Source: Geminisphaera colitermitum TAV2
Lineage (GTDB): Bacteria > Verrucomicrobiota > Verrucomicrobiia > Opitutales > Opitutaceae
NCBI RefSeq assembly: GCF_000171235.2
Contig: NZ_ABEA03000099.1
Location: 62,001 to 126,000, forward strand
DNA length: 64,000 bases
Reading direction: 5' to 3'
In this document: piece after piece, positions 1 to 64,000 of the stretch
How the letters are laid out: every line of letters starts with the position of its first letter
How positions within the stretch are numbered: position 1 is the first letter of the stretch
Translations under genes and position numbers: made by a program
The notes under the pieces: model-generated
Told to the model about the DNA's origin: nothing
What the model saw: the letters and a program-made list of their open reading frames with translations, nothing else
Database searches by the model: none

Positions 1-1281
1 GGCATCGCCGCCTACTGGCCCTTTCCCGACGAAACCTCCGTGCAAAGCCTCATGGAACGCATGGGCGTCCGCTGGTATCGCCAAGGCAACACCCACGACT
101 ACAAAAACATCACCGCCCTCCGCCACACTCAGATCCCCAAGAAAACTTACGACGAAGACACCGCCGCCGGCGACAAATGGATACGGGAGCAACTGCAACT
201 CTGCGTCGATCACGCCAACCCCGCCTGGGAATTTGGCAACGAAATCAACTACGCCGTCATGAGTATCGGCATGGGCGATACAGTGAAAGACCAGGAACGC
301 GCCAAACGCGTTGCCAAATATCTCGGCTGGGTAAAAGCCATCCGCCGTATCCAAAAAGAAATGGGCGCTCCTGCCGCCGACGTGAAACTCCTCAGCGTGG
401 GACTCGCCGGCATGGACGTTAAATTCGCCGACGCCATTCAGGACGCCGGAGGCTGGAAACTCCTCGACGGACTGGCCGTTCACCCCGGACGCGGCAACTT
501 CACGCCCGATTATCCCGTCTCCGAACCTTGGCAAAACTGGACGCACGGCGCTTACGGCAACTACTGGAACTACTACGGCTCCGTCCGCACCGCCGCCGAA
601 CTCGTAAAAAAATACGGCGACACTCCGCAAAAACCCAAGGAACTCTGGCTCACCGAAGTTTACGCCTGCGCCTATCCCAACAGCTTTTGGGAAGACTCCC
701 TGCGCCACGGCACCGAAAACGCCATCCTCTCCTTTGGCCTCGCCATGAGTGCCAACGTGAAAGCCCTCATGTGGTATCAATTATTTGATACAGTCTGGTT
801 CGACAAACTCGGTGTGAACCCAAAAGACCGCGAATATTATTTCGGTCTCATCAACCGCGACCTCAGCCTCAAGCCCGCGCTCCTTGCCTACGCCGCCGCC
901 GCCGAGGAACTCGACCAGGCAAAGTTTGTTCGCTGGCTCAAATTCCCCAAGTCCGCCAACGGCGAAGAAAGCAAAACCCGTGGCCTGCTTTTCGACACTC
1001 CGCGCGGCCCCATGACGATCCTCTGGGATCGAACCGACGGCTACGTTCTCAGCGAAAAACAAAAAGACTTCGCCTCACCCGAAGCCTGGACCGATGAATG
1101 GCGTAGTCGCGTTTCCACTACACTTCCCCTTGCGCACGGCCAGACGACGCTTACCGCCATCAATTCGATCGGACAGCGCAAACAAGTGCCTGCCGATGCC
1201 GCCAACAAAAGCACCGTTACCCTCAAACTCACCGGCGCCCCGGTGATCGTTTACGGACTCGACGTTACAAAGCTCAAATAA
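1..1281 (+). CDS. exported glycoside hydrolase-like protein, 5' end outside the window
   Basis: The reading frame is already open at base 1, so the N-terminus lies outside the window and only about 426 C-terminal residues are seen. It aligns almost throughout with the C-terminal half of the 822-residue protein at 59792-62260. Shared blocks include MERMGVRWYR, a (W/P)E-GNE-NY segment, HPGRGN, GAYGNYWNYYGSVRTAA, KELWLTEVYA and NPKDREYYFGLI. The GNE and LTE motifs at strand ends look like the acid/base and nucleophile glutamates of a clan GH-A beta/alpha barrel; this is inference, since I cannot name the family. The full protein is probably exported, as its paralogue has a signal peptide. A C16 run follows 27 bases after the stop, as downstream of the paralogue. 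Confidence 0.8.
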   Translation, partial: GIAAYWPFPDETSVQSLMERMGVRWYRQGNTHDYKNITALRHTQIPKKTYDEDTAAGDKWIREQLQLCVDHANPAWEFGNEINYAVMSIGMGDTVKDQERAKRVAKYLGWVKAIRRIQKEMGAPAADVKLLSVGLAGMDVKFADAIQDAGGWKLLDGLAVHPGRGNFTPDYPVSEPWQNWTHGAYGNYWNYYGSVRTAAELVKKYGDTPQKPKELWLTEVYACAYPNSFWEDSLRHGTENAILSFGLAMSANVKALMWYQLFDTVWFDKLGVNPKDREYYFGLINRDLSLKPALLAYAAAAEELDQAKFVRWLKFPKSANGEESKTRGLLFDTPRGPMTILWDRTDGYVLSEKQKDFASPEAWTDEWRSRVSTTLPLAHGQTTLTAINSIGQRKQVPADAANKSTVTLKLTGAPVIVYGLDVTKLK

Positions 1282-1308
1282 CACCTGCGCGACATTTCTC
1301 GTTTCCCT

Positions 1309-1324
1309 CCCCCCCCCCCCCCCC
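1309..1324. repeat. C16 homopolymer
   Basis: Sixteen consecutive C residues lie 27 bases after the stop of the hydrolase gene and just before an inverted repeat. Similar runs follow the stops at 59792, 62344 and 63235. Confidence 0.9.
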
Positions 1325-1462
1325 GGTAGGGAGGCCTCTCCGACGCCTCCGCTCCGACGCCTCCGCTCCCCGATACATCCGCCCACCACCACGCATCACC
1401 CACCAAAGATAAGCGCTATTTTTCACCCTGCATTGCGGAGGCCTCGGAGAGACCTCCCTACC
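1325..1462. repeat. REP-like inverted repeat before the trehalase gene
   Basis: Arms at 1325-1352 and 1435-1462 are inverted copies matching at about 26 of 28 positions, with GGTAGGGAGG at the outer end. A CGACGCCTCCGCT-type unit is duplicated in tandem beside the left arm. The right arm ends 4 bases before the trehalase ATG and supplies its only purine-rich stretch (GGAGAG), so translation initiation may depend on how this hairpin folds. Part of the same sequence recurs at 39746-39763. Confidence 0.7.
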
Positions 1463-1466
1463 GTTT

Positions 1467-2867
1467 ATGCCAGCAACGTTTACCGAAACAAATTTCCCCG
1501 CCGAAACCACCTCACGTGCCGCTGCCGCTGCAAGTATCGCTGCCGCCGTTCGCGATTTCATCCAAGCCAATTGGAACGCGACCCTTCGCTCGCACACGCA
1601 AGACGAAGGCACGCTGCTCGGCCTCCCGCATCCCTACACCGTGCCCTGCCGACGCGCGATGTTTCAGGAACTCTATTATTGGGACACTTATTTCACGGCG
1701 TTTGGACTCGTTGGCAGCCCCGACACACTCCCCCTTGCGGAGAACAACCTGCGCAATTTCGTTCACGAAATTGAGCGCCACGGATTCATTCCCAACGGCA
1801 ACCGCAGCTACTACCTGAACCGCTCGCAACCGCCCTACTTTGCGCCCTTCGTGATCTTGCTTCGCAAGCACGGCTCCTTCGAACGTCCCGGCGGACTCGA
1901 CATATCCACCGTGCTTCGCGCCCTCCGTGCCGAACACGCCTTTTGGACCACCCGACGCGCCACCCCTGCTGGCACACCTGCCGCCGGACTTTCCCGCTAC
2001 GGGCACCAAGCCGACCCCGACTACGTGATGCAGTTTTTCCGCGAGATCAAAGACCGTGCCGGACTCCCCGGCGGCGACGAAGCGGCCTGCCGCGAACAAT
2101 CCGGTCACATGCTCGCCGAATGCGAATCCGGCTGGGACTTCACGCCGCGCTTCGACAAACGCTGCGAACACCACTGCCCCGTTGATCTCAACAGCAACCT
2201 CTACGTCCTCGAAACCACGCTGGCCGAACTCACCGCTGCATCTGACGATCCCGCTGCGCGCACCGAATCTACCACCTGGCGCATCCGTGCCGATGCGCGC
2301 CGCCATCTCGTTCACGCGCTGAATTGGGATGCCGGGCAAGGGATGTTTTTCGATTACGATTTTGTTAACCAACGCCGCAGTTCCGTTCTATCAGCCGCCA
2401 CCCTGCATCCCCTTTGGGCGGGCCTAGCGACCGAGCAGCAAGCCGCCTCTGTTGTCGCGCGTGCCCTTCCTCAACTCGAACGCACCCACGGTCTGACAGC
2501 CTGCGCTCCGTGTGCGCCTGTTGACTCCCTCCCCCCCCCCTCTCTCGCAAGTTCATCCATTCAGCAATCCCCATTCAGCAATCCGCATTCCTACCAATGG
2601 GACCACCCAAACCTCTGGCCCTGCCTGCAAACCATCGCCTGGCGCGGCCTGCAACGCTACGGTTACCATGTCGAGGCACGCCGTCTGGCGGAAAAATACG
2701 CTGACACCGTTTGTCGTTCATTTTCGGATACGGGAGACCTTTGGGAAAAATACAACGCTGACACCGGTACACATCACGCCAGCAACGACAATAGTTACGA
2801 AGCCCCCGCCATGATGGGCTGGACCGCTGGCGTCTTCCTCGACGCACTGGCTGTGTTGGAGAAATAA
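1467..2867 (+). CDS. GH37-family trehalase
   Basis: A 466-residue glycosidase of the inverting trehalase family, which splits alpha,alpha-trehalose into two glucoses. Visible signatures are QELYYWDTYF near residues 67-76 (trehalase signature 1), ESGWDFTPRF with the likely catalytic acid Asp224, QWDHPNLWP near residue 375 (signature 2), and a C-terminal SYEAPAMMGWTAGVFL segment holding the likely catalytic base Glu. There is no clear signal peptide, so it is probably cytoplasmic, unlike E. coli TreA. It is shorter than TreA/TreF (about 550 residues). A C10 run at 2531-2540 encodes prolines in a low-complexity insert of about 25 residues just before signature 2. Other GH37-like activities cannot be excluded. 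Confidence 0.85.
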   Translation: MPATFTETNFPAETTSRAAAAASIAAAVRDFIQANWNATLRSHTQDEGTLLGLPHPYTVPCRRAMFQELYYWDTYFTAFGLVGSPDTLPLAENNLRNFVHEIERHGFIPNGNRSYYLNRSQPPYFAPFVILLRKHGSFERPGGLDISTVLRALRAEHAFWTTRRATPAGTPAAGLSRYGHQADPDYVMQFFREIKDRAGLPGGDEAACREQSGHMLAECESGWDFTPRFDKRCEHHCPVDLNSNLYVLETTLAELTAASDDPAARTESTTWRIRADARRHLVHALNWDAGQGMFFDYDFVNQRRSSVLSAATLHPLWAGLATEQQAASVVARALPQLERTHGLTACAPCAPVDSLPPPSLASSSIQQSPFSNPHSYQWDHPNLWPCLQTIAWRGLQRYGYHVEARRLAEKYADTVCRSFSDTGDLWEKYNADTGTHHASNDNSYEAPAMMGWTAGVFLDALAVLEK

Positions 2868-3293
2868 GCGGCAACCTTTTTTCAGGTTCTTCGCTGTTTT
2901 CAGTGGGAAGCGGGGAAGTTGATGTGGCGCGGTGAGAGCTATGCTTCAACTTGCTGTTCCCTGTTTGTTCCCGATTTTGTTCCCTGTTTGTTGCTCATTT
3001 TGGCACCAAACGGCGGAAGTCCACGGCAAAACTTTTACCTATGGGGGAGGGGGATTTCTCTCTTTTTCAGAGGGGAAATGGTCGGGGTGGAGAGCATTAA
3101 ACGGTTACTTATATTTGATTACGCTATTTTTCCCTGAGTAAAATCGTATGTTTTGAATCAAGTATTTAAAATAGTTTCCCCCATGTCCGTTTCCAACGAG
3201 GAAGAGGTGGTTGGGTTGGCTTCATTTCAATCAGTTTTGTGAGCGGGTTATTGGAATTTTGGATACCGATTCCCTCTGCTATGCGGAGAAGGC
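2868..3293. other. intergenic region, no convincing gene
   Basis: Convergent spacer of about 425 bases. The only structure seen is a direct repeat, TGTTCCCTGTTTGTT at 2954-2968 and 2979-2993 (25-base period), and a short sequence (2886 onward) resembling one at 45618-45640 (CTTCGCTGTTTTCAG core). No RNA gene or clear terminator was recognised. Confidence 0.6.
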
Positions 3294-3707
3294 TCAGACT
3301 GCCTTAAGCATGGAGACTTGCTGCACCGTCTCAGGTGGCGCCAGTTGATAGCGCACCGCGTTTGTTTTGCCCGATACGGTTACAAGATTGCTGGCGCGGA
3401 GACGAACCAGTTTGCGAGTAACTGTCGCGGAGGACATTTCCAGCGCCACCTGAAAATCCTTGGGGGACGCCGTGCCAACCACAGAAAGGTAGCGCAGTAT
3501 CCGTTTCTCTGACTCGTCGGAGACGAAGTCGGCGGGATCGAATCCACCTGCTATCTTCTGGCCCGGATTACGTGGAAACCGGGCAGGTTTTTCAAACTCC
3601 TCCGGGTGGAGGTAGCGATAGCGGATGACAGCGGTGACGAGCAGTTCGCCGACCCGGCGGATGCGCTCGTCTTCGGTGAGGTTTCGGTTTCGTTCAAAGG
3701 GACGCAT
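3294..3707 (-). CDS. winged-helix (MarR-like) DNA-binding protein
   Basis: A 137-residue protein with a C-terminal winged-helix domain: KRILRYLSVVGTASPKDF leads into VTRKLVRLRASNLV (recognition helix) and a wing ending in AVRYQLAPP. I chose the ATG at 3707 (MRPFERNRN) rather than an upstream ATG at 3872, because similarity to the decayed paralogue at about 13584-14010 begins at this point (PFxRNxNLT). No catalytic residues are present, so it is presumably a transcriptional regulator. The target is unknown; neighbours are a trehalase (convergent) and the operon at 3968-5600 in the same direction. No good Shine-Dalgarno sequence precedes either start. Confidence 0.65.
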   Translation of the reverse strand: MRPFERNRNLTEDERIRRVGELLVTAVIRYRYLHPEEFEKPARFPRNPGQKIAGGFDPADFVSDESEKRILRYLSVVGTASPKDFQVALEMSSATVTRKLVRLRASNLVTVSGKTNAVRYQLAPPETVQQVSMLKAV

Positions 3708-3967
3708 GGGATTGGAATTTTGTTGGTTGGTGATGAGGTTTAGACAGCCATCCGCATGGTCGGCATGGCTTGAATCACTTCCGAGGCGTCCATGCGCACA
3801 GTTACGGGTATGCGAGAGCACCGCTGACGCTGATACAGGATTTGGCGAATTGAGTTCGACTAAAATCATCAATGATGACTTAACTACGAAAAGTCAAGAT
3901 CAAATGAATCACCACTTCACAGCCCCCCCCCCTCGCGGGGATGGCTCTACGCTGGGAAATTCGAGCC

Positions 3968-5029
3968 TCAGCGAGGCATCGCCGACGAAGCTGACTCTTC
4001 GTTTGGGCCAGCCCCAAGATGATCGAGTAGCTGGCGGAAGCGATCGCAATGAGCCATGATGGCCTCGTCGCCACGAGCATCGATGGGCAGGGAAAAAAGC
4101 ACCGGTAGCGTGGAGTGGCCAAGCGACGTATAGTCGAGGCGGCGACGCCACTCGATGGCCTGCAACTCGGGTGATGAAGCGGAGAGATGCACGTCGTTGA
4201 GCAAGGCGTTCAATTGCTCCAGCAATCGAAAGATTTCGGACCAAGGCACCCAAGCGGGAAAGGTCGGTCCTTGCGACATCGGCCAAGTGGCAAGGAAGCG
4301 CCATTCATCAGCGAGGAGTGAAAAATGCTTTTCCCTGCCCTTGCGCAGGGACCGGACATGGCCGGAGCGTTCCAGTTCGTTGAGGGTGATCTGAACGGAC
4401 CGGCGGAAGTACCCGATCTGACGCGCGATTTCGGCGGGGTGGCCGGCCTCGTGCGCTAGCAACCATGCCATGACCTCGGCGCGCGATTGCCGGCCAAACA
4501 AAGCGCGAAGCTTGAGCAGTAAGTTGCCGGGGTGATCCATGCGTGGCGCGACGGACAGGCCGCGATAGCGCACCGGACCGCGCAGCCAGCCTCCCGCAAG
4601 AAAGTCCTGATCCGCGGTTCCGAAGTGTCCATCCTCGGGAAAGAGCGGCGCAGGGGAGCCAGAAACCTCGACGGACGATTTTTCCATGGCCTTCCATTTT
4701 TTGTGCGCGGGCAAGCGGGCCAAACGTGTCGCGATTACGGACAGGATTGAGGCGTCACCGAGCACGTGGTCTTTGTGCAGGCGGGCGAGGCGCTGAAGAT
4801 TGATCCAATCGGCCTGGTCCTGAAGCCAGTCGAGCATCTCGTCGAAAAGACGGGCATCCATCCGGCCGAGCGTCGTTGACGCGAGGAGCAACGCCTCGGG
4901 ATCCAAGATGGCTTTGCCGGATGCCTGGGCGGCATGGCCGGAAACGCCCAGCGTGATCCACTGACGCCAGAGAAGGTCGAGGATGGCAGAGCGAGCCTCG
5001 TTTTTAAAGTTGAGCAGCAAGGTCGGCAT
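3968..5029 (-). CDS. winged-helix protein, partner of the upstream nucleotidyltransferase
   Basis: A 353-residue protein starting at MPTLLLNFKNEARSAIL. Its middle carries an ArsR/MarR-like helix-turn-helix (AEVMAWLLAHEAGHPAEIARQIGYF, then VQITLNELERSGHV and a basic KGREKHF wing). The rest is not recognised. The start overlaps the end of the nucleotidyltransferase gene by 26 bases, so the two are translationally coupled. By analogy with AbiEi/AbiEii and MNT/HEPN pairs, a DNA-binding partner beside a DUF6036-like nucleotidyltransferase suggests a toxin-antitoxin or defence module, with this protein as the likely autoregulator. That function is inference; no assayed homologue is known to me. Confidence 0.6.
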   Translation of the reverse strand: MPTLLLNFKNEARSAILDLLWRQWITLGVSGHAAQASGKAILDPEALLLASTTLGRMDARLFDEMLDWLQDQADWINLQRLARLHKDHVLGDASILSVIATRLARLPAHKKWKAMEKSSVEVSGSPAPLFPEDGHFGTADQDFLAGGWLRGPVRYRGLSVAPRMDHPGNLLLKLRALFGRQSRAEVMAWLLAHEAGHPAEIARQIGYFRRSVQITLNELERSGHVRSLRKGREKHFSLLADEWRFLATWPMSQGPTFPAWVPWSEIFRLLEQLNALLNDVHLSASSPELQAIEWRRRLDYTSLGHSTLPVLFSLPIDARGDEAIMAHCDRFRQLLDHLGAGPNEESASSAMPR

Positions 5030-5600
5030 GGCCCAAGTGGCGGAGGAGATCGGAAAGCACGAAGAGAAAACCCTCCGACGGATCCTGCAGGCAGGTCCAA
5101 CGAGCGGCGGCAAGCAATTCGTCAGCGGTTGGATTCAGGTCGCGCAAGTCCGCGACATGGCGTCCTGGTCCTTGATCGGCAGCGGCATAGAGTTTGAAAT
5201 GAATCTGGTCGTAGCGGCCGACAAACCCGATGGTGAGAACCGGACCATAGGAGCGGTTTGTAAGGCGATCCTCGATTCCGGTTGGGAAACCTAACAGGAA
5301 GAAAGAATCGTCGGCGGGTCCGGTGTTAAACCAATCGGCAGGCAGATTGAGTTCGGAACGGACAGCGTCAGCCGCCGTGATTATTTCCGGTGGCAAGGGC
5401 TTTGCTTGCACTAGACGCCGTGCTTCGAGCCTGGCAAGCACGTCCACGTCTCGTGTCGCCGTGTGACTGATCAACCCAAGGGCGAGCAGGGACGAGCCGC
5501 CACAAACCACAAAGTGGCAGGACGGATGGCCACGACTGGCCAAAACCTCGCCAAGCAGGCTCAGTGCCCGTTCCAAAGTATCTTTGCCAAAACGATTCAT
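5004..5600 (-). CDS. DUF6036-like nucleotidyltransferase
   Basis: A 198-residue protein with the fold signature of minimal nucleotidyltransferases: VVCGGSSLLAL (GGS motif, about residues 31-40), then TRDVDVLA (paired Asp metal ligands, about residues 49-56), followed by a DDSFFLLGFPTGIEDRL region and a helical C-terminus. This matches the AbiEii/DUF6036 type of protein that transfers nucleotides to RNA or protein targets. It is the first gene of a two-gene operon with the winged-helix gene at 3968-5029. A perfect 11-base inverted repeat lies 7 bases before its ATG, fitting autorepression. The toxin role is inferred from family and arrangement only. Confidence 0.7.
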   Translation of the reverse strand: MNRFGKDTLERALSLLGEVLASRGHPSCHFVVCGGSSLLALGLISHTATRDVDVLARLEARRLVQAKPLPPEIITAADAVRSELNLPADWFNTGPADDSFFLLGFPTGIEDRLTNRSYGPVLTIGFVGRYDQIHFKLYAAADQGPGRHVADLRDLNPTADELLAAARWTCLQDPSEGFLFVLSDLLRHLGHADLAAQL

Positions 5601-5607
5601 TTATGAC

Positions 5608-5638
5608 ACTTGAACTACTCGATATGGGTAGTTCAAGT
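5608..5638. promoter_or_regulatory. perfect palindrome upstream of the nucleotidyltransferase operon (likely operator)
   Basis: ACTTGAACTAC (5608-5618) and GTAGTTCAAGT (5628-5638) are perfect 11-base inverted arms around a 9-base spacer. The repeat begins 7 bases upstream of the start codon at 5600, so a bound repressor would cover the ribosome-binding region or promoter. This is typical of autoregulated toxin-antitoxin operons; it could also form an mRNA hairpin. Confidence 0.65.
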
Positions 5639-5997
5639 AGTATTTCATACTGCAGATCTATTCGTTTTCCACATGTCTTGGTGCGATTTGGTAGTTATCT
5701 AGTGCCACCGCGGAAGCGCAGTTCCTTTTGGAGAAAATCAGAATCTTGCGTTGGATTCCCCATGGCACCACCTGCCCCCACGCGATAATATTCAGGTATG
5801 GAATCATTGTTGATCAGCTTTCGGTGTATAACGGACGACAAGCCGCCAACGGGAATCTCGCTTCACTAGTTCAATGGAAAGGTCCGGATCGGCCAACGCT
5901 TTTCTTAGGGGATCAAGTTCGCTCCAGCGGAACGTGGGATCGTTGGACAGACTCGCTTGGTGACAAAGCTCGAAAGAAGCTAGCGCATGTCGTTAGG
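5639..5997. other. interrupted open frame left of the IS elements
   Basis: No recognisable gene. From 5728 a plus-strand frame stays open to the IS1380 insertion point (5998-6001) and rejoins in frame at 8974, ending at 9146, if both insertion sequences are excised. The minus strand is also open across the same junction and would encode hydrophobic segments (8974-9120 region). Which strand, if any, was coding cannot be decided here. Confidence 0.3.
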
Positions 5998-6001
5998 ATT
6001 A

Positions 6002-7499
6002 TCCTAGATTCCACAGTTGAGTATGGGAGAAGAGGGAGAAGGAGAGAAGAGGAGGTCCAATGCGGCGCAGTTGAACGCAGCCAGAGGATAACGCGTTGGT
6101 AGCTGTGTTTTAGTTGTTGCCACCATGAGCCTTGCGCGGAGATGAGCAGGGATGTTTTTCTGCTGGATTTGACGAGTTTGGCACCGATGATCATGAACCA
6201 GCGACGGGAACCGGAGGCTTCGATGTGCCTGCCGGGTTCAAGCAAGCGGGAAAACAAGCACCATAGGTTGTAAACGAGCAGGAGCAATTGCGCGGCCGGC
6301 GCAGTCACTCGGCTTTTTTTGCACAAAAGCCGTTGAAGCCCCATTGATTTTTGAGTTCGTCGAAGACGTTTTCGGCGTCGCCCCTGTCCCGATACAGGGC
6401 TTGGATTTGCCAGCCGTTGCATTGGGAGGGCCGCAGATTGGTTACGTAAGCGGCCGTTCGTATTTGTGTTCTGTCCAGAAGCGTGCCTGCGCATTGGCCG
6501 GCATGGGGCCTTGCAATTTGCGGGCGAAGACCCCCCGTCGCTCGCAGGTCCACGAGGGCAGGCGCACCCGCGCCTCGGCGACCTGCCAGACCCCCTGTTT
6601 GCCGGGTCCGTGCCAGTCGTCTTCGCGCACTGAGGCCATGGCTCGTTTCACGTTCGCGGTCAGCTTCAGTTTGAACAGGTAAGCAGGCCGTCCCGGGGCC
6701 TGCTCGTGCCAAGCCATCACTGGGTCTTGTCCCAAACCGATGTCGCCACGGTTCAGCCACACCTGGCGACCGTATGTGTTCGCCAGCGCTTCCTGCGCAG
6801 CCTTGCTCCATTGTGTCGAGGTCACCGTATTCCCGCTGCGAAACCGGTAAGCCGCGCATAAGCGTGTTCCGGTCGCCACCGCCACCAGCGGATGGAAGCT
6901 GCACCTGCCGGGCTTGGTCGGATTATAGCCCACTTGCGCTCCCTCTTGGTGGCCATACTTGGTCTGCACCGTCGAATCCCAATCCAGAATGAGCCGTTCG
7001 GGCAGCGCCTTCCACAATCGTTCCTCCGCCGCTCTTACCCAGCCCGCTGATTGCTCCCGATCTATCGATGCAAAAAAACGCCGGATCGTGTCGTCACTGA
7101 CCACCGCCTTCATCCCGAATAACTCGCACAGACTCGGGTCTTCCCTCAAGCGCTGCACATGCACAAAACGCCTCCCGTCGGTCACCGCCGTCAAAAAAAA
7201 ACTCTACAACACGTCATGCACCGATGCCGCGTTCGGACTTGTCCTCTTCACCGGACAAGTCTCCACCAGCTTCTCCATTATCCCTATGTGACGGCAAAAC
7301 GCCGCCCACGGCACCAGTCCCCCATACGGCGTGAGTGCCTCCTCACTCACCCTCAACGACACCTTCCCTCCAGGAGTTTCGAACTCCAACTCGTCTTCAC
7401 CCAATAGGTGAAATTCTGATCCTATGACTTTTCTCATTTATCTCTCATCATACCAAAAACTTCAACCTCCAGACAAATCTACCAACTGCGGAATCTAGG
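6002..7499 (-). mobile_element. IS1380-family insertion sequence, decayed
   Basis: Terminal inverted repeats are TCCTAGATTCCACAGTTG at 6002-6019 and its near-complement (CAACTGCGGAATCTAGG) at 7483-7499. A 4-base ATTA flanks both sides (5998-6001 and 7500-7503), the duplication length expected for IS1380. The transposase inside carries an amber stop and at least two frameshifts, so the copy is not autonomous. An IS5-like element begins directly after the right-hand ATTA. Confidence 0.8.
6040..7437 (-). pseudogene. IS1380-family transposase, broken by a stop and frameshifts
   Basis: The start at 7437 gives an intact N-terminus up to an in-frame TAG at 7204-7206. The same frame then resumes (LTAVTDGRRFVHVQRL) and carries the DDE-type core with DWDSTVQTKYGHQEGAQVGYNP, the family hallmark. 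A frameshift near 6445 moves the homology to another frame (YVTNLRPSQ, then DAENVFDELKNQWGFNGF), and a second near 6310, in an oligo-T stretch, moves it again (AAQLLLLVYNLWCLFSRLLEPG). The C-terminal end is uncertain. Decay at homopolymers could in part be assembly error, but the amber codon is not at one. Confidence 0.8.
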
Positions 7500-7503
7500 A
7501 TTA

Positions 7504-8965
7504 GTCGGTGCTGAGGAAGGGCGGTATTAAGCGAGTTTGAAGCATGGCGAGGTGCGCAAGGCGGGAAAAAGCGCGAGCAGAAGGCGGGAAAAAAAGGCCA
7601 AAAGGAAAGCCAGGAGCTTTCCGAAGTTCATCGCGGCGGCGCTGAGGATGGCATTGACCTTGTCTCCGATCAATCCGCGTAACTTGTTGCGCTCCATACG
7701 ATGTTCATTCTTGAGATGTCCGATTGTCGGCTCAATGGCGGCACGGCGTTTCATCCAGCGCCAGACTCGTTTGGGGATTTTCCCTCGCCTGCGTTTGTCC
7801 ACGATCACCTCCACCGGCCCCTCATAATTGTGCCCTCGATAACCCATGTCCACGTGCGCCGTTTTCGGCCCCTGTTTTTCAATATAGAGCCGTTTTACCT
7901 GCTCCATTTGCGCTTCAAGCGTGTGCCCATCATACGGATTGTCTGGCATACATAACGCTCCCAACAGCCAGCCTCCCTTGCTCGTCGATGCCACACTTAC
8001 CTTCTGTCCAAATTCATATTTCTTTCCCGATTTCCCTTTCGATATGCATTTCACCTTTGGCTCATGCACACTATACACTTTGTTTTTGTCTGCTGTCTTT
8101 TGTTTGTAAATTTGCTTGCTCGTCTCCAGCAACCCTTGCAATGCCGCCACAGGCTTTTGTCTCTCTATCTCTCGTATCACACGGCCCAGATTCGTCCTCA
8201 GTTTCCTCACACATGCCTTCGTTCTCTTCATCTTTCGGCTATGCATATAGCGCCCGGCCATCATCAATAATCCCCTCCCTACCCGTTCATAACTCTGCTT
8301 CACTTTCAGCCCGGCTTTCCGCGCTTCCTTCACCAGCCTCTCCCTCGCCCGATCATACGATCTCGCATCGGTCGGATAACGTATCTCCTTGGTTTGCACC
8401 GTCGTGTCAACGTTGATATGCACCACCTGCACCGGCTTTAACCCCTTCATCCTCACCGCGCTCTCTATCGTCTGCTTGAGCATCTGTTCGGCTCCACTCT
8501 CCCCCAATCTCTTCCTCCACCTCGTCATGCTCGACGAGTCTATCGGCTTCTCATGCTCAAAATACTGCATCCCCGATAAATATTGCCAATATGGATTCTC
8601 CACCCAATGCTCCAGCACCTCTTCGTCGCTCAGATCATATTGATACTTCAAATAATGTAACGATACCATCAACCTCGTCCCCAACCCGGGCTGCCCCAAC
8701 CTCTCATGATACGTCGGCCCCAAATGCTTGTCAAACTCGGCCCAGTTTATATTCCCGGCCAGCTTCACCATCGGATGGTTCATGTTCACCAACATTATTA
8801 ACTCCATCTTGAACATTTCCCTCTGTTTCTCGTGCTTGTTTTCCTTTGGCTTCATCTTTTTCCCAGATTTTCTTTATAAATTGCCCTTTTCTGGGAAAAT
8901 TTCACTCCAGTCTCAAGCGTTAACTTGCTCCTTGATAGGAAATTAAATGGTTCTTCAGCACCGAC
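7504..8965 (-). mobile_element. IS5-like insertion sequence, intact, nested at the end of IS1380
   Basis: The ends are GTCGGTGCTGAGGAA (7504-7518) and the inverted TTCTTCAGCACCGAC (8951-8965), 14 of 15 matching. TAGGATTA is present directly outside both ends (7496-7503 and 8966-8973). This can be read as an 8-base duplication, or as a 4-base GGAT duplication if the ends are taken as TAGTCGG. The left copy includes the last bases of the IS1380 element, so this element inserted after IS1380 and exactly at its border. Confidence 0.85.
7527..8855 (-). CDS. IS5-family DDE transposase
   Basis: A 442-residue transposase, full length and without interruptions. The N-terminal part (LGTRLMVSLHYLKYQYDLSDEEVLEHWVENPYWQYLSG) is the DUF772/InsH-like domain. 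The DDE-type catalytic region follows with VVHINVDTTVQTKEIRYPTD (first Asp), then TAHVDMGYRGHNY (second Asp) and RRRAAIEPTIGHLKNEHRM (catalytic Glu with the YREK-like region). The gene lies inside well-formed terminal repeats, so the element is probably still mobile. Its base composition is more AT-rich than the main chromosome. Confidence 0.9.
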   Translation of the reverse strand: MKPKENKHEKQREMFKMELIMLVNMNHPMVKLAGNINWAEFDKHLGPTYHERLGQPGLGTRLMVSLHYLKYQYDLSDEEVLEHWVENPYWQYLSGMQYFEHEKPIDSSSMTRWRKRLGESGAEQMLKQTIESAVRMKGLKPVQVVHINVDTTVQTKEIRYPTDARSYDRARERLVKEARKAGLKVKQSYERVGRGLLMMAGRYMHSRKMKRTKACVRKLRTNLGRVIREIERQKPVAALQGLLETSKQIYKQKTADKNKVYSVHEPKVKCISKGKSGKKYEFGQKVSVASTSKGGWLLGALCMPDNPYDGHTLEAQMEQVKRLYIEKQGPKTAHVDMGYRGHNYEGPVEVIVDKRRRGKIPKRVWRWMKRRAAIEPTIGHLKNEHRMERNKLRGLIGDKVNAILSAAAMNFGKLLAFLLAFFSRLLLALFPALRTSPCFKLA

Positions 8966-9059
8966 TAGGATTATTAAATACAGTGCCACTATGCCAGCGA
9001 TAGACACGCTTCCAACTGATAGTGAAATCGTCATCGAATCCTGCTGCGCTAGGGATACA

Positions 9060-10172
9060 CTAGCAAGAAAGAGGGCGAATGTGTTGAGAATAACGAAGGG
9101 AAGCCGAAGCGAAAAAACCTCCACAGTCGGCTTTGGCCTGGCATGATTCGCATGCAGGCATATAGATATTTTTCCAGTCCGAGATTGACTTTCGGGCGAA
9201 AGGATGAAGTGAAGGAGGCAGCAGGCAAAGCTGATGATTATAGATAAACACCCGTATGCCAGCATCGAAGAGAATGTTAATTGCATCCTCCAATTCGACT
9301 TGATACTCAACCGGATCGATCCAGAGTCTGTCCAGATTTGTTCGGGCATATCCCATCAGCTCAAGGCCCATGAAGACTACTTGATCAACAAAGGGAAGAT
9401 TGCGGGCAACGAATTGAGCATATTGCGCGAGGCGTGCGTGTGTTTCTCGATGTATTACCATCCGAAGCTCTATGCGGATACCTGTCCTGGCAAGATTGAG
9501 TATCCCGAACAGGGTCTGTTCAAATGCCCCTTTTGCCTGAACGACGAAGTCGTGAACACTGGCAGTATCCGCATATAGAGGGATACCGATCATGAAATCG
9601 GGATGCTTGATGTCGGCAAGACTGCGGGCATATCGTAAATACGAAAATAGCCTGCCATTGGAAAGCATATGCAGTGAGGTTTTTGGGAGATGCTGCTTCA
9701 CGGACCGGATCACCTCCATGAGTTTCTCATGCAAAAGTGTCGGTTCTCCTCCGGTAATACCAAGTTCCGGGGTATCCTTGGACATCCATGGGATCATTTC
9801 AAGAATGTCATCTATCAGGTAAGCATCGTCTATATCGCGGGGTGGCTGCGAGCACATCAGACATCGGCTGTTGCAACGCTCCGTGAAAAACAAAAAATTA
9901 TGTTGGCTCCGTTTTCGATACAAAATTCTGGTTTCACGAGAGATCGGATTGAAGCGTACGATATCACCCTCTTCAAGAAACGCACTTTCGGTAGAAAGAA
10001 TAATTTCGTCACCTGCAGGTATCTGTTGATCGCTTCCAATACACAGATGCATTTTCATCTCACTATGACCTAGATTGCGGATAACAAACAGGCTGTCATT
10101 AACCCGTTGTTCAAGAAGGCCGACAAAGGGTTCTCCGCCAAATCCAAACAACGCACGATCAGCAAGTTTCAT
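9060..10172 (-). CDS. hxsC: His-Xaa-Ser system radical SAM maturase HxsC
   Basis: A 370-residue radical SAM protein. TERCNSRCLMCSQ gives the CX3CX2C iron-sulfur motif at about Cys100/104/107, and LGITGGEPTLL is the SAM-binding GGE motif. The C-terminus ends in a cysteine pair region (CESCQAKADCGG) of the kind that holds an auxiliary cluster or metal. In the named HxsC family this enzyme pairs with HxsB to modify, presumably, the His-Xaa-Ser protein HxsA; the chemistry is unknown. I chose the ATG at 10172 because it overlaps the hxsB stop as ATGA; another ATG lies 9 bases upstream. It is the last hxs gene, and the IS5-like element sits 94 bases downstream. Confidence 0.9.
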   Translation of the reverse strand: MKLADRALFGFGGEPFVGLLEQRVNDSLFVIRNLGHSEMKMHLCIGSDQQIPAGDEIILSTESAFLEEGDIVRFNPISRETRILYRKRSQHNFLFFTERCNSRCLMCSQPPRDIDDAYLIDDILEMIPWMSKDTPELGITGGEPTLLHEKLMEVIRSVKQHLPKTSLHMLSNGRLFSYLRYARSLADIKHPDFMIGIPLYADTASVHDFVVQAKGAFEQTLFGILNLARTGIRIELRMVIHRETHARLAQYAQFVARNLPFVDQVVFMGLELMGYARTNLDRLWIDPVEYQVELEDAINILFDAGIRVFIYNHQLCLLPPSLHPFARKSISDWKNIYMPACESCQAKADCGGFFASASLRYSQHIRPLSC

Positions 10173-11623
10173 TGTGCCCATCCTCTCAATATACGCGCAG
10201 CTGCGGGATCATCCTCAAGCAGTTTAACAAGGTGACGCATAATTCCCATGTTTCGTTGACAAAACGCGCTTGTTGGTTTGTGGCCCACCATATCTCCCTG
10301 TGTTGTGTGATGACGAACAGGATCACTCCCGCACCACAGCTGGAAGGCACAATCGACACATCCCGGCATCCCCTCCGTCATGGTGCGATAAGCAATATCC
10401 AAGATAGGACTCTTTGTGAAAAGGTCATCCCAACTATTCTCGTAAACAGTACCAAGTCGGAAGGTCGTATCTCCCATTTCGGCAAGCATACGTCCTTCAT
10501 CGGATGCATAGACTCCACCGTCGTAATTGTAAACGAGAGCTGCAAGGCCAGTCCCGGTAGGAGACTGCAAGTCAACATATCCGGTTGGATATGAGGTCAG
10601 CATACGCCGCAATAGCAGTGATGCATAGACCTCGCGAACAGGCACACCCTCACCGTTAAGATGAAGAATATAGGCGAGGCCCCGGCGATAAAAATCAAGA
10701 AATCGTTCTGCCTCGTAGCCAATCCGGGCCGCCGAGCGAATGGCGAAGCCATATGGGCTGATATGCCTCAAGAATATCTCCCGGAAGCCTTGTTGAACGT
10801 ATTCATCAATGATGGCTTCAGGCTGTTCCAAGCTGGCGGCTGAACTGGTCATCAATGCTGATACTGAATCCGGTCCAAGTCGTTCACGGCACCGTTTTAT
10901 ACCGGTAATCGTTCGTTCATAAGCGTCCTTTCCTAGTCGTAGTCGATTGCTGTTATGCAGGGAGGCAGGCCCATCCAGAGATGTAGAAATGAACACTTGG
11001 TGGTCTGCAAAATAATCTAGCATCTCATCGGACAAGAAGGAGAGATTGGTTGCGACGACAAAGGCAATTTCACGGTCAATTGCTTTTTCCTCCACACGCG
11101 CAATTATGTGCTTTATTAATGGAAAATTCAGCAAGGATTCACCTCCCTGAAACTCGATCTTCAGAGCCGGTGAGGGGCCTTGGAGCATGATATCAACCGC
11201 CCTGTCTGCAACTTCTTCAGACATATCAAATGCATTGCGATCTTCCGAAACTCGGGAAACTTGGCAATATGCGCATGAATGATCACAGCGTAGTGTGACA
11301 ACGAACATATGCAACGCCGTCAGATCAGGTAGCCGAGAGTATCGGGTACGAAGCTGCGCGGCAAGCAGCTCCATATGTGTGTCAGCCGCCCCTCGACTGA
11401 TCAGATGTCGTGCCTCCAGATCCCGAAGAACCGGGGCATCAGGAGACAGGCGTTTCTCGATCAATGCAACCAGTGTCTCATTCGGGACGACAATATGCTC
11501 GCCAGCTGCGTTGGTTATTACCTGTCGTTGCTCATCCAGCTTCATGAAGCGAAAAGGAAGCAGCGAGTAGGAAGGCGATTGCTCGTAATAGGCCGGTAAC
11601 TGAAATCCGCGCAAGGCTTTCAT
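10169..11623 (-). CDS. hxsB: His-Xaa-Ser system radical SAM maturase HxsB
   Basis: A 484-residue radical SAM/SPASM-like peptide-modifying enzyme. LRCDHSCAYCQVSR contains the CX3CX2C motif at Cys113/117/120, followed by EFQGGESLLNF (SAM-binding GGE). The C-terminal PGCVDCAFQLWCGSDPVRHH and AFCQRN segments match a SPASM or twitch auxiliary-cluster region. The N-terminal SLLPFRFMKLD is characteristic of HxsB. Start and stop both overlap neighbours by ATGA, so production is coupled to the small ORF upstream and to hxsC. Together with HxsC it is expected to act on the HxsA repeat protein; substrate and product are not established. Confidence 0.93.
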   Translation of the reverse strand: MKALRGFQLPAYYEQSPSYSLLPFRFMKLDEQRQVITNAAGEHIVVPNETLVALIEKRLSPDAPVLRDLEARHLISRGAADTHMELLAAQLRTRYSRLPDLTALHMFVVTLRCDHSCAYCQVSRVSEDRNAFDMSEEVADRAVDIMLQGPSPALKIEFQGGESLLNFPLIKHIIARVEEKAIDREIAFVVATNLSFLSDEMLDYFADHQVFISTSLDGPASLHNSNRLRLGKDAYERTITGIKRCRERLGPDSVSALMTSSAASLEQPEAIIDEYVQQGFREIFLRHISPYGFAIRSAARIGYEAERFLDFYRRGLAYILHLNGEGVPVREVYASLLLRRMLTSYPTGYVDLQSPTGTGLAALVYNYDGGVYASDEGRMLAEMGDTTFRLGTVYENSWDDLFTKSPILDIAYRTMTEGMPGCVDCAFQLWCGSDPVRHHTTQGDMVGHKPTSAFCQRNMGIMRHLVKLLEDDPAAARILRGWAQ

Positions 11624-11823
11624 ATATCCTGCTGCTCGTCCATTTGGATTGCGGCCTCAAGCGATAGGCGAAGTGCCGCCACCATGGAGGCGGCAACACG
11701 ATCATTATCGAAAGCTGCTACAGGTAGGCTGGCCTCTTTGAGGCCGGCAGATTCCAGAGCTGCCGGCAAATAAAATGGGGGATCAAAACGTAGGTATTTT
11801 GAGTCGGTCGGGGATAGAGACAT
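11620..11823 (-). CDS. small unknown protein inside the hxs operon
   Basis: A 67-residue protein starting MSLSPTDSKYLRFDPPFYLP and ending AAIQMDEQQDI. It overlaps the end of hxsD by 41 bases and its stop overlaps the hxsB start as ATGA, so it is very likely translated. No signal peptide, membrane segment or cysteine pair is seen; the second half is a predicted helix (DNDRVAASMVAALRLSLEAAIQM). I do not recognise a family. Position suggests an accessory factor for HxsB, for example a substrate-recognition subunit, but that is a guess. Confidence 0.65.
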   Translation of the reverse strand: MSLSPTDSKYLRFDPPFYLPAALESAGLKEASLPVAAFDNDRVAASMVAALRLSLEAAIQMDEQQDI

Positions 11824-12187
11824 AGGCGGGATCCTCCTGTGGGCTAGAGTCTTCCAAATCGGGACGAATAAATGCAACGCGTGAGAGTGCATGAGCCATC
11901 AATAAATCCCGAGTTTTGGCAGTTTCATCTGCTACGATTTTCCTTAACCGTTGATCAATAAGGTTATTAAAAAATTCCCTAATACAGACATCGGTATCAT
12001 CCTCCGGCCTTTTGGTTCGTAGCCGAATCTCCAGCCTGTGCTGATCCACCGTTTGGAGATGCAGGAAGCATTTTCCGGTCAAGGCATAGGCCGCAGCGAG
12101 AACAGTCTCCATGCCATAAACAGTGAGGTCGATGCAAGCCAGTCGATCACGACCTTCAATTGTAATAGGGTCATCTGGAGATGTCAT
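11783..12187 (-). CDS. hxsD: His-Xaa-Ser system protein HxsD
   Basis: A 134-residue cytoplasmic protein fitting the HxsD family, which always accompanies the paired radical SAM enzymes. The family core is visible as the segment REFFNNLIDQRLRKIVADET at about residues 70-89, followed by KTRDLLMAHALS. It has no known catalytic motif and may bind the substrate or hold the two maturases together; this is inference. Its ATG overlaps the hxsA stop (ATGA) and its 3' end overlaps the next small gene by 41 bases. Confidence 0.85.
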   Translation of the reverse strand: MTSPDDPITIEGRDRLACIDLTVYGMETVLAAAYALTGKCFLHLQTVDQHRLEIRLRTKRPEDDTDVCIREFFNNLIDQRLRKIVADETAKTRDLLMAHALSRVAFIRPDLEDSSPQEDPAYVSIPDRLKIPTF

Positions 12188-12963
12188 AGCGGGATAATTC
12201 TAGCTGATTTCTCCCCGCTACTTTTCGTTTCGACAGGAGGGTCATCGGGGAATGCAAGTATTTTCTGGGCTCCACCCAGTTGCTCGATGATGTCTGTGTT
12301 CAGCACAGGCAGAGGAGACTCTCCAGTTGCGATTTTGACCACTGCATGTTGAGGCTTGATTTCTAGCAGACGGATCTTGGTACCAGCGTTGAATTGGACG
12401 ACGCCAATAACATTGCTTCCATCCAGAATATTAAACCGGCTGACTTTTGTCAGTCTGACCTCTTCGGGCCACCGGCTTCGTATTTTTGGGAGTTTTTTCA
12501 GAACTTGGGAGAGGACGGGATCAGTTGTTTCTGTGGAAGGGCCCGGATTCTCCAATTCCACAGTCGGTACCGAGGGGGATGTGCTCGGTGCCACGGGAGT
12601 AGGACTCGCCGGAGCCGGGGGCGGCGGAGGGTTCGGACGCGGTGTAACTGGATAAGTCGGTGTAGAAGGAGTACTATAGCCTCCTCCCCCGGAACCGGAG
12701 TAGTGCGACGAGTGGGAACTATGGGACGAGTGCGAGCGATGCGATGAGTGGGAACGATGGGCCGCCAGTTGCGGGTTACCTGCCCGGGCAGTACCAAAGA
12801 CAAGTTTCCCTGTTTGCTGCTCCTCTGTTCTGGAGAATGTTGGCTTGTCCTGGATTCCGACTACAGGTTCTTCTTGGGAAATAAAAGATTTCCCATCAGT
12901 CGCTGACATTGTTGCCATAAGCGGAAACAGTCGCCGAAGGAGGCGGGCTACGACTCGATTCAT
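12184..12963 (-). CDS. hxsA: His-Xaa-Ser repeat protein HxsA (probable modified substrate)
   Basis: A 259-residue protein, first gene of the operon. Residues 69-89 are seven consecutive His-Xaa-Ser triplets (HRS, HSS, HRS, HSS, HSS, HSS, HYS), followed by a Gly stretch, a Pro/Thr/Ser-rich linker to about residue 140, and a folded C-terminal domain (FNILDGSNVIGVVQFNAGT). The N-terminus is basic then weakly hydrophobic (ARLLRRLFPLMATMSA), possibly a poor signal sequence. In the named HxsABCD system this protein is thought to be the target of HxsB and HxsC. The regular CATC/ACTC-like coding repeat is protein-coding, not a CRISPR. Confidence 0.9.
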   Translation of the reverse strand: MNRVVARLLRRLFPLMATMSATDGKSFISQEEPVVGIQDKPTFSRTEEQQTGKLVFGTARAGNPQLAAHRSHSSHRSHSSHSSHSSHYSGSGGGGYSTPSTPTYPVTPRPNPPPPPAPASPTPVAPSTSPSVPTVELENPGPSTETTDPVLSQVLKKLPKIRSRWPEEVRLTKVSRFNILDGSNVIGVVQFNAGTKIRLLEIKPQHAVVKIATGESPLPVLNTDIIEQLGGAQKILAFPDDPPVETKSSGEKSARIIPL

Positions 12964-13238
12964 GAGATTTACTTAACATTCCTGCGATATTCGTCAATCT
13001 TGGTTCAAGGCCAATTTTGAGGAAATGAAATGGTTATTGCAGGGATATGTCCTTGTTGGTTTTCGTAACTTATAATCAACTTGACTCTCTTTCAGTCAAA
13101 AGTTCCCGCCTCTTGATCTAGAAGCATAATAACTTCTGTTCTACCTGAAACTTAGGTAAAAACTATGCGAAAGAGGCCAATGATCAGCTGGAGAAAGGGC
13201 CGGGGGCCGATATCGAGGGGCCATCCCAAGACACTTCT
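12964..13238. promoter_or_regulatory. hxs promoter region
   Basis: On the minus strand TTGACT (13094-13099) and GATTAT (13072-13077) are spaced by 16 bases, a plausible sigma-70 promoter about 110 bases before hxsA. TTGACT/AGTCAA also form an inverted repeat (13081-13086 and 13094-13099) that could be an operator. The region is AT-rich and holds no gene on the minus strand; from about 13149 the plus-strand TonB fragment frame is open. Confidence 0.35.
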
Positions 13239-13559
13239 TTGCCTTCCAATGATAATCTAGGGGCAGTCGGTCCCTCGCTCTCGACTCAGGCACCCCGACT
13301 GGTGATGGCAGTGCCAGCCGACTACCCGCCTGCTGCAATCAGGGACGGAAGGGAGGCGGATGTGCTCATTTCCTGCACGGTATCGGTCGAGGGTAATGTG
13401 AAAGATGCTGTCGTAGAACGATCGTCAGACAGCCGTTTCGACAGCTATGCGCTGGATGCCGCCCGAAAATGGTATTTTCGCCCTGCCCTGTTTCAGGGCA
13501 GACCGGTCGAATTCCCTGTGAAAATTCCGATGCGGTTCAGGCGGACGAGAGAGGACTGA
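13239..13559 (+). pseudogene. TonB C-terminal domain fragment
   Basis: About 106 residues matching a TonB C-terminal domain: ADYPPAAIRDGREADVLISCTVSVEGNVKDAVV, then DSYALDAARKWYFRPALFQGRPVEFPV. Energy transducers need an N-terminal membrane anchor and a proline-rich spacer, and neither is present. The frame is open back to 13149 with no ATG; the only start-like codon is TTG at 13239. It is therefore probably the 3' remnant of a tonB gene rather than a working protein. It converges on the decayed regulator at 13584. Confidence 0.65.
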
Positions 13560-13583
13560 CCATATTGGCGTACCGCATCCCGT

Positions 13584-14010
13584 TCAGTTTCTGGCCGGGT
13601 TCCCGGGCTGCCCCGGCAATATTCGGCGCAAAACGTCCGGGGACGGCAGTTCGTAGCGTATTGCCCGCGTCTTGCCTGAAGCAGTTACGAGATTCGCAGC
13701 GCGAAGGCGTGCCAGCTTCCGGGTCACCGAAATGCGAGAGATTCCGAGCGCCACTTGGAAATCACGCGGAGCCGCCGCACCGATCCGGGAGAGATAGTTC
13801 AGTATCCGTTTTTCGGACTCATCGGAAACGAGATGACCCGAATCGAAGGGCGCAGAGGTTTCGGGCCTTCCGGAACCGCCCCAAGCGTGGGCGATCCGGA
13901 AACTCTTCCGGATGCAGGCGACGGTAACGCATGACGGCGATGGCGAGCAGTTCGCCGATACGCTGGATGCGTAAGGTTCTGGTTTCGATCGAATGGATTT
14001 ACGGGAACCG
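13584..14010 (-). pseudogene. frameshifted paralogue of the 3294-3707 winged-helix regulator
   Basis: The C-terminal frame reads SDESEKRILNYLSRIGAAAPRDFQVALG and then VTRKLARLRAANLVTASGKTRAIRYELPSPD, matching the regulator at 3294-3707 residue for residue in most positions. Upstream, the homology jumps to a second frame (RIQRIGELLAIAVMRYRRLHPEEF) near 13880, and to a third frame (NPFDRNQNLT) near 13975. Two frameshifts in about 400 bases, with no run of a single base at the sites, indicate true decay. The ancestral start would be near 14010, but no start codon survives there. Confidence 0.7.
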
Positions 14011-14918
14011 GGTCGGATGATATTGCGGAATTTCGGGCGGCTGTCGGGACACGACTTTCCAAAAGGCTTCGGATCGTCGGGCACCGATGCGGTTGTTGCC
14101 ACCGTCCAAGCGGACAGTGGAAACCTCTTTCACTGGCTGTCGGACTGCGATCTGGGTAAAGCGTCCCGGATCGTCTATCTAGCATTGACATGGCGAGCCA
14201 AGCAGCTCGTCGGGCAATGCGGTATCTCCGATCGGTTGTCCTGTTTCGGTTTGCCCCGGCACTACAAGCGTTACGTGGAAAGCTCCACGGCACCGATGAC
14301 ATCAATACAGGATCAGGCGAGTCGGATCGTGCAGTCGATCAAAACTTGCATCACTGCTAAGTCAATAAAAAATTGATACGTGTGGTTGTTTTTCGAATAC
14401 AATTTTGATGCGTATGGCGTCATGGAACTTCCCGTTGAGCCAGGAATCCTGGATATTTTATATCGGGAGAAAAAGGCACCTTTACGGCAGCGAAATCTGT
14501 TTCTCGCCTGAAACAACCGGTAATGGGAAATTCATCACATCCGGAACTGAAAGCCTTCCTGAAAAGAATAACCTTGTTGACTCACGAAATGAAGAAATGG
14601 CCGAACGAAACAGAAATTCAGCTATCAAAACCCGTCGAAAACAGAGAAACTCCCCATCCGAAATTCGAAAAGATAGCTGGAAAAAATTCTCTCCGGACAA
14701 AGGCATCCGCCATGAGGTTTAAAACTATTGTGACAAGGACACGCCACCCCTGGCTTTGGCCAGGAGGACGACCACTTGCCGACCGACAGGCGGATGGCTT
14801 TCTGCCGACAGGCAACAGCCTGTTTTTACCGCAAAATTCCGGCCCGGTTTTTCCGGATAATCCATTGCTTTATCCATTTTATCTTAACTACGATTTTGAG
14901 AGATGCCATGCAAAAAGA
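14011..14918. other. no assignable gene
   Basis: About 900 bases without a recognisable gene. A plus-strand frame open from 14523 runs into the traK-like gene at 14919, but its first 130 residues are compositionally poor and show no domain. The DNA from about 14300 to 14720 is AT-rich. Confidence 0.5.
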
Positions 14919-15275
14919 ATGAACTCCGATCTGTCCAGATGGGTGCTGGACTTTGCCAACCGGCTTGAAATCCAGCCGGTTCACCCCAGCCGCCTGCTTC
15001 CCCTTCGCGAGGCAATCCTGGCCTTCCGCGCGAAGAACTACAGTTACGAACGCATCGTCGGTTTTTTGAAGCCGCAGGGCATTATCATCTCCGGCTCATC
15101 CGTCGGTGCCTTTTGCCGCAAACACTGTCCCGCTTCCGAAGCCACCTGCGCAAAAAAATGCCGACAGCGAAAACCATTCGCCTGCCGCACCGGAACCACC
15201 GCCTGCCACCGGCAAGGCTCCGTCGCGCCCGTCCTCATCGAGCAGCCAGCGCGGCCCGAAAATCGCCCGCGATGA
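14919..15275 (+). CDS. small DNA-binding protein, traK-like mobilisation accessory
   Basis: A 118-residue basic protein starting MNSDLSRWVLDFANRL. The region LREAILAFRAKNYSYERIVGFL with GSSVGAFCRKHCP reads as a helix-turn-helix of the kind found in small oriT or mobilisation proteins (compare TraK of IncP-type and ICE systems). Its stop overlaps the start of a deviant-Walker ATPase gene by ATGA, the usual traK-traL arrangement. The frame continues upstream to an ATG at 14523, but that extension shows no domain. The C-terminus is Arg/Lys/Pro-rich. No relaxase is nearby, so the pair looks like a relic. Confidence 0.45.
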   Translation: MNSDLSRWVLDFANRLEIQPVHPSRLLPLREAILAFRAKNYSYERIVGFLKPQGIIISGSSVGAFCRKHCPASEATCAKKCRQRKPFACRTGTTACHRQGSVAPVLIEQPARPENRPR

Positions 15276-15541
15276 CTTCTAACCCGACACTGTCCGCCGG
15301 TCCGGAGTCGTGGCCGTCGAAACGCCTGATCCTCTGCCCGCAGGACAAGGGCGGCATCGGCAAGAGTTTTATTATGACGCTGCTCTACGACTACTTGATC
15401 GACCACGAGGTGACGGTTCGTGCTTTCGACCTGGATCATGCCAACTCGACCCTGCGCCGGTTCGTGGAAATACCTTGTATTAATAATTATTTAGTCGCCT
15501 TTCCCGGATGCCAACCATGGCTCTGCACGGAGGGGAATTAA
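15272..15541 (+). pseudogene. truncated ParA/TraL-like ATPase
   Basis: The 89 residues begin with a typical ParA-superfamily start: RLILCPQDKGGIGKSFIMTLL is the deviant Walker A (KGGIGKS), followed by VRAFDLDHANSTLRRFV, the Walker A-prime-like region. Normal family members run to 200-260 residues, but here similarity stops near 15470 and an unrelated tail leads to a stop at 15541. The 3' part of the gene, with Walker B, has been lost. Confidence 0.65.
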
Positions 15542-15548
15542 CTAGGAT

Positions 15549-15615
15549 GGGCCGCCGCCATTGATGAAACCAAACTCTGGCGGCGGCCCGCGTTGGCGGG
15601 GGATCAATCCCCCGC
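15549..15615. terminator. two strong adjacent hairpins
   Basis: GGGCCGCCGCCA (15549-15560) pairs perfectly with 15578-15589, and 15596-15615 (GCGGGGGAT, 2-base centre, inverted) is a perfect palindrome. They lie just after the stop of the minus-strand gene at 15617 and after the broken TraL frame, so they probably terminate transcription or are inserted palindromic repeats. No U-run follows. Confidence 0.5.
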
Positions 15616-15616
15616 G

Positions 15617-15880
15617 TCAGGCGGCAAGGCGGAGTTTTTTTTCTTCGCCCGACCGGTATGAGGCCGTCCGGCGGTCGCACGGCAGCCACCCGGTGAAGTC
15701 CAGGTATTCGTCGGCGATGTCGCCGGGCCTGCGCAGCCGCAGTTCGTGCAGTATCAGTTCGCCGAGTTCCGGTGCTTGGTTTTTCATTTTTCTGACCAGG
15801 ATGGTCCTGGCTGCCGCATAGACGCGTCGCTCCTTTTCCGGAACGACCAGCGTGAAGACAGCTGGTTTGTTGGTTTTCAT
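15617..15880 (-). CDS. hypothetical protein, 87 residues
   Basis: Starts MKTNKPAVFTLVVPEKERRVYAAARTILVRKM. It is rich in charged residues, with no signal peptide, membrane segment or known motif. The middle (ELGELILHELRLRRPGDIADEYLDFTGW) looks helical. I do not recognise a family. It lies opposite the relic mobilisation genes and may belong to the same former element. Confidence 0.4.
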   Translation of the reverse strand: MKTNKPAVFTLVVPEKERRVYAAARTILVRKMKNQAPELGELILHELRLRRPGDIADEYLDFTGWLPCDRRTASYRSGEEKKLRLAA

Positions 15881-16048
15881 ATCATAGTTTTGTTTCCTTA
15901 TCGGGTTGTCCGAGTGTCTCGGCGCGCAGCCTCACGGAGGCTTCCGAGTATTGTAACTCAGGCGTCGTCTGACAGTTCGGGAGTAATGGGGTGACGTTAA
16001 TACGTCTCCATCGGCCCGACTGCGCATTCCGTCCACCTTATCATGCAA

Positions 16049-16960
16049 TCAGTCCATTTTGGGCGGGATGAAAGACCGGGGAGTGGCGTTGAGCATTTTT
16101 CTGAAATGCCGGTCGATGCCGCTTTGATCGCAAAAACCGCAGGCATAGGCGGCCTCGGCCACCGTATAACGTCCTGTCTGCAACAGATCGCGGGCATACA
16201 AGACACGCAGGCGATTGATATAGTCCCGCGGCGTCAGTCCGGTTTCCTTCTTGAATGCCTCAAAAAAGCAAGTGCGGCTCATGGCTGCAATCCGGGCCAG
16301 CAAGCTTGGCGGCAATTCCTCGGCCAGATGCTCTTCGATATAAGCCTTGAGCCGCAGCAACGTGGAGGAGTTCATGAGCCGAAGCTCTCTTCCGCGCCGC
16401 ACGGATTTGCCATGCGCAGCCAGCAATTCATGAGCCAGAGCGGCGCCGAGGACAGCCGCATGGTCGTACTCGTTTGCATCCGGATGCCGACGGCAAAACT
16501 GCCTCAACCGATGCCCGAGGGCGCCGATCAACGGTTCGACAAGCTCATGGCGGCGGAGCGATTCGATGAGTATCTTGTTATCGGATACAGATGTGATTTT
16601 TTCAGCCCAGTCCGCTTCAATGTAGAGAACAACCAAAGCCGACTCACGCTTCCAGTTGAGCGCATGCGTTGTGCCTGATGGAATGGCCCAGACGTGATTG
16701 CCAGGCAGTTTTTGCCATGTGCACTCTCCATCCAGACACCAGCCTGCTTCGCAATCGGCATCCGGCGGCGTCATCAGCACCTGCATCTGCTCGTGGTGAT
16801 GCCAGTCCAAAGAGATGCACCGCAGCGTTGTCGCCAGAACGGACACCTTGTGATGAGTGAAAACATGCCGGCCAAGAAAGCGCGCCGTTTGTGGGAAAAT
16901 GACTGGACAAGGAGATCCGCGGACTGCTGGCCTCCATGAGGGGGGCTTGGTTTGAAGCAA
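16049..16960 (-). CDS. AraC-family transcriptional regulator
   Basis: About 303 residues. The N-terminal half is a cupin-like ligand domain (HHHEQMQVL near residues 54-62, PGNHVWAIPSGTTHALNW). The C-terminal 100 residues form the AraC double helix-turn-helix: LKAYIEEHLAEELPPSLLARIAAMSRTCFFEAFKKETGLTP and then the second helix pair ending AEAAYACGFCDQSGIDRHFRKMLNATPRSF, the classic signature. The only in-frame start near the 5' end is TTG at 16960. It likely responds to a sugar or another small molecule, but no target operon sits next to it. Confidence 0.85.
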   Translation of the reverse strand: MLQTKPPSWRPAVRGSPCPVIFPQTARFLGRHVFTHHKVSVLATTLRCISLDWHHHEQMQVLMTPPDADCEAGWCLDGECTWQKLPGNHVWAIPSGTTHALNWKRESALVVLYIEADWAEKITSVSDNKILIESLRRHELVEPLIGALGHRLRQFCRRHPDANEYDHAAVLGAALAHELLAAHGKSVRRGRELRLMNSSTLLRLKAYIEEHLAEELPPSLLARIAAMSRTCFFEAFKKETGLTPRDYINRLRVLYARDLLQTGRYTVAEAAYACGFCDQSGIDRHFRKMLNATPRSFIPPKMD

Positions 16961-17184
16961 TGGATAAAGGGAACGCTTTTCCCGATCGGAACCAGGGTTA
17001 TATTAAAAGTGACGGTATTCATGGGGAGAAGCCCTCCGATAATCCCCGGCCAACCGGTCCTTCAGGCTGGCCCACGATTTTTTCGTGAATCAAGCGGAGG
17101 TAAACAAGCATTGCCTGATGAATTTTTCTTCCGGGAAGTCCAATGGTTTTCAACGTATCCAGTTTCCCATTTTATTGCTGTCTA

Positions 17185-17613
17185 TTATTTCATTACCGCC
17201 TCTCGCACAGTCGTCTTGAGGTCGGCGGGGTTTTGGGGAGTGAGCACGAGGAAGGGCACGTCGAATTTTTCGTAGCGCTGTTTTTCGACGGGGGTGATTT
17301 CATCGAGGCCGATGGCGAGGATCGTGTCCTTGCAACCGGCTTGGCGCAGCGTGCGGGCCACACGCAGGCCGGAGCCTTCCGCCGTCTGGTCGTGATCGAC
17401 GATGACCACGTCGAAGGGCGTGCACTCCGCCTTTGATTTTTCCGACAGCGCGACCGCCTGCGCCGCGTTGTCAGCGTAGGTCCATGTGCAGTCCACGTCC
17501 TGCATCAGGTACCAGACGACCTTGCGCGAAAGCCAGTGCGACTCCACGTAGAGCAGGCGCAGGGGACGGGGCGAAGCGGTCGGCGGAGACAATTTTTCAG
17601 AGTCGTGCTTCAT
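17185..17613 (-). CDS. degenerate response-regulator receiver domain, stand-alone
   Basis: A 142-residue protein with the receiver-domain layout: LRLLYVESHWLSRKVVWYLM (strand 1/helix 1), DVVIVDHDQ (strand 3 with the phospho-acceptor position), GSGLRVARTLRQAG, and FLVLTPQNPADLKTTV (strand 5). The acidic pair usually found after strand 1 is E-S here, and the invariant Lys after strand 5 is replaced by Thr-Pro. Phosphorylation is therefore doubtful; it may be a pseudo-receiver used for protein contacts. It is the last gene of the co-directional cluster, 10 bases after the winged-helix gene. Confidence 0.65.
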   Translation of the reverse strand: MKHDSEKLSPPTASPRPLRLLYVESHWLSRKVVWYLMQDVDCTWTYADNAAQAVALSEKSKAECTPFDVVIVDHDQTAEGSGLRVARTLRQAGCKDTILAIGLDEITPVEKQRYEKFDVPFLVLTPQNPADLKTTVREAVMK

Positions 17614-17623
17614 CAGACGGTTT

Positions 17624-18319
17624 TCAGTTCGGCTTCGGTGAAAAAGAGCGCCGGCTTGCCGACGACGGCGGGGGCGACTGCAAGATCGCCAGCAGGCTCT
17701 GTGCCTGCCGGCCCAGTTCGGAGAGCTGGTAGCTGCGGAGACGCCCGTGCTGGTGGCGGGAGTGCTCGATCAGCCTGCAATACATCAGCAGGTGCAGGCA
17801 GGCGCTGGCACTGGCGCCGGGGACCGTTTTGACCCAGGATACGAACTGTTCGCCGACAAATTCTTCGGCAGGCATCCGGGCCAGCAATGCCATCGCTCCG
17901 CGCTGGCGCAGCAGCCTTCGGATGACCCAGGCGACGCCGCGCAGTTCGCCACGGTCATTGCTCCTGCCTGCGGGCAATCCGGATTTCCGGCAGAAGGCAT
18001 CGAGTCGCCGGAGTTCGGTTTGCAGGATGTCCAGCAACCGCCTGCCCTTCGCAGTCAGCACGTGACGGCTGTCCTGTCCGGCTCCATCCGGCTCCAGGCG
18101 TTTGAGCAGACGGGCGCGGACCAGCAGTTGCACCAGCCGGTTGGCGATTCCTTTTCCCAATCCGGGGGTCAGGCCGGGCAGATCGACGGGACGGCGCGGA
18201 CGTCTGCGGAAGCGGCGGAAGGCGAGCAGATAGGTCCGGCGGCGCAGCAGGTAGTCGAGGGCCTTCCAAAGACTCGCGGCAGGCTGCTCATCGACGACGC
18301 TCACCCCGTGTCCCTCCAT
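17624..18319 (-). CDS. winged-helix-like protein of unknown function
   Basis: A 231-residue, Arg/Leu-rich protein. A first helix-turn-helix-like unit lies at about residues 50-95 (GLGKGIANRLVQLLVRARLLKRL followed by a basic turn and HVLTAKGRRLLDIL). A second similar unit is at about 165-215 (ASACLHLLMYCRLIEHSR, then SYQLSELGRQAQSLLAIL). Two such units suggest DNA or RNA binding. No family is recognised. Its start overlaps the end of the reverse-transcriptase-like gene by 19 bases, so the two are coupled. Confidence 0.5.
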   Translation of the reverse strand: MEGHGVSVVDEQPAASLWKALDYLLRRRTYLLAFRRFRRRPRRPVDLPGLTPGLGKGIANRLVQLLVRARLLKRLEPDGAGQDSRHVLTAKGRRLLDILQTELRRLDAFCRKSGLPAGRSNDRGELRGVAWVIRRLLRQRGAMALLARMPAEEFVGEQFVSWVKTVPGASASACLHLLMYCRLIEHSRHQHGRLRSYQLSELGRQAQSLLAILQSPPPSSASRRSFSPKPN

Positions 18320-18930
18320 TCACAGCTCCAAACCTCCACCACGGGGGCCTTCATAAAAAGTTTGAGCAGACGCCGGACTTCGTCGTCGTGCACATGCGCG
18401 ACGACCAGGCGCAGCAGCGTTTGGTAGCTGTTGGCCGCGCCGCATTCCTCAAAGGCAAAGGCATTAAAATCGCGACTGCCCCGGTGCACGGTCGTGCGCA
18501 AGGCTTCCAATATATCCATCTTCTCATTGCATTCCGGGCAGGCCCCGCTCAGTGCGTTTTCAATTACCAGCATCAGCGCGGTGTGCACAATCCTGTCTTT
18601 GACAAACGTAAGATGACGGCGGGGGTAATCAAACGGCCCCTTCATCACCCGCAACACCGGGCCGGGCCGGTAGCGCCTTTCTCCCAGTTCCTCCTGCAAC
18701 GAGTCAAGAAAGCCGGGCTCGCGGCGCTCAATCGTCCCATGTCCCTCCGCCCGCCGATGCGGATCATACGCATCGAGCATGTCGGCCAGCACAAAGTAAC
18801 TGGTTGCGCCGAGCACCTCCCGGCTGCACAGAACCGGATAAAGCGGAGACTCCGCCTTCGAGCGCAGCGTAAACAGCGCCGGAAAGTCTGGATACACCGA
18901 CTGAAGCAACGAAAACGTATGGGCAATCAT
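18301..18930 (-). CDS. reverse-transcriptase-like protein lacking the catalytic motifs
   Basis: A 209-residue protein whose centre resembles the fingers region of group II/retron-type reverse transcriptases: LDSLQEELGERRYRPGPVLRV, then RHLTFVKDRIVHTALMLVIENAL, matching the L-Y-PG-...-R-DRVVHHAL-VIEP pattern. The palm part that follows (FNAFAFEECGAANSYQTLLRLV) has no DI-x-x-F aspartate, and the protein ends before any YxDD box. It cannot be an active polymerase. Whether it is a relic or a repurposed, retained domain is unclear; the frame is intact and embedded in a co-directional gene set. Confidence 0.5.
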   Translation of the reverse strand: MIAHTFSLLQSVYPDFPALFTLRSKAESPLYPVLCSREVLGATSYFVLADMLDAYDPHRRAEGHGTIERREPGFLDSLQEELGERRYRPGPVLRVMKGPFDYPRRHLTFVKDRIVHTALMLVIENALSGACPECNEKMDILEALRTTVHRGSRDFNAFAFEECGAANSYQTLLRLVVAHVHDDEVRRLLKLFMKAPVVEVWSCEWRDTG

Positions 18931-18964
18931 AGGAACTAGAGCCGCTTTCCGGCGGTTGTGGTTG

Positions 18965-19144
18965 CTAATTATTGGTTGTTAGAGTCCGAAAATCGACAGG
19001 GACTCCGTCGTCCAGCGAGCGCCTGTTGTTTTCTATTTCCCAATACACTCCCAAGGTCAGCATCCCGACCGTGAAGGCAATGATCATCACCCTGCGGATA
19101 ACAATGTTGTTAAAAAGGGTTTTTATTCCTATTCTAGTTTTCAT
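18965..19144 (-). CDS. small single-pass membrane protein
   Basis: A 59-residue protein starting MKTRIGIKTLFNNIVIRRV with one hydrophobic segment (VMIIAFTVGMLTLGVYW, about residues 18-35) and a short, mostly polar tail. It lies 41 bases downstream of the giant TpsA gene. The basic N-terminus suggests N-in topology. No family is recognised. Confidence 0.5.
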   Translation of the reverse strand: MKTRIGIKTLFNNIVIRRVMIIAFTVGMLTLGVYWEIENNRRSLDDGVPVDFRTLTTNN

Positions 19145-19185
19145 GTGATTTTTCCTCAGAAATGGGGGAGGCAAAAGCAAAATGG

Positions 19186-22100
19186 TCAGTGGGAATTCAG
19201 TGGTGAAGCTGGGACCATCGCAATGGGCACGCCCGCTGTAGTTGATTTTCCTGACACCGCAGGTTTTAGCGATTCACTAGAAGTTCGAGATGTATGTTTG
19301 GTGTCATCATCCGCCGGTGGAGGCGCCTCCGGACCGTAACCGATCATTTCGACCCTGAACAGGGTCGGCAAGGCTTGCGCGGCCGCCGACGGGGCGGACC
19401 GGTTGGCGGCTTCCGTCGCGGCGGCGGCGACCGATCCCGCCGTGTTCGCTGCCGCGGTGATCGCCCCGACGTTCGGGGCCGCCACCACGGGAATGCCGCT
19501 GGCCGTTCCCTGCACCTGGATGTTGTCGGCGTTGATCACCTGGAGCGCGGCGAGGTTGAGGTTGCCTGACACGCGGATGCCCGCGTCGCCGGCGTCGATG
19601 TAGCCAGACGGCGCGATCAGATCGACATCGCTCGGCAGCACATCCGCGCGCGTCTGGAGCACGCCGATGCCGCCGCCCGTCGCCAGGCCGCCGAGATCGA
19701 GGATCGCGGCTCCGGTTTCGGGATTGATCACGTAGCGGGCGGGCGACGCGGCCTGCAGCGTCTTGGAGGCACTGCCGGCCGCGATGTCGCCGACCGTGGA
19801 CCAGATGACCTCGTTGCCGCCCCGGAAGGTGAAGATGCGGGAGGTACCGACCGTCACACTGTCATGGGCGAAGATCGAGATGTTGCCGCCGCGCAGCGTC
19901 ATGAGGCCCTGATCGAGCGGCTGGCGGCCACTGAGATCGAAACCCACCAGCAGCCCTCCTCCCGGCGTCAGCAGGTTGATGTCGCCGCCGCTCTCGGTCT
20001 TGATCTCGCGCGCGGTGAGGGAGATGCTCCCGTTCCAGGCTTCGCCGGGGAACAGCTTGGCGATCGCCTCGTAGCCTGCTTCGTAGTTCCTGCTGCCGTT
20101 CGGCGCGTCCGGATCGTTACGATCGCGCCCCGCGTCGCGCAGGACGAGATAGAAGATGTCGAGCGCGTAGATCTCCTTCTGAGCGTCCGACTTGGCGTTG
20201 AAGGCGTTCCAGATGGCCTCATCGCTGGCGTCCGTCAGGCCGAGCCGCGCGCCGAGCGCCGGCAGATAGCGGTCCGCGTGCGCGCCAGCCGTCGCCGGGT
20301 CGAGGAAGCTGGAGACGAAGGCGGCAACATCGAGATTGCCCGACAGGCCCGCTCCCGACGGCACTCCAAGGCCGGCGGCGGCGATGATGTCGGCGCCGTC
20401 AGTGTCCGGCAGATAAGGGTTGCGGAGATTGCCGATGCTGACGATGCCGCGCGCCAGGCCGTCACGGCTGAACTGCGTCGCAAGAGTCCCATTGGCGGGC
20501 GCGCCGCCCAGGTCGAGGTTGCGGCCGGCCAGCACCTCGAGCGTGCCCGGACCGCCAATCGAGATATCGCCGGGCGCGGGACTGGCGGTGCCCAAAAGTC
20601 CGGGCATTCCAAGGGCAAGCCGCCCGGGCGATCTTTCATTGAATGGCAGGATATCGCGACCGGCGACGACGCGGCTGACATCGTCCGCCCTGAGGTTCTG
20701 AAGGTAGAAGGCGACATCGGTGATGTCGTTGCCGGCGTAGATCCGGGTGGCCTTGGGCGAGAACAGCGTCAGGCCGGAGATGTCGCCGCTCCCGGCATAA
20801 AGATAGACGGGGTCGGGATCGTCGAGGTGCAGCAGGCCGGCGTCATGCAACGCCTGCTGCGTGGCGCCGGAGACCCGTTTCGTCGCGCCGGTCTCGGTGA
20901 ACAATGCGGTGAAGGCCTGCGACGATATCGCCGGACTGATCACGGGCTTGTTGATGGAGTCCAAAGGCAAAGGAGAGGGGGAATAGACCAGCCTCATGGG
21001 CGAGCGGATCCCGGGAACAAGGTTCGGATCCACGTCGGAGAGATTGATCCTGCCGGTCCTGTAAACGTCGCCACTAACTGGGCGGGAAAATTTATGAAGG
21101 CCGTTGATCGATCCCGCGGCAAAGAGGTTGACTGTCCCGTTTGGCGACGGCGCGAGGGTCAGCGTGCCGGCGACACCGATATCACCGGAGTAGGCGGCAA
21201 CCTCCAAGTTCGGCGGCATCAGCCCGATCTGGCCGCGATAAATGTTCTCGATAGACGGACCGGAACCCGTTCCGGCGACGGTGACCCGTGCCGGCCAGAC
21301 GGCAATGGCTCTGCCATTACGAAGCTCGGTCAATCTGAGCCACGGCCGCCGGTGGCTGGTGCTGTTGGTGCTTTGCCAAGCCAGCACGTTCCCAAACCAG
21401 GCGGTGAGCGTGCCTGCTTCCGCCTCCTGGCCTGATTCCAAAATCCCGACCTTGAGCGTCACATCGCCAGTGAGCGAAGACACCGAGACGCTGTTCTCCG
21501 CGTCATAGGTGGAGAAGTAGGACCTGGCCCAGGTGCCGTTCAACACGCCCTGCGGCAACAGGAAGGGGTTGGCGACAGAGCCGAGCAGAACATCGCCATG
21601 TGCGCTCAGGTCGAAGCCGCCCTTGCCGAGGAACAGCGTCGTCGGCAGCCAGTCGATCGGATCCGACGAGTAGTTACCTATCGTCCCCGCATTGGTGGTC
21701 GCGCTGCGCGTCGCGTTGGTCAGAATGCCGCCGCCGGCGCCAAGGCTGCCCCGTCCCCGCTCGACATAGTAAACGCCGGCGTCGATGTTGCGACCGGCGT
21801 TCACCACCAGGTCGCCGCCGCCATATTCGAACAGCGGCTGGTTGGCGGCCAGATCGTCGATTGTTCCGTCGGCGCGGATCGTTCGGTAGGGCATCCAGGC
21901 ATTGGTCGGCGCCACGGCGTCAACGTTCTTCACGTCGCGCCCGGCGGCGAGGGTGAGATTGCCGCCGCCGAGCGTGCCGACGCCTTCAAAGAAATTGCTG
22001 AAATCGACCCACCAGGTGGTCGAGCCCATGTCGCCGAAATAGCCTTGCGTGAACGCGCCGTTCTCGACGCTGCCGCGGCGATAGAGCCAGTTGACCGGCA

Positions 22101-25100
22101 GTTGCTGGGATGAATCGTCAAGCCAGGCGGCCCCCTGGGACCGCAGACGGATGATGTCCTGCCCGGCGGCGACGGTGATGTTGCCGCCGCCGTTGCTGTA
22201 TTGGGGCGTCGTGAAGGGGACGCTGGCGAGCTGGTTCTGGGCCGGATTCCCCCCCGACTGACTCCACCTCCCATCGCTGCCCGGAACCGGCATGTCGAAG
22301 ACGTAGGTGTTTCCCGATGCATCGGCGGCCGGCAAGGCGACGGTCGCGGGCGCGCCGCCGTTGAGCGACAGAACGCCATTCGCCGCCGCGGTGACGGCGC
22401 TGCCCGCCGGCAGCGCTATCGGCGTCCCCGCGGGGAGCGGCACGGTGGCGATGAATTTTGCCGGTATAAATCCGGTGGCCGGGTCGGGGGTGGATATGCT
22501 GCCGCCGGCGGGATCGACAATCCGCAGCGTGCTGCCGGCGGGCAGAAAAGGAAATTCGAGCGAAGCGGTGGACGCTTTCAGCGTGTAAACGCCGGCGGGA
22601 ATGATGAGGGTCGCCGTCCCGGCGCCAATCCTGGTCAGCGCGCCGCCGCTGGTGAGGACGATGTAGTCCCCCCTGCCATTGATATCGCCTCTGAGCAGGG
22701 GCAACGGATCTCCGGCGCTGAAAGGAACAGCGGTGTATGTCTGGTTGGCGGCGCCGATATTCTGCGTCATAAGATAGGCGATCCCCGGGCCGGACGCGGT
22801 CATGGCGCCTGCGGGGAGGTTGTTTTGGACGCCGCCGACGGTGATGCTGTTGCCGCCGATGATAATCTTCGCACCGGGTCCAAAGCCGCTGATCTCGCCG
22901 TCCGATGCCGGCAACCTCACGGTGGCGCCAAGGACCGTCGTGCTGATTTCCGCCTGCAGGGCCCGAACTCCGACAACTTGTGAGATCGTGACGTTCGGGG
23001 GGCTAAAGCCTTCCGGGAAGCTGTAGATCGTGCCTGCGGGCAGTTGCAGATCGTTCGCCCCCCCGTTGTTGATCGAGACGATGCTGTCGATCGTCGCGGT
23101 GATGGTCCCCCCCTCCGTGCCGTTCGGGAAGAGCAGCGGCAGATCGGATCGCATGTTGACGGCGCCGCCCGGAGCGAGGGTCGCGGTCGTGGTGTTGCCG
23201 GGTATGACCCGGCTACCCGCCGTGTAGATCGTGGAAAACTGACTCCGGATCTGCACGTCGCGGCCGGCGGCGATGTCGATGTCGCCCGTCCCGGTGCGGA
23301 TCAACTGGTCGAAGCCCACCTTGAGCGCGGCGGTGGTGGAAATGCTGTTAGGGATTTGGTTGTAACCCGGACCAGACCTGCCGAGCAGGAGCGAGCCGGT
23401 GCTGCCGCCGAGCTGCTCAAGCGGAAGGACCTGCCGGAACTCGGCGCCGCTGAGATCGGCGCCGGCGACGAGACGGTAGGACCAGGATTCGGATCCGGCC
23501 GGCAGCAGGGTGTCCGTGAGCGTGGTGTTGTTCGGGCCCGGCAGGAAGCCGTCGCTCAGCGAGCCCTGGAGGACGAGATCGCCGGACGCGCGCAGCGTCA
23601 GGATGCCCGGCTCGCCCGAGCCGGGGACGGCGGGATCGGCGCCGGGGCCATAGCGCAGGGTGGACAAGTCCCAGACCTGCGTCGCACCAGTCGTGTTACC
23701 CAGCATGAGGTCTCCGCGGCTGACGAGCTCCACGCCCGGGCGCAGATAGAAGGCCGGGCCGGCAAGCCCGGCGTTGGCCGTGCCGGCCAGCAGGCGGCTC
23801 CTGATCGCGGCCGTGTGGTCGGTGAACGCCTGCGCGTTGGCATGGGCATCCGACTGCACAGCCGGCGTGACAACGCCGCCATCGGTCAGATCGAACACCT
23901 GGAAGCCTTCGACGACCACGCTCGAGGGGTTGAGGATCGCGCCGTTGAGCGGTTTGATCGCCAGATCGTCGCCGCCCGCCACGCTGTTGACCAGGGTCGG
24001 GATCGGATTGCCCGCCGCGTCGATGCCGGTGATCTGCGGGGCGCGCAGATGCAGCCTGCCGCCGCGGCCGCCGGCGACCGACAGGTCGATGGCCGAGCCC
24101 GCCTGAAGGTCGATCCAGCCAATTCCAGGCGTCAGAACGCCGGCGATATCCTTGGCCTGTCCGGTCTCGATATCGACGGCGCCGCCCTTGCCGGCGGCGT
24201 CGAGCTTCCTGGCGGCGACGGTCAGCCGGGAGCCGTCGGCGAGCGTGACGCCGTTGTAGCCGTAGAGGCCGATATGGCCGCCGGTCTCGCCGGAGGCGTC
24301 GATGCTGCCGGTCACGGTGATGGCGCCGTCATCGGCCGCGAGCAGGAAGCTCCTTGCCTTCGCCGATCCATCGGCAAGGACATCGCCGGTCCGCACGCGG
24401 ACGGCGCGCGCCGCATCGAAGCCGCCGGCATTGAGCATGGCATTGAGCACGGCAAGCGTCTGCTGGCTGCCGACATCGAGCGCGAACGCGCCGCCGGTGC
24501 CGCCTTGGCCGGCGTGCCCGCGCAGCGTCCCCGCAGCCGTGAAGGTTCCCTTTGCCGCCGTGACCGTAAGGCTGCCGGCGTTGCCGGCTTCCGGCCTGGC
24601 GGCGACATCGACGATGCCCGATGCTTCGAGACGAACCGAGCCCGCATCCGACTTCAGAACCACTTGGCCGCCGCTCGTATAGCGGATCTGATCGTGGAAG
24701 GCTTTTTCGGTGCCGCTGACGTCGAGCGTTCCGCCGACAACGACATCGGAGCCCGCTGCCGTCCCGGTGGCGTGCAGCGTGAGCAAACCGCCCGGCAGCC
24801 GGATGGTGCCATCCACGCCGACGCGCGAGCCGGCCAGCACCAGTTCGGCGCCGAGGCCGCCGATGATGGATGCCGCCGGCTCGCCGGCCGCCGCGCTGAC
24901 GGTCAGCACGCCGTCGGACGTCAGGCCCTGTCTGGCGCCGGCGCTTCCCGTGACCACCGATGCCGCGACGGTGAGGTTGCCCGCCGTTGACAAGCCGCCC
25001 CTGCCGGCCAGCAGCACGCCGCCGGAGGCCTTGAGATCGAGGTCGGCGTAGCCGGTCACGTTGACCGCATTGGTGCCGATCGTGACGGTTTCCGTGTTGA

Positions 25101-28100
25101 AGACGAGCGCGCCGTTCAGGGGGTCGCCGACACCGGCGACAGGCGCGCCATTCGGGCTGTTGTCGATCACGACGTTGCGGGCGTTGAAGATCACGCTGCC
25201 GCCGTTGGTGTTGAAGCCGCGGATTCCGGGCGTGTGCAGCGTCAGGCTTTCGAGCGTGGGCCGCCCGGCCGCATCGACCGTCCCCACCGACCCCGTCCCG
25301 TAGAGATCGATCGAGGAATAGCTGAGCAGCGACAGCCCGCCGATGGTGCTTTGCAGGTCACGGAGCACGGCGCTCGACAGCACGAGGCCGGTGCCCGGCG
25401 GCGCGCCGGCGCCGTCGAACAGGAGGTTGATCTGTCCGCCGCCCAGCGTCAGGGCGGTGGCGGTGAGGCGCGCCGAGGGATCGAAGGTGGTGGCGTCCGT
25501 CGAATCGAGGATGACGCTGGAGCCGGTGATGCGGGCGTTGCTCCCGACCGTCAGGCTGCCGGACGCCAGCGGCGTCACGCCGGAGCGGACGATGCCGGCC
25601 GAGATGTCGCTGCTGACGCGCAGCAGCGCGCCGTTGCCGTCGATCAGCAGCGTTTGCGCCGGGCTGGAGAGCGTGCCGAGCTGCGCGATGGCGGCGCCGT
25701 CGCGCAGCGTCACGCCGCCTTTCGAGGCAAGGATGATCTCCGGCCCGTGGAGGAGGCTCGCCTCGTCGTTGTCGAGCTCGATGCTTGCGGTCGTGACGTT
25801 GACCGTGGTTCCCGCCGCCGTGCTGCCGCGGATACCGCCGATGAGCAGGCTCTCCGCGCCGAACGCGCTGAGGCCGGTGGCGTTGATATAGAGCGTGCCG
25901 GCGGCGGCGCCCGTTCCGCTGTTGTTGATGACGATGTCGCTCGGAGTTCCGATGTCCACCAATCCGCCGAGACCGCCGGACGGCGCACTCATCAGAGTCT
26001 GGCCCTGGATGTTCAAGGACCGGGTCGCGGCCAAGACCAGCTGACCCGCGTCAACCGGCAGGCGCGGCACGGCCGCGTCCCTGGCGAGAGCGCCCTCGCG
26101 CAGGGCCACGTTGGCTGAGTAAGTGTCATACTGTGCACGGGCACGCACGACCGTCTCCGAGGCGACTTCGAACAGGATCGGCAGCGGGGCGCGCCACTGC
26201 GTCAGAGCATTGCCGCGATAGCCCGACACGGTGCTCGATCCGTCAGGCCGCCGGACGCTGACGCTGGCGGCGGCGGATCCTCCAGGCGTGACCAGAAAGG
26301 CTCCGGGCAACAGCGCATAGCGCGCGGGCAACAGGGTGTAGTAGCCGGCGGGAAGGCCGCTGCTCGCCTCAAGCCAGACCCGGTCGCCGATGGAAAGCGC
26401 GCCGTTGCTCCAACCCGCTTGGAACGTCCTCGAACCGGCGGTGTTGGAGCTGGCGATCGAGACCAGCGGTGCGTAGTCGGCTTGATAGCCGGGCAGGATG
26501 GCGAAGCTCGAGGACGAGGCGAGGATGTCCCTGCTGCCACCGAGACCGCCGACCCAGTTGTAGGCCGTGAGATCGCCGCCGCCGCGCAGGTCGATCGTCG
26601 CGCCTTCGCCGATGTCGATGGTCTGCCCCGCGAAGGTGACGGTCTTGGCCGGCCCCCCCTCGGCGGTGATGTCACTGCCGTGGGGATCGATCCAGGCGGT
26701 GCCGTTGAGCATGGTGCCGTAGGGAAGCGTCAGCGCCTCGCCCGTGCGCGGATCGACCGCCGAGACCGAGGTGACGCTGCCCGCTCCAAGGCTCAGGGTC
26801 GTGGTCGTGGCGTAGGTCTGCAGGGCGCCGCCCGCGTTCCGTGGAACCGCGCCGACCTGTGCCGTGGTGCTGCCGACATTGATGTTGCCGAGCGGCGCCC
26901 GCAGCACGCCGTTCTGGTGGATCTCGCTCGCGAAAATGTTGAGGGTGCCGCCGGCCGAAAGCGGCAGCGCGCGGGGGGCTCCGGGATTGATTGTGATCGT
27001 GCCCGGCGTGCCGCCATGATCGAAGGCGGCGATGGTGAACATCGCCACCGTGGTCGGATGGAGCTGCCCCGCCGTCAGCGTGATATCGCCCGCCGCCGTG
27101 AACGTGCCGTAGCCCCGGATGTCGCCGCGGGAGGCGTCCAGATGAACCTGCCCGATGTCTTGCAGCGCCAGATCGCCGACGTCGATCAGCGACGCGGAAA
27201 TGTTGAGCGAGCCCGTGCCGAAACGCGGATCGGCCACGACTCTCTCGATTTGTCCGAAAGCGCCGATGCGGTGCGCCGTCGAGGCGAGCAAGACGGGCTT
27301 GTTCGTGACGGGATCGAGCTCTTGCGGCGCGTAAGGCCATCCGAGCGCGACATAGGGCGCGTCGAGATTGACGGCGCCGTCGGCAGTGATGAGACCGGTC
27401 GTGGCGAGGGTAATGCTGCGGCGGGCGGTCACGGAAACCGATCCCGCGAAACCGACATTGCCGTGCAGCGTCAGTGAATCGAAACCGCCGTCCTCGAATG
27501 TATCGATGGCGAAATGGGCCGCACTGGACGCTACGGCGGCCAAGCTTTGATTGACAATCAGGTTGGGCTCGATCGTGGCACTATACCCGTCCTTTGCCAC
27601 CACAAGACTGCCGCCCATCCCCGAAGGGTCGCCGGCAGCGCCGCGCAACGTCGCGGCAATCGAGAGCAATTCGTCGCCGTCGAAAACGATTAAGCCGCCG
27701 TTGCTATCGACCCGCAACGGTGCGTAGCCGCCGCCAGCCAGCGACGACAGGACGGACGGAACATCGAGCGTGCCGCCCGCCCCGGACACGTCGAGCACGG
27801 CGCCGGCACGGGCATCGATATTGCCGGCCACGGTGATGACGCCTCCATCCAGAACCTTGCCTTGACGAAGACCAAACGCATTGGGAGCGAGAACGGTGGT
27901 TCCGGCCGTCGAAACCACACTGTTCTCGCCGAGAATGACTGCTACTTCGCCAGAGAAATCCCCGCCCCGGTCACCCTTGATCGAAACCGCGCCGCCCGGC
28001 ACGACGATCGATCCCTGGATATCGGCCCGACCACCGTTGGCGTCGATGCTGACCTTGCCGGTTCCGGCAAGCGTCGGATCGAGCCGGATCGATGCGCCCT

Positions 28101-31100
28101 CGGCGATCACGATGTCGGCGCTATGAAACCCCGTGCTCGACAGATAGCCCCTGGCGTTGAGAGAGAACGCGACCGCCGACCGCAATTCGGGGGCGAGAAA
28201 CGTCGGCGCAAGCACCAGGCTCGCATCCGTTGGCGTGAGAGCGTAGCTTTGCACCTCCGGCGCGATGTGCGTGCCCGCGGCGATCTCGATGCCGCCTCTG
28301 CTCGTCAGCGAGTAGCTCGAAAATCCGCCCGTGCTGAAAAAGTCCGGCGAGAGGAGAAGCGTGCCGGCGCCGGCCGCGCTGCCTCCGACCTGAATGCGCC
28401 GGGCCACCGAAAGGGCCAGCGAGCCGCCCTCGCCTGGCGCATAGCCTTTGAGGGTTGCATCGAGAGTGAGTTGACCGGTCACCAGATCGGGATTGATCAA
28501 TGGGTCCAGACCGCCGCGCAAAGCAAGTCTGCCGCCATCGCCGTTGGTCGTCTTGCCGCCTGCATGGATCGCGATACCGCCCGAGACGTCGATGACGCCA
28601 CCCCGTTGCAGGTCGAGGTGAAGCCCGTCGAGAGAAATCGAACCGCCGTCGAGAGCAAGCGGCGGCAGGTCGCCGCCGGCATACCTCCTCTGATCGACGA
28701 TCAGGCCGGCGGTGCTGAGAATGACATTGCTTCTGACCGTCAGGGTTCCGCGCCCTGCGACATCGTCGGCGTCGCCCGTGCCGCCCACGATGGTCAGATC
28801 GCCAGGATCGACATTGGCGGTATTGAGGTTCAGCGTGCCGCCCGCCAGCGTGATGCCGGCTGCGATATCGATGTTTTTGCCGGTGAGCGTGAGCGATCCG
28901 CCCGCTTGGCCGGAAAACGCCGACAGCACTTGGATATCGCCGTTGCCGCTGGTGATCGACAGATCGACGAAGCCGCTGGCCGCGAGCAGATCGGGCGACA
29001 GGTAGATCGGCTTGGCGGGATCGAGCGTGAACGGCGCATCCGGGTTGAACGGCGCGGCGGGCTGGCGGGTGAAATCCGATTGGAAGATCACATCCTGGGA
29101 TATCGGCACGGAGATGCCGCCGCCGCGGAGGGCGCCATCCAGCGAGAACGAGCTGGCCTTCGGCCGGACCTCTCTCTGGCGCTCCCCCGAGACGACATGT
29201 CCTTGCAACAACCCATCGAGCGCGACGGTCCGCGCGTGAATGGAGATCGCCCCGCCATCGCTGCCGTGGATGTATCCTGCTTGGTAGACACCGTGCCGAG
29301 CCAGCGGCGATGTCCAGGTTTCGGTGATGCCCCAGCGCTCGCTCGAGCGTGACCATTCACCGGCGAACCCGACATAGACGCGATCGGGCGTCGCCTGGCT
29401 GATGTCATAGATTCCGCCGTCGGCGCCGCGCAGGCGCGTGGTGTGGACGACGCCGCCCTGATAGTCGATCCACCCGTTCGAGACGTTGACCGATGCGTCC
29501 TGCTGCATGACCACCGAGGCGCCCGCATTCAGCGTGACGGAGCCGCCGGCGGTGGTCAGCTCGCCGACGTTGCGCTGGATCAGGCCGACATAGCCCGAGG
29601 CATCCGCCAGCGGCGTTCCGACCCAGACGGAGCCGTCGGCGCGGCGACCGGTTTGGCGGATATCGACATAGATGGTCCTGCCGCGCAGGAAGCCGCTGCG
29701 TTGGAGCGGAGAATCCGCGAGCTGGGCACCAAGAAGCTCGACGCCGACGATGTTGTCGGAGACCTGTCCCTGCACGATCGATCCGAACACATCGATCGCC
29801 GCGCCGCTGTCGAGGTAGATCTGCCCGTCGTCGTATTGAAAGTTGCCGCCGTTGTCGTGCGTCCCGCTCCTGATCGTCACGTCGCCGCTGGGCGCCAGGA
29901 TATGCGCGTTCTCGCCGAGATAGGCGGCCAGGCCGGTGATGTTGACCTGCGAGTTCAGCGCCAGACTCGTCCCAACCACCTTCTCCGTGCTGCCGTATTC
30001 GGGCAGGATCTGCGTCAGGCTTGCGGTGCCGAGCGTGACCAGGCCTGTGCCACGGGGGATAATCCTCACCTGCGCCGTCTGACCCGATCCGACCGTGAGC
30101 AACTCGACGGCGTAGACCGCCTGCAGATCGACGCGGCCATTGAGCGACGCCGAGGTCGTGGCCTGCGCCACCCCAAGCTGATTGATGGATGCGCCCGCCA
30201 TCGTGATGTTGCCGCGCTCCGCCACGATCAGTCCGCTGTTGGTGGCCAGGCCGGTGGCGATGCTGCTTGCCGCAGTCAAGGACGGTGAATCGACACCAAT
30301 GCTCGGCGCCCAGATAGAGCCGACATAGACGTCGAGGCCGCGCAGGCTGGGATCGTCGGATGCGTGCGGCAGAAGCAGAACCTGCTGGCCGGCGGCCAGG
30401 ATGACCTGGCCGTCAGGCGTCAGAATCGTGCCCCGGTTGGTCACCTCCGGCCCGATCAGCACCACGCGTCCGCCGTTGCGGTCGGACGTGGAGATCAGGG
30501 CTCCCTCCTTCACGAGGATCTTGCTGGTCTGGGACTGGGCCGTCGCGGCCGTCGCTTCGAAGGCATCGACCGAGCCGCTTGGGCCTGCCGCCTCGCTATA
30601 GGCCGAGAACGTGAACCTGTGGTCGGAATTGCCGTAGAGAGTATTGGCGTTGAGCAGCGCATCGTTGATCGGCAGCGCCGAGGCCACGAGCGTGCCTACG
30701 TTGACCTGGCTGGCACCGCCGAAGATGACGCCGTTGCGGTTGATGACATAGACATGGCCGTCGGCCTGGATGGAACCGAGGATTTTGGAGGGCGAGGCCT
30801 GGGCGTCGGTGACGCGGTTGAGGGCGATCCAGTCGCGGTTGCCCTGCTGGTCGAAAACGAGGTCGGTCTCGCGGCCGACATTAAAACTGTCCCAAGTGAG
30901 GATGGTCTTCTGGGTGTTCTGGTCGATCTTCACGACCAAGCGGCCGTTCTGACCGGAGGTTTGCACGGGGCTGGCCGCGCCGGTCCAGAGGGAGGGATCA
31001 GTATCCACGCTGGCGGCGACCTGCAGGCCGCCCGCGCCGAGGCCGTTGGGAACGGTGGTCTGCACCTGCAAGGCGGCGGCGCGGGCCGCGGCCTGCGCCT

Positions 31101-31377
31101 GCTGCATGGCGTGGAGCACCTGGGTGCTGCGCACGAGCGACTGCCGCTGCGACTGAAGCTGCCGCGCGAGGGCGGCGCTGGCCGACGAGGCTCCGGCGGC
31201 GGAGGCGTCCCCGCCGGAGGCTGTGCCACCGGAGGCCGGCGTCGTTCCTCCGACAAAGCTGCGCGCCTCCAGCGTGAGTGTGAACACCGAGGAGAACTGC
31301 AGGCACAGCAGAATGGATACGCCCGCGCGCATGGCGCGGATCACGGGATGGGATCGGGTGGGATCGGAGAGGAACAT
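19186..31377 (-). CDS. giant filamentous haemagglutinin-like TpsA protein
   Basis: A 4063-residue secreted protein. After a long signal region (MRAGVSILLCLQFSSVFTLTLEA) and an Ala/Gln-rich stretch, residues about 110-330 form a two-partner-secretion domain: TILTWDSFNVGRETDLVFDQQGNRDWIALNRVTD and SIQADGHVYVINRNGVIFGGASQVNVGTLVAS, with the NRNGVIFGG hallmark. The rest is thousands of residues of beta-helix-type repeats (GGxxTLxA, ADGxxxLxAxxV, GGxLxLxAxxI) as in adhesins and contact proteins. No cysteine-rich, toxin or anchoring C-terminal domain is seen; the tail is polar. The cognate TpsB is 6.7 kb upstream at 38029. The PPIase gene immediately before it may help keep it unfolded in the periplasm. 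Function beyond adhesion is open. Confidence 0.88.
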   Translation of the reverse strand: MFLSDPTRSHPVIRAMRAGVSILLCLQFSSVFTLTLEARSFVGGTTPASGGTASGGDASAAGASSASAALARQLQSQRQSLVRSTQVLHAMQQAQAAARAAALQVQTTVPNGLGAGGLQVAASVDTDPSLWTGAASPVQTSGQNGRLVVKIDQNTQKTILTWDSFNVGRETDLVFDQQGNRDWIALNRVTDAQASPSKILGSIQADGHVYVINRNGVIFGGASQVNVGTLVASALPINDALLNANTLYGNSDHRFTFSAYSEAAGPSGSVDAFEATAATAQSQTSKILVKEGALISTSDRNGGRVVLIGPEVTNRGTILTPDGQVILAAGQQVLLLPHASDDPSLRGLDVYVGSIWAPSIGVDSPSLTAASSIATGLATNSGLIVAERGNITMAGASINQLGVAQATTSASLNGRVDLQAVYAVELLTVGSGQTAQVRIIPRGTGLVTLGTASLTQILPEYGSTEKVVGTSLALNSQVNITGLAAYLGENAHILAPSGDVTIRSGTHDNGGNFQYDDGQIYLDSGAAIDVFGSIVQGQVSDNIVGVELLGAQLADSPLQRSGFLRGRTIYVDIRQTGRRADGSVWVGTPLADASGYVGLIQRNVGELTTAGGSVTLNAGASVVMQQDASVNVSNGWIDYQGGVVHTTRLRGADGGIYDISQATPDRVYVGFAGEWSRSSERWGITETWTSPLARHGVYQAGYIHGSDGGAISIHARTVALDGLLQGHVVSGERQREVRPKASSFSLDGALRGGGISVPISQDVIFQSDFTRQPAAPFNPDAPFTLDPAKPIYLSPDLLAASGFVDLSITSGNGDIQVLSAFSGQAGGSLTLTGKNIDIAAGITLAGGTLNLNTANVDPGDLTIVGGTGDADDVAGRGTLTVRSNVILSTAGLIVDQRRYAGGDLPPLALDGGSISLDGLHLDLQRGGVIDVSGGIAIHAGGKTTNGDGGRLALRGGLDPLINPDLVTGQLTLDATLKGYAPGEGGSLALSVARRIQVGGSAAGAGTLLLSPDFFSTGGFSSYSLTSRGGIEIAAGTHIAPEVQSYALTPTDASLVLAPTFLAPELRSAVAFSLNARGYLSSTGFHSADIVIAEGASIRLDPTLAGTGKVSIDANGGRADIQGSIVVPGGAVSIKGDRGGDFSGEVAVILGENSVVSTAGTTVLAPNAFGLRQGKVLDGGVITVAGNIDARAGAVLDVSGAGGTLDVPSVLSSLAGGGYAPLRVDSNGGLIVFDGDELLSIAATLRGAAGDPSGMGGSLVVAKDGYSATIEPNLIVNQSLAAVASSAAHFAIDTFEDGGFDSLTLHGNVGFAGSVSVTARRSITLATTGLITADGAVNLDAPYVALGWPYAPQELDPVTNKPVLLASTAHRIGAFGQIERVVADPRFGTGSLNISASLIDVGDLALQDIGQVHLDASRGDIRGYGTFTAAGDITLTAGQLHPTTVAMFTIAAFDHGGTPGTITINPGAPRALPLSAGGTLNIFASEIHQNGVLRAPLGNINVGSTTAQVGAVPRNAGGALQTYATTTTLSLGAGSVTSVSAVDPRTGEALTLPYGTMLNGTAWIDPHGSDITAEGGPAKTVTFAGQTIDIGEGATIDLRGGGDLTAYNWVGGLGGSRDILASSSSFAILPGYQADYAPLVSIASSNTAGSRTFQAGWSNGALSIGDRVWLEASSGLPAGYYTLLPARYALLPGAFLVTPGGSAAASVSVRRPDGSSTVSGYRGNALTQWRAPLPILFEVASETVVRARAQYDTYSANVALREGALARDAAVPRLPVDAGQLVLAATRSLNIQGQTLMSAPSGGLGGLVDIGTPSDIVINNSGTGAAAGTLYINATGLSAFGAESLLIGGIRGSTAAGTTVNVTTASIELDNDEASLLHGPEIILASKGGVTLRDGAAIAQLGTLSSPAQTLLIDGNGALLRVSSDISAGIVRSGVTPLASGSLTVGSNARITGSSVILDSTDATTFDPSARLTATALTLGGGQINLLFDGAGAPPGTGLVLSSAVLRDLQSTIGGLSLLSYSSIDLYGTGSVGTVDAAGRPTLESLTLHTPGIRGFNTNGGSVIFNARNVVIDNSPNGAPVAGVGDPLNGALVFNTETVTIGTNAVNVTGYADLDLKASGGVLLAGRGGLSTAGNLTVAASVVTGSAGARQGLTSDGVLTVSAAAGEPAASIIGGLGAELVLAGSRVGVDGTIRLPGGLLTLHATGTAAGSDVVVGGTLDVSGTEKAFHDQIRYTSGGQVVLKSDAGSVRLEASGIVDVAARPEAGNAGSLTVTAAKGTFTAAGTLRGHAGQGGTGGAFALDVGSQQTLAVLNAMLNAGGFDAARAVRVRTGDVLADGSAKARSFLLAADDGAITVTGSIDASGETGGHIGLYGYNGVTLADGSRLTVAARKLDAAGKGGAVDIETGQAKDIAGVLTPGIGWIDLQAGSAIDLSVAGGRGGRLHLRAPQITGIDAAGNPIPTLVNSVAGGDDLAIKPLNGAILNPSSVVVEGFQVFDLTDGGVVTPAVQSDAHANAQAFTDHTAAIRSRLLAGTANAGLAGPAFYLRPGVELVSRGDLMLGNTTGATQVWDLSTLRYGPGADPAVPGSGEPGILTLRASGDLVLQGSLSDGFLPGPNNTTLTDTLLPAGSESWSYRLVAGADLSGAEFRQVLPLEQLGGSTGSLLLGRSGPGYNQIPNSISTTAALKVGFDQLIRTGTGDIDIAAGRDVQIRSQFSTIYTAGSRVIPGNTTTATLAPGGAVNMRSDLPLLFPNGTEGGTITATIDSIVSINNGGANDLQLPAGTIYSFPEGFSPPNVTISQVVGVRALQAEISTTVLGATVRLPASDGEISGFGPGAKIIIGGNSITVGGVQNNLPAGAMTASGPGIAYLMTQNIGAANQTYTAVPFSAGDPLPLLRGDINGRGDYIVLTSGGALTRIGAGTATLIIPAGVYTLKASTASLEFPFLPAGSTLRIVDPAGGSISTPDPATGFIPAKFIATVPLPAGTPIALPAGSAVTAAANGVLSLNGGAPATVALPAADASGNTYVFDMPVPGSDGRWSQSGGNPAQNQLASVPFTTPQYSNGGGNITVAAGQDIIRLRSQGAAWLDDSSQQLPVNWLYRRGSVENGAFTQGYFGDMGSTTWWVDFSNFFEGVGTLGGGNLTLAAGRDVKNVDAVAPTNAWMPYRTIRADGTIDDLAANQPLFEYGGGDLVVNAGRNIDAGVYYVERGRGSLGAGGGILTNATRSATTNAGTIGNYSSDPIDWLPTTLFLGKGGFDLSAHGDVLLGSVANPFLLPQGVLNGTWARSYFSTYDAENSVSVSSLTGDVTLKVGILESGQEAEAGTLTAWFGNVLAWQSTNSTSHRRPWLRLTELRNGRAIAVWPARVTVAGTGSGPSIENIYRGQIGLMPPNLEVAAYSGDIGVAGTLTLAPSPNGTVNLFAAGSINGLHKFSRPVSGDVYRTGRINLSDVDPNLVPGIRSPMRLVYSPSPLPLDSINKPVISPAISSQAFTALFTETGATKRVSGATQQALHDAGLLHLDDPDPVYLYAGSGDISGLTLFSPKATRIYAGNDITDVAFYLQNLRADDVSRVVAGRDILPFNERSPGRLALGMPGLLGTASPAPGDISIGGPGTLEVLAGRNLDLGGAPANGTLATQFSRDGLARGIVSIGNLRNPYLPDTDGADIIAAAGLGVPSGAGLSGNLDVAAFVSSFLDPATAGAHADRYLPALGARLGLTDASDEAIWNAFNAKSDAQKEIYALDIFYLVLRDAGRDRNDPDAPNGSRNYEAGYEAIAKLFPGEAWNGSISLTAREIKTESGGDINLLTPGGGLLVGFDLSGRQPLDQGLMTLRGGNISIFAHDSVTVGTSRIFTFRGGNEVIWSTVGDIAAGSASKTLQAASPARYVINPETGAAILDLGGLATGGGIGVLQTRADVLPSDVDLIAPSGYIDAGDAGIRVSGNLNLAALQVINADNIQVQGTASGIPVVAAPNVGAITAAANTAGSVAAAATEAANRSAPSAAAQALPTLFRVEMIGYGPEAPPPADDDTKHTSRTSSESLKPAVSGKSTTAGVPIAMVPASPLNSH

Positions 31378-31423
31378 GGCGGGACGGTCCGGTTGACTGG
31401 CTGGAGGCGGGCGGGAAGAACGG

Positions 31424-32422
31424 TTATTTGGCGGAAGCGGCGGCGGAGGCCGGCGCGAGCACTTGCGAGAGGGCGAGTTCGTTGATGGTCACTGGATTTT
31501 TCTCCAGGAGGCGGGCGAGATGGGTCTGGCGGTTGGCCTGGGCGCGCTCGGCGCGGAGGCGCTGGGCGAGTTGCGAGCGCACTTCGTCGAGCGTCAGCGG
31601 ACGGGCCTCGCGAACTTCAAGGGCCTTCAAAATGTGCCAGCCGTCATCGAGGCGCAGCGGCTCGCCGACCTGACCGGCGGCAAGGTTTTTTAGTGTATCG
31701 AGGATCTCAGGACGAAACTGCCCGTCTGTCAGCCAGCCGAGTTCGCCACCGTTGGCGGCGCTGCGCTTCTCGTCGCTTTCCACGCGGGCGAGCGCGGCGA
31801 AGTCAGCGCCCTTCTGCGCGAGCTTCTTTTTCACGTCGTCGAGGCGGGCGCGGGCCTCGTCCTGAGTGGCGGAGTCGGCCGAACGCGGCGCGGCGATATA
31901 GATCTGCGCGAGGCGCACTTGGCGTGGGGCGGTGAGCGCGGCCCGGTTGGCCTCGTAAACGGCCTGGAGGTCGGCCTCGGAGGGAAAATCCGCCGGGGGC
32001 TGCGAGACCGATTGCAGGTAGCTCTCGATCAGGGCGTTTTCGCGGAGCTTTTCGAATTGGGCTGTAAAGGCGGGATGCTGGTCCCATTTTTGTGCGAGGG
32101 CCTCGTTGAGGACGACGCGGCGGGCCAGCAGCGAGCGCACGGTCTGGTTGAGCAGCGCAGGATTGGCGGCCAAGGCGGCCTGATCCTGCGGGCTGAGGTT
32201 TTCCAATGACGAACGGATGTCGTCGATCTTGACCTCGGTGTCGCTGACGCGGGCGAGGATGCCGGCGTCGGCAGCGGCCGACGCGGAAAAGCTGAAAGCT
32301 GACGCAGCGCAAAGCGCGAAGATGGCATTGCCGGAGGCAATGGCCCGAAGGGCCGACCGAGGCGGGCGCCCCTTGGGCGGACGATGGAGCAAAGATGAGA
32401 GAAGGAGTGTGGTGGATTTCAT
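31424..32422 (-). CDS. periplasmic parvulin-type peptidyl-prolyl isomerase (SurA/PpiC-like)
   Basis: A 332-residue protein with an N-terminal hydrophobic export signal (NAIFALCAASAFSFSASAAADAG). A SurA-like helical chaperone region precedes a parvulin domain with QIYIAAP, ARARLDDVKKKLAQKGADFAALARVESDEKRSAANGGELGWLTDGQF and DGWHILKALEVREARPLTLDEVRSQL, all typical of the family. It probably accompanies outer-membrane or secreted clients across the periplasm. It lies 46 bases before tpsA, so the giant TpsA is the obvious client. The last 15 residues are Ala/Ser-rich. Confidence 0.85.
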   Translation of the reverse strand: MKSTTLLLSSLLHRPPKGRPPRSALRAIASGNAIFALCAASAFSFSASAAADAGILARVSDTEVKIDDIRSSLENLSPQDQAALAANPALLNQTVRSLLARRVVLNEALAQKWDQHPAFTAQFEKLRENALIESYLQSVSQPPADFPSEADLQAVYEANRAALTAPRQVRLAQIYIAAPRSADSATQDEARARLDDVKKKLAQKGADFAALARVESDEKRSAANGGELGWLTDGQFRPEILDTLKNLAAGQVGEPLRLDDGWHILKALEVREARPLTLDEVRSQLAQRLRAERAQANRQTHLARLLEKNPVTINELALSQVLAPASAAASAK

Positions 32423-32443
32423 GAGTGGGCGGATGAGTTTGTC

Positions 32444-32522
32444 GTAGTCCGGAGCTTCAGCCCGGACCGGATGACTTGAGGTAATCGCAGCGTTTACGGT
32501 GCGGGCTGAAGCTCCGCACTAC
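32444..32522. repeat. REP-like inverted repeat
   Basis: Arms at 32444-32464 and 32502-32522 (GTAGTCCGGAGCTTCAGCCCG and its near-inverse) differ at one or two positions. The element lies between the PPIase and coiled-coil genes and supplies the last residues and stop of the latter (…SAELQPAP). It may attenuate or stabilise the mRNA in the middle of the cluster. Confidence 0.7.
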
Positions 32523-33159
32523 GGCTGGCGGCGGACCCGGGCTTGACGCGGCCGTCGAGGAGCTGGTCGCCGTAGCCCTGGACGAGGAGTTGCAGCTCGA
32601 CGCGCTTCTTCCCGACGAAGGGCTCGCGGGCCTTGATCGCGTCGCCCAGACCGAAGGATTCGAGGCGGTTGAGGATTTCCGATCCGGCCTTGAAGAGGGC
32701 GACATTCTTGGCCTCGCGGTCGGCCAGAAGCCGTTCCGTATCCGTCAGCCGGAGGGCCAGGCGGGCGCGCTCGGCCTCGGTCGTCCGGGCCAGCTCGGTG
32801 GCCTCGCGGTTGGCGCTTTCCCACTTGGCGACGGTTTCGGTGAGCGTCTTTTTTTCGGCCTCCAGCGCGGCGAGGCGTTTTTCGAGGGCGGCGATATTCT
32901 TGCGCGAGGCGTCCTGCTCCTCGGCCGCCTTCTGCGCGAGGGACTTCACCTGGGTCTGCAGACCGGCCTTGTCCTTGAGCAGGCCGTCATGGGCGGTTTG
33001 CAGGCTGATGCGCTCGTTCTCCGAGGTGCGCAACTGGAGCGTGGTGGCGCGGAGCGCCTCGCGGAGGCGCGCCTCGGAGGGAGTGGTCTCCTGCTGCGCG
33101 AAGGCGGCGGAGCCGGCGACCGCGAGGACGAGGATGCTTTTCAGTAGTGATAGTTTCAT
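32494..33159 (-). CDS. exported coiled-coil protein
   Basis: A 221-residue protein with a clean signal peptide (MKLSLLKSILVLAVAGSAAFAQQ, cut after AFA). Residues about 30-150 are a long alpha-helical coiled coil rich in Ala, Glu, Lys and Leu heptads (LEKRLAALEAEKKTLTETVAKW). A small conserved-looking tail (SFGLGDAIKAREPFVGKKRVELQLLVQGYGDQLLDGRV) follows. It is probably periplasmic and may bridge the TonB motor and the outer membrane proteins encoded beside it. That role is inferred from position only. The final residues come from a REP-like repeat. Confidence 0.65.
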   Translation of the reverse strand: MKLSLLKSILVLAVAGSAAFAQQETTPSEARLREALRATTLQLRTSENERISLQTAHDGLLKDKAGLQTQVKSLAQKAAEEQDASRKNIAALEKRLAALEAEKKTLTETVAKWESANREATELARTTEAERARLALRLTDTERLLADREAKNVALFKAGSEILNRLESFGLGDAIKAREPFVGKKRVELQLLVQGYGDQLLDGRVKPGSAASRSAELQPAP

Positions 33160-33217
33160 GACATTTTAAAAATCCGGGAACCGGCGGTGGCTAATTTCAG
33201 CTTTTCAGCGTTTCCAT

Positions 33218-34942
33218 TTAGAATCTGGCGTTGAGGTCGAACTGGAAGACATCGACCGAGTAGGGAGACCCGCTGACGTTGTCGGCGCTCATCCAGCGCA
33301 GGCGGGTCCACACATGCTTGGAGAGGGCGAGACTGCCGCCGATGAAGTAGCCTTCGAGGTTAGTGCCCCCGAGGCCGAAGTCGGAATCGGTGAAGCCGTC
33401 CACGACAGCGTCGGTTTCCAGATATTTGTAGCCGACGTTGACCTGCCAGTCCCAGCGTTTCTCTAGGACGGGGTCGCCGAGGTTGAGGCGCAGGAGCCAG
33501 CCGATGTCGCCGCCGTCCACGTCGTTGGAGGGAAGCGGTTTCAGGTTGTTCTGCGCGCCGTAGCGGTTGATGCGGCCTTCGTCGTAGGCGAGGTTTTTGA
33601 CGAACTCGGCGTCGAGCGAGACGTGGAAGGGGTGGAAATGCTTGATGTCGAGCTTGGCCGTGAGGGCCAGTTCGCGGAAGAGAGTGGCCAGGCCGTAATA
33701 CTGATAGTCCCTGGTGTCGAAGGCCGGATCGGTGGGCAGATACTGGTTGTTGCGCAGCTTCATGTAGGTGTTGCCCTTTTGCGCGAAGGCGGGCCGGGAC
33801 GAATCGGTGTCGCCGGGAAGCGTGGAATCGGTGATCGGGCTGGAGAACCGACCCTCGATGTCCACGAAGTCGTAGTAGGCCGCGCCGAGCTTGAGGCTGA
33901 GTTTTTTGCCGAGGTCGATGTCGGCGCCGAACTGCGCGCCGAGGAGCCACTTGTCGTCGCTCTTGAACTTGTTCGGCTGGTTGCTGGAGAGGTTGAAACT
34001 GGTGTTATAGACGGGAAACGCACCGGCCGTAAGGAAGGGTCGGATACGCCCCGCGGTATGCCGGTAGGTTGCCGCCAGACCGTCGAAGCCGAGGTCGTCG
34101 TCCCAGATCAGGTCGGTCGAGAAGAAGGGATTGTCGAAGCGGCCGGCGGTGAAGGTGAGTTCGCGGCCTTCGAGTCCAGGCGTTTCGTAGCGGAGAAAGG
34201 TGCGGTCGAGCCAGATGGCGTATTTGGCGCCGAGACCGTCGGAGCCGAGGCTCTGGTTGGTGGAGACCGGGGAGTTGTCCGAGCCGGTGGCAATGCGCGT
34301 GCCGACGTAGAAATTTTCCCCGAGGTCGATCTCGGCACCGAGGCGGGCACGCAAGCGAAGGCGGTTGCGGTCGGCGTCGGTGTTATACAGCGGCGGATAC
34401 CCGTTGCCGAGGTTGGCGTCGAAGGGGGAGCCGTGGTTGATGGCGTTGAAATCGACCTGGGCGGTCGGGTCGTTGTCGCCGGGAAAGCCGACGGTCTCGA
34501 AGCGGAGGCGCACGTCGCCGAAGGGCCGGAAGCGGGTGGTCCACTCCGGGAGCGAGCGGGGCGCGGCCCAGTTTTCTTCGCGGGCCTGGGCCATCACGTC
34601 CTGCTTGATCTCCTCGCGCAGTTGGGCCTTCACGCTCTCGGGCACGTAGCGCACGTTCATGCGGCCGGGGACTTTTTCGGCCTCCGCCGTGGTGGCGGCG
34701 GGAGCCGGAGCGGCCTGCGCGGCCCGCTCGGCGGCGGCGGCCTGGAGAAGAAGCTCGCCCTGCTCGGGCGTAAGCGTCTTTTGCTCGACCAGCATTTGCA
34801 CGAGCTGGCTCATCGCGCTGGGCGCGGGCTCCACCGACGCGGAAAAGCTGACAACTGAAAAGCTAAAAGCTAAAACAAGAGTCAGCAGTTTGGAAACAGG
34901 TCGGAAGCGGGTGGTGGCCAGCCGGATGGAATCGGTGTTCAT
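33218..34942 (-). CDS. outer-membrane porin (Porin_5-like)
   Basis: A 574-residue protein with an export signal (LLTLVLAFSFSVVSFSASVEP), a short helical N-terminal region (SQLVQMLVEQKTLTPEQGELLLQAAAAE) and a long beta-barrel: WTTRFRPFGDVRLRFETVGFPG, NRLRLRARLGAEIDLGENFYVGTRIATGSDN and repeated amphipathic strands, ending in the outer-membrane signature FQFDLNARF with C-terminal Phe. This is the layout of the putative porins common in Verrucomicrobia. It lies 42 bases after tonB, so it may be an energised uptake channel or a passive porin made with the TPS system. The substrate is unknown. Confidence 0.8.
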   Translation of the reverse strand: MNTDSIRLATTRFRPVSKLLTLVLAFSFSVVSFSASVEPAPSAMSQLVQMLVEQKTLTPEQGELLLQAAAAERAAQAAPAPAATTAEAEKVPGRMNVRYVPESVKAQLREEIKQDVMAQAREENWAAPRSLPEWTTRFRPFGDVRLRFETVGFPGDNDPTAQVDFNAINHGSPFDANLGNGYPPLYNTDADRNRLRLRARLGAEIDLGENFYVGTRIATGSDNSPVSTNQSLGSDGLGAKYAIWLDRTFLRYETPGLEGRELTFTAGRFDNPFFSTDLIWDDDLGFDGLAATYRHTAGRIRPFLTAGAFPVYNTSFNLSSNQPNKFKSDDKWLLGAQFGADIDLGKKLSLKLGAAYYDFVDIEGRFSSPITDSTLPGDTDSSRPAFAQKGNTYMKLRNNQYLPTDPAFDTRDYQYYGLATLFRELALTAKLDIKHFHPFHVSLDAEFVKNLAYDEGRINRYGAQNNLKPLPSNDVDGGDIGWLLRLNLGDPVLEKRWDWQVNVGYKYLETDAVVDGFTDSDFGLGGTNLEGYFIGGSLALSKHVWTRLRWMSADNVSGSPYSVDVFQFDLNARF

Positions 34943-34984
34943 CGGATTGTCGGTAGGTGGATTTTCAAAAAGGAGGGAAAAGGC

Positions 34985-35722
34985 TTAGTTCGGGCGCAGC
35001 CCGAGGATGCGGATCAAGATGGGTTGCGGCATGTCGACGGGGGGCGGCTCGCGCATGACAAGGCCGGCGAGGACGTCGCGCCGGAGCACGCGGTCCAGTT
35101 CGGCGTCGCCGGTAGTGCCGACGAGTTGGACATGGGTGATGCGGCCGGCGGTGTCGGTCCAGAGGCGGACGTTGATATCGAGGCCGACGGTGCGGGTCTT
35201 GTCGTTGTCCTGGAGGGCGCGTTCGATGCGGCTTTGCACGTGGCTGGCATACCAGCCCCAGCGGCTGCCGCCGCCGCGACCGCCGCCCCCCCCCCCCCCG
35301 ATGATGCCGCCGCCGCCCCGGCCGGAGAGGCCGAAGGCGTTGGGCGAGCCGTCGCCCTGGATATTGGTGCCCATCGCCTCGCCGACGGGTCCGGGAAGAG
35401 CATTGTCCGGCTCGGATGCGGGGGCATCCGGCGGGGGCTGATCCTGCGCGGTCACCGGCTCCTGCACGATCATCTCATCGGCGCGGGGCGCCTGTTCGGG
35501 ACGAGGCTGCGGCTCGGGCGGACGGGGTGGCGGAGGCGGCAGCGGACGCGGCGCGGTGATCGCCACCACGCGCTCGACCGGAGGCACCTTGCGCATGGGC
35601 CGCGGCTCGCGGTCCGCCATAAAAAATGCGCCCACGCCGGCCAGCACCACCGCGGCCACGATCAGCTTGATCCGGTGCCGGATGATGAAGTGCTTCTCGT
35701 CCTCGTCTTCGATCGGGTCCAT
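34985..35722 (-). CDS. TonB-like energy transducer
   Basis: A 245-residue protein with one N-terminal membrane segment (HRIKLIVAAVVLAGVGAFFMA, about residues 15-35), a proline-rich periplasmic arm (PRPLPPPPPRPPEPQPRPEQAPR), a Gly-rich stretch, and a C-terminal domain of TonB/TolA type (YASHVQSRIERALQDN, GLDINVRLWTDTAGRITHVQLVGTTGDAELDRVL). It follows exbD by 6 bases. The Gly-rich stretch is coded in part by a G14 run (C14 on the plus strand at 35286-35299), a likely site of slipped-strand frame switching. It should transmit proton-motive force from the ExbBD pair to an outer-membrane partner, here probably TpsB, the porin, or an unlinked receptor. Confidence 0.8.
   Translation of the reverse strand: MDPIEDEDEKHFIIRHRIKLIVAAVVLAGVGAFFMADREPRPMRKVPPVERVVAITAPRPLPPPPPRPPEPQPRPEQAPRADEMIVQEPVTAQDQPPPDAPASEPDNALPGPVGEAMGTNIQGDGSPNAFGLSGRGGGGIIGGGGGGGRGGGSRWGWYASHVQSRIERALQDNDKTRTVGLDINVRLWTDTAGRITHVQLVGTTGDAELDRVLRRDVLAGLVMREPPPVDMPQPILIRILGLRPN
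35286..35299. repeat. C14 (G14 on the coding strand) run inside tonB
   Basis: Fourteen identical bases encode part of the poly-Gly stretch of the TonB-like protein, between the proline-rich arm and the C-terminal domain. A gain or loss of one or two bases would remove the C-terminal domain. Confidence 0.9.
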
Positions 35723-35728
35723 CGGCGT

Positions 35729-36130
35729 TTATTTGGATGACTGGGTGGCGAGGCCGACCTGGCTGAGTCCCACCAGGCCGACAACGTCGAGGACGTCCAT
35801 GACGCCCTGGTATTGGGTCGCGCGGTCGCCGCGCACCACGACGGGGAAGTCCCCGTGCCGGGCCTTGTGCTCCTGGAGCCGCTGCTGGAGCTGGTCGAGG
35901 GTGACGGGCACCGTATCCAGAAATACCTTACCCTGGTTGTTCACGGTGATGGCCCGGCTCTTGGATTCGGCCAGCGCCGGCTTGGGACTGCTTTTGGGCA
36001 GCTCGACCCTCATCCCCTGGACGCCGGCCGTGGTCATGATGATAAAAATCAGCAGCAGCACGAGATAGAGGTCCACCATCGGCGTGATGTTGATGTCGTC
36101 GTAGTCCTTGTTGTCGGAACCGGCGTCCAT
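35729..36130 (-). CDS. ExbD/TolR-family proton-channel subunit
   Basis: A 133-residue inner-membrane protein. INITPMVDLYLVLLLIFIIMTTAG is the single transmembrane helix with the essential Asp of the ExbD/TolR family. The periplasmic part (AITVNNQGKVFLDTVPVTLDQLQQRLQEHKA, VVVRGDRATQYQGVMDVLDVVGLVGL) is the usual ExbD domain. It lies 4 bases after the exbB-like gene and 6 bases before tonB, so this is a complete ExbB-ExbD-TonB motor. Confidence 0.92.
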   Translation of the reverse strand: MDAGSDNKDYDDINITPMVDLYLVLLLIFIIMTTAGVQGMRVELPKSSPKPALAESKSRAITVNNQGKVFLDTVPVTLDQLQQRLQEHKARHGDFPVVVRGDRATQYQGVMDVLDVVGLVGLSQVGLATQSSK

Positions 36131-36134
36131 GGGA

Positions 36135-37997
36135 TTACTCCTTTTCTTCGGTGGTGGCGGCGGCGCGCAGCACGTCGCCCTTGGATGGATAAAACTCGGC
36201 CATCTTGGCGATGAACTCGTCGATGAACGTCCGCATGCTGGAGGTCAGGCTCTTGATGCGCGTGTTCAGGTAGCTGTAGATGAACAGCGCGGGGATCGCC
36301 ACCAGCAGGCCGGCCACCGTGGCGAGCAGCGCCGAGGCGATGCCGGGAGCGATGGAGTTGACCTCGACTTCGCCGGTCTTGGCGATGACCGCAAAGGTGA
36401 TCATCACGCCGACCACCGTGCCGAGCAGGCCGACATAGGGCCCGCCGGCGATGCTGATCGTCAGATAGACCAGACCGCGGTTGAGCCGGTCCGTCTCATG
36501 GGTGAGCCCCGAATCGAGGCTGGCCTTGATCGCCTGAATCGACCGGGCGGAAAGGCCGGCGAAGCCGCCTTTGCGGGTTAGCCGGTGGCGGATCTCCTCC
36601 GAGCCGATCTGGTAAACGTGATAGTGCGGACTCTGCCGGATGAGTTTCTGCGTGGCCGCGCTGGCCGTGCCGCCCAGCGACTGGACACTCTCGGCGTTGT
36701 TGTGGTCGAGCGCGGTCAAGTCGGAGGAGACTTCCTTCCACTGTTTGATGAACGATTCCGAGCCTTTCTGGATTTTGTTCAGGTAGGAAAACTTCGCGAT
36801 CGCGACTGACCAGCCGACGATGATCATGATGATGCACACGAACACCGCGATCCAGCCGTCGAACATCATGTTGTTGGCGATGTCCCCGAAGAGGGAGACG
36901 TGCTCCATCGCCTCGCCGAGGCGGCTGCCGTGGCCGGAGCCGGAGACCTCGGCCTGACCGAGCGTGACGAGCGCGGCCTCGCCGCCCTGGCTGAGGGCCG
37001 CGAGCTTGAGGAAACCGGCCGACCGGGCGGTGCGGGCAATGGTGAGTTCGTCCACTTCGCCGATGAAGCCGATGGCTCCGGACTGGGTGTCGCCACCGAG
37101 GATCGCCGGGCCGTTGAGCGCGGGCAGCGAGGCGTTGAGCGTGGCGAGCGAAGCATCGTCGAGATAAAGCGTGACACGGGAACCCTCGGCGGTCACGGCG
37201 AGGTGGTGCCAGCGGTCGGGAACGAGCTTGTCGCCGGACGGACTGCGGGTCGTGCCAGTGGCATCGGTGATGGCGACATACGGCGCACCCTGGTCCACGC
37301 CGACGACGAAGGCGGCCTGCGATCCGTCGCGGCGGGAGAAGAGAACGGCGTTTTCCTGCGGGGCGGCGGCCTTGATCCAAGCCGACCAGGTGAGCGGCCC
37401 GCTAACGGGCCAGGCGAAGGACGGTGTGCCGGGAATGCGCACCGGGGTGGAGCCGTTCAGGAACAGACCGGTGCCGCTGAGGGAACCTTCAACGGCGAGG
37501 CCCCCGGTCTCCGCGTGGTTGCCCGCCGGGCTGTGGTCGCGGGCTGGCTGGCTGCCCTCGCCGAAGTGATAGACGAGGATCGTGTCGGCATCCCACGCGC
37601 CGGTCACGCTGGAGGGGGCGGCGATGGGGTTGCCGTGGTAGAGCCAGAGTTTTGTTTGCGCGCCGGGGGCGACCGCAGGCACGCGGACCCACACGAACGC
37701 CTCGCCGATCAGCGAGTCGTATTTCTCGACCTGATACGGAAGCTCCGTCTGGTCGTCGGCCGCGACGAAGCGCAGGTCGCCGCCGTCCTCACGGGCCGAG
37801 GCGAAGTCGAAATTGTTCACGTGCAGACGCACGAGAACCGGCGTGGAACCGACCGGCTCGGAGACCGCCGTGGAGGTGTCCACCGTCAGCGGCGTGCGCT
37901 GGGTCCATTCTTTGTTCCACCACGCATGGGCGGGAGTGGAGAGGCTGATCGCGGCCAGCAGGCCGAACAGCGCGGATTTGAGGAGAGCTCGTTTCAT
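36135..37997 (-). CDS. DUF2341-LamG-ExbB fusion protein
   Basis: A 620-residue protein from the ATG at 37997 (MKRALLKSALFGLLAAISLSTPAHA, signal peptide). Residues about 25-140 are a DUF2341 domain (WWNKEWTQRTPLTVDTST, WVRVPAVAPGAQTKLWLYHGNP), followed by a concanavalin-like LamG domain (about 150-345: AWIKAAAPQENAVLFSRRDG, WHHLAVTAEGSRVTLYLDD, IGEVDELTIARTARSAGFL). The C-terminal 270 residues are a MotA/TolQ/ExbB proton channel with three helices (AVFVCIIMIIVGWSV, GPYVGLLGTVVGVMITFAVIA, SALLATVAGLLVAIPALFIYSYL). The fused glycan- or protein-binding ectodomain would lie in the periplasm. This is unlike E. coli ExbB (244 residues). An ATG 6 bases upstream is an alternative start. Confidence 0.85.
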   Translation of the reverse strand: MKRALLKSALFGLLAAISLSTPAHAWWNKEWTQRTPLTVDTSTAVSEPVGSTPVLVRLHVNNFDFASAREDGGDLRFVAADDQTELPYQVEKYDSLIGEAFVWVRVPAVAPGAQTKLWLYHGNPIAAPSSVTGAWDADTILVYHFGEGSQPARDHSPAGNHAETGGLAVEGSLSGTGLFLNGSTPVRIPGTPSFAWPVSGPLTWSAWIKAAAPQENAVLFSRRDGSQAAFVVGVDQGAPYVAITDATGTTRSPSGDKLVPDRWHHLAVTAEGSRVTLYLDDASLATLNASLPALNGPAILGGDTQSGAIGFIGEVDELTIARTARSAGFLKLAALSQGGEAALVTLGQAEVSGSGHGSRLGEAMEHVSLFGDIANNMMFDGWIAVFVCIIMIIVGWSVAIAKFSYLNKIQKGSESFIKQWKEVSSDLTALDHNNAESVQSLGGTASAATQKLIRQSPHYHVYQIGSEEIRHRLTRKGGFAGLSARSIQAIKASLDSGLTHETDRLNRGLVYLTISIAGGPYVGLLGTVVGVMITFAVIAKTGEVEVNSIAPGIASALLATVAGLLVAIPALFIYSYLNTRIKSLTSSMRTFIDEFIAKMAEFYPSKGDVLRAAATTEEKE

Positions 37998-38028
37998 GAT
38001 CATGGTTGTGGTCGAAGACGGGAAATTT

Positions 38029-39636
38029 TTAAAAGTCGGCCCAGACGCGGAAGGTGACGCGCGGGTCGTAGTGCTCGGTGTTGCCTTCGCTGCGCAGCGG
38101 CAGGCCGACATCAACGGAGCCGTGGAAGTGCTTGCGGTAGTGCAGCGTCAGGCCGGCTCCGACGCTGCCCAGGAGGAAACGCGAGTCTTGGTCGGGCAGC
38201 GCGTCGTTGAGGATCAGTCCCGCCCAGTCGGTGAACACGCGAGCGCGCACTTCGTCGAAAAATCCGCCGAGGGTGAGGGGCGGCGTGCGCAGTTCGAGCG
38301 TGGCGGCAAAGCCGCTGTCGCCCATCGCCTCGCTTTCGAGATAGCCGCGTACGGTGCCGAGTCCGCCCGCGCCGAACTGTTCGGAAGAAATCAGCGGGCG
38401 GGAGGAAAGCTGGCCCTGGAGTTTGCCGAAGAGCTGCCAGTCGTCGGGCAGGGTCTGCGTGCGGGCGATGTCGCCCCGAAAATAAAAATAGCTGCCGTCG
38501 GCTCCGTAGCGTTTGTTGGCAAATTCTTCCGAGTCACTGCCCATGCCGCGGATGTGGAAATTGAGCCCGGCGTTGAGCTGCGTGAGGCTCTTTTTTCCGA
38601 GGTGCGTGCCGGAATACGTGACCGACAGGGGGTAATAGGTGATCGGCGTCTGCGTGCCGTCAGTCGTGCCTCCGAGGGTGAGCAGTTCGTCGAAGTGCTT
38701 GTAGTCGATGCCGCCGGTGAGGCCGTGCGACCAGGTGGTCGTGCCAGGCAGGGAGACGATGGCCTGGATACCGAGGTTTTCGCCGCGACCGGCAACATCG
38801 AAGGTGCCAAGCGTGGAGATATCGCTGTCGTGCTTCATCCCCTGCACCATCAGCTTGACCGGAGAGTTCGGGACCGGGACGAGGTAGTAGGCCGAAAACA
38901 CCTTCGCGTCGTCGAGCCGTTCCGGCGCGATCTGGAAACTCAGGCCAAGGGTGTGCTCGCGCTGCCAGAGATTGGCGTAGCTGACCGAGCCGTTCAGGCG
39001 AAGTTCGGTCGTATTGGCGCTGTGACGGTTGTTCAGTTCGAGATTGCCGTGGAGGGGCGAGGTGTCCTCGACGTTGAGGTCGATGTCGATCGTGCCCGGC
39101 TCCACACCCGCGCGCAGCGCAGGCGTGACCCGGCGGTCGGGATGCTGGTTGAGCGCCATAATGTCAGCGGTGACCGCATTGAAGTCGGGGGTCGTGCCTT
39201 CTACCAAGGACGGCGCGTCGGCCTTGATGCGCTCAATGTCGAAGTAGCGCGAGCCGTGCACGCGCAGGCGCCCCACCGTGCCCTCCACCACTTGCAGGCG
39301 CACCAGCCCGCCAGTGACTTCCTGCTGCGGTATCTGCACCGAGGCCGTCTGATAGCCGGCCTCATGGTAGGCTTTTTCCAAGGCGGCACGCGCATGCTCC
39401 ACGTCCTCTGCGGTGCGCGCCTCGCCCAGATACGGATACACCGCCTTCTCCACCACCTCCTCCGGCAACAGGTAAATGCCGTCTATCTGATACTCAAAAA
39501 TATCCACCCGTTGCGCATCAGCCGCCGCCCCGAACGCGGGGAGCGGAGCAAAAAACGCGAGACAGAAGACGAGAGGAGCGAGAGGAAAAGGAACTAGATT
39601 CACACAAAATAAAAAATGCTGGAAACTGGTTTGCAC
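38029..39636 (-). CDS. TpsB/FhaC-type outer-membrane secretion protein
   Basis: A 535-residue two-partner-secretion transporter with an export signal (PLVFCLAFFAPLPAFGAA). POTRA-like segments follow: VDIFEYQIDGIYLLPEEVVEKAVYPYLGEARTAEDVEHARAALEKAYHEAGY, then VRLQVVEGTVGRLRVHGSRYFDIERIKADAPSL. The beta-barrel contains the TpsB secretion motif region (FGAGGLGTVRGYLESEAMGDSG), and the protein ends FRVWADF with a C-terminal Phe. It should export the giant TpsA encoded downstream. It uses a GTG start; no in-frame ATG lies nearby. It is the first gene of the long co-directional cluster, 31 bases before the ExbB fusion. A broken second copy lies at 40727-41089. Confidence 0.88.
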   Translation of the reverse strand: MQTSFQHFLFCVNLVPFPLAPLVFCLAFFAPLPAFGAAADAQRVDIFEYQIDGIYLLPEEVVEKAVYPYLGEARTAEDVEHARAALEKAYHEAGYQTASVQIPQQEVTGGLVRLQVVEGTVGRLRVHGSRYFDIERIKADAPSLVEGTTPDFNAVTADIMALNQHPDRRVTPALRAGVEPGTIDIDLNVEDTSPLHGNLELNNRHSANTTELRLNGSVSYANLWQREHTLGLSFQIAPERLDDAKVFSAYYLVPVPNSPVKLMVQGMKHDSDISTLGTFDVAGRGENLGIQAIVSLPGTTTWSHGLTGGIDYKHFDELLTLGGTTDGTQTPITYYPLSVTYSGTHLGKKSLTQLNAGLNFHIRGMGSDSEEFANKRYGADGSYFYFRGDIARTQTLPDDWQLFGKLQGQLSSRPLISSEQFGAGGLGTVRGYLESEAMGDSGFAATLELRTPPLTLGGFFDEVRARVFTDWAGLILNDALPDQDSRFLLGSVGAGLTLHYRKHFHGSVDVGLPLRSEGNTEHYDPRVTFRVWADF

Positions 39637-39695
39637 ATTGATGTTGCCGCCTTCCCGATCGACTTCCCCGGCTTGTTAGAGCGTTTTGTTTAAAA

Positions 39696-39763
39696 CTGTT
39701 ACCCATGTCCCGGTACACCTGTTACCCATGTGTTGACTCCATACACTCCGAGGCCTCCCTACC
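39696..39763. promoter_or_regulatory. direct repeats upstream of tpsB, plus REP fragment
   Basis: CTGTTACCCATGT occurs twice, at 39696-39708 and 39719-39731 (23-base period, about two helical turns), 60-95 bases before the tpsB GTG. Such spacing fits an activator or repressor binding site. A piece of the repeat seen at 1325-1352 (reverse of GGTAGGGAGGCCTC) lies at 39746-39763. A similar but diverged GTTAC-rich stretch lies at about 41170-41195, before the broken tpsB. Confidence 0.4.
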
Positions 39764-39807
39764 TGTTAGGTGATGGCTACAGATTTTTTGAAAATGCTCT
39801 AAGGCCC

Positions 39808-39844
39808 AAAAGCGCGGCCCGCTTTTCAAGGCAGGCCGCGCTTT
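39808..39844 (-). terminator. hairpin terminator after the PEP-CTERM gene
   Basis: AAAGCGCGGCC (39808-39818) pairs perfectly with GGCCGCGCTTT (39834-39844), 51 bases after the stop at 39896. It separates that gene from the downstream tpsB cluster, which therefore needs its own promoter. Confidence 0.7.
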
Positions 39845-39895
39845 GTTGAGCCTCGCACAAGTGTTCGGGAGAACGGGAGGGCGGACTTCCCGGCC

Positions 39896-40702
39896 TCAGC
39901 CGCGTCTGGCGGAGACGCGGCGGCGGACCACGGCGAAGGCAAGGCCGAACGCCCCGGCAATCAGCACGTAGGTGGAAGGCTCCGGCACGGCCGCCACGGA
40001 ACCGTTGAACGAGAAGCTGTTGATCATCACTCTCTCCGCAGAGGCGATTGCGTTACCATTGTAACCATAGAGGCGAAACTCGATGAGCTCGCCGCCCCCT
40101 TCGATGTTTTGGAACTCGGAGCCGAAGCTAACCGTTTGAACAGGATACGCGCCTGGGGTGAGGACGGAGGGGTCGCTGGCGTAGGTGCCCTGAACATTTG
40201 CGATGTTCGATGTGAAGCCGTCGAGGCTGGAGCGCAAGACGAACTGAAGCTCCGCATGCACACCTCCAGCCTGAGGCGTCAAGTAGCCCAACGAAATCTC
40301 GAAGCTGGTCAGCGAGAGCGTGTAGCCTGCCTCGGGGGCCAGCGACCAAGTGAAATAATTGTCCTCGGCGATGGCACGGTCAAGCGTGTTTCCTCCAGTA
40401 GTGCGCCAGCCAAAGGCACCGTAGACGCCCGGGCTCTTGTAATTCTCACTATCAGGGCCCTGAGAGGGGTTAAGGTAGTTGCTGATGCCCGCGCCGCGGC
40501 CCAGACCGGAAACGGTCAGACCGGTGACGACCTGCTGGTCGTCGGTGAGGGGATTGTGCATGCTGGGATTGGGTGAGCCGGGGGGGGGAGTCACGGCGGG
40601 CTCGCCGGGGATGTCGTTTTGCCAGACGAATTGAGCTTGGGCCGAGAGGCCGGCGGCGGCGAAAATGGCCACCGCGAGGAGGATCTTGTTCTTTGTCTTC
40701 AT
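39896..40702 (-). CDS. PEP-CTERM exported protein
   Basis: A 268-residue protein with a signal peptide (KILLAVAIFAAAGLSAQAQF) and a C-terminal PEP-CTERM sorting tail: VPEPSTYVLIAGAFGLAFAVVRRRVSARRG (motif, helix, basic cluster). Proteins of this class are cut and possibly anchored or released by an exosortase, generally with extracellular polysaccharide; the exosortase genes are not in the window. The mature part is Ser/Gly/Asn-rich and beta-rich, without a named domain. A G9 run (40580-40588 on the plus strand) encodes TPPPGS near the start. A strong terminator follows. Confidence 0.85.
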   Translation of the reverse strand: MKTKNKILLAVAIFAAAGLSAQAQFVWQNDIPGEPAVTPPPGSPNPSMHNPLTDDQQVVTGLTVSGLGRGAGISNYLNPSQGPDSENYKSPGVYGAFGWRTTGGNTLDRAIAEDNYFTWSLAPEAGYTLSLTSFEISLGYLTPQAGGVHAELQFVLRSSLDGFTSNIANVQGTYASDPSVLTPGAYPVQTVSFGSEFQNIEGGGELIEFRLYGYNGNAIASAERVMINSFSFNGSVAAVPEPSTYVLIAGAFGLAFAVVRRRVSARRG

Positions 40703-40726
40703 AACGGATGTGGTATATTTTCTTGT

Positions 40727-41089
40727 TTAAATGCCGGAGAAGCGAAGGAGTCCCGTCCCCCGGCAAAGTGGTTTCCTGAGGTGCCAGGCTCGCACCGGGC
40801 TGGATGCCGGTAGAAACAGCATCAAGGCGGTCTGACAGCCGGCGGCGAGGTAGAGTCTTCCAAGCACGGTTCGCCCCCGTCCGATGTCGTCGGATATGCG
40901 CACTTCACCGGGATATGGATACACTGCCCGTTCGGCGGTTTCCTCCGGTGGCAGGCAAATCCCGCCGGTGCGCCGTCTCTTCGTATCCACCCGCCAAGCT
41001 TCCGCGGCGACCCCGGCCGCGGAGAGCGAAGCGAGAGCCACGAAACCGAGGCGGACAGCGGAAAGTGAGAGAAAAAATGGCAAGCGCAC
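40727..41089 (-). pseudogene. remnant of a second tpsB
   Basis: The 120-residue frame (GTG start) matches the N-terminus of the complete TpsB at 38029-39636: RVDTKRRRTGGICLPPEETAERAVYPYPGEVRISDDIGRG aligns with RVDIFEYQIDGIYLLPEEVVEKAVYPYLGEARTAEDVEHA, and YLAAGCQTALMLFLPASSPV with YHEAGYQTASVQIPQQEV. After that the homology stops and there is no barrel. It is a duplicated, decayed copy. The PEP-CTERM gene begins 24 bases after its stop. Confidence 0.75.
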
Positions 41090-41458
41090 TGGATCGGAGA
41101 AAAAATCGGAGAAATTGAGCCTTCATATATAAAGTCGGGGTTTTCTCCACGGATGCACCTGTCCCGAATGTTACAAATGTGTTACCATTTCTTCAGTGAT
41201 GGGAGGGGCGCCGTTTTTCCATTCTGACGATGCGTGTATTAATTATTCGGATATGATCATCCGCGAACGGTGGTCCTCCTCGCGTTCGACGGACTCGGGC
41301 ATGCCGGGAAAACATCGTGCCCGGATTCGGAACCTCCCGTTCTCTATCATTCCGAGGTGAAAGCGTTCCGAAAATCGGGTGCTATCATCCAAGCCCGGAC
41401 GCCCGGTTCTCCGTATTGTGACCAGCTTTAAGGCGTGTTGCCCAGATCGGACACGAGC
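41090..41458. other. no gene seen
   Basis: About 370 bases without a recognisable gene. A GTTAC-rich stretch near 41170-41195 resembles the region upstream of the intact tpsB and may be its diverged copy. Confidence 0.4.
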
Positions 41459-41584
41459 ATGAGCGACATCGAAAAAATCACCAACGAACGCAACCCCAAG
41501 GCGTGGGCCGGGTTTGTGAACCGGAACATCCGAATATGGGTCTCCGAATTCAGCTTGAGTCCTTGTTACGTTTTCATACCATAA
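41459..41584 (+). CDS. 41-residue open frame before abiEi
   Basis: Starts MSDIEKITNERNPKAWAGFV and ends in CYVFIP. It resembles the N-terminus of a longer protein that has been cut off, or may be a small leader. The stop lies 15 bases before the abiEi ATG, and the left arm of the operator-like repeat lies in its 3' end. Coding status is uncertain. Confidence 0.3.
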   Translation: MSDIEKITNERNPKAWAGFVNRNIRIWVSEFSLSPCYVFIP

Positions 41585-41610
41585 ATAAAAAAGTGAAAAT
41601 GAAACGTAAC
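41565..41610. promoter_or_regulatory. inverted repeat spanning the abiEi start codon
   Basis: GTTACGTTTTCAT (41565-41577) and ATGAAACGTAAC (41599-41610) form an inverted repeat (12 of 13) whose right arm begins with the abiEi ATG itself. AbiEi proteins of characterised systems repress their own operon by binding inverted repeats, so this is the likely operator. Confidence 0.5.
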
Positions 41611-42210
41611 TCAGGCACGCGACTCAAGAAGGCAGGTGACCGCGCCCGCAGACTCGGGATTTTCCGTGCCCGCGATATGGTCGCCGCCGGTTATCCGCGA
41701 GAATACCTGCGCCGCCTCGTCGGACAAGAACAGGTGCGTCAGCTCGGACGCGGACTTTACGCCTCGGCGGATTTCGACGGAGACCAAAACCTGACATTGG
41801 TCGAGGCGGCCAAGCGGGTGCCGCGTGGAGTGGTTTGCCTTGTTTCGTCCCTGCAATTCCATCGGATCGGAACGCAGTCGCCGCATCAGGTGTGGCTGGC
41901 TCTCCCGCGAGGCAGCAATTTCCCGCGCGTTGACGATCTGCCGCTCCGCTTCTGCAAGTTTTCGGATACGGCCTATGCCTTCGGAGTCCAGGAACATGCT
42001 ATCCCGGGAGGCATCGTGCGGATTTACTCGCCAGCCAAGACCGTGGCCGACTGCTTCAAATACCGGCACAAGTATGGTCTCGATGTAGCGGTCGAGGCGC
42101 TGCGTGAAGGATGGCACGGAAAGAAGTTCACCCTGTGGGAACTATCCGCCGCCGCCGCCGTTTGCCGCGTGGGCAGGGTTCTGCAACCTTATCTGGAGAT
42201 GCTGACATGA
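41599..42210 (+). CDS. abiEi: AbiEi-family type IV antitoxin
   Basis: A 203-residue protein. The N-terminal winged-helix (RARRLGIFRARDMVAAGYPREYLRRLVGQEQVRQLGRGLY) and central block (LVEAAKRVPRGVVCLVSSLQFHRIGTQSPHQVWLALPRG, ending IPGGIVRIYSPAKTVADCFKYRHKYGLDVAVEALREGW) are the family pattern. These proteins repress their own operon and neutralise the AbiEii nucleotidyltransferase without binding it (type IV). ATG at 41599; the stop overlaps the abiEii ATG by 4 bases. The system gives abortive-infection or stabilisation functions in other bacteria. Confidence 0.85.
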   Translation: MKRNSGTRLKKAGDRARRLGIFRARDMVAAGYPREYLRRLVGQEQVRQLGRGLYASADFDGDQNLTLVEAAKRVPRGVVCLVSSLQFHRIGTQSPHQVWLALPRGSNFPRVDDLPLRFCKFSDTAYAFGVQEHAIPGGIVRIYSPAKTVADCFKYRHKYGLDVAVEALREGWHGKKFTLWELSAAAAVCRVGRVLQPYLEMLT

Positions 42211-43079
42211 GCGCGCCGAAAAACATTGCGGCGTCGGTGAAAGCCCGCCTGCAAAACGCGGCCAGCCGACGCGGTGAGGATTTCAACCTTCTGCTCATGC
42301 GCTATGGCATCGAACGCCTGCTCTTTCGCCTGAGCCAATCCGCCCACGCCGACCGCTTCCTACTCAAGGGGGCGATGCTGTTTGTTGTTTGGGACGAAAA
42401 AACCCATCGCCCCACGCGTGACCTTGATCTCCTCGGGTTTGGTCCCTCGGAAAAGGAGGATCTGCAAAAAATCTTTCAGGCGGTGGTGAGCACGCCGGTG
42501 GTGGACGACGGCCTCGTCTTCGATCCCGCGTCGGTGCGGGCCGAGGAAATCAGGGAAGACAACGCCTATGGCGGCGTTCGCATCCGGCTGATGGGCAAGC
42601 TTGGAACGGCGGAAGTCCCGGTCCAGATTGATGTCGGCGCCGGGGACGTGGTCACGCCCGCGCCGGAGACGGCGGCGTTTCCAACGCTGCTGGATTTCCC
42701 GGCGCCGAAAATCCGCACATATCCGGTTTACACCGTCGTGGCCGAAAAATTCGAGGCGATGACGACGCTTGGCCCGGCGAACACGCGCATGAAGGACTTC
42801 CACGACGTGTGGTTTCTGGCCCGGCGCTTCAACCTCGATGTCGCGATCCTCCGGCAGGCGATCAAGGCAACGTTCGCCCGCCGGAAAACCTCGCTGCCAC
42901 AATTTCCCGAACCCCTCACCGAATCGCTTGCGAATGATCCGGCCAAACAAGCCCAATGGACGGCGTTTATTCGGCGCAACGGCCTCAGCGGCGTTCCGGG
43001 TCAATTCAGCGAAGTGGTGGCCGCATTGCGAACATTCATCGCGCCTGTGCTGCGTCCTTCCGGTCGCTTGCCGCAGTGA
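42207..43079 (+). CDS. abiEii: AbiEii-family nucleotidyltransferase toxin
   Basis: A 290-residue toxin with the DNA polymerase beta-like nucleotidyltransferase core: RFLLKGAMLFVVWDEKTHRPTRDLDLLGFG contains the KG-GAM loop and the metal-binding D-x-D pair (DLD). VPVQIDVGAGD supplies the third acid, and VYTVVAEKFEAMTTLGPANTRMKDFHDVWFLARRF the conserved K and D of the C-terminal domain. AbiEii transfers nucleotides (GTP in characterised cases), blocking growth. ATGA overlap with abiEi. No frame damage is seen. Confidence 0.88.
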   Translation: MSAPKNIAASVKARLQNAASRRGEDFNLLLMRYGIERLLFRLSQSAHADRFLLKGAMLFVVWDEKTHRPTRDLDLLGFGPSEKEDLQKIFQAVVSTPVVDDGLVFDPASVRAEEIREDNAYGGVRIRLMGKLGTAEVPVQIDVGAGDVVTPAPETAAFPTLLDFPAPKIRTYPVYTVVAEKFEAMTTLGPANTRMKDFHDVWFLARRFNLDVAILRQAIKATFARRKTSLPQFPEPLTESLANDPAKQAQWTAFIRRNGLSGVPGQFSEVVAALRTFIAPVLRPSGRLPQ

Positions 43080-43286
43080 GAAAGTGCCAGTCCAGTTTAA
43101 TGACGTGACCGCATAACGGACGAGCGACGTTTGTTAAGATTCGGTGACGAACCGGGGTGACCGCGAGTTTGGCGTTGGCAGCGGTCGCGCGCGACGGCTT
43201 GACTGCATAGGCCTTTATTTGGGCAGGCGGCACTGTCCGTCGGCTCCGGCGCAAGGGATCTTTTTTAGAAAAATTTTCGGCCGGGA

Positions 43287-43820
43287 ATGGTGCATTCATG
43301 CCGGAAAACCGGACTTTATTTATGTATGGTATGCGCTGAAACATTCCTTCCTCCGAAACGGGAGGCCGGACGCCAGGGGCTCCCCCGGCGAAGCGGGCGC
43401 ATATTGGGATGTCTGCTGTGCCTGATACTGTCCGGCGGCGCACTGCGGGCCGAAACCTTCGACTACTTCGCGGACCGCACGCTCACGGTGACGACGGTGG
43501 ACATCTCGGCCATCTCCTCGCGGACCGCACGGCTCGCCGAGGTCCTGGCTCTCGTCCAGAAGCAGACGAATTTCGAGTTCGTCTACATGGCGAAACAGAT
43601 TCCGCTCAATGACCGGATTTCGTTCGAATCGGACCGGACCATCACCCTGGCCCGGCTTTTTTATTCGGTTTCGAACATCACCGGCGTCGTGTTCACCCGA
43701 CAAAACCTGAAGGTTATCGCGCGACAAAAACGACCGGACGACAGGATTACGCCCGGACTGGTATGGGAGGGAAAGCTAAACATGCCGGCTCTCGCCTGGG
43801 TCACGACACCGTCTGCATGA
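43287..43820 (+). CDS. exported STN-domain protein without a receptor barrel
   Basis: A 177-residue protein: signal peptide (RILGCLLCLILSGGALRA, cut before ETFDYF), then a secretin/TonB short N-terminal (STN) domain, ISSRTARLAEVLALVQKQTNFEFVYMAKQIPLNDRISFESDRTITLARLFYSVSNITGVVFTRQNLKVI. In Fec-type systems this domain is the N-terminal signalling part of a TonB-dependent receptor and contacts FecR. Here the protein stops after the domain. Its TGA overlaps the ATG of the sigma factor gene (ATGA). An ATG at 43326 is an alternative start. It may be a stand-alone signal relay or the remains of a receptor gene. Confidence 0.7.
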   Translation: MVHSCRKTGLYLCMVCAETFLPPKREAGRQGLPRRSGRILGCLLCLILSGGALRAETFDYFADRTLTVTTVDISAISSRTARLAEVLALVQKQTNFEFVYMAKQIPLNDRISFESDRTITLARLFYSVSNITGVVFTRQNLKVIARQKRPDDRITPGLVWEGKLNMPALAWVTTPSA

Positions 43821-44407
43821 ACTCCGCATCCGGTAACGACGACGAGTGGATGGCGCGAATTCGCGAGGGTGACGAACATGCGCTCATCCTGCTTATGCGG
43901 AAATACCACACGCACCTGTGGAAATATGTGCGCGCCGTGCTCGGACAGGCAGATCTGGCGGACGAGGCGGCCACCAATGTCTTCCTCAGCCTGTGGCGGC
44001 GAAGGGAGTCGATCCTCATCAAAACCAGCGTCCGCCACTACCTTTTCAGCGCGGCGGCCAAGCAGGCGGCGAACTTCCTGCCGGGCGTGATCCGCCGCAA
44101 TGCGCTGCTCCCGCTCGAAGAAGTGGCTCCGGATGTCTTGCTGATCCCGAATGAGGCGCACGCGTCCCAGCTCTACGAGGAATTGCAGGCCGAGGTTGAC
44201 CGCCTGATCACCGCGATGCCCAGACAGCGGCAGCTCATCTTCAAAATGAATCGACTTGAAAACATGCAATACAAGGAAATCGGCCGCATCCTGGGCATTT
44301 CCGTCTTCACCGTGCGCAATCACATGGCCAAGGCCATCGAGGCGATCGAGGCGGCGCTGCCCGGCATTCGCAGACGGCTGCGCGGCGAAGTGCTCCCCGA
44401 GGAATGA
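43817..44407 (+). CDS. FecI-type ECF sigma factor
   Basis: A 196-residue sigma factor: region 2 (DEHALILLMRKYHTHLWKYVRAVLGQADLADEAATNVFLSLWRRRE) binds core RNA polymerase and the -10 element. Region 4 (LITAMPRQRQLIFKMNRLENMQYKEIGRILGISVFTVRNHMAKAIEAIEAAL) holds the helix-turn-helix for the -35 element. It is followed at 70 bases by a FecR gene and preceded by an STN protein, the order of cell-surface signalling operons. Its regulon is unknown. Confidence 0.9.
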   Translation: MNSASGNDDEWMARIREGDEHALILLMRKYHTHLWKYVRAVLGQADLADEAATNVFLSLWRRRESILIKTSVRHYLFSAAAKQAANFLPGVIRRNALLPLEEVAPDVLLIPNEAHASQLYEELQAEVDRLITAMPRQRQLIFKMNRLENMQYKEIGRILGISVFTVRNHMAKAIEAIEAALPGIRRRLRGEVLPEE

Positions 44408-44476
44408 AACCGCTTGTCACGTTTCTGTGGCATGGACTAGTCGATTTTTCCCACCAGACCGGACTTAATATATAGA

Positions 44477-45604
44477 GTGAGTTACCTTCCCACCAACGAA
44501 GAAAAAAGGGCCTTTTTGAGCCTGACAACCCGCTACCTCCTCGACGAAGCCTCGGCGGCGGAACGCGAACGTCTGGTGGAACTGCTCAAGCAGCCGGTCT
44601 GGCGCGCCATGTTCGACGAAATGTCCGATGGCTGGAATTGCAGTTCGGCCAACTGGCTGGAAGGCTCCGACGTGGAGGGAGAAGTGGAGAAATTGAAAAG
44701 GGTGATCGCCGCCGAGTTCGATCCCGACGCGGCGATGGGGGCCGGGGAGGATGCTCCCGAGACGAGAAACGAACCTCCGGGCCGCTGGAGTCATTCGCGG
44801 CGCTGGTTCGCCCTGGCCTTCGCCGCATCGATGGCCGCCGTGGCCATCCTCATTGTGTATCCGCTGTTCCACCGTAGTGGCCATCCGTCCGATTCCCAAC
44901 CGAACCGCACTTGGGTCAGACAGAGCAACGGCGACGGCGAACGGAAGGAAATCGCCTTGGAGGACGGTACCAGAATCACACTCAACGCCGCCAGCGACCT
45001 GAGCTATCCCTCGGCTTTCGATACGAATACGCGCGTCGTACGCCTGACCGGTGAGGCGTTCTTCGACGTGGCCCACGACACCGGCCGCCCCTTCATCGTC
45101 GAGACGAGCACCCTGCGCATCAAGGTGCTCGGCACGCAGTTCAACGTGAAAGCGTTCGAGGACGGCACCGTGGCCCAAGTGACTCTTGTCACCGGCAAAG
45201 TCGAGGTCGTCCCGCTCGGCCCCGGAACGGCGCACGCTCCCGTCACCCTCTCCCCCGGAATGCAGTATTCAATGGCGGCCGACACGGGCGAAAGCAAGCT
45301 GCTCGCCGGCGCGGCGCAGGCCGCCGTAGGCTGGATGAGCAACCACATTGTGTGGGAGGAGGAACGGCTGCCGGAGGCGATGAAAACCTTGGAGCGCCGT
45401 TATGGTGTCACGATCGAACTGCGCGACGAGGCGCTACGCGACGAAACGGTCACGGGACGCTTTCAGTCGGAAAGCCTGCCGGAAATCCTCGGCATGCTCC
45501 GGGCCACCGGCGGGATCGACTTCTCCATCAAGGAGGACGGAGGAAAAATCAAAACCGTCGTGCTGCGCAAGCCGGACAACCCGCCGGCCCGTGTGAATCC
45601 GTGA
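44477..45604 (+). CDS. FecR-family anti-sigma / signal transducer
   Basis: A 375-residue inner-membrane protein (GTG start). The cytosolic N-terminus (TRYLLDEASAAERERLVELL) would hold the sigma factor. One membrane helix (WFALAFAASMAAVAILIVYPLF, near residue 110) leads to the periplasmic FecR domain: EIALEDGTRITLNAASDLSYP, RVVRLTGEAFFDVAHDTGRPFIVETSTLRIKVLGTQFNVKAFED. A C-terminal STN-like domain follows (LPEAMKTLERRYGVTIELRD, RFQSESLPEILGMLRATGGI). The STN protein encoded upstream is a natural partner. No receptor gene follows, as one would expect in Bacteroidota-type loci. Confidence 0.9.
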   Translation: MSYLPTNEEKRAFLSLTTRYLLDEASAAERERLVELLKQPVWRAMFDEMSDGWNCSSANWLEGSDVEGEVEKLKRVIAAEFDPDAAMGAGEDAPETRNEPPGRWSHSRRWFALAFAASMAAVAILIVYPLFHRSGHPSDSQPNRTWVRQSNGDGERKEIALEDGTRITLNAASDLSYPSAFDTNTRVVRLTGEAFFDVAHDTGRPFIVETSTLRIKVLGTQFNVKAFEDGTVAQVTLVTGKVEVVPLGPGTAHAPVTLSPGMQYSMAADTGESKLLAGAAQAAVGWMSNHIVWEEERLPEAMKTLERRYGVTIELRDEALRDETVTGRFQSESLPEILGMLRATGGIDFSIKEDGGKIKTVVLRKPDNPPARVNP

Positions 45605-45617
45605 TTAACCTATAATA

Positions 45618-45700
45618 GTTCCTTCGCTGTTTTCAGCGGCAAAGGAGGACGGACTCTCCTGTCCGCCGCCGGCTCATTGCCGGCGATCCGGACACGGCTG
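45618..45700. repeat. REP-like palindromic region
   Basis: GGAGGACGGACTCTCCTGTCCGCC (from 45645) is a hairpin-forming unit like the GGAGGGCGGGTCTCCCTGACCCGCC unit at 55085. A core CTTCGCTGTTTTCAG at 45621-45635 is shared with 2888-2902. It lies between convergent genes and may also terminate fecR transcription. Confidence 0.5.
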
Positions 45701-45875
45701 GACGCGCCGGTATCTTCGACACGCTCTCCGCTGCAAACATCCCAACGAGGGTTAGAGGTTCGAAGCAAAGGAACGATTATCGGTAATTCATGAATCTCCC
45801 GGCCGGAATATCAAAAATGGAGGCCAGGAGCTTCGACTGGACAAACGCCTTCCATCCCGCCCGAACGGTCCGGGA

Positions 45876-46373
45876 CTAGCGTTTCTTCTTCGTCTTCGCC
45901 GCCCTCGCGGCTGCCCTAGCCTTGATCGACTGTTCGCGGACGGCGTCGTTCTTTTCCTTCGTGAATTTCGCCAAGGGCTTGAACAGGGTCTCCACTGGCG
46001 GGAGCGAGCGGATGAGTGCGCGCAGGATGTAGCTGCGGCTCATTTTGATCCGCTTCATGTCGAGTTCATCCACGACGTCATCGAGTTTGCGGCTGTCGTC
46101 GCCGGGGATGATCACGCTGAACCGGGCATCGACCATCTCGCTTTCGCGCGGCCCGCCTTTGCCTTCGTCGGCCTTGAACTGGATGATGGAGCGCGCCAGC
46201 AACTCCGACTCCGAGGTGATGTGGATGATGCCGCGCACCGTCTTGGCGGTGTCGATGCGCAGTCCGAGCCCGCGCAGTTTGCGCCGCAGTTCGCGGAGCG
46301 CATCGAGGTCTTCCGTGTAAAGGGAAAACGTGGTTCTGACCGGGGGAATTCCGTCCGTGAGGTTTGGTTTCAT
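45876..46373 (-). CDS. tandem ribbon-helix-helix-like DNA-binding protein
   Basis: A 165-residue basic protein. RTTFSLYTEDLDALRELRRKLRGLG and RFSVIIPGDDSRKLDDVVDELDMKRIKMSRSYILRALIRSLP each read as a beta strand plus two helices, the ribbon-helix-helix pattern, the second being the clearer. The tail (ARAAARAAKTKKKR) is strongly basic. Such proteins occur on plasmids and integrative elements as repressors or partition/mobilisation helpers. The family is not named with confidence. Confidence 0.5.
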   Translation of the reverse strand: MKPNLTDGIPPVRTTFSLYTEDLDALRELRRKLRGLGLRIDTAKTVRGIIHITSESELLARSIIQFKADEGKGGPRESEMVDARFSVIIPGDDSRKLDDVVDELDMKRIKMSRSYILRALIRSLPPVETLFKPLAKFTKEKNDAVREQSIKARAAARAAKTKKKR

Positions 46374-47226
46374 GTCTTCGGATAGTATTTACATACGATA
46401 TTACGGCAAGACTAAAATAAAAACTTAACCGGCTATCAGCGAACCGGTGACTGTTCACCGGCAATCTACCCGCAAACGGGCGATCGCCAGGCGGTCAACG
46501 AACGGTTGCCAGTCAGTGATAGGATCACCGACATATCTCCGCCGCAGACTCACGGGTTGAGGGAAAGCAACGGCGAAATCGACGGACCGGGAAGCATTCC
46601 CGTTTTCCGGCACCATTACGCGGTCCTCGTAGCGGATGAAATGGCGGATGTGCTGGAGAGTTTTCCGGGATTCACAGGCTGATTTGAGGGCATGAGTGCA
46701 AGGTTCGTTCCACAGCGGCACGAACGCGCGGAGTCGGAATGCGGCGCAGTGCAATACCCTTGGACGGTGATTCGTGTGGAGCAGCACCACTCTTACATGG
46801 CTGCCTTGGAGAAGGCTTCCGTGCCAGCACGACATCGGAGAGTTTACGCGCTTTGTGGCTGCGGAAATGTCAGCCTCAGCAAAATTGAAAGAACCGAAGC
46901 GTTGGAGCGAATTGACATCAGTCAGAGAAGGAGCGGGTGCGTTACTTTCCTGAAGGCTGGGGAAGGGGGGCGTCCGGCTGGGCGGGAGCCGCTGGCCGGA
47001 CGACGCGGCCCCGCTTCGCGCCGGATTCCGGCGCTGGCCGCTGCCGGGCGGGGCTGCCGCGCGTTGCGCGGCTGCGTTCTTCAAAACATATCAAGTCCTT
47101 GGTGCACTCACTGGCGACTGACGAAGTCGGAGAGTGCAACGTGGTAATGAGAGGCGTAAAAATCCTTTCTGCTTGTCCCATAGGTGAACTTGTAAGATAT
47201 TTCAATGACTCTTCTGTTTATCCTGA
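46374..47226. other. no convincing gene
   Basis: About 850 bases. Open frames exist on both strands, but their translations are of low complexity or show no domain. The G+C-rich part at about 46960-47080 looks like intergenic filler. Confidence 0.5.
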
Positions 47227-48440
47227 ATGATTACCGTTGAACTAGTTAAGCAATGGATTGCGTCCGGTGAATCGGAGCTCGCTTGAGTTCAAGCGCACTA
47301 CGGGAGAACGACGAGAGGCGGTCCAAACGATCTGCGCTATGCTCAACCACCGGGGGGACGCGTCATTTTTGGTGTAGAACCCTCGGGGCAGGTTACGGGG
47401 CGGATCGTTTCCGATCAGACCATTCAGGATATTAGCGGAGAAATTCAACAGATCGAACCTCCAGTCTTTCCGGCTATTCATCGCATTGACTTGGGTAGAG
47501 GAAAGCAACTCATCGTTGTCGAGGTCGCCAGCGGACCGTCCCAGCCCTACTCCTATCGGGGGGTAGCCTATAAGCGTGTAGGAAACACCACCCTCACCCT
47601 TTCCCGCGAGGAATATAACCGGATACTCTTGGAGCGTCTTCACAGCCAGCAGCGTTGGGAGAATATGCCTGCCGAGGGATGGACCGTGGAGGACTTGGAT
47701 GCCAGCGAGGTCATCCGGACTCTTGAGGAAGCAATTCGGAGAGGGCGGCAGGGGGACCCAGGCACTCGTGACCCCGCTGAAATTCTTCGTGGCCTTGGGT
47801 TGGTGCGCGGCGGGGTGATCCAGCGGGCTGCCGTCGTTCTTTTTGGCAAACAGCTCAAATTGGCGGCAGAGATGTCCCAATGCCTTCTGCGCGTGGCAAA
47901 ATTCAAGGGGACCACTAAAAGCGAATTCCTCGATAACAAGCAATACCGCGGAAATATCTTCGAGCTACTGAGCGCCGCCGAACAATTCCTGATTGATAGG
48001 CTGCCGATTGCCGGACGTGTAGTTCCCGGTTCGATTGAGCGAGTTGATGAGCCGCTTTACCCGCCCGAGGCCCTCCGCGAGGCTTTGGCGAATGCTTTTT
48101 GCCATCGGGACTATTCTGTCGGCGGTGGCTCCGTTTCGGTGGGAATCTACGATAACCGACTGGAAATCACATCCTCGGGCGAACTCCATTTTGGCCTCAC
48201 TCCAGAAGCCTTGTTTGAATTACACGAATCCCAGCCGTGGAATCCGCTTATCGCCGATGTCCTCTATCGGAGGGGGATCATTGAACAGTGGGGACGTGGT
48301 ACCCAAAAGATGGCTGAACTGACCCAACGTGCGGGCTTGCCCAGACCGACAATTACTCAAACAGCAGGGTGCGTGATGGTCACTTTTTATCCGTCACAGT
48401 ATATCCCCCCACAGAGGATTAATCACGATTTGTCGGCTAG
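47227..48440 (+). pseudogene. Schlafen AlbA_2/HATPase-type protein, frameshifted and interrupted by IS1182
   Basis: Starts MITVELVKQWIASGESEL. The family would continue with LEFKRTTGERREAVQTICAMLNH, which needs a +1 shift near 47283, and then GGRVIFGVEPSGQVTGRIV, which needs another shift in a G6 run near 47353. From there the frame is intact through the AlbA_2 end (VVEVASGPSQPYSYRGVAYKRVG) and the HATPase_c_4 region (YPPEALREALANAFCHRDYS, WGRGTQKM). The IS1182-family element entered the 3' end at CTAG; across the gap the frame would continue as HDLSARTLQMVNS and stop near 50085. Such proteins are putative RNA- or DNA-processing regulators and sometimes defence proteins. It is now inactive. 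Confidence 0.75.
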
Positions 48441-50020
48441 CAGCCTGTCGGACTTGAGAAGGAGAAGGAGGAAGGGATGAGGAGAAGTGAGGGATGAGCA
48501 GGCAGATTGTTGGAGAAGGAAGGAAGGTGAGCGAAGGTGGCGGACTGGTGATGGATGAAGGAGGGGCACACCGCCGGGCGGATTTACACGGGACGCAGGT
48601 TTGCGCGGAGGCGGTGGAGGCGTTTGAGGTTGTAGGCCAGGCAGACCAAGTCCCATTCGAGGGAGACTTTTGCCTGGCCGCGCAGACTGAAGCGCCGCAA
48701 GCCCATCGCTTGTTTGATGATGCCGAAGATCGGTTCGATGGTTTGCTGCCTGAGTTTGTAGAGTGCACGCCCGGCGGCGGTGGCCGTGCGGTGGCGCATG
48801 CGTTCGGCAAAACCGGCCTGCGGCCCGGGTTCGGGCGGGTCGTCGCGTTTCTCCAGTTGCGCGACCGTGCGTCCATGGGGTTCGCGTTGCATCGCACAGT
48901 GCACGGTCAGCGCGGTGCGGCGGCCTTGTTCATCCACCTCGACCGCGGTCACGGCCGCTTCGCCGGCAAAGCCGCTGTCCACCAGCACCACACCGGGATC
49001 CACATGCCTGCGCACCTCGGCCAGGTCCGCCACCAGTTCCAATTTGTCGTTGGTGGCCTGGCTGACCCGCTTGCCCACGATCAGCCGCGAGGCGACGTCC
49101 GCCCCGGCCTGCGCGTTGAAGGCCTGCTGGAAGCCGCCCTGCGTCGGCATGATCCGGCTGTCCGCATCGGTCAGGTTGACCTGGTCCTCGGCGCGCGGCG
49201 CCGGATCGGGCTGCTTCGGTGGCCGTCCTTTCGGCGGTTTGCCCTTGGCCGCCTGCGCGGCTCGCCGGGCCTGTTTGGCCTCGTAGTCGGCTTGCCCGGC
49301 CTGGAAGCGCGCGTAGGCGCGCGCCTCCATCTCGGCCTTGGCCTGCAAGAGCTTCGCCTTGCGCTCCTGCCGGCGGGCCACCTCGCCCTCGATGGTCAAC
49401 CCGTCTTGCAGGGGCGTCGCGTCGGCCTGTTCGGCTTTGGCCAGCAATTGCGCAATCTCCCCGTCGATCACCCTGAGGGTCTTCTCCACATGCCCGTGGC
49501 TGAGCGCGGTGTGCTTGCTCGCGTTGGCCAATACCTTCGTTCCGTCGATGGCCACCGTTATCCCTCCCACCTTCAGTATCCCGCACCCGGCCGCCAACTC
49601 CAGCACCTGCGCGAATGCTCGGTGCAACAGCGCGCCGTTTTTGCGCCGGAACACACACAGCGTGTCGTGATCGGGATGCGTGTCCGCGCACAGCAGCCTC
49701 ACCGCCACGTTCTCGTAAGTCGCCCGCTCGATCTGCCGACTCGAAAACATCCCTGTCGCATAGCTGTAAACCAACAACCCCAGCAGCAGTCGCGGCGGAT
49801 ACTGCGCGCTGCCCGTGCCTCGCTCGTTCACACTCGCCTCGCTCACGTCGATCAGCTCCATCGCATCCATCACAAAATGCACAAGGTGATCCGCCGGCAC
49901 CCACTCCCTCAGGTTCGGCGGCAACAGCATCTCCGTGTCCCGGTCTATATTGATGAACTTTGCCATATCAAATCGCCTAGCAATTATTAGACCAAGTTGC
50001 GACCTAAGTCCGACAGGCTG
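48441..50020 (-). mobile_element. IS1182-family insertion sequence
   Basis: Ends CAGCCTGTCGGACTT (48441-48455) and its inverse at the right (AAGTCCGACAGGCTG, 50006-50020), perfectly paired over 15 bases. CTAG is duplicated outside both ends (48437-48440 and 50021-50024). The target is the AlbA-like pseudogene. Confidence 0.9.
48584..49966 (-). CDS. IS1182-family transposase
   Basis: A 460-residue DDE transposase, apparently intact. N-terminal DUF772 region (LREWVPADHLVHFVMDAMELIDVSEASV, PPRLLLGLLVYSYATGMFSSRQIERATYENVAVRLLCAD). IAIDGTK-like VAIDGTKVLANASKH carries the first catalytic Asp, VVLVDSGFAGEA the second, and the C-terminal QTIEPIFGIIKQAMGLRRFSLRGQAKVSLEW the catalytic Glu. A long Lys/Ala/Gln-rich insert (about residues 175-260) lies between. 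The family match is clear. Confidence 0.92.
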   Translation of the reverse strand: MAKFINIDRDTEMLLPPNLREWVPADHLVHFVMDAMELIDVSEASVNERGTGSAQYPPRLLLGLLVYSYATGMFSSRQIERATYENVAVRLLCADTHPDHDTLCVFRRKNGALLHRAFAQVLELAAGCGILKVGGITVAIDGTKVLANASKHTALSHGHVEKTLRVIDGEIAQLLAKAEQADATPLQDGLTIEGEVARRQERKAKLLQAKAEMEARAYARFQAGQADYEAKQARRAAQAAKGKPPKGRPPKQPDPAPRAEDQVNLTDADSRIMPTQGGFQQAFNAQAGADVASRLIVGKRVSQATNDKLELVADLAEVRRHVDPGVVLVDSGFAGEAAVTAVEVDEQGRRTALTVHCAMQREPHGRTVAQLEKRDDPPEPGPQAGFAERMRHRTATAAGRALYKLRQQTIEPIFGIIKQAMGLRRFSLRGQAKVSLEWDLVCLAYNLKRLHRLRANLRPV

Positions 50021-50165
50021 CTAGGACGCTGCAAATGGTTAATAGCGTGGGCTACGCTAAGAGCGCAAGATGGAACTTATTGAAGTAGAACATCTTGATT
50101 TGAACGTGATTTAAACGTTCCAATCGCGTTCAAATTGACTAGCTCGCTCGCATGCCGACCTTCGC

Positions 50166-52325
50166 CTAAGCTGCCTGTTCATCCGCGGCGGCGCAGGCAG
50201 ATAACAACGAAGGCTGGCCGGCACGCCTTTGCAGACGTGTAAACTCCGTCATCTGTTTTTCCACTGGCAGTTCGGCCAAGGCCTTCATCCGGTTCAGGCT
50301 GAAGATGTACAGGTCCGACCGAGTTTTCAGATTGAGCAGGAACGTCTGGATCGGCGCAGCCAGTCGCAGCAGTTTCAGGTAATACGTCAGCGTGGCGGAC
50401 GTGACTCCCGCCTGCCGGGCCAGTTGCGCGCGGTTCACATCGGGCTCACTTGTCAGTTGCCGCGACCACGCCAGCGCACGATGCATCGGATGAAGGTGGG
50501 CAGGCACCGGCTTGGCCGTCGGAGCGGCCGATTTCCGGGCGATGCGCAGGAGCCGCAGATCAGGGGTCAGAAGAACCACCGGCGTGGCAGCGTTCATGTT
50601 GTTGACCACAATCGACGTCTCCAGCGTCAGAAACTTGTTCGACTGGCCGCGACACGGCGCTTCGACCATCATACCATCTCCCATGCCTTCAACGAGGTTA
50701 GGAACGTGGAGTTTGACCCGCAGCGAAAAGGCCCGGCCGGGCAACTTGTGGCCGGTGCCTTCCGTGCGCAGCGACGATCGGGCCGCCGGACGGATTTCAA
50801 TCCGATCCGTAATCAGGGTGACGAAGTCGCGTTGCTGTTCCTGCTCCAGGGTCGGAAATACGTGGTTGAACCGCTCCAAAGCATGGCGAATGGCCTCGGT
50901 GTCCGGGGCTTTCTCTTCGCAGGCGGCAAGATCCTGCCGCAGGCGCTCCCGTTCGACGAGTTTTTGTTGTTTTTCCTCGCGCAGGGCAACTGCCCGGTCG
51001 CGCAGTTCCTCGGTGAGCACGTCAAGGCCGCCCGCCGTGACGACTTCGGCAAAATTGCGCAGGTGCCGGTCGAGTTCGGCCAGCGCCCGGTCGGTTTCGG
51101 CCAGGGCCGCGCGCACGGATGCCTGCTGCGTCCCGCTGTGTTTCCGGGAAAACTCCATCGCGGAGGCGAGGATGGTAGGATGCCGGCAGCATTCGCCGAG
51201 GAAACCGATGTAGGCGGCTTCCAAGCCGGCGGCGGAGACACGCCGCACTGGGCAGACCGAGTCGGTGCGCTCTTTATGCAGGTGGCAGCAGGTGTAATAG
51301 CGGTAGGGCTTGCCATCCGGGCCACGCTTGCCGCTGGCGTCGGGAATCATCGCGCGCTGGCAGCAGCCGCAATGGACCACCCCCTTGAGCAGATGAAAAT
51401 GCTTGTCCGAGGATCGCAGTTGCCGACGGCGGGCAACAACCGGCTTGTTGGCCGCTGCGTTGGCTTCCTCCCATAGTTCGGCGGACACCAGCGCCTCGTG
51501 CCGGCCCGGAAAACGCTCCCCGCGCATCCGCACCTGCCCGGCGTAGATCGAATTGCCAATCATGCGCCGCAGGACAAAGCTGTTGAAGCGCACGCCTCCG
51601 ACCTCCCGCCGGTTGCCGTCGCGTTGCTTGTAGAGCCGGCGGCGCGTGCGAATGCCTTCGGCGGAAAGCGCATTGGCAATGTCCGTCAGCGAGACAAGCC
51701 GGGCCGCCTCGGTGAAAATCCGGCGGACAATCGGCGCCTCCTCCGGGTGGGGGAAAAGCATCTGCGAATCGGTGTCGTAGTCGTAGCCGAAGGGAACGAG
51801 GCCGCAGGACCAGAAGCCGCGCTTGGCCTGTTCCATGAGTTTGGCGCGGACCTTGGCGCTGGTGTTGAGCCGCTCATACTCGCCCACGCTGACCAGCAGG
51901 TTGTTCTTCAAACGTCCCGAGGGCGTTTCCTCCGAAAGGTCTTCCGTCGCGCTGACCAGCTGACAATTGTGCTTTTCCAGAAAAGAGCGCAACGGCACCC
52001 ATTCGTCCGTGCTGCGCAGCAGGCGCTCAAGTTTGAAAATGAGGACGACCTTGATCTCCTCCAGCATGATCCGGCGCATCAGCGCCTGAATGCCTGGGCG
52101 GTTCAGCGTGCCGCCCGAGTAGGCCGGATCGGTGAAACAGGCCGCCTCGAACCAGCCCTCTCCGACGTGCTTCTGGAGATAGTCGCGGCAGATCGCCACC
52201 TGACTTTCGCAGGAATCGAAGCGGCCGCCAATTTGATTGAAGGTAGAAACGCGCGCGTAGATCGCCACGGGAACAGGGGCTGCGCCGAGCGCAGACGCAA
52301 GGATACGGTCATGGATCGCTGACAT
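50166..52325 (-). CDS. large serine recombinase
   Basis: A 719-residue protein from the ATG at 52325. The N-terminal resolvase domain has IYARVSTFNQ with the nucleophilic Ser27, then KVVLIFKLERLLRSTDEW and SEETPSGRLKNNLLVSVGEYERLNTSAKV. The recombinase domain follows (GLVPFGYDYD, EEAPIVRRIFTEAARLVSLTDIANALSAEGI), then a zinc-ribbon (HCGCCQRAM, CCHLHKERTDSVCP) and a coiled coil. The C-terminal 200 residues hold an added helix-turn-helix region (NRAQLARQAGVTSATLTYYLKLLRLAAPI), ParB-like. Such enzymes insert and excise genomic islands; this one faces tRNA-Pro 286 bases away, so it likely mobilises the DNA to its left. Confidence 0.9.
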   Translation of the reverse strand: MSAIHDRILASALGAAPVPVAIYARVSTFNQIGGRFDSCESQVAICRDYLQKHVGEGWFEAACFTDPAYSGGTLNRPGIQALMRRIMLEEIKVVLIFKLERLLRSTDEWVPLRSFLEKHNCQLVSATEDLSEETPSGRLKNNLLVSVGEYERLNTSAKVRAKLMEQAKRGFWSCGLVPFGYDYDTDSQMLFPHPEEAPIVRRIFTEAARLVSLTDIANALSAEGIRTRRRLYKQRDGNRREVGGVRFNSFVLRRMIGNSIYAGQVRMRGERFPGRHEALVSAELWEEANAAANKPVVARRRQLRSSDKHFHLLKGVVHCGCCQRAMIPDASGKRGPDGKPYRYYTCCHLHKERTDSVCPVRRVSAAGLEAAYIGFLGECCRHPTILASAMEFSRKHSGTQQASVRAALAETDRALAELDRHLRNFAEVVTAGGLDVLTEELRDRAVALREEKQQKLVERERLRQDLAACEEKAPDTEAIRHALERFNHVFPTLEQEQQRDFVTLITDRIEIRPAARSSLRTEGTGHKLPGRAFSLRVKLHVPNLVEGMGDGMMVEAPCRGQSNKFLTLETSIVVNNMNAATPVVLLTPDLRLLRIARKSAAPTAKPVPAHLHPMHRALAWSRQLTSEPDVNRAQLARQAGVTSATLTYYLKLLRLAAPIQTFLLNLKTRSDLYIFSLNRMKALAELPVEKQMTEFTRLQRRAGQPSLLSACAAADEQAA

Positions 52326-52610
52326 GGAAAACCTCCGGTTGGATGGTGGGAGGGCGATCCTATTGGCCTCGGCCCCGGTGCTTTGTTTGACGAAAAACAG
52401 CGTGGAGATTCTTCCCAAAAAATCAATCCGACATTTTAAATGGCAGGGCCTCCCAAGCCCCAAATTCAGGCTTCCGGGAGTAGTTTTCCTACTGCCTTCC
52501 GAACTCTCGCCAAAAACATCTAAATTTTTATAATTCCGTTACTGGCTATTTTTTAGCGAGTTGCGTAATTTCTGAAATGTTTTTCCGCAGAGTTACCTCT
52601 CAGGAAGAAA

Positions 52611-52687
<77 letters not shown>

Positions 52688-52987
52688 AACTATCAAAAGG
52701 GTGGTCAGAAAGGCCGATGCCTCGCCGGGAAGCAAGCGGTTTTTTACTTTCTTCAAAAACCGTGCAAAAATTACCCCGCTTCCGCACTCAAATACTCCTT
52801 TCCATCTCTCCTCCCCCCCCCTCCACGCGCACTGCGGCACATCCCTGATGGGTCTTGTTTTTCCCGCTGGCGAACGACTGCTCGATGGAACTTATGGGCC
52901 GTTTGACATCATTCCGGCGAGCAGCCAGTAACGAATCGGCCCAACCACAAACGTCTCCCGCGTCAACTCACCCTCAACCTTCACACC
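52688..52987. other. intergenic, 300 bases
   Basis: Contains a C9 run (52813-52821) and no recognisable gene. Confidence 0.5.
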
Positions 52988-54547
52988 ATGAACTGGCAGG
53001 AACTGGTCACCCAACGCTCCACTTCGCTGGCGGGATATTATGCGATCCTCTGTGCATGGATGGGCGGCGCAGTCCTCAGCGCACGCATCAGCCGCCTGCG
53101 GGCGGATCTCGTGCCGTGGGTCAATCTGCTTAGCCTCGTGGCTGGTCCCGTTGGCTGGTTGGTGCATCTCGGATCACACATCGCGGTGTGGCTATCCGGC
53201 ATGAGTCGCAAGGGGGCGGCGGGAGGCTATGGCAACACCGCCTACGGCATCCTGTCCGCGGCGCTCGAACGCGGCGCGAGCGACATCCACATCGAACCCC
53301 AGGAAGGCGGCTATGTGGTGCGCTTCCGCCTCTTCGGATTACTGCGCGAGCATAAACGCCTCACGCAGGCGGGCGGCGAAGGCATCGCGGCGGTTTACAA
53401 AGTCCTCGCCGAACTCAACACCTCCGACCGCGCCCACATGCAGGATGGCCGCTTTCGCTGGACGCATCCCGACTCAGGCCACGTGCTCGACGTGCGCATC
53501 TCGACCTCGCCCGCGCTCACCGGCGAAAAGATTGCCCTCCGCCTCCTCAACCGCCCGGCCTCCCTGTTGCGTCTCGACAAGATCGGCATCTCCGCCGCCG
53601 CCTGCGAAGCCATCCGCCGCCACCTGCGCCAGCCCGAAGGACTCGTGCTCGTGGCCGGTCCCACCGGATCGGGCAAAACGTCCACCTCCTACGCGCTGTT
53701 GCAGGAAGTCTCCGGCCCCTCGGTCAACACCGTGACCATCGAAGACCCCGTCGAATACGCCCTGCCGCACGCCACGCAGATCGGCATCAACCCGAAGATG
53801 GGCGTCACCTTTGAATCGGGCCTGCGCACCGTGCTGCGGCAGGACCCCAACATCATTTTTGTCGGCGAAATGCGCGATCCCGAGTCGTTCAAAATTGGCG
53901 TTCGTGCCGCCATGAGCGGCCACCTCGTGGTGAGCACCATGCACGCGCGCGACACGATCAGCGCGCTCACCGCCCTGCGCAATCTCGACATCGACCGTCA
54001 GGTGATGGCCGCCGCGCTCCGCCTCATCGTCTCGCAACGTCTGGTGCGCGAACTCTGCCCGCACTGCCGCACCTTTGCGCCTCCTGATGCCGATGCGACG
54101 GAGTTTTTCCGCACCAATCCGCTCGCCGTGCTCCCGCCTGACGCCGGAGCCTCCCGCCCCTCCGTCCCGTCCGGGCCGCCCGGCTCGCTCGTCCTGCGCA
54201 TGCCCCGCAAGGACAACGCCGCCGGAGACGGCGCGGCGAATGGCGGCGCTGACGGAGCGGGTGTCCACACCGCGTATCCGTTGCCGGATGCCCTCGCCAT
54301 GCCCTCGGCGCAGGGCTGCCCGCAATGCCACCAAGGGTTTGTAGGGCGCACGGGGATTTTTGAAGTCCTGCGCGTGGACAGCCGGGTGCGACAATGGATT
54401 ACATCAGGCGAGCCCGAACAAAAATTGCGCGCCGATCTGGCCGCGGCGGGCTTCGTTTTCATGCGCGACGACGCCTGCCGGAAAATCACCGAGGGCCGCG
54501 TCTGGATCGACGACGCCATCCGCGCTCTCGGCATGCACGAAGGATGA
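52988..54547 (+). CDS. GspE/PilB-type secretion ATPase with membrane N-terminus
   Basis: A 519-residue ATPase of the type II secretion / type IV pilus superfamily: LERGASDIHIEPQEGGYVVRFR (N2 region), GPTGSGKTSTSYALL (Walker A, about residues 223-237), TVTIEDPVEYALPHATQIGINPKMGVTFESGLRTVLRQDPNIIFVGEMRDPES (Asp box, Walker B) and HLVVSTMHARDT (His box). Two CxxC pairs (CPHC, CPQC) form the usual zinc element, but are split by an 80-residue Pro/Gly/Ala insert. Instead of an MshEN-type N-domain it starts with two membrane-like segments (residues about 15-75). No other secretion genes adjoin; the pseudopilin at 63235 is a possible client. Confidence 0.85.
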   Translation: MNWQELVTQRSTSLAGYYAILCAWMGGAVLSARISRLRADLVPWVNLLSLVAGPVGWLVHLGSHIAVWLSGMSRKGAAGGYGNTAYGILSAALERGASDIHIEPQEGGYVVRFRLFGLLREHKRLTQAGGEGIAAVYKVLAELNTSDRAHMQDGRFRWTHPDSGHVLDVRISTSPALTGEKIALRLLNRPASLLRLDKIGISAAACEAIRRHLRQPEGLVLVAGPTGSGKTSTSYALLQEVSGPSVNTVTIEDPVEYALPHATQIGINPKMGVTFESGLRTVLRQDPNIIFVGEMRDPESFKIGVRAAMSGHLVVSTMHARDTISALTALRNLDIDRQVMAAALRLIVSQRLVRELCPHCRTFAPPDADATEFFRTNPLAVLPPDAGASRPSVPSGPPGSLVLRMPRKDNAAGDGAANGGADGAGVHTAYPLPDALAMPSAQGCPQCHQGFVGRTGIFEVLRVDSRVRQWITSGEPEQKLRADLAAAGFVFMRDDACRKITEGRVWIDDAIRALGMHEG

Positions 54548-54596
54548 AACGCCGGAAAATAGTAATGAAATTACAACTACACCGGAGACAAACCAC

Positions 54597-55103
54597 ATGA
54601 AATTCATGAACGACTGGGTGGCGCTGGCACTGGCCTTCGGGCTGGTTTGCGGCGGCTGCGTGATCGGACGGCGGATTGGCTCGTTTGCCGCCATCTGGCT
54701 GGCCGGGGCGGCCTGGCTGGCGCTGCGCATGGCGGATGCGATTTGGGAACCCGCTACGCGCGAACTGGGCAGGATGGCGGCAAACCTGGAGGCGGCCGAG
54801 GCGCTGCCCGCGGCCTATGGTTTGCTGTTTGCCGGCACGCTGCTGCCCACCGTGCTGTTGCTTCTGGTGTTGAGACCGACGGGGAACGTCGAATTGCCTG
54901 CGCGCATTGAGCCCGGCGCAGCGATTTTTGCTGGCATGGTGGCCGGCGTGCTGGTGCTGGCTGCCGTATTGCAATCGCATATCCAGGTGCCTGATGTGCA
55001 CGAAGCGATGCCACGCACGATGGTCTGGACGAAATCCGCGCTGGACGCGATGGGGCAGACACATACCGCGCCACCACCAGCGACGGAGGGCGGGTCTCCC
55101 TGA
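54597..55103 (+). CDS. membrane protein, CvpA-like
   Basis: A 168-residue protein with four likely membrane segments (VALALAFGLVCGGCVIG, FAAIWLAGAAWLALRMA, AYGLLFAGTLLPTVLLLLVL, GAAIFAGMVAGVLVLAAVL). The first half resembles CvpA-family proteins. GGAGA 9 bases before the ATG at 54597 supports this start. It lies 49 bases downstream of the ATPase gene. The C-terminal Pro/Gly-rich residues run into a REP-like repeat. Function unknown. Confidence 0.55.
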   Translation: MKFMNDWVALALAFGLVCGGCVIGRRIGSFAAIWLAGAAWLALRMADAIWEPATRELGRMAANLEAAEALPAAYGLLFAGTLLPTVLLLLVLRPTGNVELPARIEPGAAIFAGMVAGVLVLAAVLQSHIQVPDVHEAMPRTMVWTKSALDAMGQTHTAPPPATEGGSP

Positions 55104-55190
55104 CCCGCCAGACGCGGTGCAGCCGCGCCCATCCGGAAAAATGGAAGGGCGGTGCTACGCACCGTCGTCGGGTCAGGAGACCCGCCCTCC
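55085..55190. repeat. REP-like inverted repeat
   Basis: Outer arms 55085-55107 and 55169-55190 are inverted copies with one base of difference in length (GGAGGGCGGGTCTCC core). A second, inner hairpin (GCGGTGC and GCACCGC-like) lies between. It overlaps the stop of the CvpA-like gene and separates it from potC, probably acting as terminator or attenuator. Confidence 0.75.
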
Positions 55191-55287
55191 GGTAATTCCA
55201 GCCGCCCCCGCGTTTCGTCCGCGTCATGCTTTCGTCTTGGCGTGACGCCAGTGGGAGATTCTAGTTGGCGGCTTGGCTCCCTCTTCG

Positions 55288-56154
55288 ATGTCAGCTGATT
55301 CGAGCGCCACCAGCGCACCTTCCGGCGATCCCGCATCCGCCGTCACCACCAAACGCCCGCGCATCCCGTCGGGACTCAAGCTTATGGAGTGGGGCTTCGG
55401 AGCCTGGACTGCCCTCGTCTTCGTATTCCTCTACGCGCCGATCATCGTGCTGATGGTTTACTCCTTCAACACCTCGCGGCTCAACATTCTCTGGCAGGGT
55501 TTTACCACCAAGTGGTATGGCGAACTCGTGCGCAACCGCCCCATCATGGAGGCGCTGACCAACAGCATCATCGTCGCAATCATCACGACCATCGCAGCCG
55601 TCATTCTCGGCACCACCGGCGCCTGGCTCCTGTACCGTTACCGCTATCGCTTTGCACGCTCCATCCAGACGCTCATCTGCGTGCCCATGATCATGCCCGA
55701 GATCGTCATGGGCATCAGCCTGCTCATCTTTTTCACCGTGCTCAGCCTGCCGCTCGGCTTCCTCACGGTGAGCATCGCGCATGTCACGTTTTGTTTTCCC
55801 TTCGTGCTCGTGGCCGTGCAGGCCCGCCTGCAAGGACTCGATCCCTCGCTGGAGGAGGCCGCGCTTGACCTCGGCGCCACGCCGCTGCGTGCGTTCTGGC
55901 TCGTCATCGTGCCATGCCTGCGCCCGGCGATCCTCTCCGGCGGCTTGATGGCGTTCACGCTTTCGATGGACGAACTGATTGTGAGCTTCTTCACCGTCGG
56001 CCCCGACTCGCGCACGCTCCCGTTGCTCGTGTTCGGCATGGCCAAAGTCGGACTCAACCCGATGCTCAACGCCCTTTCCGCCATCTTTGTCATCACCACG
56101 GCCGCCTTTGTATTGTTTTCCGAATACCTGCGCCGCATCGCCCAGCGGCGCTGA
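55288..56154 (+). CDS. potC: spermidine/putrescine ABC transporter permease PotC
   Basis: A 288-residue inner-membrane permease. Six membrane segments are visible, starting with ALVFVFLYAPIIVLMVYSFNTSR, the PotC signature region. The cytoplasmic EAA-type loop is LEEAALDLGATPLRAFWLVIVPCLRPA, where the ATPase docks. I use the ATG at 55288; a TTG 15 bases upstream is possible. It lies 91 bases before potD. A PotB permease and PotA ATPase, normally upstream in the operon, are missing here, so they must be elsewhere if the importer works. Confidence 0.9.
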   Translation: MSADSSATSAPSGDPASAVTTKRPRIPSGLKLMEWGFGAWTALVFVFLYAPIIVLMVYSFNTSRLNILWQGFTTKWYGELVRNRPIMEALTNSIIVAIITTIAAVILGTTGAWLLYRYRYRFARSIQTLICVPMIMPEIVMGISLLIFFTVLSLPLGFLTVSIAHVTFCFPFVLVAVQARLQGLDPSLEEAALDLGATPLRAFWLVIVPCLRPAILSGGLMAFTLSMDELIVSFFTVGPDSRTLPLLVFGMAKVGLNPMLNALSAIFVITTAAFVLFSEYLRRIAQRR

Positions 56155-56245
56155 ACCAGCCCGCCGGTTTTCGCTCCTCAACCGGCCCGACTTCTGCTCT
56201 GCTCCTCCACCTTCCGCTTCACACCAGCAAGCATCCAGCAAACCT

Positions 56246-57292
56246 ATGAAAACAACAAAATCCCTCCTCCTCGCCGTGACGGGCATCGCCGTCGCGCTCT
56301 TTGCGTTTACCGGTTGCAAACCCAAAAACGCCGCCGGCGAACTCAACCTCTTCGCCTGGTCCGAATACGTCCCTGAAGACGTCATCAAAGGCTTCACCAA
56401 AGAGACGGGCATCAAGGTCAACTACGAGACCTACGCCAGCGGCGAGGAGATGCTCGCCAAGGTTCTCGCCGGAGGCGTCGCCTACGACCTCGTCCAGCCG
56501 CCCGACTACATCGCCGAAGCCATGATCCAGAACCAACTCCTGGTTCCGCTCGACAAGGCAAAGCTCGACAACCTCAAGAACATCCTCCCCGAGTTTCGCA
56601 ACATGCCGCATGACCCTGAGGACGGATTCACCGTGCCCTACATGACCGGCACCGTCGGCATCGTCGTCAACACGGAGAAAGTCACCACGCCGATCAAGGG
56701 CTTCAAAGACCTCTTCGCCCCCGCCAACAAGGGCCGCATCGTGGTTGTGGACGACTCCCGCGAACTCGTCGTGGCCGCCCTCTACACCCTTGGCCACTCC
56801 ATTAACGACATTACCCCGGCCAGCATCGAAGCTGCCCGCCCCGTGCTCAAGAACTGGATGCCTCTGATCAAGCTCTACGACTCCGACAGTCCCAAGACCG
56901 CGCTCCTCAACGGCGACGTCGATCTCGGCTATGTGTGGGGCGGCGAGGCGGCGATCCTCTGGAACGAGGACAAAAAATTCACCTACGTGCTGCCCGAGGA
57001 GGGAGCGCACATCTTTGTCGATGTGCTCTGCATCCCGACCACTTCGAAGAACACCGAGGCCGCGCACGCCTTCATCAACTACATCCTGCGTCCCGAGATT
57101 TCGAAGCTCATCTCCGACGCCTTCCCCTACACCAATCCCAACGGCGAGGCCCGCAAGCTCCTCACGCCCGAACAACTCGCCAATCCTGCCAGCTACCCGA
57201 AGGACACGCGCAAGTTCGATACCTTCCGCCACATTGGCGAGACGGGCTCCCTGATCGACCAGCTCGTCACCGACCTCAAGGCCGGCAGCTAA
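56246..57292 (+). CDS. potD: polyamine-binding lipoprotein PotD
   Basis: A 348-residue solute-binding protein. The signal has a lipobox (FAFTGC), so the mature protein is a lipoprotein at the periplasmic face. AGELNLFAWSEYVPEDVIKGFTKETGIKVNYETYASGEEMLAKV, TVPYMTGTVGIVVNTEKV, LGYVWGGEAAILWNEDKKFTYVLPEEGAHIFVDVLCIP and the C-terminal FINYILRPE match PotD/PotF. It presents spermidine or putrescine to the PotC-containing permease. Two hairpins follow the gene. Confidence 0.9.
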   Translation: MKTTKSLLLAVTGIAVALFAFTGCKPKNAAGELNLFAWSEYVPEDVIKGFTKETGIKVNYETYASGEEMLAKVLAGGVAYDLVQPPDYIAEAMIQNQLLVPLDKAKLDNLKNILPEFRNMPHDPEDGFTVPYMTGTVGIVVNTEKVTTPIKGFKDLFAPANKGRIVVVDDSRELVVAALYTLGHSINDITPASIEAARPVLKNWMPLIKLYDSDSPKTALLNGDVDLGYVWGGEAAILWNEDKKFTYVLPEEGAHIFVDVLCIPTTSKNTEAAHAFINYILRPEISKLISDAFPYTNPNGEARKLLTPEQLANPASYPKDTRKFDTFRHIGETGSLIDQLVTDLKAGS

Positions 57293-57302
57293 CCCGCAAA
57301 TC

Positions 57303-57371
57303 GGCGAGAATACCTTCTCGCCGTTTCGACGGCTTTCCATTGCAAAGGGCGAGATGCGCTGCGTCTCGCCC
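57303..57371. terminator. two hairpins between convergent potD and glycosidase genes
   Basis: GGCGAGAA/TTCTCGCC (57303-57310 and 57315-57322) and GGGCGAGA/TCTCGCCC (57347-57354 and 57364-57371) are perfect stems. The second is followed by TATCGCTTTT. A bidirectional terminator is likely. Confidence 0.7.
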
Positions 57372-57401
57372 TATCGCTTTTGGGACTAAACGGCTAAGGT
57401 T

Positions 57402-58802
57402 TCAGAGTTCGCGCAATGGGAGCACATTTTTCTCGGCCAGCGCGAGGGGGCTGTCGGCACAAGGCAGCTTGGACCAGGAATCAGCGCTGTCGCGGCCCGC
57501 GCCAGCCGGAGGCGTGAAAACGATGCCGCTCACGAAGTCCACCAACACCGGATCACGCAAAACAGCGGGAGCCTTGATCTGAATCGGGTCGATTTTCAGA
57601 TTGCCCGGGACGGGTTCTGGCGGGGCGTCGGCACGCCACCAAGAGACAAGCGTCGGTGACGTGTCGTTTTTCCGTGTCCAGGCAAAGGCGGTGGAGCGGG
57701 TGGGATATTGACGTTCCAATGGCTCCAGCCGTCGAAGTGGCCAAGTGTTGTCCAACAGAGAATACACGTGTTGGGCGGCGAAGTAGGAGGGTTTGCGGTA
57801 GGCCACGGTCTTGTCGGGACGCAGGCAGAGCAGACCTTTGGGGTTCCAGCCTTCGTGAAGCGCACCGGCGCGCTTTTCATAATACATGTCGGAGAGCTGG
57901 TAGAGGCTCATCGGGTAGCCGTGCGCGTGATGGACGAGAAGGCTGCGCAGGTTCCATGCGGCTTGTTTGCGTTCGTTCCAAAAGTGTCCGCTGAGGGCCA
58001 TGATCGGGACGCAGGCGGAGGGCGCGCCGCATTCGCCTTGGCGGATTTTGATGTGCGGGGCCATGTGTGCGACGGCGCGGGCAAATTCGTCCGCGAGGTC
58101 AATCAGATCGTCAGGATTATGTGGATACGAATGGATGCTGATTTCGTTGAGCAAGTCCGCCGCCCCGGCGTCCACGATGATGCGGAGTCCGTCGAGCGCG
58201 TAGGTTTTTTTCTCCAGGATGTAGGTGGCAAAGCCCACGATGTGCGCGTTGGCTTGCGCGTCGCGGATGACTTTTGCCGTGCGGATAAAGAAGGTGGCGT
58301 AATCAGCCGGCGTGGTGCGCGGACAGTTCTCGGGTTCGTTCCAGACTTCCCATGTGTTCACGCGGTCGCTGTAACGCATTACCAGTGCGCGAACCCAGCG
58401 GTCCCAGGCGGCGAGGGCTTCCGGCGATGTGGGGATGCCTTCGCTGAGTCCGATGCCGCCGCCGCCGGGATAGGCGGGATTGCCGTAGGAGGTTTGCAGC
58501 CAGGGTTGGACGCTGGCGGCGAGGCAGGCGTCCACGATGTCATCAAGCCAGCCCCAGTGATAGTCGCCGGTTGGTGCCGGTTCGCATTTGGCCCAGCCGC
58601 ATTGGAGGCGGACGTGTTTGGCTCCGAGTTCGCCGAGGTGCGGGCCGGATTGCGAAAAGTCGGCGTAATCGCGGTCCAGCACTTCGCATCCGATGCTCCA
58701 GGGGGAGTCGGAAATTTCGCGGGCGGAGCGTGTCCGAAGGCGCGCAAGCGGCGTGCAGTTGTTCTTTATGAGGAGAGGAACGAGGTCGTTGTTGGGCTGC
58801 AT
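57402..58802 (-). CDS. clan GH-A glycoside hydrolase (GH39-like)
   Basis: A 466-residue beta/alpha-barrel glycosidase. VNTWEVWNEPENCPRT carries the acid/base Glu (WNEPE), and IKIRQGECGAPS the probable nucleophile Glu. Other barrel strands are HVRLQCGWAKCEPAPTGDYHWGWLDDIVDACLAASVQPWLQTSYG, EISIHSYPH and YPMSLYQLSDMYYEK. There is no signal peptide, so it is probably cytoplasmic. The substrate (a xyloside, iduronide or other) cannot be read from the sequence. I use the ATG at 58802; a TTG lies 9 bases upstream. Confidence 0.75.
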   Translation of the reverse strand: MQPNNDLVPLLIKNNCTPLARLRTRSAREISDSPWSIGCEVLDRDYADFSQSGPHLGELGAKHVRLQCGWAKCEPAPTGDYHWGWLDDIVDACLAASVQPWLQTSYGNPAYPGGGGIGLSEGIPTSPEALAAWDRWVRALVMRYSDRVNTWEVWNEPENCPRTTPADYATFFIRTAKVIRDAQANAHIVGFATYILEKKTYALDGLRIIVDAGAADLLNEISIHSYPHNPDDLIDLADEFARAVAHMAPHIKIRQGECGAPSACVPIMALSGHFWNERKQAAWNLRSLLVHHAHGYPMSLYQLSDMYYEKRAGALHEGWNPKGLLCLRPDKTVAYRKPSYFAAQHVYSLLDNTWPLRRLEPLERQYPTRSTAFAWTRKNDTSPTLVSWWRADAPPEPVPGNLKIDPIQIKAPAVLRDPVLVDFVSGIVFTPPAGAGRDSADSWSKLPCADSPLALAEKNVLPLREL

Positions 58803-58861
58803 GAAACTCAAAAAAAGTTGGACTACGAAAGATGCCAGAGGGGGAGGGACGCGAGAGAAAT

Positions 58862-59665
58862 TCAGGCGCGATTTTTGCGACGGTGGCGCACGACAAGACC
58901 AAGGGCGGCAACACCAAGTCCGGCGAACAGGGAAATCGCAGCGGGTTCGGGAACTGCAGTGACGGTGCCGTTGAATTTAACGTCATCAAAAATCACCGTG
59001 ATGTTGGTCCCGTTGGTTTGATAATAGAGCCGGAATTCGATTTCCGTACCGGATGCAATATTCTGAAAGGCGTTGTTAAAGGCGGGATCGGTAAGCGTGA
59101 CGGAGTAATCGCGCCGTGTTGTCCCGCTGCTTCCTTGCGCCGGCAGGGTGCCGGTGACTGTGCCGTTAACACCAGCCCAATCCTGTTCCAGAATTTTTGC
59201 GGTATCGTTTACAAATCCGGTGACCGAGGAGAGGAGATAAAAAGCACGAACGCCACCGGTGCCACTTCCCGCACCCGAGGCGGCCTTGAATGTAAAGGAA
59301 TCAAGCGACAATTGGTAACCTTCCTGAACCGCTATTGTTACGGAGACATACGAGGCATTCGTGAAGGCGTTTGAGAAATTAAAGCTACTGAGGCTACTTT
59401 TGGGAGCAGCCTTGAGGGCTTGCTGATCGGTGATGCCTGCGCTTGTGCTGGCATTGTTAAGCGCGGCGTCGTAGGCAACGATGCCGGTGACGGCGGAGTG
59501 GGATTTCAACGCGGTGGCAAGGTCAAGCTCTGTGCCTCCGTTGAAATCCCAAGTGGCCAGCGTATCGGCGGGCGTTGTGGCGGCGGCGGTGATGAATGCG
59601 AACACAAATGCGAGCGAACGCAGATAGGCACGCGGATGACTCGGTTTTTCGATATGGTTTTTCAT
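58862..59665 (-). CDS. PEP-CTERM exported protein
   Basis: A 267-residue protein with a signal segment (AYLRSLAFVFAFITAAATTPADTLATWDF) and a PEP-CTERM tail (VPEPAAISLFAGLGVAALGLVVRHRRKNRA). The mature part is a beta-sandwich-like, Thr/Ser/Asn-rich domain (YVSVTIAVQEGYQLSLDSFTFKAASG) typical of these proteins. It is similar in layout to the one at 39896 but not closely related. No exosortase is encoded in the window. Confidence 0.85.
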   Translation of the reverse strand: MKNHIEKPSHPRAYLRSLAFVFAFITAAATTPADTLATWDFNGGTELDLATALKSHSAVTGIVAYDAALNNASTSAGITDQQALKAAPKSSLSSFNFSNAFTNASYVSVTIAVQEGYQLSLDSFTFKAASGAGSGTGGVRAFYLLSSVTGFVNDTAKILEQDWAGVNGTVTGTLPAQGSSGTTRRDYSVTLTDPAFNNAFQNIASGTEIEFRLYYQTNGTNITVIFDDVKFNGTVTAVPEPAAISLFAGLGVAALGLVVRHRRKNRA

Positions 59666-59776
59666 GATGTTTATACGATGGGTTGCAGTTGCGGATGGGT
59701 GGATCGGTCGTGGGTGGATTGTTCGTGAGTCTTCGATGGTGAGGTTGAGATAGATGAAAAAGCCCCCGCTCCCACC

Positions 59777-59788
59777 GGGGGGGGGGGG
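59777..59788. repeat. G12 run (C12 on the gene strand) after the hydrolase stop
   Basis: Twelve G residues begin 3 bases after the stop at 59792 (minus strand). With CCCGGTGGGAGCGGGGG and a T5 run downstream they also form a terminator-like hairpin, whose stem would change with tract length. Confidence 0.85.
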
Positions 59789-59791
59789 CGG

Positions 59792-62260
59792 TCAAGGCAG
59801 GCGGGCGGGATCGAGGCCGTAGATGAGGAGCGGTGCGCCGGTGAGTTTTTGTTCGATGACGGCGTTCGTGCCTGTATTGGAAACTGGATACGTTCGTCGC
59901 TGGCCGATGCTGTTGATCGTCGTCACGGTTTTTTGTCCGGAGGCAACGGGGAGGGTGACGGGGATTTGAGAACGCCATTCGTCGATCCAAGGTTCGGGCG
60001 AGATGTAGTCTTTGCCCACGGCGTCAGTCAGGACGTAGCCGTCGGTGCGATCCCAGAGAATGACAAGGGGACCACGCGGCGTGGTGAACAGGAGTCCGCG
60101 GGATTTGCTTTCGTCGCCAGCAGCGTTTTTGGGGAAATGTATCCAGCGGACGAATTTTGCCTGGTCGAGTTCCTCGGCGGCGGCGGCGTAGGCGAGCAGC
60201 GAGGGTTTGAAGCTGAGGTCGCGCTGGATGAGGCCGAAGTAGTATTCGCGATCCTTGGGGTTGATGCCGAGTTTGTCGGCATGAGTTGTATCAAAAAGTT
60301 GATACCACATGACGGCCTTGACGTTTTCGGCCATGGCGAGGGCGAGGGAGAGCAGGGTGTTTTCCGCGCTGCGTCGCATGGTGTCGGACCAGTAGTGATT
60401 GGGGAAGGTGAGGGCGTAAACTTCGGTGAGCCAGAGTTCCTTGGGTTTGCCGGCTTCGCCGTATTTTTTCATGAGCTGCGCGGCGGTGCGGACGGAGCCG
60501 TAGTAGTTCCAATAGTTGCCGTAGGCGCCGGTCTGCCAGGTGTCCCAATCGGAGATGGGATAGTCGGCGGCGTAGTTGCCGCGTCCGGGGTGAAGGGCGA
60601 GGCCGTCGAGGTATTGCCAGCCTCCGGCAGCGTGGATGGCGTTGGTGAAATTCACATCCATACCGGCAAGTCCGAAGCTGAGGATTTTTATGTTTGTGGC
60701 GGGTGGGCCCATTTCTTTTTGGACGCGGCGAATGGCTTCGAGCCACTTCATGTAGCCGGCGACGCGTCGTTCGCGTGCCTGTTGTTTCAAGACATCACCC
60801 ATGCCGATGGTGGTGGTGCCGTAGTTCATTTCGTTGCCGGGTTCCCAAACGGGATAACCGTTGTCCACGCAGTTCTGGAGCACGGAGCGGATCCATTCAT
60901 CGTTTTTGGCGATGTCGGTCACGTAGCCGCCTTTGGGCAGGTGGGTGTGGCGGATGGGGGTGATGTGTTTGTAGCCGGGGTTTTTGCCTTCGCGTCCGCT
61001 CAGGCGATACCAGCGCACGCCCATGCGTTCCATGACGCGTTGCGCGGAGGCTTCGTCGGGTATCGGCCAGTAGGCGGAGAGTCCAAAGAGGCTGTCCGCC
61101 GAGGTGCCTTTGAATTCGTACGGGGGGAGGAGGGCGAGGTGGGTGCGGGCAAAGGCGAGTTCCGCGCCAGTGGTTTTGTCGGAGAGGGAAACTTCCGCAA
61201 AAAAGATGTCGCGGGTGGGATCCGGGGATTCGGCAGCGGGACGGAATCGGATGCGTTCGCTGCTCAGTTGTCCTGCGGAGAGGGTGATTTCTCGGGTGCT
61301 TCGGGAAACGTAAGCTCCGGCAAAATCGCGTATCCAATATTTCAGGACGTAGGTGCGCGTGGCGTCGCTGGTGTTGGCGATGTCGGCGTTGAGGGTGAGC
61401 TCGGGTTGTTTGTCGGCGGGCGCGCCGGGAACGGATTCCCACCAGTTATAGAGGTTGGGGGTGCCAGTTTTGATGGCGGCAGGGCGTCCGTGCCAGCGGG
61501 CGGTAACGAGTTCAGCGACATGATCGGCGGGGCTAAGGATGATCGCGCAGCGAGCGATGTGGGTGGTGGAATCTTTCGTTTCGGGGAGCGGGCGGATGTG
61601 CTGCGTCCGCTCGGAGGGTTCGGTGTCCCTGCCAAGCGTGGTGCTGGCCGCCGGATCAAAGGCGATGGAGAGAATGCGTTCGCCCAAGCGATAACGAGCG
61701 ACCCTGCCGTCGAGATGTTCCTGGGGTTGGCCGCCTTTGGGGTGTCGTTTCCAGACGCCCGCTTGAGCGGGGGCGAGGCGGACGAGTTCCGGTGCCAGGG
61801 TGCGTTCAAACACACTCATGCCGATGCTGGCGTCGGCGGGCACCTTGGTCAGGGTCCAGGTGATGTCCACGTATCCAGATTTTTGTTGCAATAGTCCGGT
61901 GAGCGTGGGGAGCGGAGTGTCGTCTTTTTTGGCGGCTCCGGTTGCTGTCAGGGTGTAGGTGATTTCAAGGGCGGGTTGGCCGTCGTCGGTGGTGAATTTG
62001 CGGATTTTGCCGTCGGTGGTTCTGGCCGAGGGTTTGGATTTCAGCGTGAAGGCACCAATGGTGAAGAGGGTTTTCCCGGTGTCGTCGCGGATTTGAATGT
62101 CGTTCCATGCCTTGGCTTCGAACGAGAGCGCAGGCGGGTTTTTGACAGGCGGGAGGGGGGCGGGTTGCGCGTTGGCAAGGTTCCCGGATATGAGGATCAG
62201 AGGAAGCGTGAGGAGAACCGACATGGTAAGATGGTGGATCAGGCGGCGAATTGATTTCAT
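59792..62260 (-). CDS. large exported glycoside hydrolase-like protein
   Basis: An 822-residue protein with a signal peptide (SVLLTLPLILISGNLANAQ). The first 370 residues are beta-rich (KSGYVDITWTLTKVPADAS, PNLYNWWESVPG, ISNTSDATRTYVLKYWIRD). The second half is a beta/alpha-barrel-like domain: SLFGLSAYWPIPDEASAQRVMERMGVRWYRL, YPVWEPGNEMNYG, HPGRGN, PKELWLTEVYALT, VMWYQLFDT. The Glu in GNE and in LTE suggest a GH-A retaining glycosidase. The paralogue at 1-1281 shares most of this half. A C12 run follows the stop. No family number can be assigned by eye. Confidence 0.8.
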   Translation of the reverse strand: MKSIRRLIHHLTMSVLLTLPLILISGNLANAQPAPLPPVKNPPALSFEAKAWNDIQIRDDTGKTLFTIGAFTLKSKPSARTTDGKIRKFTTDDGQPALEITYTLTATGAAKKDDTPLPTLTGLLQQKSGYVDITWTLTKVPADASIGMSVFERTLAPELVRLAPAQAGVWKRHPKGGQPQEHLDGRVARYRLGERILSIAFDPAASTTLGRDTEPSERTQHIRPLPETKDSTTHIARCAIILSPADHVAELVTARWHGRPAAIKTGTPNLYNWWESVPGAPADKQPELTLNADIANTSDATRTYVLKYWIRDFAGAYVSRSTREITLSAGQLSSERIRFRPAAESPDPTRDIFFAEVSLSDKTTGAELAFARTHLALLPPYEFKGTSADSLFGLSAYWPIPDEASAQRVMERMGVRWYRLSGREGKNPGYKHITPIRHTHLPKGGYVTDIAKNDEWIRSVLQNCVDNGYPVWEPGNEMNYGTTTIGMGDVLKQQARERRVAGYMKWLEAIRRVQKEMGPPATNIKILSFGLAGMDVNFTNAIHAAGGWQYLDGLALHPGRGNYAADYPISDWDTWQTGAYGNYWNYYGSVRTAAQLMKKYGEAGKPKELWLTEVYALTFPNHYWSDTMRRSAENTLLSLALAMAENVKAVMWYQLFDTTHADKLGINPKDREYYFGLIQRDLSFKPSLLAYAAAAEELDQAKFVRWIHFPKNAAGDESKSRGLLFTTPRGPLVILWDRTDGYVLTDAVGKDYISPEPWIDEWRSQIPVTLPVASGQKTVTTINSIGQRRTYPVSNTGTNAVIEQKLTGAPLLIYGLDPARLP

Positions 62261-62323
62261 GAGCAGTGTGAAGGGTGCGTTTGTATTGGTTTTTCTATGG
62301 CAGTTTACGGAAATCAGGGAACA

Positions 62324-62339
62324 GGGGGGGGGGGGGGGG
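62324..62339. repeat. G16 run (C16 on the gene strand) after the LamG gene
   Basis: Sixteen G residues begin 4 bases after the stop at 62344 (minus strand), in the leader of the hydrolase gene whose start is 62260. Confidence 0.9.
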
Positions 62340-62343
62340 ACGA

Positions 62344-63210
62344 TCAGGGGAAAAGCGCGGGGTTGAGGTGAGCTTCGTAAAGGGCTCTGCCGAGTTGGAG
62401 GGAGATTTCGTCGATGTCGCCGCCGAAACAGCCGCCGGGTTGCTCCTTGTGAGGTCCGGGGCGGCTTGCCCCGACGGTGAAGAGTTGGGCGTCCTTGTCG
62501 TTGAGTTCCACGGGAGCGCGCGAGGTCGTGCCGCCGAAGAGGAATTTGACTTCATCGGCACCGGCAGGAGTCAGCCAGACGCGGAAGCCTGCGCCGCGTT
62601 CGCCGAATTCCTTTTTCTGTCCGGGTTCCTTGCAGCGGATGAACACATTGAAGCGTGAGAGCGCTAGGTGATGCCAAGTGTTTTTCTCCCATTTGAAGGG
62701 GTCGCTGGTGAAGGTCTGGCATTGGCCGGTGTGCAGTTGCCAGATGAGGGTCATGGTGCGCTGACCGTTCGCGTCGGGTCCGCTGACTTGGAGTTGCCAG
62801 AGGCGGGAGGCGTTTTGCGTGGAGCCGCCAACGGCAATCACGTTGACGGCGGCGTTGCCGGGATTGCGCAGCCAGAGTTGGAACGCGAAGCGGTCAGGCC
62901 ATTGCTGGCCGATGTCTCGCGAGATGGTGCTGGTTTCGCTCGTGAATCCGCTGAAGGCGGTGCCGGAAATGCCGGGAATGCCGCCGGTGATTCTGCCGGT
63001 GATGGTTCCGTCTTTGTTGGCGGGCGTGGCGTCTTTGGCCTGTTTGACCGGGCTGGGATCGTCGCACTTCCAGTTAATCATCACAACCTCATCGCCTTTG
63101 GATGCGCCCTTTTTCTTCCCCGCGCCAAGTGCGTCAGGTTGCAATGAGGGGAACACAAGTACGAAGACCGTAAGTGGAAAAAGGATACGCGGTAGGAAAA
63201 CAATGCGCAT
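62344..63210 (-). CDS. exported LamG/concanavalin-like protein
   Basis: A 288-residue protein with a signal peptide (ILFPLTVFVLVFPSLQPDALGAG). The mature part is one LamG-type lectin-like sandwich: RFAFQLWLRNPGNAAVNVIAVGG, WHHLALSRFNVFIRCKE, FRVWLTPAGADEVKFLFGG and DIDEISLQLGRALYEAHLNPALF. Such domains in verrucomicrobial exported proteins bind carbohydrates. Just before its ATG (10 bases upstream) lies a C12 run on the gene strand, so translation initiation may vary with tract length. Confidence 0.75.
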   Translation of the reverse strand: MRIVFLPRILFPLTVFVLVFPSLQPDALGAGKKKGASKGDEVVMINWKCDDPSPVKQAKDATPANKDGTITGRITGGIPGISGTAFSGFTSETSTISRDIGQQWPDRFAFQLWLRNPGNAAVNVIAVGGSTQNASRLWQLQVSGPDANGQRTMTLIWQLHTGQCQTFTSDPFKWEKNTWHHLALSRFNVFIRCKEPGQKKEFGERGAGFRVWLTPAGADEVKFLFGGTTSRAPVELNDKDAQLFTVGASRPGPHKEQPGGCFGGDIDEISLQLGRALYEAHLNPALFP

Positions 63211-63218
63211 GGGGAGAA

Positions 63219-63230
63219 GGGGGGGGGGGG
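63219..63230. repeat. G12 run (C12 on the gene strand) in the leader of the LamG gene
   Basis: Twelve G residues lie 8 bases upstream of the LamG start codon (63210, minus) and 4 bases after the pseudopilin stop (63235). It occupies the ribosome-binding position. Confidence 0.9.
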
Positions 63231-63234
63231 AGGG

Positions 63235-63876
63235 TCAGGGCTTCCAGATGAACTGTGGATAATCCAAGCCGTTATAGTTTGGCCCAATTTTTTTTACGCT
63301 TTGGACATGAGCATCCACGAATAGGAGATTGAGCTGGTCGTTGTGTCTGAATTTGAATCTCGCCACTTTAAACCCAGTAGGGCCTGTGCCATCCCAAGCA
63401 TTGGTATTTTCATCTTCCCAAACGATGACCGATCGTGACGGGTCCACTGAGTTTATTTTTACACCACTGAATGTTGAATTCCACAAGTAACCAAGTGCGG
63501 CCACATTCTTGACTCCCTCGAACGCATCAAACGTAGGGCAAAAAAGATTGATACGACGCCCCATGGCACCTGAGAGATTATTAACAAGGTAGGGGCGCAA
63601 CTCATGTGACCAGTAGATATTGTTACCGTAGTTGTGCTTGGTGATCTGATTTTTGTTTTCGGAGGCATTAAGCAACATGGCGGTGCCAATCTGCCGGAGG
63701 TTGGACTGACATTTCACGGTTCGCGCCGATTCGCGAACACGCCCGGTGACGGGAATGATGATGGCGGTGAGGATACCGATGATGACGATGACGACAAGTA
63801 ACTCGACGAGAGTGAAGGCGCCGGTCTGGCGCTTCTGTCTGTCAGGTGGCAGCAGGGCGGGGAAAGCAGATTTCAT
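63235..63876 (-). CDS. prepilin-type pseudopilin-like protein
   Basis: A 213-residue protein with a type II/IV prepilin leader: QKRQTGAFTLVELLVVIVIIGILTAIIIPV (cleavage after Gly, Phe+1, Glu+5), as read by a PilD peptidase. The following head domain (NLRQIGTAMLLNASENKNQI, DSARSVIVWEDENTN, FKFRHNDQLNLLFVDAHVQSVKK) is the common verrucomicrobial/planctomycete DUF1559-like form. I use the ATG at 63876 (MKSAFPALLPPDRQKRQ); an upstream ATG at 63969 would place the leader too deep. The gene is the first of a run of exported-protein genes in the same direction, including the LamG protein and the hydrolase. Confidence 0.85.
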   Translation of the reverse strand: MKSAFPALLPPDRQKRQTGAFTLVELLVVIVIIGILTAIIIPVTGRVRESARTVKCQSNLRQIGTAMLLNASENKNQITKHNYGNNIYWSHELRPYLVNNLSGAMGRRINLFCPTFDAFEGVKNVAALGYLWNSTFSGVKINSVDPSRSVIVWEDENTNAWDGTGPTGFKVARFKFRHNDQLNLLFVDAHVQSVKKIGPNYNGLDYPQFIWKP

Positions 63877-64000
63877 GCTGATGATTATATCAAAATTGGG
63901 AGAGTGAATAAAAGTCACTTTGCGCATATTTTCTGGCTTTTCGCGCATGCAATTATTGCTCACCAGCAACGCCCGTGGCTCACCGATGGAGCAGGGGCTC

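Follow-up and report, generated by a model that had tools for sequence, protein, structure and literature searches.

The protein families of the His-Xaa-Ser (Hxs) system, HxsA, HxsB, HxsC and HxsD (TIGR03979, TIGR03978, TIGR03977 and TIGR03976, respectively), are attributed to Haft and Basu in the citation given by PMC9062424. Mobile elements commonly carry Hxs systems (of 72,556 plasmid records, 408 matched at E ≤ 1e-40, 316 of these being from Klebsiella), yet the searchable literature yielded no Hxs product that has been characterised. This agrees with the earlier note on the present DNA, which had treated the modification of HxsA as not established. Radical SAM enzymes of the SPASM type are known to form crosslinks between residues i and i+2, and the pairs joined in this way include Phe-Ser, His-Ala and His-Arg; MscB makes a C4(Phe)-Cbeta(Ser) bond, and HaaB, YhhB and ScaB form C2(His)-Cbeta crosslinks (PMC11002830).

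We analysed a stretch of 64,000 nt (the window), which carries five genes, hxsA, hxsD, a small gene, hxsB and hxsC, in this order on the minus strand from 12963 to 9060 (Table 1). All the five frames are intact. The genes overlap head-to-tail, as the earlier note had described: by 4 nt between hxsA and hxsD, 41 nt between hxsD and the small gene, 4 nt between the small gene and hxsB, and 4 nt between hxsB and hxsC if the latter starts at 10172. That note had also proposed a search with the four Hxs models. In the NCBIfam search, HxsB (648 bits, cut-off 370), HxsC (392 bits, cut-off 268) and HxsD (60.5 bits, cut-off 50) passed, which upholds the assignment of two radical SAM maturases. HxsA, on the other hand, scored 56.4 bits against a cut-off of 121.65, because only its repeat region (residues 65-130) matches and its C-terminal domain differs. 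The locus therefore resembles the described Hxs system in its HxsB, HxsC and HxsD, in the presence of an HxS array and in the gene order A-D-B-C, which is found in several relatives; it differs in the tail of HxsA, which is predicted to be SH3-like and lacks PG_binding_1, and in an extra conserved gene between hxsD and hxsB. Judged from sequence, it is a complete Hxs maturation operon of the RiPP type and belongs to a sub-type that is rare and specific to the host's bacterial family. The Hxs system itself is already known; what is new here is the SH3-like HxsA tail and the conserved small gene.

Table 1. Features of the Hxs operon and its insertion-sequence flank (positions in the window)
Feature	Position	Strand	Description and basis
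hxsA	12184-12963	minus	259 aa; repeat array and SH3-like tail; no cysteine
Seven His-Xaa-Ser triplets of hxsA	12697-12759	minus	HRS HSS HRS HSS HSS HSS HYS
SH3-like domain of HxsA (predicted)	12265-12474 (approximate borders)	minus	Alignments, AlphaFold2 model, Foldseek/VIA matches, Pfam contrast
hxsD	11783-12187	minus	134 aa; TIGR03976 match and predicted fold
Conserved small gene	11620-11823	minus	67 aa, between hxsD and hxsB; homologues in G762 and G932
Shine-Dalgarno AGGAGG of small gene	11833-11838	minus	Within the coding end of hxsD; sequence
hxsB	10169-11623	minus	484 aa; radical SAM maturase; TIGR03978 match and cysteine conservation
hxsC	9060-10172 (alternative start 10181)	minus	Second radical SAM maturase; TIGR03977 match and cysteine conservation
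IS5-type insertion sequence	7502-8967	minus	Transposase 7527-8855; terminal inverted repeats 7502-7518 and 8951-8967
Second insertion sequence	6001-7501	minus	DDE_Tnp_1_4 transposase with disrupted frames; terminal inverted repeats 6001-6019 and 7483-7501

For the small gene, the longest frame starts at 11892, but 11823 is the most likely start: its ATG is preceded at 9 nt by a perfect AGGAGG, and translation from it gives a product of 67 aa. Three of the four operons found in the host's bacterial family have the gene. In G762 an ORF of 67 aa occupies this position and again overlaps hxsD by 41 nt and hxsB by 4 nt, and G932 has a 62-aa homologue between hxsD and hxsB that overlaps both (tblastn E 1.4e-6). 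Ten columns, including A-A-L-R near the end, are invariant among the proteins of the window, G762 and G932. The pairwise score of 53 compares with 24 ± 4.5 for shuffles (maximum 52 of 5000). A chance ORF was rejected because the gene is conserved in three genera, keeps the 41-nt overlap in two of them and gives the tblastn match to G932. From these comparisons we conclude that the small gene is a real, conserved gene of this operon sub-type, and one that automatic annotation would easily overlook. The fourth operon, that of G226, is devoid of the small gene, which is therefore dispensable in at least one lineage. As the HxsB tree places G226 and the window as sisters (support 99/93), loss in G226 is the simplest reading.

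The small-gene product matched no model in Pfam, NCBIfam, PHROGs or PADLOC, and no plasmid record matched it; its novelty is judged against the libraries and genomes covered by the searches. Three matches outside the family were weak and partial and were judged to be due to chance. In relative L046, a second HxsD-like gene (NF038315) occupies the position of the small gene, but the small gene itself is not HxsD-like: a truncated HxsD was rejected (hhalign probability 0.3), with the second HxsD-like ORF of L046 serving as the positive control (E 1.2e-5). Folding of the RNA at the overlap of hxsD and the small gene showed nothing unusual.

HxsA of the window consists of a signal-like or leader-like N terminus, seven contiguous HxS triplets at residues 69-89 (the number that had been counted earlier), a Pro-rich linker and a putative C-terminal SH3-like domain. 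The hydrophobic stretch at its N terminus is weak, and a motif V-A/T-x-L-L-R-R-L is found in this part of the protein in the four family genomes. His and Ser codons are mixed across the triplets, and therefore the repeat is maintained at the protein level and is no recent duplication of DNA. In 29 operons the cores consist of 5-8 HxS triplets that follow each other without a break and vary in the middle residue, although these cores were gathered by the HxS pattern and their strictness is partly due to selection. The unbroken triplets and variable middle position indicate that the first and third residues, spaced at i and i+2, seem to be the important ones.

The C terminus of classical HxsA passed Pfam PG_binding_1 in six of the seven proteins tested (the seventh scored 22.0 against a cut-off of 23), and this domain is present in HxsA of relatives L010, L022, L024, L026, L030 and L054. 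No Pfam match, PG_binding_1 included, was obtained for HxsA of the window, L035 or L085, and in relative L063 HxsA is encoded on the other strand and has a further, different tail. AlphaFold2 modelled the window tail with six strands; within the modelled fragment, residues 11-80 reached pLDDT values of 84-91. Among solved structures, SH3 domains make up nearly all of the top matches, but at E > 0.05 and Z ≤ 6.0 (Foldseek/VIA), and Foldseek gave no match at E ≤ 0.001. The same tail is common to all four family HxsA proteins, and its alignment found matches in 17 of 100 genomes of the host's bacterial family. Most of the better non-HxsA matches that were examined have a signal-like N terminus directly before the tail and a thioredoxin-like part after it, and these proteins are likely to be secreted. 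In this lineage the repeat array would have become joined to an envelope domain typical of the host's bacterial family. The protein is thus an HxS-repeat protein of an Hxs system and not a TIGR03979 equivalog; the earlier call of hxsA holds for the repeats and the operon, but not for a classical HxsA. It also fell below the cut-offs of all the HxsA2, HxsA3 and HxsA4 variant models of NCBIfam. The variants described by these models and by the HxsD-like NF038315 have HxS repeats in common with it, but HxsA2 (NF038296) stops after the repeats, whereas the window protein continues into the SH3-like tail. Since the array is kept while the tail varies (peptidoglycan-binding in some, SH3-like here), the data suggest that the array needs a place in the cell envelope, and HxsA is probably exported, although the weakness of its N-terminal hydrophobic stretch speaks against this. 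Such a location narrows the possible function.

Both the radical SAM enzymes have the CX3CX2C motif at the positions given earlier, C113/C117/C120 in HxsB and, counted from the ATG at 10172, 100/104/107 in HxsC (C103/107/110 from the ATG at 10181). In comparisons with 21 relatives, C422, C425, C431 and C455 of HxsB and C319, C344, C347 and C353 of HxsC (from 10181) are also invariant. Four further invariant cysteines suffice for one fully ligated auxiliary iron-sulfur cluster, which suggests one such cluster in each enzyme. HxsB scored 95 bits with PapB and 93 with CcpM, which are thioether-forming or similar maturases. It stayed below the cut-off of every cyclophane-forming maturase family compared in NCBIfam, with 64.9 bits for YhhB (cut-off 445), 59 for AmcB (425), 56 for GrrM (310) and 38 for FxsB (370). 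The ancestry of HxsB therefore does not favour cyclophane chemistry. In a comparison of HxsD with the winged-helix fold of PqqD-like RREs, its model was beta-alpha-beta-beta-alpha with a 38-residue helix. The nearest folds are RPB11/DCoH-like dimerisation folds at a middling Z of about 7, and no Foldseek match was obtained at E ≤ 0.001. Assignment of the operon as a defence system was rejected, as nothing beyond generic radical SAM similarity to viperin models was seen.

HxsA of the window has no cysteine, and therefore sactipeptide, ranthipeptide and lanthionine thioethers are ruled out on this protein. The HxS triplet places an aromatic residue and its partner at i and i+2, as in the triceptide systems. 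FxsB/MscB, GrrM/OscB, YhhB and HaaB are likewise SPASM-type maturases acting on aromatic-x-residue triplets, though they are not the closest to HxsB by profile score; in the case of MscB, Phe is linked to the beta carbon of a Ser at i+2. As the outer residues of the triplets are kept and SPASM enzymes with i to i+2 crosslinks are known, our leading guess, by analogy, is a His(i)-Ser(i+2) side-chain crosslink in each triplet. The HxS triplet offers a concrete and cheap test of this one specific chemistry.

The reading that we favour overall, at a probability of roughly 45%, is an Hxs sub-type in which HxsB and HxsC would form His-Ser rings, the product would be exported and tethered to the envelope, the small gene would encode an accessory and the operon would be a recent gain. 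The N terminus of HxsA would dock the precursor to a maturation complex in which HxsD may be a non-enzymatic, possibly dimeric partner. HxsB, with its one auxiliary cluster, would abstract a hydrogen from the beta carbon of Ser in each triplet and bond this carbon to the imidazole of the His at the head of the triplet, so that up to seven three-residue rings would follow one another. HxsC would act on the same substrate, perhaps on alternate triplets or at a later step. The modified HxsA would then be exported and retained in the envelope via its SH3-like domain, which would fill the role that a peptidoglycan-binding domain would have in classical HxsA. The small-gene product, whose reading frame is tied to hxsD and hxsB, may be an accessory of the sub-type; the simplest role would be that of a partner to the substrate or to the complex. 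A bolder version, which we regard as improbable, is that the operon builds a rod of tandem three-residue His-Ser rings on a protein anchored in the envelope, and that the 67-aa protein is an undescribed component of the maturation complex in the host's bacterial family.

Three-residue cyclophane systems use short precursors. HxsA is a large protein, unlike a typical short RiPP precursor, and in the NCBIfam and PDB sequence searches HxsB aligns with anaerobic sulfatase maturases, which oxidise Ser or Cys. Both observations would fit a rather unlikely alternative in which HxsB and HxsC change His or Ser residues singly, by epimerisation, hydroxylation or another reaction, with no crosslink; conversion of Ser into a formylglycine-like product, as by the anaerobic sulfatase maturases, is an example. 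A formylglycine or an epimer, however, has no obvious need for a His two residues before every Ser across phyla, and we consider epimerisation of HxsA to be less likely than the His-Ser crosslink.

A further proposal concerns function and is compatible with crosslink chemistry: the HxS array, modified or not, could be a periplasmic metal-binding module with a bufferin-like role, in which modification tunes the metal affinity. His-rich repeats, signal-like N termini and envelope-binding tails are in line with this idea, and exported metal-binding RiPPs provide the precedent, the bufferins being Sec-exported RiPPs that sequester copper (PMC12452194). HxsA would share with them an export-signal-like N terminus and modification before acting outside the cytoplasm; the MNIO-modified bufferins differ in enzyme class and in their Cys-based chemistry. 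No metal-handling genes are consistently beside the operon in relatives and none was recognised next to it in the window, and we hold this role to be doubtful. The surroundings of a Klebsiella Hxs copy were examined for a link to metal resistance, and none was seen.

The operon has a GC content of 50.0% compared to 61.1% in the rest of the window, and third-position GC is 0.44-0.49 in its genes against about 0.60-0.86 in the other genes of the 64,000-nt window. The operons of G226 and G762, unlike that of the window, match their own flanks in GC. The IS5-type element ends 92 bp from hxsC and directly abuts the second insertion sequence at 7501/7502. Both elements lie on the hxsC side; no intact insertion sequence was seen on the hxsA side, where the debris of genes comprises a short TonB_C protein, an HTH gene that is disrupted and a ParA-like fragment. 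No plasmid match was found for the ORF at 14523-15275. An HxsB match over the cut-off occurred in one of 57 close relatives, this being the window's own genome, and the operon is absent from the one same-genus genome compared. Strong HxsB matches were found in 5 of 388 genomes of the phylum sample, and the operon in 4 of 252 genomes of the host's bacterial family. The four family HxsB proteins are together in the tree, although the fork joining them all is weakly supported (85/0). These data fit best with a recent transfer of the operon, as traced from its composition and distribution, from a member of the same lineage with a higher AT content. The earlier claims of an AT-rich, laterally gained operon thus stand, and the border of insertion sequences does so on the hxsC side only. 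That the operon is a functionless passenger of mobile DNA is very improbable: its AT-richness, patchy presence and position next to insertion sequences and debris would suit a passenger, but five intact frames, preserved cysteine sets and overlaps, and the conserved small gene argue against it. Promoter matches in the window were no more numerous than in shuffled sequence, and the only structured RNA observed was one tRNA.

The HxsD-type proteins of L046, a relative's Hxs locus on a contig from a viral collection, hint at a heterodimer, because two such genes lie in tandem there and the predicted HxsD structure is RPB11-like. Two further observations concern the HxsA proteins of other relatives. 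That of L063 has two His-Xaa-Ser (HxS) blocks and a tail of another kind. The start of the Sphingobium protein (L031), MDRRKFLKPF, closely resembles a Tat export motif; this near-Tat start would fit a protein that is modified first and exported afterwards.

In the window, a helix-turn-helix gene is present twice, as copies that have diverged, with the operon and its insertion sequences between them. The insertion sequences at 6001-8967 are two in number, belong to separate families and meet exactly at 7501/7502; the transposase frame of the first is disrupted. The ParA/MipZ-like fragment, weakly similar to hypothetical proteins of three mobilizable plasmids, is possibly a plasmid remnant.

Features in the window and in loci of relatives
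Feature	Position	Strand	Remark
Helix-turn-helix gene copy	window 3294-3872	-	
Helix-turn-helix gene copy	window 13584-14102	-	frame-disrupted
ParA/MipZ-like fragment	window 15113-15541	+	Pfam E 0.004
Open frame	window 19186-31377	-	uninterrupted, 4063 codons
HxsA	L063, ~3.2-3.5 kb (plus coordinates)	-	strand opposite to hxsB
Sphingobium HxsA	L031 5406-5663	+	N-terminal start as in text
HxsD and HxsD-like (NF038315)	L046 576-1249	+	ahead of hxsB
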